Source: Procambarus clarkii (lineage: Eukaryota; Arthropoda; Malacostraca; Decapoda; Cambaridae). From it: a stretch of 64,000 nt of DNA. The position numbers were made by a program, and so were the translations under genes. Below the pieces are notes generated by a model, which saw nothing but the letters and a program-made list of their open reading frames with translations, was not told where the DNA came from and ran no database searches. This document shows, one piece after another, positions 1 through 64,000 of this stretch (within the stretch, counting starts at the first letter, position 1; each line of letters starts with the position of its first letter). The stretch spans positions 11,088,722 to 11,152,721 of the forward strand of contig NC_091214.1 of NCBI RefSeq assembly GCF_040958095.1, read 5' to 3'.

Positions 1-2880
1 GAGGGTGGCAGTAGTGGAGGGTGGCAGTAGTGGAGGGTGGTGGTATTGGAGGGTAGTGGTAGTGGAGGGTGGCAGTAGTGGAGGGTGGCAGTAGTGGAGG
101 GTGGTGGTAGTGGAGGGTGGCGGAAGTCGAGGATGGCGGTTGTGGAGGGTGGCAGTAGTGGAGGTTGGCGGTAGTGGAGGGTGGCAGTAGTGGAGGGTGG
201 CAGTAGTGGAGGGTGGTGGTAGTGGAGGGTGGTGGTAGTAGAGTGTGTTGGTAGTGGAGTGTGGTGGTAGTGGAGGGTGGCAGTAGTGGAGGGTAGCAGT
301 AGAAGAGAATGGCAGTAATAAAGGGTAGTGGTAGTGGAGGGTGTCAATAGTAGAGGGTGGTGGTATTGGAGGGTGGCACTTGTGGAGGGTGCTGGTAGTG
401 GAGGGTGGCGATAGTGGAGGGTGGCGGTAGTGGAGAATAGCGGAAGTGGAGGGTGGCGGAAGTGGAGGGTGGCAGTTGTGGAGCTTGGCGGTGGTGGAGG
501 GTGCCGTTAGTGGAGGGTGGCAGTTGTAGAGGATGGCAGTAGTGGAGGGTGGCAGTAGTGGAGGGTGGCAGTAGTGGAGGGTTGCAGTAGCGGAGGGTGG
601 CGGTAGCGAAGGGTGGCAGTAGTGGAGGGTGGATGTATTGGAGGGTGAATGTATTGAAGGGTGGCGGTAGTGGAGGGTGGCGATAGTGGAGGGTGGCGGT
701 AGTGGAGGGTGGCGGTAGTGGAGGGTGGCGGTAGTGGAGGGTGGCGGTAGTGGAAGGTGGCGGTAGTGGAAGGTGGCAGTAGTGGAGGGTGGCGGTAGTG
801 GAGTGTGGCAGTAGTGGAGGGTGGCAGTAGTGCAGGGTGGCAGTAGTGGAGGGTGGCAGTAGTGGAGGGTGGTGGTAGTGGAGGGTGGTGGTAGTGGAGG
901 GTGGTGGTAGTGGAGGGTGGTGGTAGTGGAGGGTGGCAGTAGTGGAGGGTGGCAGTAGTCGATGGTGGCGGTAGTGGAGGGTGGCGGTGATGGAGGGTAG
1001 CAGTAGTGGAGGGTGGTGGTATTGGAGGGTGGCAGTAGTGGAGGGTGGCAGTAGTCGATGGTGGCGGTAGTGGAGGGTGGCGGTGATGGAGGGTGGCAGT
1101 AGTCGAGGGTGGTGGTGTTGGAGGGTGGCACTTGTGGAGGGTGGCAGTAGTGGAGGGTGGCGGTAGTGGAGGGTGGCGGTAGTGGTGGGTAGCAGTAGTG
1201 CAGGGTGGCAGTAGTGGAGGGTGGCGGTAGTGGAGGGTGGCGGTGGTGGAGGGTGGTGGTACTGGTGGGTAGCAGTAGTGCAGGGTGGCGGTAGTGGAGG
1301 GTGGCGGTGGTGGAGTGTGGCAGTAGTGGAGTGTGGCGGTAGTGGAGGGTGGTGGTAGTGGAGGGTGGCGGTACTGGTGGGTAGCAGTAGTGCAGGGTGG
1401 CGGTAGTGGAGGGTGGCGGTGGTGGAGTGTGGCGGTAGTGGAGGGTGGCGGTAGTGGAGGGTGGCGGTAGTGGATGGTGGCGGTAGTGGAAGGTGGCAGT
1501 AGTGGAGGGTGGCTGTACTGGTGGGTAGCAGTAGTGCAGGGTGGCAGTCGTGGAGGGTGGCAGTAGTGGAGGGTGGCAGTAGTGGAGGGTGGCAGTAGTG
1601 GAGGGTGGCGGTGGTGGAGTGTGGCAGTAGTGGAGGGTGGCAGTAGTGGAGGTTGGCAGTAGTGGAGGGTGGCTGTAGTGGAGGGTGGCTGTAGTGGAGG
1701 GTGGCAGAAGTAGAAAGTGGCGGTAGTTGAGGGTGGTGGTAGGGAAGGGTGGTGAAAGTGGGGGGGTGGCAGTAGTGGTGGGTGGCAGTAGTGGAGGGTG
1801 GCAGTATTGGAGAGTAGCAGTAGTGGAGGGTGGCAGTAGTATAATGTGTCAGTAGTGGAGGGTGGCTGTATTGGAGGGTGGCAGTAGTGGAGGGTGCTGG
1901 TAGTGGAGGGTGGCACTTGTGGAGGGTGGCAGTAGTGGAGGGTGGTGGTAGTGGAGGGTGGCAGTAGTGGAGGGTGGCGGTAGTGGAGGGTGGCGGTATT
2001 GGAGGGTGGCAGTAGTGGAGGATGGCAGAAATGGAGGGTGGTGGTATTGGAGGGTGGCACTTGTGGAGGGTGGCAGTAGTGGAGGGTGGCGGTGGTGGAG
2101 GGTGGCGGTGGTGGAGGGTGGCGGTACTGGTGGGTAGCAGTAGTGAAGGGTGGCAGTAGTGGAGGGTGGCGGTAGTGGAGGGTGGCGGTAGTGGAGGGTG
2201 GCAGTGGTGGAGTGTGGCAGTAGTGGAGTGTGGCGGTAGTGGAGGGTGGAGGGTGACGGTAGTGGAGGGTGGCGGTAGTGGAGGGTGGCAGAAGTAGAAA
2301 GTGGCGGTAGTTGAGGGTGGTGGTAGGGAAGGGTGGTGAAAGTGGGGGGGGGTGGCAGTAGTGGTGGGTGGCAGTAGTGGAGGGTGGCAGTAGTATAGTG
2401 TGTCAGTAGTGGAGGGTGGCTGTATTGGAGGGTGGCAGTAGTGGAGGGTGGCAGTAGTGGAGGGTGGTGGAAGTGGAGGGTGGCGGTAGTGGAGGGTGGC
2501 GGTAGTGGAGGGTGGCAGGAGTGGAGGGTGCTGGTAGTGGATGGTGGCAGTAGTGAAAGGTAGCAGTAGTGGAGGGTGGAGGTTGTGGAGGATGGCGGTA
2601 GTGGATGGTGGCAGTAGTGGAGGGTGGCGTTAGTGCAGGGTGGCAGTAGTGGAGGGTGGTGGTAGTAGAGGGCGGCAGTAGTCGAGGATGGCGGTAGTGG
2701 AGGTTGGCAGTAGTGGGGGGTTGAGGTAGTGAAGGGTGCCATTAGTGGAGGGTGGCTTAGTGGAGGGTTCTGATAGTAGAGGATGGCAGTAGTGGAGGGT
2801 GGCAGTAGAAGAGAATGGCGGAAGTGGAGGGTGACAGTAGTGGAGCATGGCGGTAGTGGAGGGTGGCAGTAGTGGAGGTT
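1..2880. repeat. 16-bp G-rich minisatellite, segment A
   Basis: Head-to-tail units close to GAGGGTGGCAGTAGTG, with variants such as GGTGGTAGTGGAG, GGCGGTAGTGGAG and GGCGATAGTGGAG. The + strand has almost no C outside the GGC of the unit. Because 48 bp is both three units and 16 codons, the minus strand stays open in all frames for long stretches (PPSTTATLHYCH-like peptides); these are repeat artefacts and not genes. The array runs off the left edge of the window and stops at the Polinton target duplication GAGGTT (2875-2880). Confidence 0.97.
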
Positions 2881-3784
2881 AGTAGTAGGGATGGCTCCAC
2901 ACAGGTGATATTTTTTTTCAGGTCAAATATCCCGCGTGTGAGCCAGGGTTTTCAGGTAAATTTAGAATATCACCTGTGTGGAGCCATGGTTTTCAGGTTC
3001 CAATATCATCTGTGTGAGCCAGGGTTTTCAGGTAAATTTGTCAGTCACAGATTTTAGAAGTTGTTAAAGTTCTTATGGTGAAAATAATTTCCGAGACTTA
3101 GAAGTTTGTTAAGGCCTTATGGGAGAAATTCAAATAACGTGTGTAGCACTTTAGGGCTTCCAGGAGAACTCTACGGACATATTTTACATGTTTTCAACTT
3201 ACAAAATCGTTTATGTAAGCCTTAGTTATTCATATAAATTTAGAAAATCACCTGTGTAAGTCAGGGTTTTCAAGTCTCGTACATCACACCCCCCTCCCTC
3301 CCCCCTTACCTCGCAATCTGTCGCGTCACCTTTATTTACTTTGCGCCCAGCCAGCCAGTCGGCTCTTAATCTTATCTTATCTTATCCGTAATATCTGGAC
3401 CGTCCCTCCTCTCTCTCTCTCTCCCTCCTCTCTCTCTCTCCTCTTCATATTATTCCCTCTTCCTATTTTCGGACATACTATATTTTATTCCTTTTTCATT
3501 AACCAGTCAGTTTTATACAAATCAACCGAAGCATCTCAATGTAACCTTTAATACTGAAAACTGCCTCAGAGACTATCTAAGCTGGCCCCAGCTACCTTCC
3601 CCAGGCTATCTGCCCGAGGCAATCATCACCTGATTATCTGCCCCAGACATCTACCAGTCATTGTCGGCGTTCGCCACCGTAATAATTTATATATATATAT
3701 ATACATTAAGCGTTAATAAAACTTATTTATTTATTTATAATTTATTTAGTCATCTAATTCATAGTTTACACAATTTATAATAAA
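2881..3784 (+). repeat. Left terminal inverted repeat of Polinton copy 1
   Basis: About 904 bp, matching the reverse complement of 15552-16451 until the sequences part after ...CACAATTTATAATAAA. The outer 200 bp hold several copies of a subterminal motif, CCTGTGTGAGCCAGGGTTTT followed by CAGGT, near 2895, 2937, 2968 and 3008, with a weaker copy near 3252. Further in are a C-rich stretch, tandem CTTATC (GATA-like) motifs, a CT microsatellite and an AT microsatellite. No gene is visible. Confidence 0.93.
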
Positions 3785-3984
3785 CGACTCATTTAGCCCG
3801 AAGTTCTAAGAAGCTCGCTCCTCAATCCGCTTGTATAATATCCGTCCTATTCACTCTTCATCTCTGTAAATAAAGAATAACAGTTTCAGATAGCGTTTAC
3901 ACATGTACAATATCTATCAGACACATAAAACCTCGAAACAAATGTACTCACCATTTTCCGTTAGATAATTTGTTATAGCCTCAT
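3785..3984 (-). other. 3' untranslated stretch after the protease, with an 88-nt intron-like segment (3864-3951)
   Basis: Read on the minus strand, the sequence just past the protease stop has AATG|GTGAGTAC (donor, GT at 3951-3950) and 88 nt later a pyrimidine-rich TTATTTACAG acceptor ending at 3864. Both sites are close to consensus. Splicing here would not alter the protease. It would either remove a 3'-UTR intron or belong to a transcript whose coding part I do not recognise. A short frame overlapping the protease end continues across the junction for only a few codons, so I do not call a gene. Confidence 0.45.
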
Positions 3985-4542
3985 TCAGCCAGTCGTCTCC
4001 AAGCACATTTTCCAACAAATATCGCTCTTATCATAACACAGCGTTTCATAGCAGCTCGGCATATTTTTAAATAAAGCATAAGATAGCCTCATTACGTTCC
4101 TATCATTCTGCATATATTCTCCATAAGTAAAACTAGTTTCAAATAGCTTTATTGCAGTTTTTAGATCCTTGTTTGAAAGATGGTAACAGAAAAACATCGC
4201 ATATAGCCCGCATACGTAAGTATTTAAACTCTGAAGTCTCTCTGTAAACGTGTATACATCACAGTCTTTATAATAATTTAAAAACTCCGAAATATATGGC
4301 GAATACACATTTATTCCATATGAATCGAGTATAACTATTTTCCGTTTAGATTTATATACAGCAATCCAGTGACCCATTACTTCCTTAGAGTCCCTTCCTA
4401 AGGTATTTATTATAAACATAATCGGTCTGTCCCGTATTTGCTTCATTATTCTATATATATCCGTCGCTAAATAGCATCCAATATATTTAGCTTTACTACC
4501 TTTCATATCGTTCAATGCCGTATTAATTTGTTTGCAGTTCAT
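3985..4542 (-). CDS. Adenain-like cysteine protease (maturation protease)
   Basis: A 185-aa protein with the order of catalytic residues found in adenovirus protease and the Ulp1-like fold: GHW with His58, LDSYG with Asp73, Gln104 in ERLQ, and Cys111 in YVCGLYAMF. In Polintons and adenoviruses this enzyme cuts capsid and core precursors during virion maturation. A likely substrate is the neighbouring 131-aa protein, which has two sites of the adenain type. The ATG overlaps the stop of the major capsid gene as ATGA (4539-4542), so the two genes share a transcript or are translationally coupled. Length is typical for the family. Its counterpart in copy 2 lies beyond the window. Confidence 0.9.
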   Translation of the reverse strand: MNCKQINTALNDMKGSKAKYIGCYLATDIYRIMKQIRDRPIMFIINTLGRDSKEVMGHWIAVYKSKRKIVILDSYGINVYSPYISEFLNYYKDCDVYTFTERLQSLNTYVCGLYAMFFCYHLSNKDLKTAIKLFETSFTYGEYMQNDRNVMRLSYALFKNMPSCYETLCYDKSDICWKMCLETTG

Positions 4543-5891
4543 GCTCTTGTATCACACACAACTCGCCTATCGGAATAAATTCTCAATACTCCCGTTGTAA
4601 TTCCAAATAAAATAATAACTTTATTTGATTTCGCTGGAACAGCAAATTCTAATGTAATTCTCAGGTTGCCCGAAGCCTCTATAGGAAGGGTATCTCTCAA
4701 TTCCTCAGGCGTTAGTCTAAATGCCAGTAATGTTCTTCCTTTTATAAATGAATTATATGTCAAGGTATTGCAAGCATTAAAGCCTACTGTATTTTGAGTC
4801 TCGTAGTATAGTTTCGAACATTTATTCGGGAATTTGCAAGTTATATTAAATAAGTTTGTCCCATCACGTGTAATATATACATTAGATAAATCGCAGTGAT
4901 CGAAATAAAGTGGATTAAGTGTATACGCTCCTGATATTGCTTCCATATCCATCATCATAATAAATAATTTATCTGGGATAATGCTCCCCCATGGCTGGTC
5001 AATACTTAATCTCTGCTGCCCATTACCAAGAATGAACGTCTTGTGGAGTGTCTTATCAAACGTATATGTAACTGGCGTATTTTGTTCAGCCAGAGCTCTA
5101 TTAATAGCCTCCAATCCAGATGCAAATGGAGTTATCCGATCAATCCACATTCTAGCTAGTTTTATGTTAAACTTATATCCAGATTCAATACTGTTTATAA
5201 CCCACGGATCACTGTTAAGTTCTAATCTCAAACGAATATCAATTCCATCCAAAAGATATTCGCTCAAAGTTGTAATGTCCAATAGCAGTTTAAAGCAACA
5301 ATTTACTCCCTCAGTTTTTAACTTTACAAATCTAGATTTAAGGTCTTCTGAGGCATTCTTAAAATAATCTACATCATATTTTTCAGGGAAAACATCATTA
5401 TAGAAATACGTCAGTTCTTTAAATCTTTCAGCTTTACATTCAGAAAGCGTCGTCATTAGCTTTACATATGATAAATATGAAAATAGTGAATTAGTTTCCA
5501 CCACTTGCTCATTTAAATAAACAGTTACAGCTTTAAACATTGTCTGGGACAAACCATTGACTATTGATGCATTTTTAATATCCGCTAAAGCCGTAATTCC
5601 GTCAGGTCCCGTTAATTCAACCATCAGTTCTAGCGTCAAGCTCGAAAGATCAATAAATTGCCCCTTAACTCCCGGGATACGGAATTCAATATAAGAGTCT
5701 TTAAATTTATTGTTAATACTTGAATTCACAGGTAAAATATCCTGTGTCTGTCTTGAAAATATCGTACTTTCAACCATTCTATGCGGATTAACTTTAGGAA
5801 AGCCATCGCTTATAGCAGCTGTATAATTTTCTAAAGGAACTTGCAATGCTGCACTAGGAGCATTTACACTCATCATGTCCGCGTCTAGCAT
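4539..5891 (-). CDS. Major capsid protein (double jelly-roll, hexon-like)
   Basis: A 450-aa protein without membrane segments, rich in beta-strand-like alternation. It begins MLDADMMSVNAPSAA and near the end has FIKGRTLLAFRLTPEE (382-397) followed by GNLRITLEFA (408-417). This pairing of a G-[RY]-T-L-x-A-F-x-L-T-P segment and a G-N-L-R segment is characteristic of Polinton/adintovirus major capsid proteins. Position between the pVI/pX-like gene and the protease is the usual capsid block. The stop overlaps the protease start. Assignment rests on motif recall and gene order, and a structure search would settle it. Confidence 0.85.
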   Translation of the reverse strand: MLDADMMSVNAPSAALQVPLENYTAAISDGFPKVNPHRMVESTIFSRQTQDILPVNSSINNKFKDSYIEFRIPGVKGQFIDLSSLTLELMVELTGPDGITALADIKNASIVNGLSQTMFKAVTVYLNEQVVETNSLFSYLSYVKLMTTLSECKAERFKELTYFYNDVFPEKYDVDYFKNASEDLKSRFVKLKTEGVNCCFKLLLDITTLSEYLLDGIDIRLRLELNSDPWVINSIESGYKFNIKLARMWIDRITPFASGLEAINRALAEQNTPVTYTFDKTLHKTFILGNGQQRLSIDQPWGSIIPDKLFIMMMDMEAISGAYTLNPLYFDHCDLSNVYITRDGTNLFNITCKFPNKCSKLYYETQNTVGFNACNTLTYNSFIKGRTLLAFRLTPEELRDTLPIEASGNLRITLEFAVPAKSNKVIILFGITTGVLRIYSDRRVVCDTRA

Positions 5892-5906
5892 ACAACTAGT
5901 ACTGTT

Positions 5907-6302
5907 TTATGAAAACACGTCTTTATATCTATCCATTTTCGTTATATAGGCAGGTCTTTTCGTTTTTCTTTTCGTTATTCGGCCACCTGCTAACAATTTA
6001 GGACCTATACTTTTCAATGTTTCCATACCGCGTTTTCTAATTGAATCTTTCAAAGTACCTTGACCAGCATTTATATCCTGCAAAACATTCTGTCCCATTG
6101 TCAATGCAGCTGGCATAATAGTTTTTAATAGGAAAGGAGTTGCTCTACGAGCTAGACCAGTTAAGAAACTTAATATTCCACCACCTCTTAAATGTCTTCT
6201 ATCAAAAACAGTAATATCGCCCAGTGCTCCACCTCTCTTCCCTCGAGGAGCGATAAATCGCCCTACCTCGTCAACAGACAGCGGTACAAACCCGACCCTC
6301 AT
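5907..6302 (-). CDS. pVI/pX-like small core or membrane-active protein
   Basis: A 131-aa basic protein from the ATG at 6302; an upstream TTG at 6317 gives five more residues but is unlikely in a eukaryotic element. In the numbering that includes those five residues, a glycine-rich HLRGGG (42-47) precedes an amphipathic stretch (ILSFLTGLARRATPFLLK), then a segment like TMGQNVLQDI and a very basic tail. Two sites fit the adenain cleavage rule (M/I/L)-x-G-G|x: LRGG|G at 43-47 and LAGG|R at 109-113. Such proteins sit beside the major capsid gene in Polintons and resemble adenovirus pVI/pX, which are cut by the viral protease. The gene begins 47 nt after the penton stop and ends 15 nt before the MCP start. 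Confidence 0.75.
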   Translation of the reverse strand: MRVGFVPLSVDEVGRFIAPRGKRGGALGDITVFDRRHLRGGGILSFLTGLARRATPFLLKTIMPAALTMGQNVLQDINAGQGTLKDSIRKRGMETLKSIGPKLLAGGRITKRKTKRPAYITKMDRYKDVFS

Positions 6303-6349
6303 GTTTAAACAGGCCAAGAGAGAATGATAAACTCCCTCTACTCATGCCA

Positions 6350-7255
6350 TTATATATCAACGGGTCTAATATGTAATACAGCAATCGTACATCCATCCTT
6401 TTCAAAATATACAGGCTCCCCATCTTGATCTGTTAATCTAATACTGATGCCATCAATATTAGTCGTATTTAAAGGTTTATATAATTTCCTGTGTGTTACA
6501 TTACTTTGAAACGAAACAACATCCAAGATATTTACAATCTGATTACCAAACATGGTGGGCTGCACCTTATCACAATATACACACAAGAAATCTATACGGC
6601 CTCCTGGCCTAGGATGATAATAGCAAGTATCTTGTACAAATAACCTGTTATTAGGTGGCTTATTCATAATAAAAATATCATAGGCTTTACCTACTTCAGC
6701 TCCAATAACTTTACATATATTTCGACCGAAAGATAAAGAAATTCGAACAACTAATTTTCCATCCTTTGTAATAAATAATTTTAACAACTTCTCACTAAAT
6801 GCTGCATTAAACTTAATTCGATTAATACTCGAATCATATTTCATATAAACGTCCCCATGATCTGGGAAATTATAATTAAGTACGGGTCCTATAAAACTCA
6901 GTGAACCTTTTGAAAATATAGTAGAAATTTCTCTATTTAAAATAGTCGTTAGCTCTATGCAATTATCACTGGCTAAAATATCCGACTTTAAATTGAAAGA
7001 TGTATTCACCGTACTCAAATCAGATAAACTTTTATTAGACACTAGAAGTTGAACTGAAATAAAACTTTCCGGGTCATTCCCCCTAACAGCGAAATAAGAT
7101 GGAGGCAGGAATATATTCTTCAGGCACACTTCATAAGCTTTATTCGGGTCTAAAGGCAGCTGATTATGTAATCTATTTTCAAAAGCATTGGGAGCATTGT
7201 TTTTAAATACATCAGTATCAGAGTTACTCGCTGCATATATAACGTAACTATCCAT
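6350..7255 (-). CDS. Penton-like minor capsid protein (single jelly-roll)
   Basis: A 301-aa protein. Its N-terminal half has LPLDPNKAYEVCLKNIFLPP (33-52) and its C-terminal half CVYCDKVQPTMFGNQI (225-240) and VLHIRP near the end. The order 'L..kyeVaL..i..P', 'vyCD.v.p...G....iLdvV', 'Y.pl....i..I.i...d..g..v.F' and 'LHIRP' is the pattern I know from Polinton/adintovirus penton proteins, which occupy capsid vertices. It is separated from the upstream 150-aa gene only by a 42-nt intron-like sequence whose acceptor lies 2 nt before the ATG. No membrane segment or signal peptide is seen. Confidence 0.82.
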   Translation of the reverse strand: MDSYVIYAASNSDTDVFKNNAPNAFENRLHNQLPLDPNKAYEVCLKNIFLPPSYFAVRGNDPESFISVQLLVSNKSLSDLSTVNTSFNLKSDILASDNCIELTTILNREISTIFSKGSLSFIGPVLNYNFPDHGDVYMKYDSSINRIKFNAAFSEKLLKLFITKDGKLVVRISLSFGRNICKVIGAEVGKAYDIFIMNKPPNNRLFVQDTCYYHPRPGGRIDFLCVYCDKVQPTMFGNQIVNILDVVSFQSNVTHRKLYKPLNTTNIDGISIRLTDQDGEPVYFEKDGCTIAVLHIRPVDI

Positions 7256-7256
7256 C

Positions 7257-7298
7257 CTGTAGACTAATAGTAAATGATAAAAATAAACAGAAACTCAC
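7257..7298 (-). other. 42-nt intron-like spacer between p150 and penton
   Basis: On the minus strand the p150 stop reads TAAG|GTGAGTTTC and the spacer ends ATTAGTCTACAG|GATGG, where ATG is the penton start. Donor and acceptor are both near consensus and a TACTATT branch-like element lies just upstream. The same sequence occurs in copy 2 (62429-62470). At 42 nt it is very short for an animal intron, so the sites may instead serve separately, the acceptor for penton mRNA and the donor for an upstream leader. Confidence 0.5.
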
Positions 7299-7299
7299 C

Positions 7300-7752
7300 T
7301 TAATATGATATCCAGGTAGACTCTCCTTCATCTACAGCCTTGATCTTCCTCTTCAAACTTGGAGGAGAAAACACTTGATTTTTCGCATCTACATTTCTAA
7401 ATAAATTCTTAGGTGTAGATGTCAAAGAGTAGAACAACTTTGCAATTGGCAGTTTATCTTCTGGGAATAACAATTTCGGAGTGCACATCCTGCCTATAAC
7501 GTCATCAACAATATTGAGCCCCGTAACTGGCGATGTAATGTTCCCTTCCTCATCCCACTTTACAAGTCCAGTTGTATTAAAATAATTTAACAAGGAGACA
7601 GCAAAATCATAATCCTTAAGCTTTAATCTTAAGTCTATCAAGTGTTGTATAACAGGATTTGTTCTCACTGTCATCGTAGGCTTCTCAACACTTACTGCCG
7701 TAGGCTTCTGTTGATCAATAGCTTTTCGTGGTACAAGATAGAATTCTTTCAT
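7300..7752 (-). CDS. KEFYLVP-motif capsid-associated protein (p150)
   Basis: A 150-aa protein starting MKEFYLVPRKA. A middle segment WDEEGNI...GLNIVDDVIGRM (66-89) and a later LTSTPKNLFRN (110-120) match the pattern of a conserved Polinton protein that starts with K-x-[FY]-x-L-V-P and has W-x-x-x-G-x-I...SNI-x-D-L and L-x-x-x-P-x-x-L-x-x-N blocks. Its function is not established. The C-terminus has a basic SLKRKIK stretch that could act as a nuclear signal. The ATG overlaps the stop of p113 by one base (TAATG). Confidence 0.7.
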   Translation of the reverse strand: MKEFYLVPRKAIDQQKPTAVSVEKPTMTVRTNPVIQHLIDLRLKLKDYDFAVSLLNYFNTTGLVKWDEEGNITSPVTGLNIVDDVIGRMCTPKLLFPEDKLPIAKLFYSLTSTPKNLFRNVDAKNQVFSPPSLKRKIKAVDEGESTWISY

Positions 7753-8093
7753 TATTCCTTATTAAATAGCCTTGAAATGAAATTTATAGCTATGGGAAGT
7801 AAAATGCCCAATAAATTACCTCCTCTTTTACTTGTTAATATGTCTTTCTTGAGTGAAATAGCTTTCTTCTTACAGGCTAATGTATGGAGTAGAGCTCTAT
7901 ATTTAGAAAGTCTCTTTAAAATAGGCTTCCCAACTTCAATTTTATTTTTTAAGAAATTATTAAATATTTCTGATAAGCAAAGTATATGTTCCTTTTTAAG
8001 AGTCTTAATTAACTTTTTCCTAGAATTATAACCTAATCTAGCTAATAGTTCAATAAATCCACGATACTTGCTAACTAAGGGCTGCTTCTTCAT
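7752..8093 (-). CDS. Conserved small basic Polinton protein with hydrophobic tail (p113)
   Basis: A 113-aa lysine-rich protein. It has an ILCLSEIFNNFLKNKI segment (37-52), a KRLSKYRALLHTLACKKKAI segment (60-79), then KRGGNLLGILLPIAINFI (89-106). Many animal Polintons encode a protein with this order: a helical 'L.E...N.L.g...l' part, a basic 'K.Kr.r..lr.La' part and a 'GG.L..ll.P' hydrophobic end. The role is unknown; a core or membrane-contact function is possible. Its ATG overlaps the integrase stop as ATGA (8090-8093). Confidence 0.72.
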   Translation of the reverse strand: MKKQPLVSKYRGFIELLARLGYNSRKKLIKTLKKEHILCLSEIFNNFLKNKIEVGKPILKRLSKYRALLHTLACKKKAISLKKDILTSKRGGNLLGILLPIAINFISRLFNKE

Positions 8094-9202
8094 AGTTTCT
8101 TCACGTCATCTGAATTCACCCACTGATCAAATGAACTGTCGTAACCGACGTATCTAACTTTATATAAAGTAGTATTACCAACTTTACGTTTACTTATAAT
8201 TCTCTCAATTTCAAATGTATCTGACAAGTAGGTGGGAGTCAACTCCTCTCTATAAAATCCGCCTTCTATAAGTCTATTATTTAAGTCCTTTAGATAATAT
8301 AAAGGCACGGGTTGTTTAGTATCAGTTTGAGCAATTGTAAATATTTCCTTAGTGTTCTGTTGATGAAAACCTCTTTTGAACTTTGAAATACGATTAGATA
8401 AGGCAAGCCGTACTGTATCTCCTACAGACAGATGATTACTGATGCGTGGCTTAGTCTGCTGCTCTCCTTTATACATGAGCTTAAACTGCCTAGTCACATC
8501 TCGAGGCAAAGATAAAGCATGTACATCAATAGGTATTTTCCCCTTTAATCCTCTATGTGGTGTTCTATTATACGTTTTAACCATATCAGGTAAAACATTT
8601 ATATAGGTTAAGGTGTTATAAGCCGTTAAATATTTATATATCTTAGTTTTCAATGTTCTTATAAATCTCTCTGCAATGCTGGCTTTAGTTTCCTGAGAAA
8701 ATACACTGTACAGATCAATGTTTTTACTGTCTAACAATCGTTTCATATATTTATTATAGAATTCACCGCCCTTATCAGTGTTAAGCTTCCTTACACCTTT
8801 TGATGAAGGTAAGTCCAGAACAGCTTTCATGGCTTCACTTACACTCTGACCTGATTTAGTGGATAGTGGAACTACATGTGCAAACCTTGAAAATATATCA
8901 ACACAAACTAATAAATATTTAATATCATTGTTGTGCTTAGCTAACAATGTCATATCAGCCAAGTCACTGGTAAAGGAAGCTTTAGGTCTAGGTGCTAAGA
9001 TACGTCTTCGTTTAAATTTACGTTTTTTTAATAGATGTAAGGTATAAGCATTAGACGTTTTTAAATAGTCTTTCACATCTTTTATAGTTATTTCAGGGAT
9101 TGTTTTCTTTGCAGCCTTATACAATTTTAAAACGCCACCAAACCCACCTATGGACTTGGGGTCATTGTATATCTTATTAAGAGCTTGTGTAATGTTCACC
9201 AT
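8090..9202 (-). CDS. Retroviral-type DDE integrase with C-terminal chromodomain
   Basis: A 370-aa integrase. The catalytic core shows SDLADM (79-84, first Asp), VCVDIFSRFAHVVPL, NTDKGGEF with Asp143, and AERFIRTLK with Glu178, a D-D-x34-E spacing. A basic linker KKRKFKRRR precedes the core. The last 40 residues, with LYKVRYVGYDSSFDQWV, form a chromodomain-like module that may guide target choice. A clear HHCC zinc module is not seen at the N-terminus. The enzyme would join element ends to host DNA and produce the 6-bp duplication observed. The start overlaps the end of the ATPase gene by 7 nt. Confidence 0.94.
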   Translation of the reverse strand: MVNITQALNKIYNDPKSIGGFGGVLKLYKAAKKTIPEITIKDVKDYLKTSNAYTLHLLKKRKFKRRRILAPRPKASFTSDLADMTLLAKHNNDIKYLLVCVDIFSRFAHVVPLSTKSGQSVSEAMKAVLDLPSSKGVRKLNTDKGGEFYNKYMKRLLDSKNIDLYSVFSQETKASIAERFIRTLKTKIYKYLTAYNTLTYINVLPDMVKTYNRTPHRGLKGKIPIDVHALSLPRDVTRQFKLMYKGEQQTKPRISNHLSVGDTVRLALSNRISKFKRGFHQQNTKEIFTIAQTDTKQPVPLYYLKDLNNRLIEGGFYREELTPTYLSDTFEIERIISKRKVGNTTLYKVRYVGYDSSFDQWVNSDDVKKL

Positions 9203-9852
9203 TGATACACTATTTCATATGGGGGTTCATTTACAATATTTCCCCTAAATATTATGGATTCAGGTGTTTTAACGCCCAAGTCAACAAGTAAATACCCATA
9301 CTGTCGAGAAATCACTTTCTTATATATATCTAAAAATTTCTTGGCATCTTGTTTTCCGAATATTTGTCTGCCTAATGTTTCTATCTGGGACAAGTCTCTT
9401 GATTTAAGCAGAATAAAATGAGAAGCATTTAAACTTATAGATCTAGAAAATTTCCCACTGAAAAATATATTTTGGGTTATAAAAATAACAGAGATGTTCT
9501 CATGCCGTCCCTTAGTAAATATATCACTTACTATTTTAGAGTTTGTAGATTCAACATACAAGTCATCATAAACAACTAATATATGAGATGTGTCCTCTGG
9601 ATCACGATCATCTAACGGGTTTACAATTTCAGAGTAAAAAGATATCTTATGTTTAAAGAGTGGATTAGTTCTCAACTCTTTATACCCGCTTCCACAGATA
9701 ATTATTTTTGCAAAGTTCTGCTGATATTTCTCTATCATTTTAGCACATAAATAGCTCTTCCCACCATTTGAAAATCCAGCAATAATAATTCTTGACGGCT
9801 CACTAAATATATTCAACTGGGATTCAGTAATAACTTTTTTCTGCCCTTCCAT
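9196..9852 (-). CDS. FtsK/HerA-type DNA-packaging ATPase (A32-like)
   Basis: A 218-aa protein from the ATG at 9852; a TTG 15 nt upstream extends the frame but is not a likely start. Walker A is GFSNGGKS (26-33), Walker B is ILVVYDDLY, and ENISVIFITQNIFF supplies the usual sensor-like segment after Walker B. This is the short A32-like ATPase that pumps DNA into capsids of Polintons and related viruses. It is the first gene of the late-type cluster. The 77 nt between it and the repeat spacer contain TTTAAATA and ATTATATATTT, possible TATA-like elements. Confidence 0.9.
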   Translation of the reverse strand: MEGQKKVITESQLNIFSEPSRIIIAGFSNGGKSYLCAKMIEKYQQNFAKIIICGSGYKELRTNPLFKHKISFYSEIVNPLDDRDPEDTSHILVVYDDLYVESTNSKIVSDIFTKGRHENISVIFITQNIFFSGKFSRSISLNASHFILLKSRDLSQIETLGRQIFGKQDAKKFLDIYKKVISRQYGYLLVDLGVKTPESIIFRGNIVNEPPYEIVYQW

Positions 9853-9924
9853 GTTGCTAGGATTCAATAGACTAACTACAAATATATAATGAAAGGAGTA
9901 TTTAAACGAAATCTACATTCAAGT

Positions 9925-9930
9925 TTTATT
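9925..9930 (-). terminator. Putative polyadenylation signal (AATAAA) for PolB
   Basis: AATAAA on the minus strand at the far end of the AT-rich spacer. It is conserved at the same place in copy 2 (59796-59801) and lies just upstream of the ATPase leader. Confidence 0.45.
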
Positions 9931-10688
9931 TAAACATAACCAATAAAATCATAGTAATAACATATCCAATACAGTAATAAAATCATAGAATATACATTAT
10001 TATAGACATTTGAATCATAGTCATAACATATCCAATACAGTAATAAAATCATAGAATATACAATATCATAGCCAATAAAATCATAGTCATAACATATCCA
10101 ATACAGTAATAAAATCATAGAATATACAATATCATAGCCAATAAAATCATAGTCATAACATATCCAATACAGTAATAAAATCATAGAATATACATTATTA
10201 TAGACATTTGAATCATAGTCATTTCATATCCAATACAGTAATAAAATCATAGAATATACAATATCATAGCCAATAAAATCATAGTCATTTCATATCCAAT
10301 ACAGTAATAAAATCATAGAATATACAATATCACAGCCAATAAAATCATAGAATATACAATATCACAGCCAATAAAATCATAACATATCCAATACAGTAAT
10401 AAAATCATAGAATATACATTATTATAGACATTTGAATCATAGTCATAACATATCCAATACAGTAATAAATAAATCAGTCTTAAAATAGCAATTTGAACAT
10501 ATCAAATGCAGTAATAAAATCATAGAATATATATTATCATAGACATTAAAACATAGTCATAACATATCCAATACAGTAACAAATCTTAGTCATTTTCATA
10601 TCCAATACAGTAACAAATCATAGCCAATACAATATCATAGACATTTGAATATAGTTATAGATAATACATAGACAATACAGTAACAGAC
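9931..10688. repeat. AT-rich tandem-repeat spacer between PolB and ATPase
   Basis: Irregular tandem units of roughly 60 bp built from CATAACATATCCAATACAG, TAATAAAATCATAGAATATA and ACAATATCATAGCC blocks, about 12 partial units. It starts at the PolB stop and ends at the AATAAA. A frame through part of it (9930-10184) is only a repeat artefact. Copy 2 has the same motifs but fewer and more degraded units (about 490 bp), so the spacer has changed size since the copies split. Confidence 0.9.
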
Positions 10689-13600
10689 TTAGTTGTTGTT
10701 AGGGAATAATTGCTGAGCGACTCTATCCCGCTTTTCCCAAAGATTAAAAATGGGGAACAATTGACGTCTTGGTTGGGGATTATCTACAATTACTGGATCC
10801 CCTACCTGCGCCTCTTCCTCTACCTGTACCTCTTCCTGTACCTCTTCCTCTACCTGTACCTGTACCTCACGCTCTGGAATGTCTGGGTGACCGTAAGCTA
10901 ATGACTCTGTGGGACTAATGAGGTACCTCTTGTCATCAAAAGCTGACAGACCGCGCTTAGTTGTTTTACACGTGCATATCTGTCCATTAACATTACGAAT
11001 GGATCGGGATACAAAATTAAAAGTTGTATTTGTCTCTAATGTGTTCTGAAAAGATGCATGTGTTATTTTCTTTTGTTGGTGATAAGGAATCCCTTTACAT
11101 TTACATAAATGTTCATTATCAAGGGTTAGGAGAGAGTAAGTTTTAGGCTTGAGTGCAATTAATTCAGTTATGATTTTCTGCTTTACTTCTGACTTGAGGA
11201 GTCCTAGTTCACCTTTGCGAGTAGCAGAATACATGGGATGATCTTTGTCAAAATTACTGAAATCCATATAATCTACTAGAGGAGCTTTTGTCATTTCTTG
11301 GAAAGCATCTTTACAGGTCAGAGTAAATATAAATGAGTCTGTATCCGTATAAATTAGTCTAGCTCTCTCCCCATAATGGGCTTTAACTACATTATACCAG
11401 AACTCGTATAAACGCCTCTTGGCTATCTGCAAGATCTGATAACCCATGTAAGAAGGAGTGGTAACTTTAAGGATGTCTTTCATTACTGTACAGAGAACCC
11501 TATCTTGACCTAAAGAGACAGCTCGTTTATACAAAGGGTTTCTTGCATGAGTTAAGAATGAATGTTTTGTCGTTACTAGATGGTGAGTATTAGCATATCG
11601 AGATATATTTGTCATTGATTTCCCGTACAGACTATTACTTATGAGTTTAAAAGCTTTTCCTTTAACTTTACAGGTGGTATTGGCTCGTTCTCGAATGTTG
11701 GTTGAAATAAAATCTTTTAAATAGGGAGCCTGATTAAATTCATAGATTGTTTTTACTCGTTCAACTTCTAGTCCAAGTTTTAATAGCAATTGCAGGAAAT
11801 CAAGGCTTACTAAGTAGTCGTTTTGGGGCAAGTGGGATGCAATTAACTTAGTATTTTTAGGTGGGAGCTTACGTTTTTCATCATTAAGGGTTTTCTTACT
11901 GTACTCTGACAAAAACTCCTCCGTTATATTAGTATGAGACAGTACAAGGGGCAGATCATCAGTATACCTAGCTACCTCGGGAGATACATGTTTTGTATCG
12001 CATAAAATCCAATAACCTTTGTCTTGATTACAGGGGATATGTTGTAACCCTTGCCCTAATAAGGTATCCCGCTCAAGGTCAGTTAATTGTCTAATCCCTC
12101 CCTGGGGAAGTACCTCAGCCATGCACGCTGCATATAAGCTGTTAAAGTCGAGGTACAAAATGTGAGTATCGTCATCAGAGCTAGGGTTAGATGTAGTGTG
12201 CTCGTTAACAGCCTGTGTAAATTGTCTAATGGAAGATGTGAACCCTCCTCTAAGATTCCTTCTCAACAAATCATATATATTCTGATCATACACATAGTCA
12301 AGTACAACTTTTGATTTAAATAAGAAAGCGTCCCAAGCATAACTAGGAAGTGATACATAGAAAACAATATCTAGTTCATAAATTTCTTTCAGTGATGTTC
12401 GCCAAAGTGTAAATATATCAACTAGCATTCCCACGTCGACTTTTAAATATAACATGAGGTAATCCTTGATGTTTGTACAGTTCCCTAAATTAAATACTTT
12501 AAGAGCATTGTTATAATCTTCTTCAGACAGTGGAGAGTCATGTAAAACATTGTAAAACTTATCTCGCGAAGGGAGCTGAGGTTCGTCTAACACGTCCATG
12601 GAAGAAATATAATCATAACATAGGCTTTGTTTACCTTTAATTAACAGAGCTTTAGCTTCATCGGATACGCCATTTAGTATGTGTTCAGTGTACTTGGTGG
12701 GTTTCTTACCGGCAACGTGCTCGCTTGCTAAGGTTCCTAATGACCCATTTAGGAGAGCTAGGCTATCTAGGAATTTAAGTTTACCTATGATGACTTGCAT
12801 AAATTTCAATCCTTCCTTGGTTAGAATTTCTACATCGCGGTGAGGATTTTTGGACAGTTCTTTAAGTATAATTCCAAGATCATAGGCAGCATTATGGGAA
12901 AATGTAGTCAAGTATCTACGAGCATTTTTACATTGTAAATTGCAACGAGCACAATAAGCACCTAAGTAATTATTTTCCTGAATAGCATGATTATGATGTC
13001 TATGTTTATCTTTCTTATCCTTGAAAGTTTGATGACACAATTGACACGTATTTTGTCTTTGAAACATTCTTTCCTGTTCTCTAGACAAGTTCTTAGGGAA
13101 GTTGGGGAGCTGAGCATGAATAGCTTTCCATGAGGCTTCTAGCTTTGTAATAAAATGATTGACCGCATCTGGACCTACGTATGAATACGTTTCTACGACA
13201 TTGAATTCCCTGTCTAAAATCATGTAAGCATAAGCAATTGCTTTATGCTTACATTCCACCATGCCTCTAGGATTTTGACGGTCTAATAGACATTCAAAAT
13301 CGTAATAGGCGGTGTGAGTTGGGCTATAGGTCCTACCGTAATTTTTAAAACTGATTTTATCACTAGGATTATAGAACGAAAATACTTGGGATACAGTGCA
13401 TGACTCTTCGTGAGCCTGAATTTCGTCTAAGGGAGCATGCAAAAGGCAAATTTTACAGAATTTATGAGTGTTAGGAATCCTTCCAGAATGGTGGTTAATA
13501 CTCTTTACAAATTTATCAAAGTCCTTGATCAGACAGAGATGCTTGCCTTCTAATAACAACAAAGGGACTTTATCGGCATACTTTTCCTGGCTTTTCCTAG

Positions 13601-15357
13601 CTAAACTAAGATAGTATCTGTTACTTTCATGAGTTATTGTATAAATATAAATAGAAATTTTGTTAAGCTTCTCTATTTTCTTAAGGTTATCAAATGATAC
13701 GGGGAATCTGATTTCATCTGCCCATACTACGAATCTTCTACACCATCGAAGGTTTTTGTAATACTTTCTAACGTTATTCATAGTCCTGCCCAATGCTAAG
13801 TTTTTATACGCCGCAATGCACTGTAACAAACACTCATCTCCTTCACTTTCAGGATTAAATACTGTTTCTTTACCCCTTAATTTTGCAGGATATGGTACGT
13901 AAGATCCAAGGCGCATAGGGTGGCGAATATATGAAAAATTAATGGCAAAGCCTGACATGGAATGAATTCCTACACTTGAGGATTGGACATTTTTTAGGCA
14001 TTCGTCAATTTTAGCAGACATTTCGTCAACCCATGAATTTACGAGAACTTCCACCTCTTCCTGTGTAACAATCTGAGTTTCGCCTCTAATTGAAAATACT
14101 TCGTCTAATATTTCATATTGATCGTCGGCATGATTAAGTTTTTGCAAAATTAGGCTTACATCAGGGTAAATGTGAAATGAGGGAGGGAATTCTTCCTGTA
14201 TTTGTCTGAACTGATTGTCTATATATTCTATAAAAAATTCCCTATACCTATTTATATATAAGCTGGGGTCAGCGTCTAAATGACCGGGAATGGAGAACGA
14301 ATGTCTCGAGAATGATCCTTCGAAATGGTTAATGACTTCTAACACTCGCGGAACAACGTTATCTAAGTTAAGTACCTCTGGGGAATCTGGAGCGTTGACT
14401 TCTTCATCTGATATGTCGTGAACAGGGGGTTGATTGTCTTCTTCTTCTTCATCTGAGGATGCCTGCTGGTTGCCGTCTGGTTCATCTTCTTCTAGCTCCT
14501 GGGACAGCTGGGGCTGACTGCGTACAGGCGTGCTCCACTCAGAGGGTTGGGTTGAATCCAGGGGAGATTCTGTAATATAATATTAGCAATGAAATAAACA
14601 TTAAGAGGAAAACAAATTTGAAAACAATAAGAGGATTTGAAAACCTTAATAGGAAAATATGGTGTAAATAAGAGGAATTATTATTAAGAGGAAAAACAAA
14701 AAGTTTAAATAAGAGGAAAAACTGAATTACAGATAAATAATAATATTACTTACGAGCTGGGATGTTGATTCCACCAAGTATGAGATTCTCTTGATCACGA
14801 ATAGGAACTCCTGTAATGGAAATATTTTTCTGTATGAGTACTTATTACTTGTTTATACACTTGATAAATATACAATTATTAACTTTAAAAATTATGAAAA
14901 TTATTGTGAAAACGTACGGTTATTTATGATGCGACGGCGTTTGGGTGGAGGTTCAATGACGTTTCTGGCTTCGGTGGGAGGTTCCCGGTTAACGGAGAAA
15001 CGACAGTATGGGCAGGAAGTAGAACCATGAACTGAAATGAAAATAATATATATAAATTGACTGTCTGTATGTATGTATGTATGTGTGTTTCGGATATATA
15101 TTTTCTTTGAAAGTTTATTGAATGTGCGAGAAAAAGCGATACTTACGATTTGCACAATAGAGTTGTCCACAGCTGGTACAGGTTACGTCAAAATGTCCAG
15201 GCGGTGTAGGCCCGTTGCATCCTATACAGTATAGTCTGCATTCTTGAAGAGCGTTGATGGACATTTCACCTAGGCATGTTAAACATCGTGTTTGACACAC
15301 ATGAACGATTTCGTTGTTGATAGGAGACAGGCACAGAGGACACACTGACACTGACAT
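10689..15357 (-). CDS. Protein-primed DNA polymerase B with spliced Cys-rich N-terminus
   Basis: Four exons on the minus strand: 15147-15357, 14918-15031, 14754-14810 and 10689-14569, giving 1420 aa. Every junction is GT-AG with good consensus and all introns are phase 1. Exons 1-2 encode five Cys pairs (CPLC, CQTRCLTC, CRLYCIGC, CTSCGQLYC, CPYC), a RING- or zinc-ribbon-like domain. Exon 2 ends in a basic KRRR patch and the start of exon 4 is very acidic. Residues ~374-472 (ECLLQC...GKHLCLIKDF) match the OTU-like segment common in Polinton PolB, followed by a Cys2-His-Cys finger (FCKIC...HEESC). The exonuclease motifs are YYDFE (~549-553), HNAAYD (~686-691) and YLKVD (~835-839). The polymerase motifs are DFNSLYA (~935), KLISNSLYG (~1102) and YTDTDS (~1201-1206). 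The C-terminus has EVQ-rich repeats. It copies the element using a protein primer. Confidence 0.93.
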
Positions 15358-15551
15358 GATGATATGACTAGGCTAGGGGAACCTTGTGAACAGGATGAAG
15401 ATTGAATGTTGACTGAAAGTGTGGGCCTCTGAGACTTTGGCGATCTGAGGGGGCCCCTGAATGAGCGTAATAATGATAGTGTGCCCCTGAGTGAGCGTTT
15501 GGCTGTTTTATTAATAGCGAGAATGATTGGCGAATACTGGGAATAAATTCT
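15358..15551 (-). promoter_or_regulatory. PolB upstream leader/promoter region
   Basis: A 194-bp unique stretch between the right inverted repeat and the PolB ATG, conserved in copy 2 (54446-54639). It has a TCAGT initiator-like motif about 55 nt before the ATG and repeated CTCACTCAGGGG/CTCATTCAGGGG blocks. No clear TATA box is at the expected spacing. The promoter role is inferred from position. Confidence 0.4.
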
Positions 15552-16451
15552 TTTATTATAAATTGTGTAAACTATGAATTAGATGACTAAATAAATTATA
15601 AATAAATAAATAAGTTTTATTAACGCTTAATGTATATATATATAAATTATTACGGTGGCGAACGCCGACAATGACTGGTAGATGTCTGGGGCAGATAATC
15701 AGGTGATGATTGCCTCGGGCAGATAGCCTGGGGAAGGTAGCTGGGGCCAGCTTAGATAGTCTCTGAGGCAGTTTTCAGTATTAAAGGTTACATTGAGATG
15801 CTTCGGTTGATTTGTATAAAACTGACTGGTTAATGAAAAAGGAATAAAATATAGTATGTCCGAAAATAGGAAGAGGGAATAATATGAAGAGGAGAGAGAG
15901 AGAGGAGGGAGAGAGAGAGAGAGGAGGGACGGTCCAGATATTACGGATAAGATAAGATAAGATTAAGAGCCGACTGGCTGGCTGGGCGCAAAGTAAATAA
16001 AGGTGACGCGACAGATTGCGAGGTAAGGGGGGAGGGAGGGGGGTGTGATGTACGAGACTTGAAAACCCTGACTTACACAGGTGATTTTCTAAATTTATAT
16101 GAATAACTAAGGCTTACATAGACGATTTTGTAAGTTGAAAACATGTAAAATATGTCCGTAGAGTTCTCCTGGAAGCCCTAAAGTGCTACACACGTTATTT
16201 GAATTTCTCCCATAAGGCCTTAACAAACTTCTAAGTCTCGGAAATTATTTTCACCATAAGAACTTTAACAACTTCTAAAATCTGTGACTGACAAATTTAC
16301 CTGAAAACCCTGGCTCACACAGATGATATTGGAACCTGAAAACCATGGCTCCACACAGGTGATATTCTAAATTTACCTGAAAACCCTGGCTCACACGCGG
16401 GATATTTGACCTGAAAAAAAATATCACCTGTGTGGAGCCATCCCTACTACT
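15552..16451 (-). repeat. Right terminal inverted repeat of Polinton copy 1
   Basis: 900 bp, the reverse complement of 2881-3784 with only scattered differences and small changes in the AT and CT microsatellites. It ends ...GGGATATTTGACCTG, a short A-tract, TATCACCTGTGTGGAGCC and CTACTACT. It is followed directly by the GAGGTT target duplicate (16452-16457). Confidence 0.93.
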
Positions 16452-19400
16452 GAGGTTAGCAGTAGTGGAGGGTGGTCGTAATGGAGGGTGGCGGTAGTGG
16501 AGGGGGGCAGTAGTGGAGGGTGGCAGAAGTGCAGGGTGGCAGCAGTGAAGTGTGGCAGTAGTGTAGGGTGGCAGTAGTGGAGGGTGACGGCAGTCGAGGA
16601 TGGCGGTAATGGAGGGTGGCAGTATTGGAGGGTGGCGGTAGTGGAGGGTGGCGGTAGTGGAGGGTGGCAGTAGTGGAGGGTGCGGGTAGTGGAGGGTGGC
16701 AGTAGTGGAGGGTGCAGGTAGTGGAGGGTGCGGGTAGTGGAGGGTGGCAGTAGTGGAGGGTGGCAGTAGTGGAGGGTGCAGGTAGTGGAGGGTGCAGGTA
16801 GTGGAGGGTGGTAGTAGTAGAGGGTGGTGGTTGTGGAGGGTGGCGGTAGTGGAGGGTGGCGGTTGTGGAGGGTGGCAGTAGTGGAGGGTGGCGGTAGTGG
16901 AGGGTGGCGGTAGTGGAGTGTGGCGGTAGTGGAGGGTCGCAGTAGTGGAGGGTGGTGGTCATGGAGGGTGGCAGTAGTGGAGGGTGGCAGTAGTGGAGGG
17001 TGGCAATAGTGGATGGAGGTAGTATTGAAGGGTGGCAGTAGTGGAGGGTGGCAGTAGTGGAGGGTGGCAGTAGTGGAGGGTGGCAATAGTGGATGGTGGT
17101 AGTATTGAAGGGTGGCAGTAGTGGAGGGTGGCAGTAGTCGAGGGTGGCAGTAATGGAGGGTGGTGGTATTGGAGGGTGGCAGAAATAGAAAGTGGTGGTA
17201 GTTGAGGGTGGTGGTAGGGAAGGGTGGTGGAAGTGGGGGGGGTGGCAGTAGTGGAGGGTGGCAGTAGTGGAGGGTGCAGTAGTAAGTGTGTCAGTAGTGG
17301 AGGGTGGAGGTTGTGGAGGGTGGCGGTAGTGCAGGGTGGCAGTAGTGGAGGGTGGCAGTAGTAGAGGGTGGCAGTAGTAGAGGGTGGCAGTAGTGGAGGG
17401 TGGCAGTAGTAGAGGGTGGCAGTAGTGGAGGGTGGCAGTCATGGAGGGTGGCAAAGTGGAGGGTGGCAGTAGTGGAAGGTAGCAGTAGTGGATGGTGGTC
17501 AAAGTAGAGGGTGGAGGGTGGCATTAGTAGAGGATGGCAGTAATGGAGGGTGGCACTAGTGGAGGGTGGTGGTAGTGGAGGGTGGCACTAGTGGAGGGTG
17601 GTGGTAGTGGAGGGTGGTGGTAGTGGAGGGTGGTAGTAGTGGAGGGAGGCGGTAGTTGAGGGTGGCGGTAGTTGAGGGTGGCGGTAGTGGAGGGTGGCGG
17701 TAGTGGAGGTTGGCAGTATTGTAGGGTGGCGATAGAGGACGGTGGCAGTCATGGAGGGTGGCAGTATTGGAGAGTGGCAGTAGTGGAGGGTGGCAGTAGT
17801 GGATGGTGGTGGTAGTGGAGGGTGGTGGTAGTGGAGGGTGGCAGTAGTGGAGGGTGGTGGTAGTGGAGGGTGGCGGAAGTCGAGGATGGCGGTTGTGGAG
17901 GGTGGCAGTAGTGGAGGTTGGCGGTAGTGGAGGGTGGCAGTAGTGGAGGGTGGCAGTAGTGGAGGGTGGTGGTAGTGGAGGGTGGTGGTAGTAGAGTGTG
18001 GTGGTAGTGGAGTGTGGTGGTAGTGGAGGGTGGCAGTAGTGGAGGGTAGCAGTAGAAGAGAATGGCAGTAATAAAGGGTAGTGGTAGTGGAGGGTGTCAA
18101 TAGTAGAGGGTGGTGGTATTGGAGGGTGGCACTTGTGGAGGGTGCTGGTAGTGGAGGGTGGCGATAGTGGAGGGTGGCGGTAGTGGAGAATAGCGGAAGT
18201 GGAGGGTGGCGGAAGTGGAAGGTGGCAGTTGTGGAGCTTGGCGGTGGTGGAGGGTGCCGTTAGTGGAGGGTGGCAGTTGTAGAGGATGGCAGTAGTGGAG
18301 GGTGGCAGTAGTGGAGGGTGGCAGTAGTGGAGGGTTGCAGTAGCGGAGGGTGGCGGTAGCGAAGGGTGGCAGTAGTGGAGGGTGGATGTATTGGAGGGTG
18401 AATGTATTGAAGGGTGGCGGTAGTGGAGGGTGGCGGTAGTGGAGGGTGGCGATAGTGGAGGGTGGCGGTAGTGGAGGGTGGCGGTAGTGGAGGGTGGCGG
18501 TAGTGGAGGGTGGCGGTAGTGGAAGGTGGCAGTAGTGGAGGGTGGCGGTAGTGGAGTGTGGCAGTAGTGGAGTGTGGCGGTAGTGGAGGGTGGCGGTAGT
18601 GGAGGGTGGCAGTAGTGGAGGGTGGCAGTAGTGGAGGGTGGCGGTAGCGGAGGGTGGCAGTAGTGGAGGGTGGCGGTAGTGGAGTGTGGCGGTAGTGGAG
18701 TGTGGCAGTTAGTGGAGGGTGGCAGTTAGTGGAGGGTGGCGATAGTGGAGGGTGGCGGTAGTGGAAGGTGGCAGTAGTGGAGGGTGGCGATAGTGGAGGG
18801 TGGCGATAGTGGAGGGTGGCGGTAGTGGAGGGTGGCGGTAGTGGAGGGTGGCGATAGTGGAGGGTGGCGGTAGTGGAGGGTGGCAGTAGTGGAGGGTGGC
18901 GGTGATGGAGGGTGGCAGTAGTGGGGGGGTTGAAGTAGTGAAGGGTGGCAGTAGTGGAGGGTGGCAGTAGTGGAGGGTGGCGGTAGTGGAGGGTGGCGGT
19001 AGTGGAGGGTAGCGGTAGTGGAGGGTGGCGGTAGTGGAGGGTGGCAGTAGTGGAGGGTGGCAGTAGTGGAGGGTGGTGGTAGTGGAGGGTGCCAGTTGTG
19101 GAGGGTGGCAGTAGTGGAGGGTGCCGTTTGTGCTGGGTGGCAGGAGTGGAGTGTGGCTTGAGTGGAGTGTGGCGGGAGTGGAGTGTGGCAGTAGTGGAGG
19201 GTGGCAGGAGTGGAGTGTGGCGGGAGTGGAGTGTGGTGGGAGTGGAGTGTGGCGGTAGTGGAGGGTGGCGGGAGTGGAGTGTTGCGGTAGTGGAGGGTGG
19301 CGGGAGTGGAGTGTGGCGGGAGTGGAGTGTGGCGGGAGTGGAGTGTGGCGGGAGTGGAGTGTGGCGGGAGTGGAGTGTGGCGGGAGTGGAGTGTGGCGGG

Positions 19401-22353
19401 AGTGGAGTGTGGCAGGAGTGGTGGGTGGCAGTAGTGGGGGGGTTGAGGTAGTGAAGGGTGGCGATAGTGGAGGGTGGCGATAGTGGAGGGAGGCAGTCAT
19501 AAAGGGTGGCAGTAATGGAGGGTGGCGGTAGTGGAGGGTGGCAGAAGTAGAAAGTGGTGGTAGTTGAGGGTGGTGGTAGGGAAGGGTGGTGGAAGTGGGG
19601 GGGGGTGGCAGTAGTGGTGGGTGGCAATAGTGGAGGGTGGAAGTAGTGCAGGGTGGAGGTAGTGGAGGGTGGTGGTAGTGGAGTGTGGTGGTAGTGGAGT
19701 GTGGTGGTAGTGGAGTGTGGTGGTAGTGGAGTGTGGTGGCAGTGGAGTGTGGTGGCAGTGGAGTGTGGTGGCAGTGGAGTGTGGTGGTAGTGGAGGGTAG
19801 CAATAGTACAGGGTGGCAGTAGTGGAGGGTGGCAGTAGTGGAGGGTGGCGTTAGTGGAGGGTGGCAGTAGTGGAGTGTGGCAATAGTGGAGGGTGGCGTT
19901 AGTGGAGGGTGGCAGTAGTGCAGGATGGCAGAAGTAGAAAGTGGCGGTAGTTGAGGGTGGTGGTAGGGGAGGATGGTGGCGGTAGTGGAGGGTGGTGGTA
20001 GTAGTGGAGGGTGGCAGAAGTGCAGGGTGGCAGTAGTGGAGGGTTCTGTTAGTGGAGGATGGCAGTAGTGGAGGGTGGCAGTAGTAGAGAATTGCAGTAA
20101 TGGAGGGTATTGGTATTGGAGGGTGGTGTTATTGGAGGGTGGTGGTATTAGAGGGTGGCACTAGTGGAGGGTGGCGGCAATGGAGGGTGGTGGTAGTGGA
20201 GGGTGCTGGTAGTGGAGGGTGGTGGTAGTGGAGGTTTGTGGAGGATGTTGGTAGTGGGGAGTGGCGATAGTGGGGGGGTGGCTGTAGTGGGTGGGGGGTT
20301 GAGATAGTGAAGGGTGGCAATAGTCGATGGTAGTAGTAGTAGAGGGTGGCATTAGTATAGTGTGTCAGTAGTGGAGGGTGGCAGTAGTGGATGGCGGTAG
20401 TAGTGGAGGGGTGGCAGTAGTGGGTGGTAGTCGAAGTGGAGAGTGGAGGTATTGGAGGGTGGTAATAGTGGAGGGTGGCAGTAGTGAAGGGTAGCAATAG
20501 TGCAGGGTGGCAGTAGTAAAGGGTGGCAGTAGTGGAGGGTGGCTGTAGTAGAGGGTGGAGGTAGTGGAAGGTAGTGGTTGTGGAGGGAGGCAGTAGTGGA
20601 GGGTGGCAGTATTGGAGGGTGGCACTAGTGGAGGGTGGCAGTAGTGGAGGGTGGCGTTAGTGAAGGGTGGCAGTAGTGCAGGTTGGCCGTAGTGGAGGGT
20701 AGTGGTAGTGGAGGGTGGCAGTAGTGGAGGGTGGTGGTAGTAGTGGAGGGTGGCAGTAGTGGAGGGTGGCAGTAGTGGAGGGTGGCAGTAGTAGAGAATT
20801 GCAGTAATAGGGGGTATTGGTATTGGAGGGTGGCAGTAGTGGAGGGTGGTGGTATTGGAGGGTGGCACTAGTGGAGGGTGGCTGTAGTGGAGGGTGGCGG
20901 TATTGGAGGGTGGCAGTAGTGGAGGGTGGCAGTATTGGAGGGTAGCAGTAGTAGAGGTTGGAGGTAGTGGAGGGTAGTGGTTGTGGAGGGAGGCAGTAGT
21001 GGAGGGTGGTGGTATTGGAGGGTGACAGTAGTGGAGGGTGGCGGTAGTGGAGGGTGGCGGTAGTGGAGGGTGGCAGTAGTGGAGGTTAGTGGTAGTGGAG
21101 AGTGGCAGTAGTAAATGTGGCGGTAGTGGAGGGTGGTGGTAGGGGAGGATGGTGGCAGTGGAAGGTGGCAGTAGTGGAGAGTAGTGATAGTGGAGGGTGG
21201 CAGTAGTAGAAAGTGGCGGTAGTGGACGGTAGTGGTTGGAGAGGGTGGTGGATATGGAGGGTGGCGGTAGTGGAGGGTGGTGGTATTGGAGGATGGCGGT
21301 AGTGGAGGGTGGCAGTAGTGGAGGGTGGAGGTAGTGCAAGGTGGCAGTAATAGAGGGTGGCAGTAATGGAGGGTGGCAGTAGTGCAAGGTGGCAGTAGTG
21401 GAGGGTGGCAGTAGTGGAGGGTGGATGTATTGGAGGGTGGCGGTAGTGGAGGGTGGCGGTAGTGGAGTGTGGCAGTAGTGGAGGGTGGTGGTAGTGGAGG
21501 GTGGCGGTAGTGGAGGGTGGCCTGTAGTGGGGGTTGGCGGTAGTGTAGGGTGGCAGTAGTGGAGGGTGGCAGTAGTGGAGGGTGGCAGTTGTAGAGGGTA
21601 GCAGTTTTGGAGACTGTCAGTAGTGGAGGGTGGCAGTAGCATAGTATGTGAGTAGTGGAGGGTAGCAGTAGTGGATGGTGGTCGTAGTGAAGGGTGGCGG
21701 TAGTGCAGGGTGGGAGTAGTAGAGGGTGGAAGTAGTGGAGGGTGGCGGTAGTGGAGGGTGGCAATAGTGGATGGTGGCAGTAGTGGAGGGTGGTGGTAGT
21801 GGAGTGTGGCATTAGTGGAGGGTGGCAGTAGTCGAGGATGGTGGTAGTGGAGGGAGGCAGTAGTGGAGGGTGGCGGTAGTGCCGAGTGGCAGCAGTAGAG
21901 GGTAGCAGTAGTGGAGGGTGGAGGTAGTGCAAGGTGGCAGTAGTAGAGGGTGGCAGTATTGGAGAGTGGCAGTAGTGGAGGGTGGCAGTAGTATAGTGTG
22001 TCAGTAGTGGAGGGTGGCAGTAGTGGAGGGTGGCAGTAGTGGAGGTTGGCAGTATTGGAGAGTGGCAGAAGTGGAGGGTGGCAGTAGTGGAAGGTAGCAG
22101 TAGTGGATGGTAGTCGAAGTGGAGGTTGGCAGTATTGGAGAGTGGCAGTAGTGGAGGGTGGCAGTAGTGGAGGGTGGTAGTAGTTAAGGGTGGCAGTAGC
22201 GGAGGGTGGAGGTAGTGCAGGGTGGCAGTAGTAGAGGGTGGCAGTAGTGGAGGGTGGTAGTAGTTAAGGGTGGCAGTAGTGCAAGGTGGCAGTAGTGGAG
22301 GGTAGCAGTAGTAGAGGATGGCAGTAATGGAGGGTAGTGGTAGTAGTGGGTGG
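16452..22353. repeat. 16-bp G-rich minisatellite, segment B
   Basis: Same unit and strand as segment A. It includes a ~300-bp run of GGAGTGGAGTGTGGCG variants (19140-19420). Positions 17866-18490 repeat 112-740 of segment A almost base for base, and 20235-20690 repeat 51300-51660 of segment D. It stops at the LTR element with GGTGG (22349-22353) as the target duplicate. Confidence 0.96.
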
Positions 22354-23364
22354 TGTTACGGACCCGGATCCAGCGTCCGAGTACGGAGCAGTGACGACCG
22401 CGCCATCTGTGGGTCAGCTCCCGAAGCCCCCTCCAAATGGACGACGACACCTGGCGAGGACAAGGCGTACTGGCCACAAGGGCCAGTTTCCAGTCCGGTT
22501 CAGCTCACAACACAGCCGCTGCTGACCTCTGGTGAGGTGGTGCTCAGACAACAGCGCTGTCTATGGAGTGGATACGTCGGACGTTTGTGTCTGAGCCTGT
22601 AAGTGAGGTGCTTTAGTGTGTCCCTGTTATTGATGACGTGTCTGCTTACAGAGTCGACCTGGGACTGCTGTAAGGGAAGTTGAGTGAGTCTGCTTAAGGC
22701 AGCCGTCCCCATACCTTGTGCTTTGCTGCAGCAGCTGTGAGTCGCCTCCCGGATGAACACTGTGGTGTTACCCTGCCTGTGAAGTGGCAGTGAAGGATTG
22801 TCGTACCCGGGACCGACTGCTGGAGACGATTGACCACTGGGGTATTGTGGACAGGAGAGTGTTCTGTGGTATCACACGAGGCTCCTGACTAGGGCGCTAC
22901 CCTAGTATCGCTCGTGGAGTGGCCTGAACAGCGTTGCTGATCCGGAACCTGCCAGCAGCTTGCTGGACTTGTGGTTGACGGCCTCCACGGCGGTGCCCCA
23001 GTGGAACTGTGTTTTGGCTGGCCTGTGTCAGGGGTAGACTCAGCTTGATCGAAGGATTCGTCAAGAGACCACGAGAGCACCGAGGACTTGGCACCAAGAG
23101 GATCCAGCGTCTTCAGGAGAAGACGACTGTGTATATACTTCCCCTGTGTAGTGTTAATACCCCTCCCCCTGTGTAACTTTTATATATTACTTATTGGTGA
23201 AGGTAATTATAATCTTAAGTTTTTGCCTTTCTTTCCCTTCCCCTTATATTTTACTTGTGTCACGGATCTCATCCCTTGAAAGCCACTACTGGCTTGGGGC
23301 CGGATACCCTTCCTCTAATAACATCAGAGTACGAACCCAGTGGCGACCCGAGAGGGCCGTAACA
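22354..23364 (+). repeat. 5' LTR
   Basis: 1011 bp, TGTTACGGACCCGG at the start and GGCCGTAACA at the end. It matches 26851-27861 except for scattered substitutions, for example GCGCTGTCT against GCGCCATCT near 22555. Frames inside it that appear to encode proteins are duplicated in the 3' LTR and are not genes. Confidence 0.95.
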
Positions 23365-23368
23365 TAAT

Positions 23369-23386
23369 TGGCATCCCCAGCGGGAT
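23369..23386 (+). promoter_or_regulatory. Primer-binding site
   Basis: TGGCATCCCCAGCGGGAT begins 4 nt after the 5' LTR and starts with TGG, complementary to a tRNA CCA end. Which tRNA primes it cannot be decided by eye. Confidence 0.7.
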
Positions 23387-23498
23387 CCGTCCCCTTGTTA
23401 AGTATGTTTGACAGGGGTGGTGAAGTGGCGTAATCCCTGTATATAATTCCCCCTGTGTGTGACGATTGGGACGTTATACGTCCTGTGCGATGCTCAAG

Positions 23499-23745
23499 AG
23501 TGACTAAGTGCGATATTGTGCAGTGCGGTGCTCGCTGTGATTAAGTGCAATATTGTGTAGTGCGGTGCTCGGCGTGATTCAGTGCAATATTGTAGAGCGA
23601 AGTGTTCGCTGGGATTCAGTGCAATATTGTGTAGTGCGGTGCCCGAAGTAATTACGTGCAATATTGGCAAGTGAGGTGCCTGGTGCGATAAAGTGCAATA
23701 TTGGCGTAGAACAGTGCTCGGTGCGTTAAGTGCTAACGTGAAAGC
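23499..23745 (+). repeat. Tandem repeats in the retrotransposon 5' leader
   Basis: About six imperfect copies of a ~40-43-bp unit containing GTGCAATATTG and GTGCGGTGCTCG. It lies between the primer-binding site and the gag ATG, where packaging or translation-control signals are usual. Confidence 0.8.
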
Positions 23746-23783
23746 GGTGTGTTAAGTGCTAGTTAAGTGTTCCGTCTGTGACA

Positions 23784-25775
23784 ATGGCAGAAAAAGCTAC
23801 CATCGATGATCTGGACGATGTTCAGGCTTTTCTGAACAGAGAGGACTGTCTTGCCAGATTAAAATATCTGAGCAAACCGGAACTTGTACTAGTGAGCGCC
23901 TACCTGGAGATCAAGATCCATGCCAGTGATTCCCGTGTGGAGATCTTGTCCAAGGTTCACCGGCATTTGAAGGCAGAAGAGAAACAGGAAGGCGAGACTC
24001 CTAGTATAAAGGAAGGTGAGAAAATAGCTTCCACTGAACAGGAAGGTAAGAGCAGTGAAGTCGAAAGTGATGAGAGTGAACTAAATATAAGTGTGCTTAC
24101 TGTGAAAATGCGTGAACTAGAGATCCATCGAGAAATAGAATGGAAAAAGCTAGAGATCGCTATAGAGAGAGAAGAGGAAGCGAGAAAGAGAGTAGATAAG
24201 AAATTAGAAATGGAAAGAGAAAGACAAGAAATGGAAAGAGAGAGATTGAGAAAAGAATTAGAGATACGACGTTTAGAATTAGAACGAGAAGAAAGAAGAG
24301 AAGAGTGAGAAAGAGAAGAAAAACGAGAAAGAGAAGAGAAACAAAGAGAAGAGCGAGAAAGAGAAGAGAAACGAGAAAGAGAACAGCGAGAGAGAGAAGA
24401 AAACGAAAGACAGACACAACATGAACTAGAAGTATTACGATTAGGCGGTGGTCGGAGGCAAACAACGGACACCAGCAGTTTCGATCCGGTAAGGAACATC
24501 AAAATGGTCCCAAAATTCAACGAGAGGGAAGTTTCGAAGTTCTTCGCAGCCTTCGAGAAAGTCGCTGCCTCTTTGGAGTGGCCAAGGGAGAATTGGGCCA
24601 TCATGATACAGTCAGTCTTGACTGGGAAGGCCCAAATCGCCTACTCCACGTTATCCCTTGACGACTCCGGCGATTACGACAGGGTGAAGAAAGTGGTGCT
24701 CATGGCGTACCAATTGGTACCTGAGGCGTACAGGCAAAAGTTCAGAAACCTGAAGAAGACCTCAGAGCACACGTTCACCGAATTCGCCACAATCAAGGAG
24801 CGACTTTTTCAGGAATGGTGTGCCTCTCGGAAGGTGGAGACCAAAGAAGACCTCGAGCAGCTCATACTGCTAGAGGACTTCAAAGACTGTCTGTCTGGAG
24901 ACCTGAAGACGTACTTAGAGGAGCAGCAGGTAGAGACCTTGAGTGCGGCAGCCACCATGGCTGAGGAATACATCCTGACGCATAGGCCTTCTGCTAAGTA
25001 CGTCCCAAGGCATTACCAACGCCGGTTTGACAAACCTCAGGACGAAGAAGAGACCCCCGTCCCACGAAGCGCTAAGAAGACGCCCCCAAGTAGCCCTCGA
25101 AGGAAAAGTCCTAGCAGTCCGAAACACCGGAGTCCGAGGAGGAATGTGGTGAGCTGGACCTGTGGGCAGAAAGGGCATGTAGCTGCTATGTGCCGAGGCA
25201 GAAGAGGTGGCAGCGCACGTAGGGAGGTGATGATGATGAGCTGTGTGATACCACCAGCAGGAAGCCAGTCGACGACGACGCAGGAAGGATCAAGTTTGGT
25301 CGCCCCTCACACTTCAAGCGGGTATGTAACGAGTGATCATACTGGTAGATCTGTAGTAGTGCTCAGAGATAGTGGAGCAGCCCAGTCCCTGATCGTGAGA
25401 AGCTCGTTACCCGAGGGAGTAAGTGTGGACGGGAGACAACAGGTTGTCCTCGTTGGGTTTCCAAGGACGCAGTACATCGCCCCCTTAGTGCCAGTACATC
25501 TCGACTCGCCTTATTTCAGCGGCACATGTGCGTTGGCAGTAGTCGATACCCTGCCTGTAGCTGGGATTGACGTGGTACTAGCCAACGACTTGGTATCGGA
25601 TTGGAGCACCAATCATCCCAAGATTGCGGACGAGTCGGCCAGAACAGCAAGGTCTGAGGTAACGACAGGCAGTGGTAATGTCCAGGTAAAGACAGACCCG
25701 GATTTAGGTATGTTTAATCCTTCCTCTCGCCTACAGATTGACGACAGAGTCTACGGTCTTCTAGCAGTCTCCTGA
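23784..25775 (+). pseudogene. gag: gag with protease-like end, interrupted by one in-frame TGA
   Basis: From ATG 23784 the frame has a short globular N-terminus (MAEKATIDDLDDVQAFL), then a long E/R-rich coiled coil. A TGA at 24306-24308 interrupts it and the same frame continues open to 25775. The second part has a SCAN/capsid-like segment (FNEREVSKFFAAFEKVAASL), an SR/P-rich linker, a zinc-knuckle relic (WTCGQKGHVAAMC) in which the first Cys of the CCHC pattern is Ser, and an aspartic protease-like VVLRDSGAAQSLI. A CGA-to-TGA change would explain the stop, because the surrounding coiled coil is full of CGA codons. The gene would make a capsid polyprotein if the stop were read through. Confidence 0.8.
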
Positions 25776-25806
25776 TTCTTCTCCCAACGAGGAACATGAG
25801 GTTACG

Positions 25807-26850
25807 ATGGCAGAAGTACCTGAGCAAGAAGAGAGGCCTTGTGTGCAGGCACCCACGGATACCAACGAGTCTGGAGCGAAGGCGGATGTGTACTTGCGGT
25901 ATGGCAAGATACAGCGTTCATTGAACCGGCCAGAGATTCCCCAGATGTCAGAGGTATGTGAGGTGTGTTCGAAAGGTCTAGAGCCCTCTTCAGTCCAAAC
26001 CAGGCTAGTGGATATTGCCGGCTATGGACATAACAAGCTCATGAAACTTGTCCCTAAGGTAGCCAAATGTTTCTTAGCGTTTTTTTTTATTCTTATGTGT
26101 GTTCTCAGTAAGGATCAGTGGACGACCCGAAGGATGATGGCTCCCTTGAACATCGTGAAAAGGTCCCAGGGATTGGAGACGTGCACAGTGAGTGTTGCAG
26201 TCGAAGAAGGGACCTGGAAGGTAATGGTAGATACAGGAGGTACGAGATACGATAATATGAGTGACTGTTTCCGGCAGGTTGACACCCCCCGCGTGATTGC
26301 TGACCCTCAATACAGCGTTATACGGAACGTTGGTCGACCTGACGGTGGCAAAGCGAATGCCATCTTCGGTGTGCAAGCAGCCCTGTTGGAACTAGGTGTG
26401 AGCCTAGTAGGGGCGTCTGCAGTAAGTACTGACTTGCCCACTGTCGCTGTCACTCTGAATTATCAGACCCCTGTATTCCAGGTTCCTGTCTCCCTGAAGG
26501 ACTACCGGACCGGCACCAGAAATGCCGTCTGTGGCCAGCCATCATCGGTGCCACGACATAGGGAAGTGTCGAGTCGCCCCACATCGTGTCTACACCGATC
26601 CTTACTCGAGAGATGTGAGATGAAGCCCCTGCTTGACAACGCAGTGGAGATGTGGACGATTACATCAGGCAAGTCATTGCCTTCCATCTGCAAGTTCCCG
26701 TTGTGCCGGAATTGCCCAGTAGGACAGTTCTGTGGACGAGACAGCCTCGCCGTTCCAGTTTTCAGTATAAGTGAGTCCATTTGGAGTTGTGTCCCTGTAC
26801 TAATTTGGTTTGTAATTCTCTTTCTAACCAAATTCTTTTTGGTGGGGAGG
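25807..26850 (+). other. Unrecognised open frame between gag and the 3' LTR
   Basis: An open frame (MAEVPEQEERPC...) in a different phase from gag, running on into the 3' LTR. It has a hydrophobic stretch CFLAFFFILMCVL, a VMVDTGG segment that could be a second protease relic or chance, a Cys-rich patch, and a strongly hydrophobic end (WSCVPVLIWFVILFL) just before the purine tract. No RT, RNase H or integrase motif is visible. It may be a remnant of env or of the ends of a deleted pol; I cannot assign it. Confidence 0.4.
26841..26850 (+). promoter_or_regulatory. Polypurine tract
   Basis: GGTGGGGAGG directly precedes the 3' LTR and is nearly all purine, as expected for the plus-strand primer site. 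Confidence 0.75.
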
Positions 26851-27861
26851 TGTTACGGACCCGGATCCAGCGTCCGAGCACGGAGCAGTGATGCCCGCGC
26901 CATCTGTGGGTCAGCTCCCGAAACCCCCTCCAAATGGACGACGACACCTGGCGAGGACAAGGCGTACTGGCCACAAGGGCCAGTTTCCAGTCCGGTTCAG
27001 CTCACAACACAGCCGCTGCTGACCTCTGGTGAGGTGGTGCTCAGACAACAGCGCCATCTATGGAGTGGATACGTCGGGCGTTTGTGTCTGAGCCTATAAG
27101 TGAGGTGCTTTAGTGTGTCCCTGTTATTGATGACGTGTCTGCTTACAGAGTCGACCTGGGACTGCTGTAAGGGAAGTTGAGTGAGTCTGCCCAAGGCAGC
27201 CGTCCCCATACCTTGTGCTTTGCTGCAGCAGCTGTGAGTCGCCTCCCGGATGAACACTGTGATGTTACCCTGCCTGTGAAGTGGCAGTGAAGGATTGTCG
27301 TACCCGGGACCGACTGCTGGAGACGATTGACCACTGGGGTATTGTGGACAGGAGAGTGTTCTGTGGTATCACACGAGGCTCCTGACTAGGGCGCTACCCT
27401 AGTATCGCTCGTGGAGTGGCCTGAACAGCGTTGCTGATCCGGAACCTGCCAGCAGCTTGCTGGACTTGTGGTTGACGGCCTCCACGGCGGTGCCAAAGTG
27501 GAACTGTGTTTTGGCTGGCCTGTGTCAGGGGTAGACTCAGCTTAATCGAAGGATTCGTCAAGAGACCACGAGAGCACCGAGGACTTGGCACCAAGAGGAT
27601 CCAGCGTCTTCAGGAGAAGACGACTATGTATATACTTCCCCTGTGTAGTGTTAATACCCCTCCCCCTGTGTAACTTTTATATATTACTTATTGGTGAAGG
27701 TAATTATAATCTTAAGTTTTTGCCTTTCTTTCCCTTCCCCTTATATTTTACTTGCGTCACGGATCTCATCCCTTGAAAGCCACTACTGGCTTGGGGCCGG
27801 ATACCCTTCCTCTAATAACATCAGAGTACGAACCCAGTTGCGACCCGAGAGGGCCATAACA
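26851..27861 (+). repeat. 3' LTR
   Basis: 1011 bp, the second copy of 22354-23364. The duplicate GGTGG follows at once, and the minisatellite resumes in phase. Confidence 0.95.
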
Positions 27862-30800
27862 GGTGGCAGTAGAGGAGGGTGGTGGTATTGGAGGGTGGCA
27901 CTAGTGGAGGATGGTGGTATTGGAGGGTGGCACTAGTGGAGGGTGGTGGTAGTGGAGGGTGGTGGTAGTGGAGGGTGGCGGTAGTGGAGGGTGCCATTAG
28001 TGCAGGGTGGCAGTAGTAGAGGATGGCAGTAATAGAGGGTAGTGGTAATGGAGGGTGGCAGTAGAGGAGGGTGGTGGTATTGGAGGGTGGCAGTAGTGGA
28101 AGGTGGTGGCAGTATTGGAGGGTGGCAGTAGTGGAGGGTGACGTTAGTGCACCGTGGCAGTAGCGGAGGGTGGCAGTAGTGGAGGGTGGATGTATTAGAG
28201 GGTGGCGGTAGTGGAGGGTGGCAGTAGTGGAGGGTGGCGGTAGTGGAGGGTGGCCTGTAGTGGGGGTTGGCGGTAGTGTAGGGTGGCAGTAGTGGAGGGT
28301 GGCAATAGTGGAGGGTGGCAGTAGTAGAGGGTGGCAGTTTTGGAGAGTGTCAGTAGTGGTGGGTGGCAGTAGCATAGTATGTGAGTAGTGGAGGGTAGCA
28401 GTAGTGGATGGTGGTCGTAGTGGAGGGTGGCGGTAGTTCAGGGTGGGAGTAGTAGAGGGTGGAAGTAGTGGAGGGTGGCAGTAGTGGATGGTGGCAGTAG
28501 TGGAGGGTGGTGGTAGTGGAGTGTGGCATTAGGGGAGGGTGGCGGTATTGGAGGGTGGCGGTAGTCGAGGATGGCGGTTGTGGAGGGTGGCAGTAGTGGA
28601 TGGTGGCAGTAGTGGAGGGTGGTGGTAGTGGAGTGTGGCATTAGTGGAGGGTGGCGGTATTGGAGGGTGGCGGTAGTCGAGGATGGCGGTAGTGGAGGGA
28701 GGCAGTAGTGTAGGGTGGCAGTAGTGGAGGGTGGCGGTAGTGCCGAGTGGCATTAGTGGAGGGTGGCGGTAGTGCCGAGTGGCATTAGTGTAGGGTGGCA
28801 GTAGTGGAGGGTAGCAGTAGTGGAGGGTGGCAGTATTGGAGAGTGGCAGTAGTGGATGGTAGTCGAAGTGGAGGGTGGCAGTAGTGGAGGTTGGCAGTAT
28901 TGGAGAGTGGCAGTAGTGGAGGGTGGCAGTAGTGGAGGGTGGCAGTCATGGAGGGTGGCAGTAGTGGAGGGTGGCAGTAGTGGAGGGTGGAGGTTGTGGA
29001 GGGTGGAGATTGTGGAGGGTGGCAAAAGTGCAGGGTGGCAGTAGTGGAGGGTGGTAGTAGTGGAGGGTGGCAGTAGTGGTGGGTGGCAGTAGTGGAGGGT
29101 GGCAGTAGTGGAGGTTGGCAGTAGTGGAGAGTGGCAGAAGTGGAGGGTGGCAGTAGTGGAAGGTAGCAGTAGTGGATGGTAGTCGAAGTGGAGGGTGGCA
29201 GTAGTGGAGGTTGGCAGTATTGGAGAGTGGCAGTAGTGGAGGGTGGCAGTAGTGGAGGGTGGCAGTAGTCCTGAATGGCCGTAGTGGGAGGTTGAGGTAG
29301 TGAAGGGTGGCAGTAGTATAGTGTGTCGGTAGAGGATGGTGGTCGAAGTAGTGGAGGGTGGCAGTAGTGGAGGGTAGCAGTAGTGGATAGTGGTCGTAGT
29401 GCAGGGTGGCAGTAGTAGAGGGTAGCAGTAGTGGAGGGTGGTGGTAGTAGAGTGGGGCATTAGTGGAGGGTGGCGGAAGTAGAGGATGGCGGTAGTGCAG
29501 GGTGGCGGTAGTGCAGAGTGGCAGTAGTAGAGGGTGGCAGTAGTGGAGGGTGGCAGAAGTCGAGGATGGCGGTAGTGGAGGGTGGCAGTAGTGGAGGGTA
29601 GCAGTATTGGATGGTGGTCGTAGAGGAGGGTGGCAGTAGTGCAGGGTGGTGGTAGTGGAGGTGGCAGTAGTAGAGGGTGGCAGTAGTGGAGGGTGGTGGT
29701 AGTGGAGTGTAGCATTAGTGGAGGGTGGCTGCAGTGGAGGGTGGCGGTAGTCGAGGATGGCGGTAGTGGAGGGTGGCAGTAGTGGAGGGTGGTAGTAGTA
29801 GAGGGTGGTGGTAGTGGAGGGTGGCGGTAGTGGAGGGTGGCAGTAGTGGAGTGTGGCAGTAGTGGAGGTTGGAGGTAGTGGAGGGTGGCGGTAGTGCAGG
29901 GTGGCAGTAGTGGAGGATGGCAGTAGTGGAGGGTGGCAGTAGAAGAGAATGGCAGTAATAAAGGGTAGTGGTAGTGGAGGGTGTCAATAGTAGAGGGTGG
30001 TGGTATTGGAGGGTGGCACTTGTGAAGGTTGGTGGTAGTGGAGGGTGGCGGTAGTGGAGGGTGGCGGTAGTGGAGAATGGCGGAAGTGGAGGGTGGCAAT
30101 TGTGGAGCTTGGTGGTAGTGGAGGGTGGCAGTAGTGGAGGGAGGCAGTAGTGGAGGGTGCTGGTAGTGGAGGGTGCTGGTAGTGGAGGGTGCTGGTAGTG
30201 GATGGTGCTGGTAGTGGAGGGTGGCAGTAGTGCAGGGTGGTAGTAGTGGAGGATGGCAGTAATAGAGGGTAGTGGTAATGGAGGGTGGCAGTAGAGGAGG
30301 GTGGTGGTATTGGAGGGTGGTGGTATTGGAGGGTTGCAGTAGTGGAGGGTGGCAGTATTGGTGAGTGGCAGTAGTGGAGGGTGGCAGTAGTGGAGGGTAG
30401 CAGTAGTATAGTATGTGAGTAGTGGAGGGTGGTCGTAGTGGAGGGTGGCGGTAGTGCAGGGTGGCGGTAGTGCAGGGTGGCAGTAGTAGAGGGTGGAACA
30501 GTGGAGGGTGGTGGTAGTAGCGTGGGGCAATAGTGGAGGGTGGCGGAAGTCGAGGAAGGCGGTAGTGGAGGGTGGCGATAGTGGAGGGTGGCGGTAGTTG
30601 AGGATGGCGGTAGTTGAGGGTGGTGGTAGTGGAGGGTGGCATTAGTGGAGGGTGGCAGTAGTGGAGCGTGGTGGTAGTGGAGTGTAGCATTAGTGGAGGG
30701 TGGCAGCAGTGGAGGGTGGCGGCAGTCGAGGATGGCGGTAGTGGAGGATGGCGGTAGTGGAGGGTAGCAGTAGTGGATGGTGGTCGTAGTGGAGGGTGGC

Positions 30801-31245
30801 GGTAGTGGAGGGTGGTGGTAGTGCAGGGTGGCAGTTTTGGAGGGTGGCTGTAGTAGAGGGTGGTAGAAGTGGAGGGTGGTGGTAGTGGAGGGTGGTGGTA
30901 GTGGAGGGTGGTGGAAGTGGAGGGTGGTGGTGGTGGTAGTGGAAGATGGCGGTAGTGGAGGGTGCCGGTAGTGGAGGGTGGCGGTCATGGAGGGTGGCAG
31001 TAGTGGAGGGTGGCAGTATTGGAGAGTGGCAGTAGTGGAGGGTGGCAGTAGTATAGTGTGTCAGTAGTATATGGTGTTCGAAGTAGTGGAGGAGGGTAGT
31101 AGTGGAGGGTGGCAGTAGAAAAGAATGGCAGTAATAAAGGGTAGTGGTAGTGGAGGGTGTCAATAGTAGAGGGTGGTGGTATTGGAGGGTGGCACTTGTG
31201 GAGCTTGGCGGTGGTGGAGGATGCCGTTATTGGAGGGTGGCAGTA
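27862..31245. repeat. 16-bp G-rich minisatellite, segment C
   Basis: The same array continues after the LTR element. Blocks from segment B recur here, for example the run near 27995-28440 resembles 21340-21730. It ends ...GGGTGGCAGTA at the left boundary of the 17.8-kb insertion. The minus-strand frames through it are repeat artefacts. Confidence 0.96.
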
Positions 31246-31256
31246 CCCAGCAAACA

Positions 31257-32340
31257 CAAATCATCTACACAACGTTCGCCTATCTCTTCCCATAGGTGTG
31301 GGAATGATTTGCATTGAGAATGGTGCAGGAGAGCCTTTGAGAAACTTTTACTCAAAAAATCCAAACACAAAGGTTTAATTATAAATTGTTTTTCTACAAT
31401 TATTTCCTTCCAAATGTAAAACAAATAGTTTTTACATGTTTAAATATAAAATTTATGGTGTTTTTTTGTAAAATTCATTAATAAATTGTGAATTATATAT
31501 ATTAGCTGAGTGAAACCTTTAAAATCCATTTAGTTATAATATGAACAGAAAAAAGTAGTTTTCCAAATTTTATAAAAATCGCTCTTTTTAACACAATTTG
31601 ACTCCTTATGCATTCCACTAAACACTATATCATGTTTAAATATATAATTTATGTATTATTCCCTAAAATAATTTATATAAATTATATAAGTTGCTGGAAA
31701 GTGGTGTGAAAGAATCTGAAAACTTTTTGTTGTGTTATAATTGGAATGTTCTTATTAACTATGTCTCAAGTTCACAGTTTATCAAACAAGAATATTAACA
31801 TTCGTCAACTCTTAAAATCTTATATGTTATCTTGCTGGTGCAAAATGGGTGAATCTTTAGGAACAGCTAGTATCTATATATCACAAATGGTGTTTTCCCT
31901 AACTCAAACAATGTAGGGTTTATTATTCTACACATATTTCTAATGACTCTTAGATGTTTACATTCTCTGAAGTATAATTGTGAAGGCTGTGTCCATCACT
32001 CTCAACACAGATTCTTAAACTCCTCTCTGCAGGTTCAACTATATAATTAGTTTCCATTTTGAATCTCCATGGACATTTGTATCCAAAATGAAACCAATGT
32101 GGTTTCCTTCAGCGCCTTCAGCCAGCACATTTGCTCATTCATTTCCACAGATTCCAACATGGTAGGGGATTTACAGAAATTTGTATATTCATATTGTTAT
32201 ATATTAAAAATATGAATGCAGTTCAATATGATAAGACAAATACATGAGTTTATGATAAATTCGTTTTCTGTGATATACCATTGATATGCTCTTTTTTTCT
32301 TTAAACGGCAGACTAAACTAAAGTGCTCACATCAACAGAT
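31257..32340. other. AT-rich unique sequence, no gene seen
   Basis: AT-rich non-coding DNA with many stops in all frames. I see no motif, repeat or RNA gene here apart from the short inverted end at 31246. Confidence 0.7.
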
Positions 32341-33060
32341 TTGATGTATAAATGGTCAACGCTCAACAGAGTTAGTATAAATGTATTAGTATAAATCTTA
32401 CTTGTCTCATTGTTAATTCACATTCAATGTCAACTTGTGGTTTTGATGTGGCACGTTTGGCCAAGTCACCCCACCCCATTATGCACCCCATACCCATCTT
32501 GTGGGCGGTTGTGGAAAGGGTTACAGAGGCACATAATGGGCTCAGGGACTGAACCCCACAATTCATTTAGCTAAGCAAGTTACAATCTTGATGAGCTAGT
32601 TACAAAATTCAATATAAGTCATCACATCAACAATGGGGTCGAGATCGACCTCAAGTACAGGTTCTAAATTAAGCAACTGACATGTGGAGAGCTAGTATCA
32701 AAATTTATATGTTTGTCCTGCACACCGCCCCCCATCCAGTGGGCAGCGGTGGATAGGTTACAATCACTTAGTTGTTATTTACAGTTAGCAAACTGAGGAT
32801 ATTTGGCTAAAATTTCTGGTAGCAGATCATTTTGAATGAAATATTGACACATCGCTGGAACATTGGTTATAGAATTGTCTCTAAATTCATGTATCTTTTC
32901 GCACTCCATCACATAGTGACGGAGGGTGTGCGAATAATTTTGTTGACACAGTTTACATTTGGTCAGGTCTACATCAGCAGATAATGAGAATTCCCAGAGA
33001 TACTTGTAACCGAGTCTAAGCCGAGCAGTAGTAACATCTAGAAGTCTGCTGATTTTATTG
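32341..33060 (-). pseudogene. 3' end of a non-LTR retrotransposon (RT C-terminal zinc motif and 3' UTR)
   Basis: On the minus strand, from about 33040 to a stop near 32777, the frame reads TARLRLGYKYLWEFSL, then CKLCQQNYSHTLRHYVMEC, a C-x2-C...H...C motif typical of the end of RTE/Jockey-like reverse transcriptases, and ends YPQFANCK. The 3' UTR follows down to about 32350. Positions 32505-32650 resemble 34115-34260, another copy of the same tail. Only the 3' end is present, as usual for truncated insertions. Confidence 0.75.
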
Positions 33061-33189
33061 GATGATCCATAGATGTGTGGCTCCTCTTGTATGATAGTAT
33101 GATGATAGATGGAATTACTAGTTCCAGTTTCCAGTTTAATTCCAGTTTCTAGGCAGGCGATGAGTACTCACAATAACCTTAAGCGTCAA

Positions 33190-33720
33190 AACAAAAATGT
33201 GTATACTCTTTTTACTCTCCTGACCTTAGTTCTCGAGCTATGTATTTCATTTTGATACCAACGTGTGCAATAACATTCTCTAGAAGAACATCAGTAAAAA
33301 CGGTCACCAAAAGTTGTATGAATACCAGCACCCAATAAATACCTACGTAGATGACTCGCCGTGAGTGTCCAAGAGCAACAAAATGTTTTTACTCTTGGGA
33401 TTGTTATCACTTCCACACTTGTCCTACAGCGTTAATTTTGGTATCAATGTACTCGCAATGAAGTTCCCAACACGGTGATATGAATATAAACGTAGAATAA
33501 TGGTCGCTGCCCACCCGCAAGAGTGTGGGAAGTGGCGGAACTGTTACCCAGTATTGGTGACACGACGACACATGGGCGATACAGCGCTTTGAAAGTTTAT
33601 AATTATTTCACTGTCCTGACATTATTATTGTATGTACGTCATTCATTTTTGTGCCAATGTTTTCGCAATAGAATGTTCTATGAGCCCGTAGGTAAAAAAG
33701 AGCAACAAAGCGTAAGATAG
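33190..33720. repeat. Diverged satellite-like repeat
   Basis: Two or three diverged copies share blocks such as CTCCTGACCTTAGTTCTCGAG / CACTGTCCTGACATTATTATTG and TTTTTGTGCCAATG / TTTTGGTATCAATG, with CGCAATAGAATGTTC / TGCAATAACATTCTC. Period is roughly 200 bp. No coding signal. Confidence 0.5.
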
Positions 33721-34020
33721 AATAGCACCATATATAAAACAACGCTGGTACATATCAGTGAGCGTCAAACACACACGAAATGTGTGTGTTTGATGGTGGT
33801 CAAACGATGTTTGATGTGTTTGATCAGGTGATGTCCTGATCCGCCTAATTAAAGTATGAATTATGTTGAGAAAAAATAAGAAAAAAGGGAAAAAACAGGG
33901 GTGGGAGAAACATGACAGAAAAAGAGTAAAAATACAATTTGGTCAACAAAACAGCATTGTTTAAAATAAAAGATATGGATTGACATTTTGGTGGTTAGGT
34001 AGGTTACATTGAGTTAATTA
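33721..34020. other. Non-coding stretch with a small hairpin
   Basis: Contains AAACACACACG...TGTGTGTGTTT (33768-33790), a short inverted repeat. Otherwise AT-rich and without recognised content. Confidence 0.5.
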
Positions 34021-34260
34021 GGTAGTACTTAGTGTTTATCTGTTATAGATAGGAGCTGCCTGGTATGGGCCAATAGGCCTTCTGCAGTTACCTTTGTTTT
34101 TATGTTTTTGCCCTGTAACCTAAATGGTTAGAGAGGCACATATATGGGCTTAGGGACTGAACCCCACACTACATTTAGCTAAGCTGGTTACAATCTTGAT
34201 GATATAGTTACAAAATTCTGTATAAGTCGTTACATTATCAATGGGTTCGAGATCAACCAC
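34021..34260 (-). repeat. Dispersed retrotransposon-tail repeat
   Basis: Its second half (34115-34260) matches the tail at 32505-32650. The first half has GGGCCAATAGGCCTTCTGCAG, which I recall as abundant in decapod genomes. That species hint is memory and not a search. Confidence 0.6.
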
Positions 34261-34263
34261 AAT

Positions 34264-34428
34264 TTCCTGAATGGATATAACAAAGGGGATATTAATAGGG
34301 TATTAAAATTGTCAACACACGATAGAACACGAAACAATGGGTATAAATTGGATAAGTTTAGATTTAGGAAAGACTTGGGTAAATACTGGGTCAGTAACAG
34401 GGTTGTTGATTTGTGGAATTTTTCTTAA
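34264..34428 (+). pseudogene. Non-LTR reverse transcriptase C-terminal fragment (+ strand)
   Basis: A 54-codon frame FLNGYNKGDINRVLKLSTH, then DRTRNNGYKLDKFRFRKDL, and RVVDLWNFS before a TAA. The order 'R.R.NG.KL...R......F..RVV..WN' is the usual end of RTE/CR1-like RT proteins. The upstream part is absent. Confidence 0.75.
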
Positions 34429-34742
34429 CTTATAAATTTATCTTTATTTATCTTAAACTGGTTGGGAGAGGTACAGTTTTTAACATAATTGGGAAGGTCA
34501 TTCCACATTCGAGGTCCCTTGATTTGTAAAGCATTTCTAGTTTGACTAAGTCGTACTCTTGGAATATCAAATAGGTATTTGTTTCTGGTGTGGTGCTCAT
34601 GGGATCTGTTACAACCTTCTAGGAAGCTTTTAAGGTCAGGATTGACATTACAGTGCAGCGTTTTATATATATAAAATACACATGAGAGTATGTGCAGGGA
34701 CTTAATATCTAACATATTCAGAGATTTGAGTAAGGGGTCCAT
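34425..34742 (-). pseudogene. Non-LTR reverse transcriptase C-terminal fragment (- strand)
   Basis: A 105-aa frame with SHEHHTRNKYLFDIPR and GPRMWNDLPNYVKN, the 'H.TR.......P..R....K.....GP..WN.LP' pattern of the non-LTR RT C-terminus. It meets the + strand fragment 34264-34428 tail to tail, so two truncated insertions adjoin here. The downstream part of the RT is missing. Confidence 0.7.
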
Positions 34743-35379
34743 ATATACTGCCCGGTTGCCTGAAATGCTATATGCCTACTATAGTGGCTTTAGGTATTGT
34801 ATGCACTAGCTCTATCTATAAATCCAACATTATGTTTGTAAATCAACTATGTATGTACTTTCCTGAATAAAATTGACTTTACTGTACACTTATATTCTCT
34901 GTGGATTTGTTAATCCCTATCGTTTGGGAGAAAAAAAATGACTAATACGTTCGGCGAATGACTTTGACTTCAACTTCACTTTGACTTCGTTCATGTCATC
35001 GTATTTTCCGTAATATATAAAGGTTATGACAATGCAATTATATTATTGTGTGCAAATAAGTTGGAAATTTCATGTACCCTAAAAATAGTAAAATAAAGAA
35101 TAAGAATAATTAAATAATTGTTGTAGTAAATTGTCACACGTTCATCATACGCAAACGAACACACAGTTTGGAGCGTCAGTAGACCAAGGTCCGCGCCATT
35201 TTAAAACACGGCTTCGAATGTAAGTAATGTTTTTCTCGTACTAACACTGTGTTATGCAATAGATTAGGTCTTGAATTCACAAATTTAGTTGTTACATCTG
35301 ACAGAGTATGTTAGACGGTGTAATGCTGGTCCATGTTGACGTATTTGTGGGCTTGGTTGGTTTAAATGTGATGGCACAC
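34743..35379. other. AT-rich non-coding sequence
   Basis: No gene found. It has an AATAAA near 34868 and nothing else that I can assign. Confidence 0.5.
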
Positions 35380-35640
35380 AATATGGGCACCCCACAACAT
35401 GCTGTTGAAGTTGGAATGCATGGCATAGGCTCCTCACACAATGTTCTTTATGTGGTCCTCAGGTGATAGTTTTCTATTTAGAACCACCCCTAGATCTCTT
35501 TCTTTATCAGAATTCCTTAAAGATTTCTCACATGGTTTTCCTAATGATAGATTGTGGGCTGTAAGGGACATGTGGGATGTGTGGATTAGTTGATAGAAGT
35601 TCCAGTCTACCTGTAGACAGGGATCTCACATCAGCTTGTA
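35380..35640 (-). pseudogene. Non-LTR RT fragment (DLGVVLNRKLSPEDHI)
   Basis: On the minus strand a frame reads ...SDKERDLGVVLNRKLSPED, then HIKNIV and a TGA, followed by GAYAMHSNF. This 'DLGV.id..L....H' block is from the RT palm/thumb of Jockey/RTE-like elements. A second degraded copy is at 38340-38460. Confidence 0.65.
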
Positions 35641-35697
35641 TATTATACAAGGATAAGATTTGATAAATTCAGTTATTTGACTGAACACTGTCTCTGT

Positions 35698-35825
35698 TTA
35701 AATCAGAGATTTAAACATACATAGTCTAACCTAGCTCCATAACTAACTGCCATTAGCCGGCTCTGTTTAAATCAGAGATTTAAACATACATAGTCTAACC
35801 TAGCTCCATAACTAACAGCCATTAG
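35698..35825 (+). repeat. Tandem duplication of ~64 bp
   Basis: CTCTGTTTAAATCAGAGATT...ACTAACTGCCATTAGCC occurs twice in a row with one or two changes, just before the 43-bp minisatellite. Each copy holds a small palindrome (CTCTG...CAGAG). Confidence 0.85.
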
Positions 35826-35854
35826 CCATCCATGCACAGCCATCAGCCAGGCCA

Positions 35855-37020
35855 TAGACCGGCTATTTTGCTTTTTTCCCAAGCCGGTCTATGGCCCGTG
35901 TTTTTTTTCGATGCCTCAGTGGCCCATGCACAGGTCCGTTCAAGGGGATTAAATAGCCGGTCTATGGCCCCTGGGTTTTACAAACTTTTTTTTCCCAAGC
36001 CGGTCTATGGCCCCTGGGTTTTACAAACTTTTTTTTCCCAAGCCGGTCTATGGCCCGTGTTTTTTTTCGATGCCTCAGTGGTCCATGCACATGTCCGTTC
36101 AAGGGGATTAAATAGCCGGTCTATGGCCCCTGGGTTTTACGAACCTTTTTTTCCCAAGCCGGTCTATGGCCCGTGTTTTTTTTCGATGCCTCAGTGGTCC
36201 ATGCACAGGTCCGTTCAAGGGCATTAAATAGCCGTTCTATGGCCCCAGGGTTTTCTCAAATTTTCTTTCATAGCCGGTCTATGGCCCCTGGGTTTTACGA
36301 ACTTTTTTTTCCTAAGCCGGTCTATGGCCCCTGGGTTTTACGAACTTTTTTTTCCCAAGCCGGTCTATGGCCCCTGGGTTTTACAAACTTTTTTTTTCCA
36401 AGCCGGTCTATGGCCCCTGGGTTTTACGAACTTTTTTTTCCCAAGCCGGTCTATGGCCCCTGGGTTTTACGAACTTTTTTTTCCCAAGCCGGTCTATGGC
36501 CCGTGTTTTTTTTCGATGCCTCAGTGGTCCATGCACATGTCCGTTCAAGGGGATTAAATAGCCGGTCTATGGCCCCTGGGTTTTACGAACTTTTTTTTCC
36601 CAAGCCGGTCTATGGCCCGTGTTTTTTTTCGATGCCTCAGTGGTCCATGCACAGGTCCGTTCAAGGGGATTAAATAGCCGTTCTATCCCCCAGGGTTTTC
36701 TCAAATTTTCTTTCATAGCCGGTCTATGGCCCCTGGGTTTTACGAACTTTTTTTTCCCAAGCCGGTCTATGGCCCCTGGGTTTTACGAACTTTTTTTTCC
36801 CAAGCCGGTCTATGGCCCCTGGGTTTTACGAACTTTTTTTTCCCAAGCCGGTCTATGGCCCGTGTTTTTTTCGATGCCTCAGTGGTCCATGCACATGTCC
36901 GTTCAAGGGGATTAAATAGCCGTTCTATGGCCCCAGGGTTTTCTCAAATTTTCTTTCATAGCCGGTCTATGGCCCCTGGGTTTTACGAACTTTTTTTTCC
37001 CAAGCCGGTCTATGGCGTGT
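35855..37020 (+). repeat. 43-bp minisatellite with a longer nested unit
   Basis: Tandem units of 43 bp begin AGCCGGTCTATGGCCCCTGG, continue GTTTTACGAAC and end in a T-run plus CCCA. Every few units a longer block with CGATGCCTCAGTGGTCCATG and CCGTTCAAGGGGATTAAATA is interposed, giving a higher-order pattern. The frames through it (FYELFFPKPVYGPW repeats) are artefacts of the repeat. Confidence 0.92.
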
Positions 37021-37345
37021 ATGTTAAATAAACCAAATTTTTCACTTTTGACAATTGAGCACCTGCTACATCCAGATTCTAGGGAGGAAAGGAATATAAT
37101 ATAATATCTAATATATCAATCTGTGTGAAATAGATTAAATCCATTTATTTGATATTCAGCTAATAGTTTTGTATTTTCTACATTTATCCATGTTTTGGTA
37201 AGTGCAATAATATGTATTGTTTCATTGCAGATTAGAGATTCTAGATAGTTCTAGATTTCCAAAGTACTGAAACGCGCGCCATACAGGCTTGGTGGATCTA
37301 GGTGCAAGGTAAAATTATTTACATTCACTTGTTTTTTTATTTATA

Positions 37346-37429
<84 letters not shown>

Positions 37430-37893
37430 GTGTGTATATGTATTTGTATGTATATAAATTTGTGTGTAAATCACGGAAATTAACTTGAGGAAACTGGCAA
37501 CCAAAAACCAGTAGGCAGTCTACTGTATTTTATGAAACCCTTATTAGAATAATAGATCTTGTAATAATTTTGCAAAAATAGTGGCATTTACTATTTTTAA
37601 AAGATTATTAAAAAATTTACCGATATGGTGCATTCGGAAGACAAACCAAATTGTTTCACTATACATACATACGTTGGTACATATATCTAATTGATTTTTT
37701 CTAACAGTTAAACAGAAAATAGTTTAATGATATTTATTTATTACATTAGAAAGTTATAAAATGTAATGTTGAGATTGAAAGACATACATTATACTCTATT
37801 GCCTTAAAGTTTATGCATTATTGTAACAGGTACAAATGCTGTCCTAGTTGGGAGGTGCATATTGTAATGACACAGTGAGATATATTTACATAT
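37021..37893. other. AT-rich sequence with a (TA)n microsatellite
   Basis: Mostly unique AT-rich DNA. A (TA)n run spans about 37348-37425. No gene or RNA seen. Confidence 0.7.
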
Positions 37894-38013
37894 CAAGTAT
37901 TGCTGATATGTTGAAGCATGTACTGAACAAGATTGGTGGAAACAGATACAAGGTTAAGATTGCTGTAGTCTAGTCTAATTCAATCATTTTTAGTAAGCTT
38001 TGAGAACATTTAT
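37894..38013 (+). pseudogene. Decayed copy of the DUF4806-like exon
   Basis: 37894-37952 encodes SIADMLKHVLNKIGGNRYK in the frame matching the exon at 46868-46974, and about 60 bp of the following intron also match (TAATTCAAT...GAGAACATTTATG). The upstream half of the exon is unrelated and the donor is weak (GTTAAG), so this is a partial duplicate. Confidence 0.6.
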
Positions 38014-38015
38014 GG

Positions 38016-38115
38016 TTGAAGTTGCCGGTGCCAGTGGACCACTTTGTGCTTTAGGCCTGGTGGAGCTTGGTCCACCAGGCTGTTGTTTGGAGTGGCCCGC
38101 AGATCCACATACAGT
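38016..38115. repeat. Dispersed repeat with CCACCAGGCTGTTGTTTGG
   Basis: Holds an inverted repeat, CCTGGTGGAGC...GGTCCACCAGG. I recall similar sequence as very abundant in crayfish and other decapod genomes; a repeat-library search would confirm this. Confidence 0.5.
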
Positions 38116-38339
38116 CTGCATATGATATACAGTCTGTTGACCAATTGAACTACAGTAGTTAGTTTTTATCATCCGAATGCACCAATATGTGTTCATTCTT
38201 CCCAGATGAAGGAACTAGGTAATATTCATCATCTGAAGCTTTAACACACTCATGATACATGAGAGGTTTAAAAAACTTTTAAAACTTTTAAAACTTTTTG
38301 ACCTATGTATTTAAAAGCAATTCTAAAGTTAAAAAGTGT

Positions 38340-38540
38340 AGCATAGGCCCCTCGCAGAATGTTCTTAATATGATCCTCAGGTTATAGTTTTCTATCTAAA
38401 ACCACCCCTAGATCTCTTTCTTGATCAGAATTCTTTATAGATCTCTGTGGCTCGATCATAGAAACTGAGTAAATTCGTTACACTGGACCTTCCAGATCGA
38501 ATACCATGCTGACAGTCTGATATATCATTCAGTACGTCTG
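38340..38540 (-). pseudogene. Non-LTR RT fragment
   Basis: The minus strand repeats the 'DLGV...' block seen at 35380-35640 with further mutations. It may belong with the N-terminal RT fragment at 39050-39460 as one broken element. Confidence 0.55.
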
Positions 38541-38610
38541 CATCTGAAATTGAGCAATACCGGATTTATTATTTGGTTTTATAAATTTTATACTTATAAT
38601 CTTATTTCAG

Positions 38611-38693
38611 AGACCACGAGTAATCTGGGCTTCGAACTCAACAGAAAAGCCTTCCGTAGACCTGCTTCTTTGCTACATAATAGACAAAATTTA
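38611..38693 (+). other. Candidate host exon
   Basis: An 83-nt open stretch encodes TTSNLGFELNRKAFRRPASL and HNRQNL between a strong acceptor (TAATCTTATTTCAG) and a good donor (GTAAGTATTG). It may be part of the same gene as the exons near 47 kb. I do not recognise the peptide. Confidence 0.35.
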
Positions 38694-39049
38694 GTAAGTA
38701 TTGATTTATTATGTGTTTATTTATTTATTTTTTCTTTATATACAAGAAGGTACATTGGGGGAGAGTACAGTGACTTGAAGTTATACATTCTTGTAAAGCA
38801 ACTAGCACTCATAGCGTTTCGGGCAGATCTAAGTATAGACCAAGGAACTTACCATCTTTTTTATTTCTGATGTTAACATTGTGTAACTGTAGATGAATTG
38901 CATTTGTTGATTTGCTCCCAAGTAAGATGTTGTAGGTCCTTTCTATGTTTAGTGTGAGTTTGTTGGTTGACATTAATAAGTGGATTTTTTTTTAATTTAT
39001 TGTTTACATCATTATTTAATATGAGTGGGTTGGAGTCTGAGTAGATGAG

Positions 39050-39460
39050 GTTAGTGTCATCATTATCTCATATCTCAGTGATTTTGTCGTAATGGTCAAG
39101 TAGCTGTACTGTACAAGTAGAGGACATGAGAGATAGCTGTAAGAGGTATTTCAATACCTTCCTGCTCTAAATCCATGTTGGCCTGGATTGTGGAGGTCAT
39201 TGGTCTCTATAAAACTAGTAACCTGACTCCTGATCACTCTCAAATAATTTTATTATGTGGGATGTTAGTGCAACTGGTCTATAATTCTTTGCCAATGCTT
39301 GTGTTGTGTTGTTTTGGTAGTGATGTGCAATGTGTTGTTTTGGTAGTGATTCGTCCAGTTCTGGTAGTAGTGCGGTTGTTGTGTGGTGTAGTACTTGTGT
39401 GCTTGTTAATGACTTGTATTCCAGTCTTGTGGGTATCTCCTTTCCCCTACGGGCCAACTG
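39050..39460 (-). pseudogene. Non-LTR reverse transcriptase N-terminal fragment
   Basis: The minus strand has KNYRPVALTSHIIKLFE, the conserved start of RT domains in Jockey/RTE elements, and further on QHGFRAGR-like residues in a shifted frame. Frameshifts break the reading, so it is a relic. Confidence 0.7.
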
Positions 39461-39718
39461 CTTTGTTCTTACCTAGCATTTTGCTTTGTTTGGGTTTGAA
39501 TGTTTGTGTGCCGTATATTTTGCAAAATTTGCCATATATCTCATTATTTACTCCTCTGCCTAGCAACAAGTCTGTCTAATTATACTCATTAACTGTTTTT
39601 CAAAGTTCCCCATAGTGTCCTTTATTGAAATCGAGTTCATGAACCGTTTCAATGTTCTTATTTTCTTCTAGATTATATCTTAAAGTATATTTAAATGTTA
39701 TTGTTATTAAATGTTATT

Positions 39719-39777
39719 GTGACATTGCATTGCAATTGAGCTATGTTGTTTACCATACCGTTCATTTCGTGAGTATA
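39719..39777 (+). repeat. Direct repeat flanking DIRS1, left copy
   Basis: GTGACATTGCATTGCAATTG...GTGAGTATA, 59 bp, matches 46339-46397 with four differences, all but one of them transitions. DIRS elements make no target duplication, so this is an older host repeat. Confidence 0.8.
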
Positions 39778-39815
39778 AGTATAGATGCCACACTTGTGAC
39801 AGGTAAAACCATGCC

Positions 39816-40247
39816 TTTTCTGGGGGGAGCCCCGTCGGCTCCCGGGAGCTATCCCAGGCTGATATGCTAATGTCAGACTTTGGCATCAGTCATGTGTATG
39901 GAGTTCTTAGGCCTACCGGGGACCACGGCCAGAACCGGGCCCCCTCAGAGAGGCAAGGGGAGCAATGGCCTATAGAAGCCCCCGTGTAGTTGGAAGCATT
40001 CTATGTCTGCCATCGACCGGAACAGGCACCCAGAAAGGTAAGCGCCCCAAAACAAACCCCTATTCTGGTTAAAATTGCTACCTAATACCGAACTAGTGGA
40101 TAGAACTCCCCAACCGAAAACAAGCAAATTAGTGTGACGTCACACACTGCCGCGCCGCTGTCTGCGCAGCTCCCCCCTCCCCGGGAGGGGGAAGGGGGAG
40201 CCCCAGACCCCCCGCGCCGGCTACCCACACCTCAGTTCTTGAGGCTG
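39816..40247 (+). repeat. DIRS1 left inverted terminal repeat
   Basis: Reverse complement of 45736-46196 from AGCTATCCCAGG (39847) to GAGGCTG (40247). The outermost ~30 bp (TTTTCTGGGGGGAGCC...) differ from the right tip but match the internal complementary region. Confidence 0.93.
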
Positions 40248-40888
40248 ATGCTATAGGCGATGGTCGTGTGCTCTGGCTCCGGTGTCGCTACTGCACTGTG
40301 CTTTGAGTGTGGTGTTAGTTTTGTGGGTGCGAGAGCCAGGAGTTATCTTCAGTACTCGGGCTGCATGCGCCTAGGGCTGCCTTCCCTAGGTGCCCTGTAA
40401 GTACTGCCCTTGGGGCTTGGGGCCACCTTCCACAGGCTCCTCGGGGTCTGCCTCTGCTGGTCCGTTTTACCTTTCGGTTTTTCGGCCGCCTGTTGGGCTC
40501 TTGGGTGTTCTGTTCTCCCTTGTTACCGGCAGGTAAGAGGCAGTTTGCACTGGTAGGGGCGCAGGGTGCTGCTCAGCTTGTACTTCCCGACATCGCGGCC
40601 GGCTCTGTTCCTTGGGGTTCGCTGTCCTCTTGCGGGGTTTTGTTTTTCTTTTTGTTTTTGCCTGGTGGGGGGTTCTGTCATTTTATTCAGTTTGTTTTTG
40701 CCCTTCCACTGTTCTCCTCGGTGGCGCCCCCTGCTAGGTCCCCGTGAGTGTACACGTCCCTGGGGTTCAGCTTTAGAAGTTTGCTTGGTAGTTTTGGGCG
40801 CCGGTTTGCAGCACCCTGCCTGGGACTACCTGAGCGCGAGTCCTCTTAAAGTAAACGCTCAGGACCCTGGGAATCCCCTAGGGGGCGC

Positions 40889-42696
40889 GTGGGTCCGATG
40901 GATGTGACCCCGGAGTCCCCACTCGCTGTGTGCGAGTTTGAGGGTTGCTCGGTCCCCTTGTCTCAGGGTGACCCTCATTGTTTTTGCCTCTGCCACGCTG
41001 CCTGTTGGGTCGGTGATACTTTCGACCCTGAGTCCTGTGAGTGTTGCTGCTTGCTTGTGACTCAATTTACCCAATCCTCTGATGATTCTATTCGGGTACA
41101 GGCGGCGCGTGCGTTGCAGTCTAGGTTTCGTCTGTTGCAACGCGCTCGGTTGGTTGCTTCCCCGGATGCCCCGGGGCTGCCCCGCTTTACTTTTCGAGAC
41201 CCGGACTTGGGGGTGGGGGTCGCTTCGATCCTGGTTCAGTCCGCACCTCCTCGTCCTTCCCCTTCTGTTCGTTCTGGTCCCCTGCCCCTGCTTCCGGCCC
41301 CGAAGCGTCTGAGGGTTTCGGGGTCGGAGCAGGGGTTACTTGATCTCGAGACTCGGGCAGCTTCGGGGGTTGCCCCTTCCGGGGGGGCGGCAGAGGCATT
41401 CGAGTCTTGTCTCCCGGCCGAAGCTTCAGGGTCTGACCAGTGGGCCCCCCTTCCTCCAGCTTTTCCGGCTGCTCCGTCCTTGTCTTGTGGGGCCGGGGCT
41501 TGGGGAGAGGACTCGGCCTCGGGTCCTGTGGTGACGGACCTCGAGGCTGGGGAGGGGCTGACTTGGGGGCCTTGGGCCCCGCTGGACCCCGCCTGGGTTT
41601 TTCTTCCCACTGAGCGGGGCTTGTTGTTACAAGGAGTGGGGTTTTCTTCCCCCCCTCTGCGTACGAGTTGGATTTGGTGTCGGCCCCTCCCCGGGTACGG
41701 TTCCGTGTTCCCCCGGGTACGTCGGTTCCGTCCTTCCGGAGGTTTTCGGCTTATCGCATCCAACCTGGTGTGGTGCGAGCGGCCTTTGCAGCTTACCTCC
41801 TGCGTGACCCGGATTATGCCTCGGAAATGGATCCGTCCACGTTCAGGTTTGGGACTTCGTTCCCTTTCTGGCTCCGTTACGAGGTTCCGGAGTCATCCTG
41901 GCTAGCAGACTGCCCCTTGTTTGGTCTGGATTCCTGGCATTCCTTCTGTCGTTCCCGCACGCTGGAGTGGCGGGAAGCTTCCACGGTGCTTCAGGTTTTC
42001 CTGGGGGGTGAACTTGAGTACCTGAATGAGTGCTTGTTTGCCCCTGCCCTTCCCCGCGATGTGGGCGTTATTCAGCTCCATGTGCAGGTTCCCTCCCTTT
42101 CGGCGGCGCTCGTGGCAGAGGACTTGCGCGCTCGGGGCCTTTTGTGTTCGGCCTTGCGGTTCTTTTCCCTCCTGGAGCTGTCTTCGGATTGGCTCGTGGA
42201 GGATGTGGGGACGCTTGGGTCCGTCCCGGGGTCCGGCACCTTGTCCTCGGCTGCGCGTTCGTCGGCTGCCTTGTTGAAGCTGTTCACGCCGATTTTGCGG
42301 GATGCGGTTTCCCTGTTCTATGCTTCCCGTCTCGCGTGTCGGCAGGCGGTGCTGGGTTCCTCCGTGGAATCTGCTTGGGCTCTGGCTCTTAGGCGTTCTT
42401 CACCTTTTTGTCCTCTCCTGTTTGGGGAGTCGGCCGTGGCGCAGTTTATTCAGGCTGCGTCGGCGGCTTGTCGTCCGATGTCGGACTTGTTGGTTTTCCG
42501 GGGGTCCCGGGGTGGGTCTTCCCGGAAAGGTCGTGCCAGGGCTCGGGGTTCCTCTCGTCGTGGTAGGCCTCTGGTGTCAGGTTTGGGGTTGGCTCCTCCT
42601 GCGGACCCTCCCTCGTCTGGTCGGCGCGGTGTTCGCGCTGTGCGGGGTTCTGGGTCTCGTAAGGGTCGCCGGCCCTTTCGCGGTTTGCCCCTTTGA
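40889..42696 (+). pseudogene. DIRS1 gag-like gene, broken by one frameshift
   Basis: The first part (from 40889; ATG at 40889 or 40898) is Cys-rich (CEFEGC...CFCLCHAACW...CECC) and then P/S-rich to about 41650. The second part continues in another phase to 42696, with YELDLVSAPPRVRF at the join and an R/G-rich basic end suited to nucleic-acid binding. The phase changes by one nucleotide at a run of seven C (41649-41655), so a single lost base is the simplest explanation. Sequencing error in the homopolymer is also possible. Confidence 0.7.
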
Positions 42697-42703
42697 CGGG
42701 GCG

Positions 42704-44539
42704 ATGGGGGGGCGGCTTGCGCTGTTCGCCCGCGCCTGGTCCCACGATTCGTGGGCCTTTCGGGTCGTGTCTCGCGGCCTGCGGTGGCGTTGGGTGGCCC
42801 CTCCCCCCTTTAGGGGGTCGGGGCTGGCGGGGCAGGCTTCTTCCCCTGCGCTCTGTCGAGTCGTCTTGGAGTGGGTACGCTTGGGCGTCGTCGAAACGAC
42901 GTCGTCCCTCAGATGGGTTTCCCGTCTGTTTCCGGTTCCGAAACGGGACTGCGCGGACCTGCGGTTCATTCTGGACTTGTCCCGTCTGAACCCCTGGGTT
43001 CATTGCCCCTCCTTTCGGATGACTACGCTGTCTCAGGTTCGGCTCCTCTTGGAGCCGGGTGCTTGGATGGTGTCCCTGGACCTCCGGGACGCTTATTGGC
43101 ATGTCCCGATTCATCCGCGGTTCAGGGACTGGCTCGGTTTTGTAGTGGGGCGTCTGAGTTACCGCTTTCGTTGTCTCCCGTTCGGGTTGAACCTGGCACC
43201 TCGCGTGTTCACACGCCTTACACGGGTTGTGGTGGCTCGTTTGCGTCTCCTAGGTGTTCGGGTGTTGGCCTACCTCGACGACTGGCTGGTTTGGGCTCCC
43301 AGCCAGTCAGCTTGCTTGCTAGCCAGGGATTTGGTTCTTTCCCAGCTCGCCGGGTTCGGGTTCTTGGTGAACTGGAGGAAGTCCCATCTGGTTCCCTCTC
43401 AGGTTCGGACTTGGCTGGGTCTCGTGTGGGACTCTCGGACCGCCTCCTTGTCTCTCCCTCCGGAGTCTCTCCTGCGGCTGCGGTCCCGCCTTCGTCTGTT
43501 TCTGGAGGGCCCTCGGGTCACCCGGCGGTTGCTCGAGGGGCTGTGCGGGAGCCTGAACTTTGCGATGGTGGTCTACCCGCCGGGTCGGGTTTGGCTTCGA
43601 CGGCTGTTCTGGTTCCTTCGGGGTTCCCCCTTCCGCCTCTCTCGCGATCGCAGAGTTCGACCCCCGGAGGACTTGCGTCGGTTGCTGCGTCACCGGCTTC
43701 CTCTTCGGGTTTTTCGGGGTTCAGTGCCTTGGCGCCTACCCGAGCCCTCGCTCGATGTGTACACGGATGAGTCGTCTCTCGGCTGGGGTTTTGTGACCAG
43801 TGCTCACCAGGCCGGCCAGGGGCGTTGGGATCCGTCCTTCCGTCGAGCTCACAGTACGGTGCGGGAGTTCGCGGCAGTGTGGTTTGCTCTGGGGAGGATT
43901 CGGGTGGCCCGCGAATCGACGATTCGGCTCCATTCGGACTGCTCTCCGGTGGTTCATTGCCTGAACTGCGGGGGTTTGATGCGGTCCTTGTCTCTTTGGG
44001 GTTGGTCGCTTCGGGTGACTCGTCTGCTGAGTTCTCGGGGTTTGGCTCTCCTGGCGGTTCACGTACGGGGCGTGTCCAACGTCTTGGCCGACGCCCTGTC
44101 TCGCTTCGTTCCCCTCTCCACGGAGTGGACGGTCGACGACGAGTCCTTCCGTTGGCTTTGCCAGACGTTCGGGCGCCCCGAGGTGGACCTCTTCGCGTCG
44201 GCGTGGTCGCGGCGTCTTCCCGTTTATGCGGCGCCCTTCCCCGATTGCGAGGCCATCGGGGTCGATGCCTTTCGGCTCGACTGGTCGAGGTGGGGGTTCC
44301 TGTACCTCTTTCCCCCAGTTCGGCTGTTGCTCCAGGTCCTGACTCGCTTAGAGACTTACCGGGGGAGAGTTGTCCTTCTGGCCCCTTGGTGGCCGGCCCA
44401 GCCTTGGTTTCAGGCGCTGGTTGCTCGGTGTCCGAACCCGAGGGTTTTCCCGCGGCTCCGCCTCTTTCAGCAGATCGGGCCGGTACGTCACGTAGCTGGT
44501 TCGATCTTCTCCTCGAGTCTTCGCGTATGGTTTTTTTGA
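42704..44539 (+). CDS. DIRS1 reverse transcriptase - RNase H
   Basis: A 611-aa frame from the ATG at 42704, 7 nt after the gag stop; the open frame extends upstream inside gag but without RT-like content. RT blocks in order are FPVPKRDCADLRFILDLSRL, WMVSLDLRDAYWHVPIH, FRCLPFGLNLAPRVF and the catalytic LAYLDDWLVWAP. RNase H follows with VYTDESSLGWGF, VREFAAVWFAL, IRLHSDCSPVVH and NVLADALSR, giving the four acidic residues. The order and the YLDD box match DIRS-type RT. It has no stop or shift. Confidence 0.93.
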   Translation: MGGRLALFARAWSHDSWAFRVVSRGLRWRWVAPPPFRGSGLAGQASSPALCRVVLEWVRLGVVETTSSLRWVSRLFPVPKRDCADLRFILDLSRLNPWVHCPSFRMTTLSQVRLLLEPGAWMVSLDLRDAYWHVPIHPRFRDWLGFVVGRLSYRFRCLPFGLNLAPRVFTRLTRVVVARLRLLGVRVLAYLDDWLVWAPSQSACLLARDLVLSQLAGFGFLVNWRKSHLVPSQVRTWLGLVWDSRTASLSLPPESLLRLRSRLRLFLEGPRVTRRLLEGLCGSLNFAMVVYPPGRVWLRRLFWFLRGSPFRLSRDRRVRPPEDLRRLLRHRLPLRVFRGSVPWRLPEPSLDVYTDESSLGWGFVTSAHQAGQGRWDPSFRRAHSTVREFAAVWFALGRIRVARESTIRLHSDCSPVVHCLNCGGLMRSLSLWGWSLRVTRLLSSRGLALLAVHVRGVSNVLADALSRFVPLSTEWTVDDESFRWLCQTFGRPEVDLFASAWSRRLPVYAAPFPDCEAIGVDAFRLDWSRWGFLYLFPPVRLLLQVLTRLETYRGRVVLLAPWWPAQPWFQALVARCPNPRVFPRLRLFQQIGPVRHVAGSIFSSSLRVWFF

Positions 44540-45570
44540 CTCGAGTCTATCATCATCTCTATGGTGATCAGGTGGCCTCCTTGTTGGTGTCCCACCTGAG
44601 GGCTTCTTCTCGGCGGCAGTATGAAGTTTCCTGGCGGTCCTTCCGTTTCTTTTTGCGTCTTCGTCGTGTTAGCTCCTTGTCTGTTCGGGTGGTCTTGTCC
44701 TTCCTCTTGTGGTTGTTTCAGGACCGTCATCTTATGCCTAACACTGTCGCTTCGTATCGTGCGGCGCTGGCGGAGCCGCTTCAGCTTGCTTTCGGTATCA
44801 ATGTTACGTCTGCGCCGTTTCGCAAGCTGTCTCGTGCATTGTTTCACCTCCGGCCTGCTCATGCGTCGCCTGAGCCGTCCTGGTCTTTGGACAGAGTGCT
44901 CGCTTTCCTTTCATCTCCTCGTTTCGTTGTGGCCCCTTCGGTCCAGGATTGTTTTTCCAAGGCACTTTTCTTGTTGGCTTTGGCCTCTGGGGGTCGGGTG
45001 GGGGAGCTTCATGCTCTCCTCCGGCGCAGGGGTTTCTGCTCTTTTGGTCGTGGTGATAGTTTTGTTCGTTTGCAGCCGTCTCCTTCTTTTCTGGCGAAGA
45101 ATGAGACTGCTGCGTTCCGGAGGGGTCCATGGGTGGTCGATGCTTGGTTGGTCAGGCCGGGGGTGCATCATGTTTTGTGTCCGGTTGCGGCGCTTCGCCG
45201 TTATTTGCGCGCCACAGCTTCTGTGTCCGGGGACGCGCTGTGGGTTGATCCGGTTTCCCTTCTTCCCTGTTCGCGGGTTCGGGTCTCTCAGGTCGTCCGC
45301 AGGGTTATTAGGTCTAGCCAGCCTGCGGTCTATCCCCGTGCCCATGACGTTCGTAAGTTCGCGGCTCTTGCTGCCGTCTTTGGGAATATGTCTTGGTCTG
45401 ATATTCGGGCGCGGGGATTTTGGCGGTCGAACAGGGTCCTGGCTGCTCGTTACCTTGTCCCTGGTGAGGGTCCCTGGCCCTCGTCGGGCCTGTGTTGCTT
45501 TGGGTCGGCGGTTGCAGCCAGTTGTCTCGGCTTCGAGTTGAGGGGTGAGCGACGACCGCCTCCCGGGTAA
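44527..45570 (+). CDS. DIRS1 tyrosine recombinase
   Basis: A 347-aa frame from ATG 44527, overlapping the RT end by 13 nt in another phase; the open frame reaches back to 43825 but that part is antisense-like shadow of the RT. The N-terminal core-binding part has SSRRQYEVSWRSFRFFL and MPNTVASYRAALAEPL. The catalytic residues are seen in ALASGGRVGELHAL (Arg), HDVRKFAALAA (His-x-x-Arg) and NRVLAARYL (Tyr). It integrates the circular DNA copy. A G-rich end (SGLCCFGSAVAASCLGF) reads into the region before the internal complement. Confidence 0.9.
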   Translation: MVFLTRVYHHLYGDQVASLLVSHLRASSRRQYEVSWRSFRFFLRLRRVSSLSVRVVLSFLLWLFQDRHLMPNTVASYRAALAEPLQLAFGINVTSAPFRKLSRALFHLRPAHASPEPSWSLDRVLAFLSSPRFVVAPSVQDCFSKALFLLALASGGRVGELHALLRRRGFCSFGRGDSFVRLQPSPSFLAKNETAAFRRGPWVVDAWLVRPGVHHVLCPVAALRRYLRATASVSGDALWVDPVSLLPCSRVRVSQVVRRVIRSSQPAVYPRAHDVRKFAALAAVFGNMSWSDIRARGFWRSNRVLAARYLVPGEGPWPSSGLCCFGSAVAASCLGFELRGERRPPPG

Positions 45571-45597
45571 GTCCCTCTTTTTCTGTCTGTGGGTAGT

Positions 45598-45700
45598 TAG
45601 CTCCGGGGAGCCGACGGGGCTCCCCCCAGAAAACCAGCGTTGAATGTAATGAAACGCCATTTTCTGGGTGAGTCCCGGAGGCTCCCCGGCATCCCTCCCT
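45598..45700 (+). repeat. DIRS1 internal complementary region
   Basis: AGCCGACGGGGCTCCCCCC then AGAAAA is the reverse complement of the left tip (39816-39840). From AAAACCAGCGTTGAATG on it is the reverse complement of the right tip (46140-46196). It serves as template to complete the ends during replication. Confidence 0.92.
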
Positions 45701-45735
45701 CCCTCCGGTCGGCGTTTTTTCGCGTTTTTGACATC

Positions 45736-46196
45736 CAGCCTCAAGAACTGAGGTGTGGGTAGCCGGCGCGGGGGGTCTGGGGCTCCCCCTTCCCCCTCCC
45801 GGGGAGGGGGGAGCTGCGCAGACAGCGGCGCGGCAGTGTGTGACGTCACACTAATTTGCTTGTTTTCGGTTGGGGAGTTCTATCCACTAGTTCGGTATTA
45901 GGTAGCAATTTTAACCAGAATAGGGGTTTGTTTTGGGGCGCTTACCTTTCTGGGTGCCTGTTCCGGTCGATGGCAGACATAGAATGCTTCCAACTACACG
46001 GGGGCTTCTATAGGCCATTGCTCCCCTTGCCTCTCTGAGGGGGCCCGGTTCTGGCCGTGGTCCCCGGTAGGCCTAAGAACTCCATACACATGACTGATGC
46101 CAAAGTCTGACATTAGCATATCAGCCTGGGATAGCTCCGGGGAGCCTCCGGGACTCACCCAGAAAATGGCGTTTCATTACATTCAACGCTGGTTTT
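45736..46196 (-). repeat. DIRS1 right inverted terminal repeat
   Basis: Mirror of 39816-40247 up to 46135. The tip (GGGGAGCCTCCGGGACTCAC...GCTGGTTTT) is specific to this side and matched by the internal region. Confidence 0.93.
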
Positions 46197-46338
46197 TTGA
46201 AAAACAGCACCGTCTGTTGCACGTAAGAGCAACCCACACTATATTATGTTGCGATATTATTTCAATATTTCCGATTGCATTGATAATTTGAATTTTCATA
46301 GATTTCAATTTATTTTTGTTTCGATTTAATAATTTTGT

Positions 46339-46397
46339 GTGACATTGCATTGAAATTGAGCTGTGTTGTTTACCATACTGTTCATTTCATGAGTATA
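46339..46397 (+). repeat. Direct repeat flanking DIRS1, right copy
   Basis: Partner of 39719-39777. The surrounding 300 bp are AT-rich and carry no gene. Confidence 0.8.
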
Positions 46398-46539
46398 GTT
46401 TATTTTTTTATTTTTTTCATTTCATTTTTTAGCTGTTCTTATTTTTCAGTGATTGGAATATCAGATCATTTGATGTTCCCAATTTTCTGATGGAAGCATC
46501 AGACCATTATAGAATGCATCGGATGAGGTAGTTTGGAAT

Positions 46540-46830
46540 GGTGGGGAGGACGAGAGGGGGGGATGGTGGGGAAGACGAGGGGACAGAGGAGAGGGTAATG
46601 GTGGGAAGGACGAGGGGACTGGGGAGTTGGGGATGGTGGGGACAGGGGAATGCTGGGGAGGACAAAGGGACAGGTGAATGGGAGATGGTGGGGGAGGAAG
46701 AAGGGACAGGGGAGGGGAAAATGGTAAGGAGGACGATGGGACAGGGAAGTGGGAATAGTGGGGAGGATGTGGGGACGGGGAAGTGGGAAGGACGAGAGGA
46801 CTGTGGAATGGGGAATGGCAAAGTGAATTA
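46540..46830 (+). repeat. G-rich minisatellite, ~30-bp irregular unit
   Basis: Imperfect repeats of GATGGTGGGGAGGACGAGGG plus GACAGGGGA-like blocks. Purine-rich on the + strand. Frames in it are repeat artefacts. Confidence 0.8.
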
Positions 46831-46867
46831 TAATTATATATATTAATTAATTCTTATAAATTTCCAG

Positions 46868-47541
46868 AAGCCTGTATCAACACCCACACTAATGCAACTG
46901 AAAGAGATGTTGAGACAAGTATTGCTGATATGTTGAAGAACGCCCCAAACAAACTCGGTGGAAACAGATACAAGGTAAAGTTTGCCAATTTGCTGTAGTC
47001 TAATTCAATTTCTTTTTAGTAATCTTTGAGAACATTTATGCTATGAATAAGATAAAATAATGTAACTGATTTTGACTAAATATGTAGATATATTTAATTT
47101 TCTGAGCACTAATAATGAAAGAAAACCAAAATAAGAGGTGGCTACTATCTCTAATAATGGGCTGGAATAATGCAGGATATAATAATATATATATATAAAT
47201 ATATATTTATATATATATATTTATTTATATAAATATATATATGATATATAGATTCTATATAGATTCTATTCTATTATTCTATTCTATTCTATAGTTTTAT
47301 ATAGATTCTTGTTTTAGTTTTTTTTCTATAATATGGAAACGGTTTTTAATTAATAAATTAAATATTATATAATAAAATAATGTATTATTGAAAACAATTA
47401 TTAACAAACAATATTTCATTACAGGGTGGTGAAGCAAGAAGACATGTGCATCACACAGCAGACTTGGATATGACGAATACTGAAAATGGTGGCGAGCCTG
47501 GTGAATGGCGTACCGCTGAATCTTCTCTTATGTCTATATAG
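46868..47541 (+). CDS. Last two exons of a DUF4806-like gene (partial)
   Basis: Exon 46868-46974 follows an AAATTTCCAG acceptor and ends at GTAAAG; exon 47425-47541 follows TTTCATTACAG and ends in TAG. Joined in phase they encode EACINTHTNATERDVETSIA, DMLKNAPNKLGGNRYK and a 38-residue tail GGEARRHVHHTADLDM... . The pattern 'EACI.TH..AT..DVE..I...L..A...GG' is what I know from the end of DUF4806 proteins, which are numerous in arthropods and of unknown function. Upstream exons are not identified; the DIRS1 insertion lies where they might be. A partial copy of the first exon is at 37894. Confidence 0.5.
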
Positions 47542-47584
47542 AAGAATCTATGTGTCTATATATAGACACATATAGATTCCTATA

Positions 47585-47614
47585 TATAACCTATATATAT
47601 ATGTGTGTATATAT

Positions 47615-47681
<67 letters not shown>

Positions 47682-48326
47682 TTAGATAGGTTAGGTTTGG
47701 TAGGGTTGGTTAGTTATCATATATCTACGTATAACTAGCTAGTTTTAACTTTATATATATTATTTATATATATATATATTATATAAAAAGTTTGTGAGGA
47801 AGACCTCTGTTGCCAATGTGGGGACCCATAGCCTCGGAGAAGAAAATAAAAAGTATTCAGAGGAGACCTTGTGGTCACTCACTAAACACTAATATTATCT
47901 TCTACCACCCCCATTCTTTTGTATGTACACATATATATTTGCTTTATTTGAACTTTGTTACAAAGAGGGAGTTACATATAGGTTACAAAGATGGTTATCA
48001 TATATATATTATTTATATATATATATATTATTTATATATATATATTATTTATATATATTATTTACATATATATATTATTTATATATATATTCTTTATATA
48101 TATTATTTATAAATATATTATTTATATATAAATATATTATTTATATATAAATATATTATTTATATATAAATATATTATTTATATATAAATATATTATTTA
48201 TATATAAATATATTATTTATATATAAATATATTATTTATATATAAATATATTATTTATATATAAATATATTATTTATATATAAATATATTATTTATATAT
48301 AAATATATTATTTATATATAAATATA

Positions 48327-48379
<53 letters not shown>

Positions 48380-48420
48380 TATAATATATATACTATTACA
48401 CTACACCCTTATATGTTACA

Positions 48421-48489
<69 letters not shown>

Positions 48490-48545
48490 TATTTATATAT
48501 ATATATATATATTATTTATATATATATTATATATATAATTATATA
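47585..48545. repeat. AT microsatellites and an 18-bp AT tandem repeat
   Basis: (TA)n runs near 47615-47678, 48335-48375 and 48425-48484. Between 48103 and 48335 is a regular 18-bp repeat of the type ATTATTTATATATAAATA, more than a dozen copies. Low-complexity peptides in the frames are artefacts. Confidence 0.9.
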
Positions 48546-49031
48546 GGTCATATGTTTTTGTATTTTTGCTGATTTGTTAGTAAGTAATAAATGAAATATA
48601 AATTATTTGATTTTTTTACCCTTAAATTGGTTTTAATATTTAAATTGAAAACAATAATATAATATAAAAAAATATAAGAAAAATAATAATACATTATAAA
48701 ATAAAATATAATAAAAATAATATAATATAATATAAATAATATAATTTAATTTCAAGAAATTTAACTTTAAACACAAAGATGTGAAAAGGGTTCAGATAAG
48801 GCTCAAACCTTTACACAAGAGATTCATATTGGTGTATGAATGGATTATGAATGACTCATGTTAGGAGTGTAAAGTTGCCACAACATCTAAAATTAGTGTT
48901 AGATACATATGTCTTGGTTATAAGTTTTGGAAACCTATTTTAGTCCACACACAATATCGTATCTGATACGATAAAACAAACGTTTCCAATCCTTTCAAAT
49001 ACTTTCCAGATATGTTGTGGCAACCTAAAAT
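48546..49031. other. AT-rich end of the 17.8-kb segment
   Basis: No gene. GTTGCCACAACAT near 48874 recurs inverted near 49013 (ATGTTGTGGCAAC), making a subterminal inverted repeat close to the right boundary. ATCGTATCTGATACGAT (~48957-48973) is a palindrome. Confidence 0.6.
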
Positions 49032-49042
49032 TGTTTGCTGGG

Positions 49043-52000
49043 TAGTGGAGGGTGCTGGTAGTGGAGGGTGGCAGTAGTGGATGGCAGTAGTGGAGGGTGG
49101 CGGTAGTGCAGGGTGGCAGTAGCGGAGGGTGGCGGTAGTGGAGGGTGGATGTATTGGAGGGTGGATGTATTGGAGGGTGGCGGTAGTGGAGGGTGGCGGT
49201 AGTGGAGGGTGGCGATAGTGGAGGGTGGCAGTAGTGGAGGGTGGCAGTAGTGGAGGGTGGCGGTAGTGGAGTGTGGCAGTAGTGGAGGGTGGTGGTAGTG
49301 TAGGGTGGCAGTAGTGGAGGGTGGCGGTAGTGGAGGGTGGCAGAAGTGGAGGGTGGCAGTAGTGGAGGGTGGCAATAGTGGAGTGTGGCAGTAGTGGAGG
49401 GTGGTGGTAGTGGAGGGTGGCAGTAGTAGAGGGTGGCAGTAGTGGAGGGTGGCGGTAGTGGAGGGTGGCGGTAGTGGAGGGTGGCAGAAGTGGAGGGTGG
49501 CAGTAGTGGAGGGTGGCGGTAGTGGAGTGTGGCAGTAGTGGAGTGTGGCAGTAGTGGAGGGTGGCGGTAGTGGAAGGTGGCAGTAGTGGAGCTTGGCGGT
49601 GGTGGAGGGTGCCGTTAGTGGAGGGTGCCAGTAGTGGAGGGTGGATGTATTGGAGGGTGGATGTATTGGAGGGTGGCGGTAGTGGAGGGTGGCGGTAGTG
49701 GAGGGTGGCGGTAGTGGAGGGTGGCAGTAGTGGAGGGTGGCAGTAGTGGAGGGTGGCAGTAGTGGAGGGTGGCGGTAGTGGAGGGTGGCGATAGTGGAGG
49801 GTGGCGGTAGTGGAGGGTGGCGGTAGTGGAGTGTGGCAGTAGTGGAGGGTGGCGGTAGTGGAGTGTGGCAGTATTAGATGATGGCAGTAGTGGAGGGTGG
49901 CGGTAGTGGAGGGTGGCGATAGTGGAGGGTGGCGGTAGTGGAAGGTGGCAGTAGTGGAGGGTGGCGATAGTGGAGGGTGGCGATAGTGGAGGGTGGCGGT
50001 AGTGGAGGGTGGCGATAGTGGAGGGTGGCGGTAGTGGAGGGTGGCGGTAGTGGAGGGTGGCAGTAGTGGAGGGTGGCGGTGATGGAGGGTGGTGGTAGTA
50101 GTGGAGGGTGGCAGTAGTGGAGGGTGGCAGTAGTAGAGAATTGCAGTAATGGAGGGTATTGGTATTCGAGGGTGGCAGTAGTGGAGGGTGGCAGTAGTGG
50201 AGGGTGGTGGTATTGGAGGGTGGCACTAGTGGAGGGTGGTGGTAGTGGAGGGTGGTCGTATTGGAGGGTGGTGGTAGTGGAGGGTGGTGGTTGTGGAGGA
50301 TGGTGGTAGTGGAGGGTGGCGATAGTGGGGGGTGGCTGTAGTGGGTGGGGGGTTGAGATAGTGAAGGGTGGCGATAGTGGAGGGTGGCAATAGTGGATGG
50401 TAGTAGTAGTGGAGGGTGGCAGTAGTTGAGGGTGGCAGTAGTTGAGGGTGGCAGTAGTGGAGGGTGGTAGTAGTGGAGGGTGGCTGTAGTGGAGGGTGGC
50501 AGTAGTGGAGGGTGGCTGTAGTGGAGGGTGGTGGTAGTGGAGGGTGCCAGCATTGGAGAGTTGCAGTAGTGGATGGTAGTCGAAGTGGAGGGTGGCAGTA
50601 GTGGAGGGTGGCAGTAGTGGAGGGTGGCAGTAGTGGAGGGTGGCTGTAGTGGAGGGTGGCGGTAGTGGAGGGTGGCAGTAGTGGAGGGTGGCGGTATTGG
50701 AGGGTGGCAGTAGTAGAGGTTGGAGGTAGTGGAGGGTAGTGGTTGTGGAGGGAGGCAGTAGTGGAGGGTGGTGGTATTGGAGGGTGACAGTAGTGGAGGG
50801 TGGCGGTAGTGGAAGGTGGCGGTAGTGCAGGGTGGCAGTAGTGGAGGTTAGTGGTAGTGGAGAGTGGCAGTAGTAAATGTGGCGGTAGTGGAGGGTGGTG
50901 GTAGGGGAGGATGGTGGCAGTGGAAGGTGGCAGTAGTGGAGAGTAGTGATAGTGGAGGGTGGCAGTAGTAGAAAGTAGCGGTAGTGGACGGTGGTGGTTG
51001 GAGAGGGTGGTGGATATGGAGGGTGGCGGTAGTGGAGGGCGGTGGAATTGGAGGATGGCGGTAGTGGAGGGTGGCAGTAGTGGAGGTTGGCTGGCAGTAG
51101 TGGATTGTGGCAGTAGTAGAGGTTAGTGGTAGTTGAGGATGGCAGTAGTAGAGGTTAGTGGTAGTGGAGGGTGGCAGTACTAGTATGTGGCAGTAGGGAA
51201 GGGTGGTGGCAGTGGAGAGTGATAGTAGTATAGTGTGTCAATAGTGGAGGGTGGCAGTAGTGGAGGGTGCTGTTAGTGGAGGGTGGTGGTAGTGGAGGGT
51301 TGTGGAGGATGTTGGTAGTGGGGAGTGGCGATAGTGGGGGGGTGGCTGTAGTGGGTGGGGGGTTGAGATAGTGAAGGGTGGCAATAGTCGATGGTAGTAG
51401 TAGTAGAGGGTGGCATTAGTATAGTGTGTCAGTAGTGGAGGGTGGCAGTAGTGGATGGTGGTAGTAGTGGAGGGGTGGCAGTAGTGGATGGTAGTCGAAG
51501 TGGAGGGTGGAGGTATTGGAGGGTGGTAATAGTGGAGGGTGGCAGTAGTGGAGGGTAGCAATAGTGCAGGGTGGCAGTAGTAAAGGGTGGCAGTAGTGGA
51601 GGGTGGCTGTAGTAGACGGTGGAGGTAGTGGAGGGTAGTGGTTGTGGAGGGAGGCAGTAGTGGAGGGTGGCAGTATTGCAGGTTGGCCGTAGTGGAGGGT
51701 AGTGGTAGTATGGGGTGGCAGTAGTGGAGGGTGGTGGTAGTAGTGGAGGGTGGCAGTAGTGGAGGGTGGCAGTAGTAGAGAATTGCAGTAATGGAGGGTA
51801 TTGGTATTCGAGGGTGGCAGTAGTGGAGGGTGGCAGTAGTGGAGGGTGGTGGTATTGGAGGGTGGCACTAGTGGAGGGTGGTGGTAGTGGAGGGTGGTGG
51901 TATTGGAGGGTGGTGGTAGTGGAGGGTGGTGGTTGTGGAGGATGGTGGTAGTGGAGGATGGCGATAGTGGGGGGTGGCTGTAGTGGGTGGGGGGTTGAGA

Positions 52001-53524
52001 TAGTGAAGGGTGGCGATAGTGGAGGGTGGCAATAGTGGATGGTAGTAGTAGTGGAGGGTGGCAGTAGTTGAGGGTGGCAGTAGTTGAGGGTGGCAGTAGT
52101 TGAGGGTGGCAGTAGTGGAGGGTGGTAGTAGTGGAGGGTGGCTGTAGTGGAGGGTGGCAGTAGTGGAGGGTGGCTGTAGTGGAGGGTGGTGGTAGTGGAG
52201 GGTGCCAGCATTGGAGAGTTGCAGTAGTGGATGGTAGTCGAAGTGGAGGGTGGCAGTAGTGGAGAGTGGCAGTAGTGGAGGGTGGCTGTAGTGGAGGGTG
52301 GCGGTAGTGGAGGGTGGCAGTAGTGGAGGGTGGCGGTATTGGAGGGTGGCAGTAGTAGAGGTTGGAGGTAGTGGAGGGTAGTGGTTGTAGAGGGAGGCAG
52401 TAGTGGAGGGTGGTGGTATTGGAGGGTGACAGTAGTGGAGGGTGGCGGTAGTGGAGGGTGGCGGTAGTGCAGGGTGGCAGTAGTGGAGGTTAGTGGTAGT
52501 GGAGAGTGGCAGTAGTAAATGTGGCGGTAGTGGAGGGTGGTGGTAGGGGAGGATGGTGGCAGTGGAAGGTGGCAGTAGTGGAGAGTAGTGATAGTGGAGG
52601 GTGGCAGTAGTAGAAAGTGGCGGTAGTGGACGGTGGTGGTTGGAGAGGGTGGTGGATATGGAGGGTGGCGGTAGTGGAGGGTGGTGGAATTGGAGGATGG
52701 CGGTAGTGGAGGGTGGCAGTAGTGGAGGTTGGCTGGCAGTAGTGGATTGTGGCAGTAGTAGAGGTTAGTGGTAGTTGAGGGTGGCAGTAGTAGAGGTTAG
52801 TGGTAGTGGAGGGTGGCCGTACTAGTATGTGGCAGTAGGGAAGGGTGGTGGCAGTGGAGAGTGATAGTAGTATAGTGTGTCAATAGTGGAGGGTGGCAGT
52901 AGTGGAGGGTGCTGTTAGTGGAGGGTGTCAGTAGTGGAAAGTGGCAGTAGTGGAGGGTAGTGGTTGTGGAGAGTGGCAGAAGTAGAAAGTGGCGGTAGTG
53001 GAGGGTAGCAGTAGTGGAGGGTGGCGGTAGTGCAGGGTGGCGGTATTGGAGGATGGCGGTAGCGGAGGGTGGCGGTAGTGGAGGGTGGTGGTAGTGGAGG
53101 GTGGCGGTAGTGGAGGGTGCAGTAGTAGAGGGTGGCAGTAGTAGAGGGTGGCAGTAGTGGAGGGTGGCGGTAGTGGAGGGTGGCGGTAGTGAATGGTGGT
53201 AGTAGTGGAGGGTATTGGGAGTGGAGGGTGGCAGATGTGGAGGGTGTTAGTAGTGGAGGGTGTTAGTAGAGAAGGGTGGCAGTAGTGGAGGGTGGCAGTA
53301 GTGGAAGGTAGTGGTAGTGGAGGGTGGCAGATGTGGAGGGTGTTAGTAAAGGAGGGTAGTGGTAGTGGAGGGTGGCAGTGGAGGGTGGAGGTATTGGAGA
53401 GCGTCAGTAGTAGAGGGTGGCAGTAGTGGAGGGTGTTGGTAGTGGAGGGTAGCAGTAGTGGAGGGTGGCAGTAGTAGAAAGTGGCGGTAGTGGAGGGTAG
53501 CAGTAGTGGAGGGTGGCAGATGTG
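49043..53524. repeat. 16-bp G-rich minisatellite, segment D
   Basis: The array resumes in the same strand sense. A ~1.2-kb block is present twice, 50090-51284 and 51732-52926, offset by 1642 bp and nearly identical, and 51300-51660 matches 20235-20600 in segment B. It ends ...GGTGGCAGATGTG at Polinton copy 2. Confidence 0.96.
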
Positions 53525-54445
53525 AGTAGTAGGGATGGCAACGCACAGGGGATTTTTTTTTGGGGGGAAAAAATCCCCTGTGTGAGCCATGGTTTTCAGG
53601 TCCAAAGGGGAAAAATCCCCTGTGTGAGCCAGGGTTTTTCAGGTTCCAAAATCCCGTGTGTGAGCCAGGGTTTTCAGGTAAATTTTGTGTCACAGATTTT
53701 AGAAGTAAGGATTTCTTATGAGAAAAATAATGTCATACGAGTTTGATAAAGTTCTTATGAGAAAAATAATTTCCAAGACATAGAAGTTTGTTAAGGCCTT
53801 ATGGGACAAATTCAAGTAATGTATGTAGCTCTTTAGGGCTTCCAGGAGAACTCTACGGACATGTTTTACATGTTTTCAACTTACAAAATCAGTCTGTGTA
53901 AGCCATAGTTATTCATGTAAATTTAGAAATTCGTGTTTGTGAGCCAGGGTTTTCAGTGTTTCGTACATCACACCCCCCTCCCTCCCCCCTTACCTCGCAA
54001 TCTCTCGCGTCACCTTTATTTACCTTACGCCCGGCCAGCCAGACCTCTTATCTTATCTTATCTTATCCATAATATCTGGACCGTCCCTCCTCTCTCTCTC
54101 TCCTCTTCATATTATTCTCTCTCTTGCTATTTTCTGACATACTAATATTTTATTCCTTTTTCATTAACCAGTCAGTTTTATACAAATCAACCGAAGCATC
54201 TCAATGTAACCTTTAATACTGAAAACTGCCTCAGAGACTATCTAAGCTGGCCCCAGCTACCTGCCCCAGGCTATCTGCCCGAGGCAATCATCACCTGATT
54301 ATCTGCCCCAGACATCCACCAGTCATTGTCGGCATTCGCCACCGTAATAATTTATATATATATACATTAAGCGTTAATAAAACTTATTTATTTATTTATA
54401 ATTTATTTAGTCATCTAATTCTTAGTTTACACAATTTATAATAAA
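53525..54445 (+). repeat. Terminal inverted repeat of Polinton copy 2
   Basis: About 921 bp, matching the copy 1 repeats, but the first 250 bp are distinctly different. AGGGGATTTTTTTTT replaces AGGTGATATTTTTTT, and extra sequence lies near 53705-53750. The subterminal CTGTGTGAGCCAGGG motifs are kept (near 53578, 53618 and 53656). The inner part from 53780 is close to copy 1. Confidence 0.9.
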
Positions 54446-54639
54446 AGAGTTTATTCCCAGTATTCGCCAATCATTCTCGCTATTAATAAAACAGCCAAAC
54501 GCTCACTCAGGGGCACACTATCGTTATTACGCTCATTCAGGGGCCCCCTCAGATCGCCAAAGTCTCAGAGGCCTACACTTTCAGTCAACATTCAATCTTC
54601 ATCCTGTTCACAAGGTTCCCCTAGCCTAGTCATATCATC

Positions 54640-57600
54640 ATGTCAGTGTGTCCTCTGTGCCTGTCTCCTATCAACAACGAAATCGTTCATGTGTGTCAAA
54701 CACGATGTTTAACATGCCTAGGTGAAATGTCCATCAACGCTCTTCAAGAATGCAGACTGTACTGTATAGGATGCAATGGGCCTACACCGCCTGGACATTT
54801 TGACGTAACCTGTACCAGCTGTGGACAACTCTATTGTGCAAATCGTAAGTACCGCTTTTTCTCGCACATTCAATAAACTTTCAAAGAAAATATATATCCG
54901 AAACACACATACATACATACATACAGACAGTCAATTTATATATATTATTTTCATTTCAGTTCATGGTTCTACTTCCTGCCCATACTGTCGTTTCTCCGTT
55001 AACCGGGAACCTCCCACCGAAGCCAGAAACGTCATTGAACCTCCACCCAAGCGCCGTCGCATCATAAATAACCGTACGTTTTCACAATAATTTTCGTAAT
55101 TTTAAAAGTTATTAATTGTATATTTTAACAAGTGTATAAACAAGTAATAAGTACTCATACAAAAAAATATTTCCATTCCAGGAGTTCCTATTCGTGATCA
55201 AGAGAATCTCATACTTGGTGGAATCAACATCCCAGCTCGTAAGTAATATTATTATTTATCTGTAATTCAGTTTTTCCTTTTATTTAGACTTTTTGCTTTC
55301 CCTTTTAATAATTCCTCTTATTTACACAATATTTTCCATTAAGGTTTTCAAATCCTCTTATTGTTTTCAAATTTGTTTTCCTCTTAATGTTTATTCATTG
55401 CTAATATTATATTACAGAATCTCCCCTGGATTCAACCCAACCCTCTGAGTGGAGCACACCTGTACGCAGTCAACCCCAGCTGTCCCAGGAGCTAGAAGAA
55501 GATGCACCAGACGGCAACCAGCAGGCATCCTCAGATGAAGAAGAAGAAGACAATCAACCCCCTGTTCACGACATATCAGATGAAGAAGTCAACGCTCCAG
55601 ATTCCCCAGAGGTACTTAACTTAGATAACGTTGTTCCACAAGTGTTAGAAGTCATTAACCATTTCGAAGGAGCATTCTCGAGACATTCGTTCTCCATTCC
55701 CGGACATTTAGACGCTGACCCCAGCGTATATATAAATAGGTATAGGGAATTTTTTATAGAATATATAGACAATCAGTTCAGACAAATACAGGAAGAATTC
55801 CCTCCCTCATTTCACATTTACCCTGATGTAAGCCTAATTTTGCAAAAACTTAATCATGCCGACGATCAATATGAAATATTAGATGAAGTATTTTCAATTA
55901 GAGGCGAAACTCAGACTATTACACAGGAAGAGGTAGAAGTTCTTGTAAATTCATGGGTTGACGAAATGTCTGCTAAAATTGACGAATGCCTAAAAAATGT
56001 CCAATCCTCAAGTGTAGGAATTCATTCCATGTCAGGCTTTGCCATTAATTTTTCTTATATTCGCCACCCTATGCACCTTGGATCTTACGTTCCATATCCT
56101 GCGAAATTAAGGGGTAAAGAATCAGTATTTAATCCTGAAAGTGAAGGAGATGAGTGTTTGTTACAGTGCATTGCCGCATATAAAAACTTAGCATTGGGCA
56201 GGACTATGAATAACGTTAGGCATCATTACAAAAACCTTCGATGGTGTAGAAGATTCGTAGTATGGGCAGATGAAATCAGATTCCCCGTATCATTTGATAA
56301 TCTTAAGAAAATAGAGAAGCTTAACAAAATTTCTATTTATATTTATACAGTAACTCATGAAAGTAACAGATACTATCTTAGTTTAGCTAGGAAAAGCCAG
56401 GAAAAGTATGTCGATAAAGTTCCTTTGTTGTTATTAGAAGGCAAGCATCTCTGTCTGATCAAGGACTTTGATAAATTTGTAAAGAGTATTAACCACCATT
56501 CTGGAAGGATTCCTAACACTCATAAATTCTGTAAAATTTGCCTTTTGCATGCTCCCTTAGATGAAATTCAGGCTCACGAAGAGTCATGCACTGTATCCCA
56601 AGTATTTTCGTTCTATAATCCTAGTGATAAAATCAGTTTTAAAAATTACGGTAGGACCTATAGCCCAACTCACACCGCCTATTACGATTTTGAATGTCTA
56701 TTAGACCGTCAAAATCCTAGAGGCATGGTGGAATGTAAGCATAAAGCAATTGCTTATGCTTACATGATTTTAGACAGGGAATTCAATGTCGTAGAAACGT
56801 ATTCATACGTAGGCCCAGACGCGGTCAATCATTTTATTACCAAGCTAGAAGCCTCATGGAAAGCTATTCATGCTCAGCTCCCCAACTTCCCTAAGAACTT
56901 GTCCAGAGAACAGGAAAGAATGTTTCAAAGACAAAATACGTGTCAATTGTGTCATCAAACTTTCAAGGATAAGAAAGATAAACATAGACATCATAATCAT
57001 GCTATTCAGGAAAATAATTACTTAGGGGCTTATTGTGCTCGTTGCAATTTACAATGTAAAAATGCTCGTAGATACTTGACCACATTTTCCCATAATGCTG
57101 CCTATGATCTTGGAATTATACTTAAAGAACTGTCCAAAAATCCTCACCGCGATGTAGAAATTCTAACCAAGGAAGGATTGAAATTTATGCAAGTCATCAT
57201 AGGTAAACTTAAATTCCTAGATAGCCTAGCTCTCCTTAATGGGTCATTAGGAACCTTAGCAAGCGAGCACGTTGCCAGTAAGAAAGCCACCAAGTACACT
57301 GAACACATACTAAATGGCGTATCCGATGAAGCTAAAACTCTGTTAATTAAAGGTAAACAAAGCCTATGTTATGATTATATTTCTTCCATGGACGTGTTAG
57401 ACGAACCTCAGCTCCCATCGCGAGATAAGTTTTACAATGTTTTACATGATGCTCCACTGTCTGAAGAAGATTATAACAATGCTCTTAAAGTATTTAATTT
57501 AGGGAACTGTACAAACATCAAGGATTATCTCATGTTATATTTAAAAGTTGACGTAGGAATGCTAGTTGATATATTTACACTTTGGCGAACATCACTGAAA

Positions 57601-59298
57601 GAAATTTATGAACTAGATATTGTTTTCTATGTATCACTTCCTTGTTACGCTTGGGACGCGTTCTTATTTAAATCAAAAGTTGTACTTGACTATGTGTATG
57701 ATCAGAATATATATGATTTGTTGAGAAGGAATCTTAGAGGAGGGTTCACATCTTCCATTAGACAATTTACACAGGCTGTTAACGAGCACACTACATCTAA
57801 CCCTAGCTCTGATGACGATACTCACATTTTGTACCTCGACTTTAACAGCTTATATGCAGCGTGCATGGCTGAGGTACTTCCCCAGGGAGGGATTAGACAA
57901 TTAACTGACCTTGAGCGGGATACCTTATTAGGGCAAGGGTTACAACATATCCCCTGTAATCAAGACAAAGGTTATTGGATTTTATGCGATACAAAACATG
58001 TATCTCCCGAGGTAGCCAGGTATACTGATGATCTGCCCCTTGTACTGTCTCATACTAATATAACGGAGGAGTTTTTGTCAGAGTACAGTAAGAAAACCCT
58101 TAATGATGAAAAACGTAAGCTCCCACCTAAAAATACTAAGTTAATTGCATCCCACTTGCCCCAAAACGACTACTTAGTAAGCCTTGATTTCCTGCAATTG
58201 CTATTAAAACTTGGACTAGAAGTTGAACGAGTAAAAACAATCTATGAATTTAATCAGGCTCCCTATTTAAAAGATTTTATTTCAACCAACATTCGAGAAC
58301 GAGCCAATACCACCTGTAAAGTTAAAGGAAAAGCTTTTAAACTCATAAGTAATAGTCTGTACGGGAAATCAATGACAAATATATCTCGATATGCTAATAC
58401 TCACCATCTAGTAACGACAAAACATTCATTCTTAACTCATGCAAGAAACCCTTTGTATAAACGAGCTGTCTCTTTAGGTCAAGATAGGGTTCTCTGTACA
58501 GTAATGAAAGACATCCTTAAAGTTACCACTCCTTCTTACATGGGTTATCAGATCTTGCAGATAGCCAAGAGGCGTTTATACGAGTTCTGGTATAATGTAG
58601 TTAAAGTCCATTATGGGGAGAGAGCTAGACTAATTTATACGGATACAGACTCATTTATATTTACTCTGACCTGTAAAGATGCTTTCCAAGAAATGACAAA
58701 AGCTCCTCTAGTAGATTATATGGATTTCAGTAATTTTGACAAAGATCATCCCATGTATTCTGCTACTCGCAAAGGTGAACTAGGACTCCTCAAGTCAGAA
58801 GTAAAGCAGAAAATCATAACTGAATTAATTGCACTCAAGCCTAAAACTTACTCTCTCCTAACCCTTGATAATGAACATTTATGTAAATGTAAAGGGATTC
58901 CTTATCACCAACAAAAGAAAATAACACATGCATCTTTTCAGAACACATTAGAGACAAATACAACTTTTAATTTTGTATCCCGATCTATTCGTAATGTTAA
59001 TGGACAGATATGCACGTGTAAAACAACTAAGCGCGGTCTGTCAGCTTTTGATGACAAGAGGTACCTCATTAGTCCCACAGAGTCATTAGCTTACGGTCAC
59101 CCAGACATTCCAGAGCGTGAGGTACAGGTACAGGTAGAGGAAGAGGTACAGGAAGAGGTACAGGTAGAGGAAGAGGCGCAGGTAGGGGATCCAGTAATTG
59201 TAGATAATCCCCAACCAAGACGTCAATTGTTCCCCATTTTTAATCTTTGGGAAAAGCGGGATAGAGTCGCTCAGCAATTATTCCCTAACAACAACTAA
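54640..59298 (+). CDS. Protein-primed DNA polymerase B with spliced Cys-rich N-terminus, copy 2
   Basis: Exons 54640-54844, 54960-55073, 55182-55238 and 55418-59298 join in phase to 1418 aa. The sites are the same as in copy 1: donors GTAAGT, GTACGT, GTAAGT and acceptors TTTCAG, TTCCAG, TTACAG. The start is MSVCPLC, two residues shorter than copy 1, where a 6-bp GTCAGT-like duplication adds Ser-Val. All exonuclease and polymerase motifs are kept, including DFE, HNAAYD, DFNSLYA, NSLYG and YTDTDS. Differences from copy 1 are scattered single substitutions. The intact splice sites and reading frame in both copies support the exon model. Confidence 0.92.
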
Positions 59299-59795
59299 GT
59301 CTGTTACTGTATTGTCTATGTATTATCTATAACTATATTCAAATGTCTATGATAATGTATATTCTATGATTTGTTACTGTATTGGATATGATTTGTTACT
59401 GTATTGGATATGTTATGACTATGATTTAATGTCTATGATAATGTATATTCTATGATTTTAATACTGTATTTGATATGTTCAAATTGCTATTTTAAGACTA
59501 TGATTTATTTGTTACTGTATTGGATATTGTATATTCTATGATTTTATTACTGTATTTAATATGAAAAAATGACTATGATTCAAATGTCTATAATAATGTA
59601 TATTCTATGATTTTATTACTGTATTTGATATGAAAATGACTATGATTCAAATGTCTATAATAATGTATATTCTATGATTTTATTACTGTATTGGATATGT
59701 TATGACTATGATTTTATTGGCTATGATATTGTATATTCTATGATTTTATTACTGTATTTTATATGTTATGACTATGATTTTATTGGTTATGTTTA
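59299..59795. repeat. AT-rich repeat spacer, copy 2
   Basis: The same TGTATATTCTATGATT and GTTACTGTATTGGATATG blocks as 9931-10688 read on the other strand, in fewer and less regular units. Confidence 0.88.
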
Positions 59796-59801
59796 AATAA
59801 A
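59796..59801 (+). terminator. Putative polyadenylation signal (AATAAA)
   Basis: Same position as in copy 1, between the repeat spacer and the ATPase leader. Confidence 0.45.
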
Positions 59802-59873
59802 ACTCGAATGTAGATTTCGTTTAAATACTCCTTTCATTATATATTTGTAGTTAGTCTATTGAATCCTAGCAAC

Positions 59874-60531
59874 GTGGAGGGGCAGAAAAAAGTTATTACT
59901 GAATCCCAGTTGAATATATTTAGTGAGCCGTCAAGAATTATTATTGCTGGATTTTCAAATGGTGGGAAGAGCTATTTATGTGCTAAAATGATAGAGAAAT
60001 ATCAGCAGAACTTTGCAAAAATAATTATCTGTGGAAGCGGGTATAAAGAGTTGAGAACTAATCCACTTATTAAACATAAGATATCTTTTTACTCTGAAAT
60101 TGTAAACCCGTTAGATGATCGTGATCCAGAGGACACATCTCATATATTAGTTGTTTATGATGACTTGTATGTTGAATCTACAAACTCTAAAATAGTAAGT
60201 GACATATTTACTAAGGGACGGCATGAGAACATCTCTGTTATTTTTATAACCCAAAATATATTTTTCAGTGGGAAATTTTCTAGATCTATAAGTTTAAATG
60301 CTTCTCATTTTATTCTGCTTAAATCAAGAGACTTGTCCCAGATAGAAACATTAGGCAGACAAATATTCGGAAAAACAAGATGCCAAGAAATTTTTAGATA
60401 TATATAAGAAAGTGATTTCTCGACAGTATGGGTATTTACTTGTTGACTTGGGCGTTAAAACACCTGAATCCATAATATTTAGGGGAAATATTGTAAATGA
60501 ACCCCCATATGAAATAGTGTATCAATGGTGA
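59874..60531 (+). pseudogene. FtsK/HerA-type packaging ATPase, broken in copy 2
   Basis: Two lesions relative to copy 1. The ATG start is GTG at 59874, and the next in-frame ATG lies after Walker A, so a normal product cannot start there. A run of four A has become five (60371-60375), shifting the frame after ...RQIFG so that translation stops at about 60407. The final ~40 codons remain readable in the new phase up to the TGA at 60529-60531, which still overlaps the integrase start. Walker A and B are intact in the sequence. Confidence 0.88.
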
Positions 60532-61637
60532 ACATTACACAAACTCTTAATAAGATATACAATGACCCCAAGTCCATAGGTGGGTTTGGTGGCGTTTTAA
60601 AATTGTATAAGGCTGCAAAGAAAACAATCCCTGAAATAACTATAAAAGATGTGAAAGCCTATTTAAAAACGTCTAATGCTTATACCTTACATCTATTAAA
60701 AAAACGTAAATTTAAACGAAGACGTATCTTAGCACCTAGACCTAAGGCTTTCTTTACCAGTGACTTGGCTGATATGACATTGTTAGCTAAGCACAACAAC
60801 GATATTAAATATTTATTAGTTTGTGTTGATATATTTTCAAGGTTTGCACATGTAGTTCCACTATCCACTAAATCAGGTCAGAGTGTAAGTGAAGCCATGA
60901 AAGCTGTTCTGGATTTACCTTCATCAAAAGGTGTAAGGAAGCTTAACACTGATAAGGGCGGTGAATTCTATAATAAATATATGAAACGATTGTTAGACAG
61001 TAAAAACATTGATCTGTACAGTGTATTTTCTCAGGAAACTAAAGCCAGCATTGCAGAGAGATTTATAAGAACATTGAAAACTAAGATATATAAATATTTA
61101 ACGGCTTATAACACCTTAACCTATATAAATGTTTTACCTGATATGGTTAAAACGTATAATAGAACACCACATAGAGGATTAAAGGGGAAAATACCTATTG
61201 ATGTACATGCTTTATCTTCGCCTCGAGATGTGACTAGGCAATTTAAGCTCATGTATAAAGGAGAGCAGCAGACTAAGCCACACATCAGTAATCATCTGTC
61301 TGTGGGAGATACAGTACGGCTTGCCTTATCTAATCGTATTTCAAAGTTCAAAAGAGGTTTTCATCAACAGAACACTAAGGAAATATTTACAATTGCTCAA
61401 ATTGATACTAAACAACCCGTGCCTTTATATTATCTAAAGGACTTAAATAATAGACTTATAGAAGGCGGATTTTATAGAGAGGAGTTGACTCCCACCTACT
61501 TGTCAGATACATTTGAAATTGAGAGAATTATAAGTAAACGTAAAGTTGGTAATACTACTTTATATAAAGTTAGATACGTCGGTTACGACAGTTCATTTGA
61601 TCAGTGGGTGAATTCAGATGACGTGAAGAAACTATGA
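60525..61637 (+). CDS. DDE integrase with chromodomain, copy 2
   Basis: 370 aa with the same catalytic residues (Asp80/83, Asp143, Glu178) and the C-terminal chromodomain-like YKVRYVGYDSSFDQWV. A handful of substitutions separate it from copy 1 (for example TLNK for ALNK near the start and KAFF for KASF). No break. Confidence 0.93.
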   Translation: MVNITQTLNKIYNDPKSIGGFGGVLKLYKAAKKTIPEITIKDVKAYLKTSNAYTLHLLKKRKFKRRRILAPRPKAFFTSDLADMTLLAKHNNDIKYLLVCVDIFSRFAHVVPLSTKSGQSVSEAMKAVLDLPSSKGVRKLNTDKGGEFYNKYMKRLLDSKNIDLYSVFSQETKASIAERFIRTLKTKIYKYLTAYNTLTYINVLPDMVKTYNRTPHRGLKGKIPIDVHALSSPRDVTRQFKLMYKGEQQTKPHISNHLSVGDTVRLALSNRISKFKRGFHQQNTKEIFTIAQIDTKQPVPLYYLKDLNNRLIEGGFYREELTPTYLSDTFEIERIISKRKVGNTTLYKVRYVGYDSSFDQWVNSDDVKKL

Positions 61638-61975
61638 AGAAGCAGCCCTTAGTTAGCAAGTATCGTGGATTTATTGAACTATTAGCTAGATTAGGTTATA
61701 ATTCTAGGAAAAAGTTAATTAAGACTCTTAAAAAGGAACATATACTTTGCTTATCAGAAATATTTAATAATTTCTTAAAAAATAAAATTGAAGTTGGGAA
61801 GCCTATTTTAAAGAGACTTTCTAAATATAGAGCTCTACTCCATACATTAGCCTGTAAGAAGAAAGCTATTTCACTCAAGAAAGACATATTAACGAGTAAA
61901 AGAGGAGGTAATTTATTGGGCATTTTACTTCCCATAGCTATAAATTTCATTTCAAGGCTATTTAATAAGGAATAA
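61634..61975 (+). CDS. Conserved small basic Polinton protein (p113), copy 2
   Basis: 113 aa, identical in sequence to the copy 1 protein as far as I can compare. Begins in the ATGA overlap with the integrase stop and ends in TAATG with p150. Confidence 0.72.
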   Translation: MKKQPLVSKYRGFIELLARLGYNSRKKLIKTLKKEHILCLSEIFNNFLKNKIEVGKPILKRLSKYRALLHTLACKKKAISLKKDILTSKRGGNLLGILLPIAINFISRLFNKE

Positions 61976-62427
61976 TGAAAGAATTCTATCTTGTACCACG
62001 AAAAGCTATTGATCAACAGAAGCCTACGGCAGTAAGTGTTGAGAAGCCTACGACGACAGTGAGAACAAATCCTGTTATACAACACTTGATAGACTTAAGA
62101 TTAAAGCTTAAGGATTATGATTTTGCTGTCTCCTTGTTAAATTATTTTAATACAACTGGACTTGTAAAGTGGGATGAGGAAGGGAACATTACATCGCCAG
62201 TTACTGGGCTCAATATTGTTGATGACGTTATAGGCAGGATGTGCACTCCGAAATTGTTATTCCCAGAAGATAAACTGCCAATTGCAAAGTTGTTCTTCTC
62301 TTTGACATCTACACCTAAGAATTTATTTAGAAATGTAGATGCGAAAAATCAAGTGTTTTCTCCTCCAAGTTTGAAGAGGAAGATCAAGGCTGTAGATGAA
62401 GGAGAGTCTACCTGGATATCATATTAA
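61975..62427 (+). CDS. KEFYLVP-motif capsid-associated protein (p150), copy 2
   Basis: 150 aa, differing from copy 1 at single residues (TTTVRT for TMTVRT, LFFSL for LFYSL). The motif blocks are unchanged. Confidence 0.7.
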   Translation: MKEFYLVPRKAIDQQKPTAVSVEKPTTTVRTNPVIQHLIDLRLKLKDYDFAVSLLNYFNTTGLVKWDEEGNITSPVTGLNIVDDVIGRMCTPKLLFPEDKLPIAKLFFSLTSTPKNLFRNVDAKNQVFSPPSLKRKIKAVDEGESTWISY

Positions 62428-62428
62428 G

Positions 62429-62470
62429 GTGAGTTTCTGTTTATTTTTATCATTTACTATTAGTCTACAG
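62429..62470 (+). other. 42-nt intron-like spacer, copy 2
   Basis: TAAG|GTGAGTTTC...TAGTCTACAG|GATGG, the same length and sites as at 7257-7298. Confidence 0.5.
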
Positions 62471-62471
62471 G

Positions 62472-63377
62472 ATGGATAGTTACGTTATATATGCAGCGAG
62501 TAACTCTGATACTGATGTATTTAAAAACAATGCCCCCAATGCTTTTGAAAATAGATTACATAATCAGCTGCCTTTAGACCCGAATAAAGCTTATGAAGTG
62601 TGCCTGAAGAATATATTCCTGCCTCCATCTTATTTCGCTGTTAGGAGGAATGACCCGGAAAGTTTTATTTCAGTTCAACTTCTAGTGTCTAATAAAAGTT
62701 TATCTGATTTGAGTACGGTGAATACATCTTTCAATTTAAAGTCGGATATTTTAGCCAGTGATAATTGCATAGAGCTAACGACTATTTTAAATAGAGAAAT
62801 TTCTACTATATTTTCAAAAGGTTCACTGAGTTTTATAGGACCCGTACTTAATTATAATTTCCCAGATCACGGGGACGTTTATATGAAATATGATTCGAGT
62901 ATTAATCGAATTAAGTTTAATGCAGCATTTAGTGAGAAGTTGTTAAAATTATTTATTACAAAGGGTGGAAAATTAGTTGTTCGAATTTCTTTATCTTTCG
63001 GTCGAAATATATGTAAAGTTATTGGAGCTGAAGTAGGTAAAGCCTATGATATTTTTATTATGAATAAGCCACCTAATAACAGGTTATTTGTACAAGATAC
63101 TTGCTATTATCATCCTAGGCCAGGAGGCCGTATAGATTTCTTGTGTGTATATTGTGATAAGGTGCAGCCCACCATGTTTGGTAATCAGATTGTAAATATC
63201 TTGGATGTTGTTTCGTTTCAAAGTAATGTAACACACAGGAAATTATATAAACCTTTAAATACGGCTAATATTGATGGCATCAGTATTAGATTAACAGATC
63301 AAGATGGGGAGCCTGTATATTTTGAAAAGGATGGATGTACGATTGCAGTATTACATATTAGACCCGTTGATATATAA
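62472..63377 (+). CDS. Penton-like minor capsid protein, copy 2
   Basis: 301 aa with the motifs of copy 1. Differences are few: VRRND for VRGND, TKGGK for TKDGK, LNTAN for LNTTN. Intact. Confidence 0.82.
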   Translation: MDSYVIYAASNSDTDVFKNNAPNAFENRLHNQLPLDPNKAYEVCLKNIFLPPSYFAVRRNDPESFISVQLLVSNKSLSDLSTVNTSFNLKSDILASDNCIELTTILNREISTIFSKGSLSFIGPVLNYNFPDHGDVYMKYDSSINRIKFNAAFSEKLLKLFITKGGKLVVRISLSFGRNICKVIGAEVGKAYDIFIMNKPPNNRLFVQDTCYYHPRPGGRIDFLCVYCDKVQPTMFGNQIVNILDVVSFQSNVTHRKLYKPLNTANIDGISIRLTDQDGEPVYFEKDGCTIAVLHIRPVDI

Positions 63378-63424
63378 TGGCATGAGTAGAGGGAGTTTAT
63401 CATTCTCTCTTGGCCTGTTTAAAC

Positions 63425-63820
63425 ATGAGGGTCGGGTTTGTACCGCTGTCTGTTGACGAGGTAGGGCGATTTATCGCTCCTCGAGGGAAGAGAGGTGGAG
63501 CACTGGGCGATATTACTGTTTTTGATAGAAGACATTTAAGAGGAGGTGGAATATTAAGTTTCTTAACTGGTCTAGCTCGTAGAGCAACTCCTTTCCTATT
63601 AAAAACTATCATGCCAGCTGCATTGACAATGGGACAGAATGTTTTGCAGGATATAAATGCCGGTCAAGGTACTTTGAAAGATTCAATTAGAAAACGCGGT
63701 ATGGAAACATTGAAAAGTATAGGTCCTAAATTGTTAGCAGGTGGCCGAATAACGAAAAGAAAAACGAAAAGACCTGCCTATATAAAGAAAATGGATAGAT
63801 ATAAAGACGTGTTTTCATAA
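63425..63820 (+). CDS. pVI/pX-like protein, copy 2
   Basis: 131 aa from ATG 63425. Both adenain-type sites (LRGG|G, LAGG|R) are kept. One change, AYIKKMD for AYITKMD. Two ATGs upstream (63377, overlapping the penton stop as TAATG, and 63382) open only very short frames out of use for this protein. Confidence 0.75.
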   Translation: MRVGFVPLSVDEVGRFIAPRGKRGGALGDITVFDRRHLRGGGILSFLTGLARRATPFLLKTIMPAALTMGQNVLQDINAGQGTLKDSIRKRGMETLKSIGPKLLAGGRITKRKTKRPAYIKKMDRYKDVFS

Positions 63821-63836
63821 AAACAGTACTAGTTGT

Positions 63837-64000
63837 ATGCTAGACGCAGACATGATGAGTGTAAATGCTCCTAGTGCAGCATTGCAAGTTCCTTTAGAAA
63901 ATTATACAGCTGCTATAAGCGATGGCTTTCCTAAAGTTAGTCCTCATAGAATGGTTGAAAGTACGATATTTTCAAGACAGACACAGGATATTTTACCTGT
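63837..64000 (+). CDS. Major capsid protein, copy 2 (5' part, cut by window end)
   Basis: The first 54 codons (MLDADMMSVNAPSAA...) match copy 1 with one visible change (VSPHR for VNPHR). The frame is open at position 64000. It begins 16 nt after the pVI/pX-like stop. Confidence 0.85.
   Translation, partial: MLDADMMSVNAPSAALQVPLENYTAAISDGFPKVSPHRMVESTIFSRQTQDILP

What the first reader, a model, noticed from the sequence alone, without database searches (positions are those of the whole stretch)
14754..15357. Polinton PolB gains a Cys-rich RING/zinc-ribbon-like domain from three short spliced exons
Reading the acidic N-terminus of PolB back to an ATG requires three upstream exons, and in both copies all three junctions are clean GT-AG, phase 1, and stay in frame. 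The resulting ~106-residue head has five Cys pairs and a basic patch, unlike the usual Polinton PolB start I know. A RING-like fold would hint at ubiquitin-ligase or DNA-binding activity fused to a protein-primed polymerase. A spliced replication gene also implies transcription in the host nucleus.
Basis: partly seen in the sequence, partly recalled or inferred. Interest (0 to 1): 0.75.

Follow-up and report, generated by a model that had tools for sequence, protein, structure and literature searches.

The report
Spliced cysteine-rich cap on Polinton polymerase
A virus-like mobile element in the red swamp crayfish begins its DNA-copying enzyme with a small cysteine-rich, probably metal-binding piece assembled by splicing; the piece is real and kept by selection, but nothing shows that it is a RING ubiquitin ligase.

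Summary
The host is Procambarus clarkii; the window has one complete Polinton (2881-16451, 6-bp target duplication) and part of an inverted second copy. Three short exons (15357-15147, 15031-14918, 14810-14754) precede the PolB frame, each followed by a GT-AG, phase-1 intron.

The two window copies are 97% identical, so weak evidence. In 59 further genomic copies, 348 of 354 splice dinucleotides are kept, exon 2 has no indels against 283 in the introns, and the 13 cysteines are unchanged except one in one copy. Of 150 PolB-exon hits found without using exon 1, 128 have exon 1 at 467-650 nt upstream. Two more Polinton families carry the head, with intron 1 at the same place and phase. An NCBI protein model (P0003) joins such a head to PolB.

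The exon-4 frame opens only 13 nt before its acceptor boundary and has no Met before residue 183, inside a terminal-protein-like domain, so PolB needs upstream exons.

The RING/E3 reading is not supported. Likeliest role: a metal-binding head with a nuclear-localisation-like motif ahead of the terminal-protein-like domain, probably left on genome ends. That role is inferred.

The parts
2881..16451 (.). Polinton copy A, 13571 bp, with terminal inverted repeats of about 900 nt; 6-bp target duplication GAGGTT at 2875-2880 and 16452-16457
   Evidence: TIR 904 columns at 99.4%; exact 6-bp duplication
15147..15357 (-). exon 1: start codon and 11 Cys, ends phase 1 after ...LYCAN
   Evidence: conserved in 59 copies (33, 34) and two other families (54, 57)
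15032..15146 (-). intron 1 (GTAAGT...CAG)
   Evidence: GT 57/59, AG 59/59; same position and phase in other families
14918..15031 (-). exon 2: last CxxC (CPYC) and basic motif PPPKRRRII
   Evidence: 0 indels in 59 copies; motif exact in 55 of 59
14811..14917 (-). intron 2 (GTACGT...CAG)
   Evidence: GT 57/59, AG 59/59; 73 indels
14754..14810 (-). exon 3, short linker
   Evidence: 1 indel in 59 copies; peptide identical in 49 of 59, 1 with a stop
14570..14753 (-). intron 3 (GTAAGT...CAG)
   Evidence: GT 58/59, AG 58/59; 138 indels
10689..14569 (-). exon 4: acidic linker, terminal-protein-like domain (residues 68-217), vOTU-like domain (225-349; Cys246, His343), PolB motifs (807, 978, 1073)
9199..9912 (-). 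A32-like packaging ATPase
   Evidence: Pfam Pox_A32 E 3.3e-8
8093..9214 (-). rve integrase with C-terminal chromodomain
   Evidence: Pfam rve 7.1e-9, Chromo 4.4e-6
3988..4551 (-). possible Ulp1/adenain-like protease (weak)
   Evidence: Pfam C48 E 0.038, below cut-off
54640..54844 (+). exon 1 of copy B (6 nt shorter, in frame)
54960..55073 (+). exon 2 of copy B
55182..55238 (+). exon 3 of copy B
55418..59298 (+). exon 4 (PolB) of copy B

Best explanation
In this crayfish Polinton the protein-primed DNA polymerase is a four-exon gene. Three short exons encode a head of about 127 residues: a Cys-rich, presumably zinc-binding module, then a nuclear-localisation-like motif and a linker. The head is joined to an acidic linker, a terminal-protein-like domain, a vOTU-like protease domain and the polymerase. 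Shown: exons 1 and 2 are under coding constraint, the exons are linked to PolB, and the head recurs in three Polinton families with intron 1 at the same place. Inferred: the head binds zinc and helps bring the polymerase or terminal protein into the nucleus or to DNA or partner proteins. If vOTU cuts between terminal protein and vOTU, as proposed for polintons, the head stays with the terminal protein on the 5' ends of the element's DNA.
Confidence: 0.6

Rival explanations
1. The head is a RING-type (or IBR-type) E3 ubiquitin ligase domain fused to the polymerase, acting together with the vOTU domain in ubiquitin control.
For: The spacing C-x2-C-x9-H-x-C-x3-C-x2-C-x15-C-x2-C in e1 falls within RING spacing limits (recalled) if H and C at ligands 3 and 4 are swapped. 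Weak sub-threshold matches: IBR_1 in 5 of 17 members, best E 0.018; Pex12 RING chain E 0.027.
Against: No match passes a cut-off. The first four putative ligands are missing in both family-X sequences, and L072 and L076 each lack one. The fold was not resolved.
Confidence: 0.1
2. Exons 1-3 make their own short protein (for example the 80-codon unspliced e1 frame from the ATG), and PolB uses another, unseen first exon.
For: The e1 frame stays open into intron 1 in the window, and NCBI model P0001 does not use the head.
Against: The open frame around e1 varies from 83 to 223 codons among the 150 hits, while donor GT, the e2 frame and the tight 467-650 nt spacing to exon 4 are kept. P0003 joins a related head to PolB.
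Confidence: 0.06
3. The head is a sequence-specific DNA-binding module that recognises the terminal repeats, like an origin-recognition domain, rather than a nuclear-targeting aid.
For: Cys-rich zinc modules often bind DNA (established knowledge); it sits next to the terminal-protein-like domain that must act at the ends.
Against: No sequence match to a DNA-binding zinc family passes a cut-off; the P0003-like family lacks a basic patch in exon 2.
Confidence: 0.2

Closest known systems
Polinton/adintovirus protein-primed PolB with terminal-protein (D1) and vOTU (D2) domains (PMC11071308: abstract passage, find passages, sections 7 and 9 seen; PMC11071296: find passages and section 16 seen)
   Same: Order TP-like, vOTU-like, PolB; invariant Cys and His of vOTU; integrase with chromodomain, A32 ATPase, long TIRs, 6-bp duplication
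   Different: An extra spliced Cys-rich head in front of the TP-like domain. The find terms 'zinc', 'ring' and 'intron' had 0 hits in PMC11071308
Zinc-finger and Zn-ribbon genes of adintoviruses, virophages and polintons (PMC11071296 and PMC3671162, find passages seen)
   Same: Presumed zinc modules encoded by related elements
   Different: In the passages seen they are not described as part of PolB
OmPLV helicase-pPolB fusion in Oxyrrhis marina (PMC12721341, abstract and outline seen)
   Same: A pPolB that gained an extra domain
   Different: There a helicase, in a protist element; here a small Cys-rich head from spliced exons in a crustacean
RING and IBR zinc domains (Pfam)
   Same: Several CxxC pairs with roughly RING-like spacing in e1
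   Different: No match above cut-off; ligand order and conservation across families do not fit
Adenovirus terminal protein precursor (recalled)
   Same: A genome-linked protein with nuclear localisation and anchoring roles
   Different: Separate protein; no such Cys-rich head that I recall

Membership tests
Polinton/Maverick | long terminal inverted repeats and 6-bp target duplication | tested here: met
   TIR 904 columns 99.4% identical, GAGGTT on both sides
[quoted passage not shown]
   PHROG DNA polymerase E 4.2e-17; relatives P0002, P0012, P0021 and P0023 carry PF03175; motifs DFNSLY, NSLYGKS, YTDTDS. PF03175 itself was not reported for the window protein
Polinton/Maverick | rve integrase | tested here: met
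   rve 7.1e-9 plus chromodomain 4.4e-6
Polinton/Maverick | A32-like packaging ATPase | tested here: met
   Pox_A32 E 3.3e-8
Polinton/Maverick | adenain-like protease | tested here: inconclusive
   Peptidase_C48 E 0.038, below cut-off
Polinton/Maverick | jelly-roll capsid proteins | tested here: inconclusive
   4542-5906, 5910-6341, 6353-7294, 7303-7758: no Pfam match above cut-off and no PHROG match; PDB sequence search of two of them gave only weak unrelated matches; folds not predicted
TP-vOTU-pPolB architecture | TP (D1) fold before vOTU | tested here: inconclusive
TP-vOTU-pPolB architecture | vOTU domain with catalytic Cys and His | tested here: met
RING finger E3 ligase | profile match to a RING family | tested here: not met
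   No family above cut-off in Pfam or NCBIfam
RING finger E3 ligase | C3HC4-type ligand order | tested here: not met
   Nearest reading is C2-H-C5, and C6, C9, H19, C21 are lacking in family X
RING finger E3 ligase | cross-brace fold | tested here: inconclusive
   Exon-1 model pLDDT 55; head not folded as a whole
RING finger E3 ligase | E2 binding, ubiquitin transfer | not testable with these tools
   needs a bench assay

The most novel reading that the evidence does not exclude
A genome-linked terminal protein with its own address label: splicing adds a metal-binding, nuclear-targeting head to the terminal-protein domain, and vOTU cleavage leaves head and terminal protein together on the ends of the Polinton DNA, where the head steers nuclear entry or integration.
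Probability: 0.25. Interest if true: 0.7.

Novelty: new variant of a known kind. Interest (0 to 1): 0.5.

Why it matters
Polintons are placed at the root of several eukaryotic virus groups (PMC11071308, passages seen), and how their polymerase starts and reaches the nucleus is largely open. A spliced head whose first exon matches at 150 of 150 scored genome places in this family, and at 150 of 150 in a second one, shows that gene models can miss the polymerase's true N-terminus (P0001 starts inside the terminal-protein-like domain), ties PolB expression in this host to splicing, and gives a small domain whose metal binding and targeting can be tested directly.

Tried and rejected
Chance GT-AG signals: rejected by conservation in 59 copies and across three families. 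RING by profile: no support. Fold of exon 1 alone: low confidence, not interpreted. Relatives in IMG/VR: three scans found none. A protein search with P0003 residues 1-60 returned only itself; with the exon-1 alignment nothing at E<=1 among 13 candidates. So spread outside P. clarkii is untested: these searches are word-based, and Cherax and Macrobrachium models may lack true first exons. Literature: the listings showed no title or abstract start on a Cys-rich head on a Polinton PolB. I opened parts of six papers only: PMC12721341 (abstract, outline), PMC11071296 and PMC11071308 (passages and sections named above), PMC3671162, PMC12220804 and PMC10454600 (passages); I do not claim that the head is unpublished. 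VIA-align re-aligns only Foldseek's matches; families absent from it are not excluded. Of L083-L088 (family X, 1.5 kb flanks), 2 of 6 showed PolB similarity at the edge of the stretch and 4 none; the flanks are too short to decide.

Full report
HOST AND ELEMENT. The window is G000:C65:11088722-11152721 of a 4.03-Gb assembly. Contig lengths given for NCBI Procambarus clarkii proteins (17101059, 54439663, 36280329) equal those of contigs C92, C10 and C52 of this assembly, and that of P0003 (46935632) equals C26, so the host is P. clarkii. The finding lies in a Polinton at 2881-16451: TIRs of 904 aligned columns at 99.4%, flanked by the 6-bp duplication GAGGTT. Its genes include a chromodomain integrase, an A32-like ATPase and PolB. 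A second, inverted copy starts at about 53.5 kb and runs off the window.

OBSERVATION. The head is about 127 residues, not 106. The second window copy is 97% identical, so its agreement proves little. I therefore used the genome. An exon-1 protein search gave 935 first-look candidates; 150 were scored, all 150 are hits, 149 without a stop. I took 59 of the other 149 and aligned the unspliced stretch. Donor GT is kept in 57, 57 and 58 of 59 and acceptor AG in 59, 59 and 58 of 59. Introns hold 283 indels, 15 divisible by 3; exon 2 none; exon 3 one; exon 1 71, of which 54 divisible by 3 and 16 of the other 17 in pairs that add to 3 or 6 in one copy; the first 600 nt of exon 4 have 43, 12 of them not divisible by 3. 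The totals include L036, which lacks most of intron 3 and the exon-4 stretch, and L049, which lacks most of the exon-4 stretch. Distinct changes, synonymous to nonsynonymous, are 36:27, 13:17, 5:7 and 69:93 for exons 1-4 (p 1.4e-7, 0.035, 0.19, 1.5e-7). Exon 1 was the selection criterion, so its value is biased; exon 2 is weakly significant and does better in the predicted frame than in the other two (5:25, 8:22); exon 3 is not significant and its frames are not told apart. The p-values treat distinct changes as independent. The 13 Cys are unchanged in 59 of 59 copies apart from one copy at Cys28.

OTHER FAMILIES. P0003, an NCBI P. clarkii protein with PolB about 50% identical, begins with MANSRRVCVITCPQC...CANRYNPEACPFC, the same head. 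A genome search with 49 residues of it gave 150 scored hits at E<=10. In the loci read, exon 1 of this family has an in-frame ATG 29 codons before the NCBI start, adding C-x2-C...H-x-C-x3-C-x2-C. A third family (L079, L080) has the second half of the head only. L080 is followed by a PolB 54% identical to the window's over residues 71-974 and 63% over 969-1181; L079 has none within the 3 kb read. Among L061-L080, PolB similarity lies in 17 of 20 and in one more (L080) through the adjoining stretch. Several of these copies have frameshifts in the first half of exon 1 (L065, L066, L068-L070), and in L071 and L075 the exon-1 pattern was not found. Intron 1 begins at the same residue and phase in 7 of 7 printed loci (8 given; L077 did not match the pattern); its acceptor AG is kept in 6 of 7 (L073 lacks it). 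Alignment of 17 exon-1 peptides (the window's and 16 of the 42 distinct ones listed) leaves C25, C28, C40, C44, C47, G54, C60, C63, C68 invariant. A search with the family-X head gave 150 scored hits, 94-100% identical.

WHAT IT IS NOT. No library gives a match above its cut-off for the head; the best sub-threshold ones are Zf_IFT144_1st (exon 2, E 0.0054), IBR_1 (E 0.018) and a Pex12 RING chain (E 0.027). The exon-1 model is poor (pLDDT 55). RING membership fails on profile match and ligand order; the fold is untested. 'Zinc-binding' is an inference from the conserved CxxC pairs.

MECHANISM. Shown: spliced-gene architecture, coding constraint on exons 1, 2 and 4, conservation across families, and a TP-like, vOTU-like, PolB series downstream. 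Inferred: metal binding; nuclear targeting by PPPKRRRII (exact in 55 of 59 copies of this family, but not general to all families); retention on genome ends after vOTU cleavage between TP and vOTU, a site that PMC11071308 favours from plasmid data. I give about 0.93 to 'real exons of PolB', 0.6 to the whole statement, and 0.1 to a RING ligase.

NOVELTY. N-terminal additions to pPolB are known in kind; this head is a new variant as far as the listed searches show. Its spread outside P. clarkii is unknown.

Noticed in passing
window from position 1, and 16440-18000 (the part read): Long minisatellite of a 16-bp unit (GGAGGGTGGCAGTAGT-like; 919 register copies of a 300-nt reference in the window); copy A is inserted inside it.
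   Followed up: no
window 24309-25772 (+): ORF with a SCAN domain (Pfam E 4.6e-15) between two other long ORFs (23763-24305, 25765-27096) without Pfam match, perhaps another mobile element.
   Followed up: partly
G000:C415:52166-52324: A family-X head exon lies in an open frame of 3337 codons; unexplained, perhaps tandem repeats.
   Followed up: no
P0001 (contig C92): NCBI model of this PolB starts at the internal Met and so lacks most of the terminal-protein-like domain: likely a truncated gene model.
   Followed up: partly
window 12921-13079 (-), PolB residues about 497-549: Weak Endonuclease VII-like match inside PolB (E 0.16), stronger in relative P0021 (2.4e-6).
   Followed up: no
window 13398-13457 (-), PolB residues 371-390: Invariant C-x2-C-x11-H-x3-C motif after the vOTU-like domain in 8 of 8 PolBs, another possible zinc site.
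   Followed up: no
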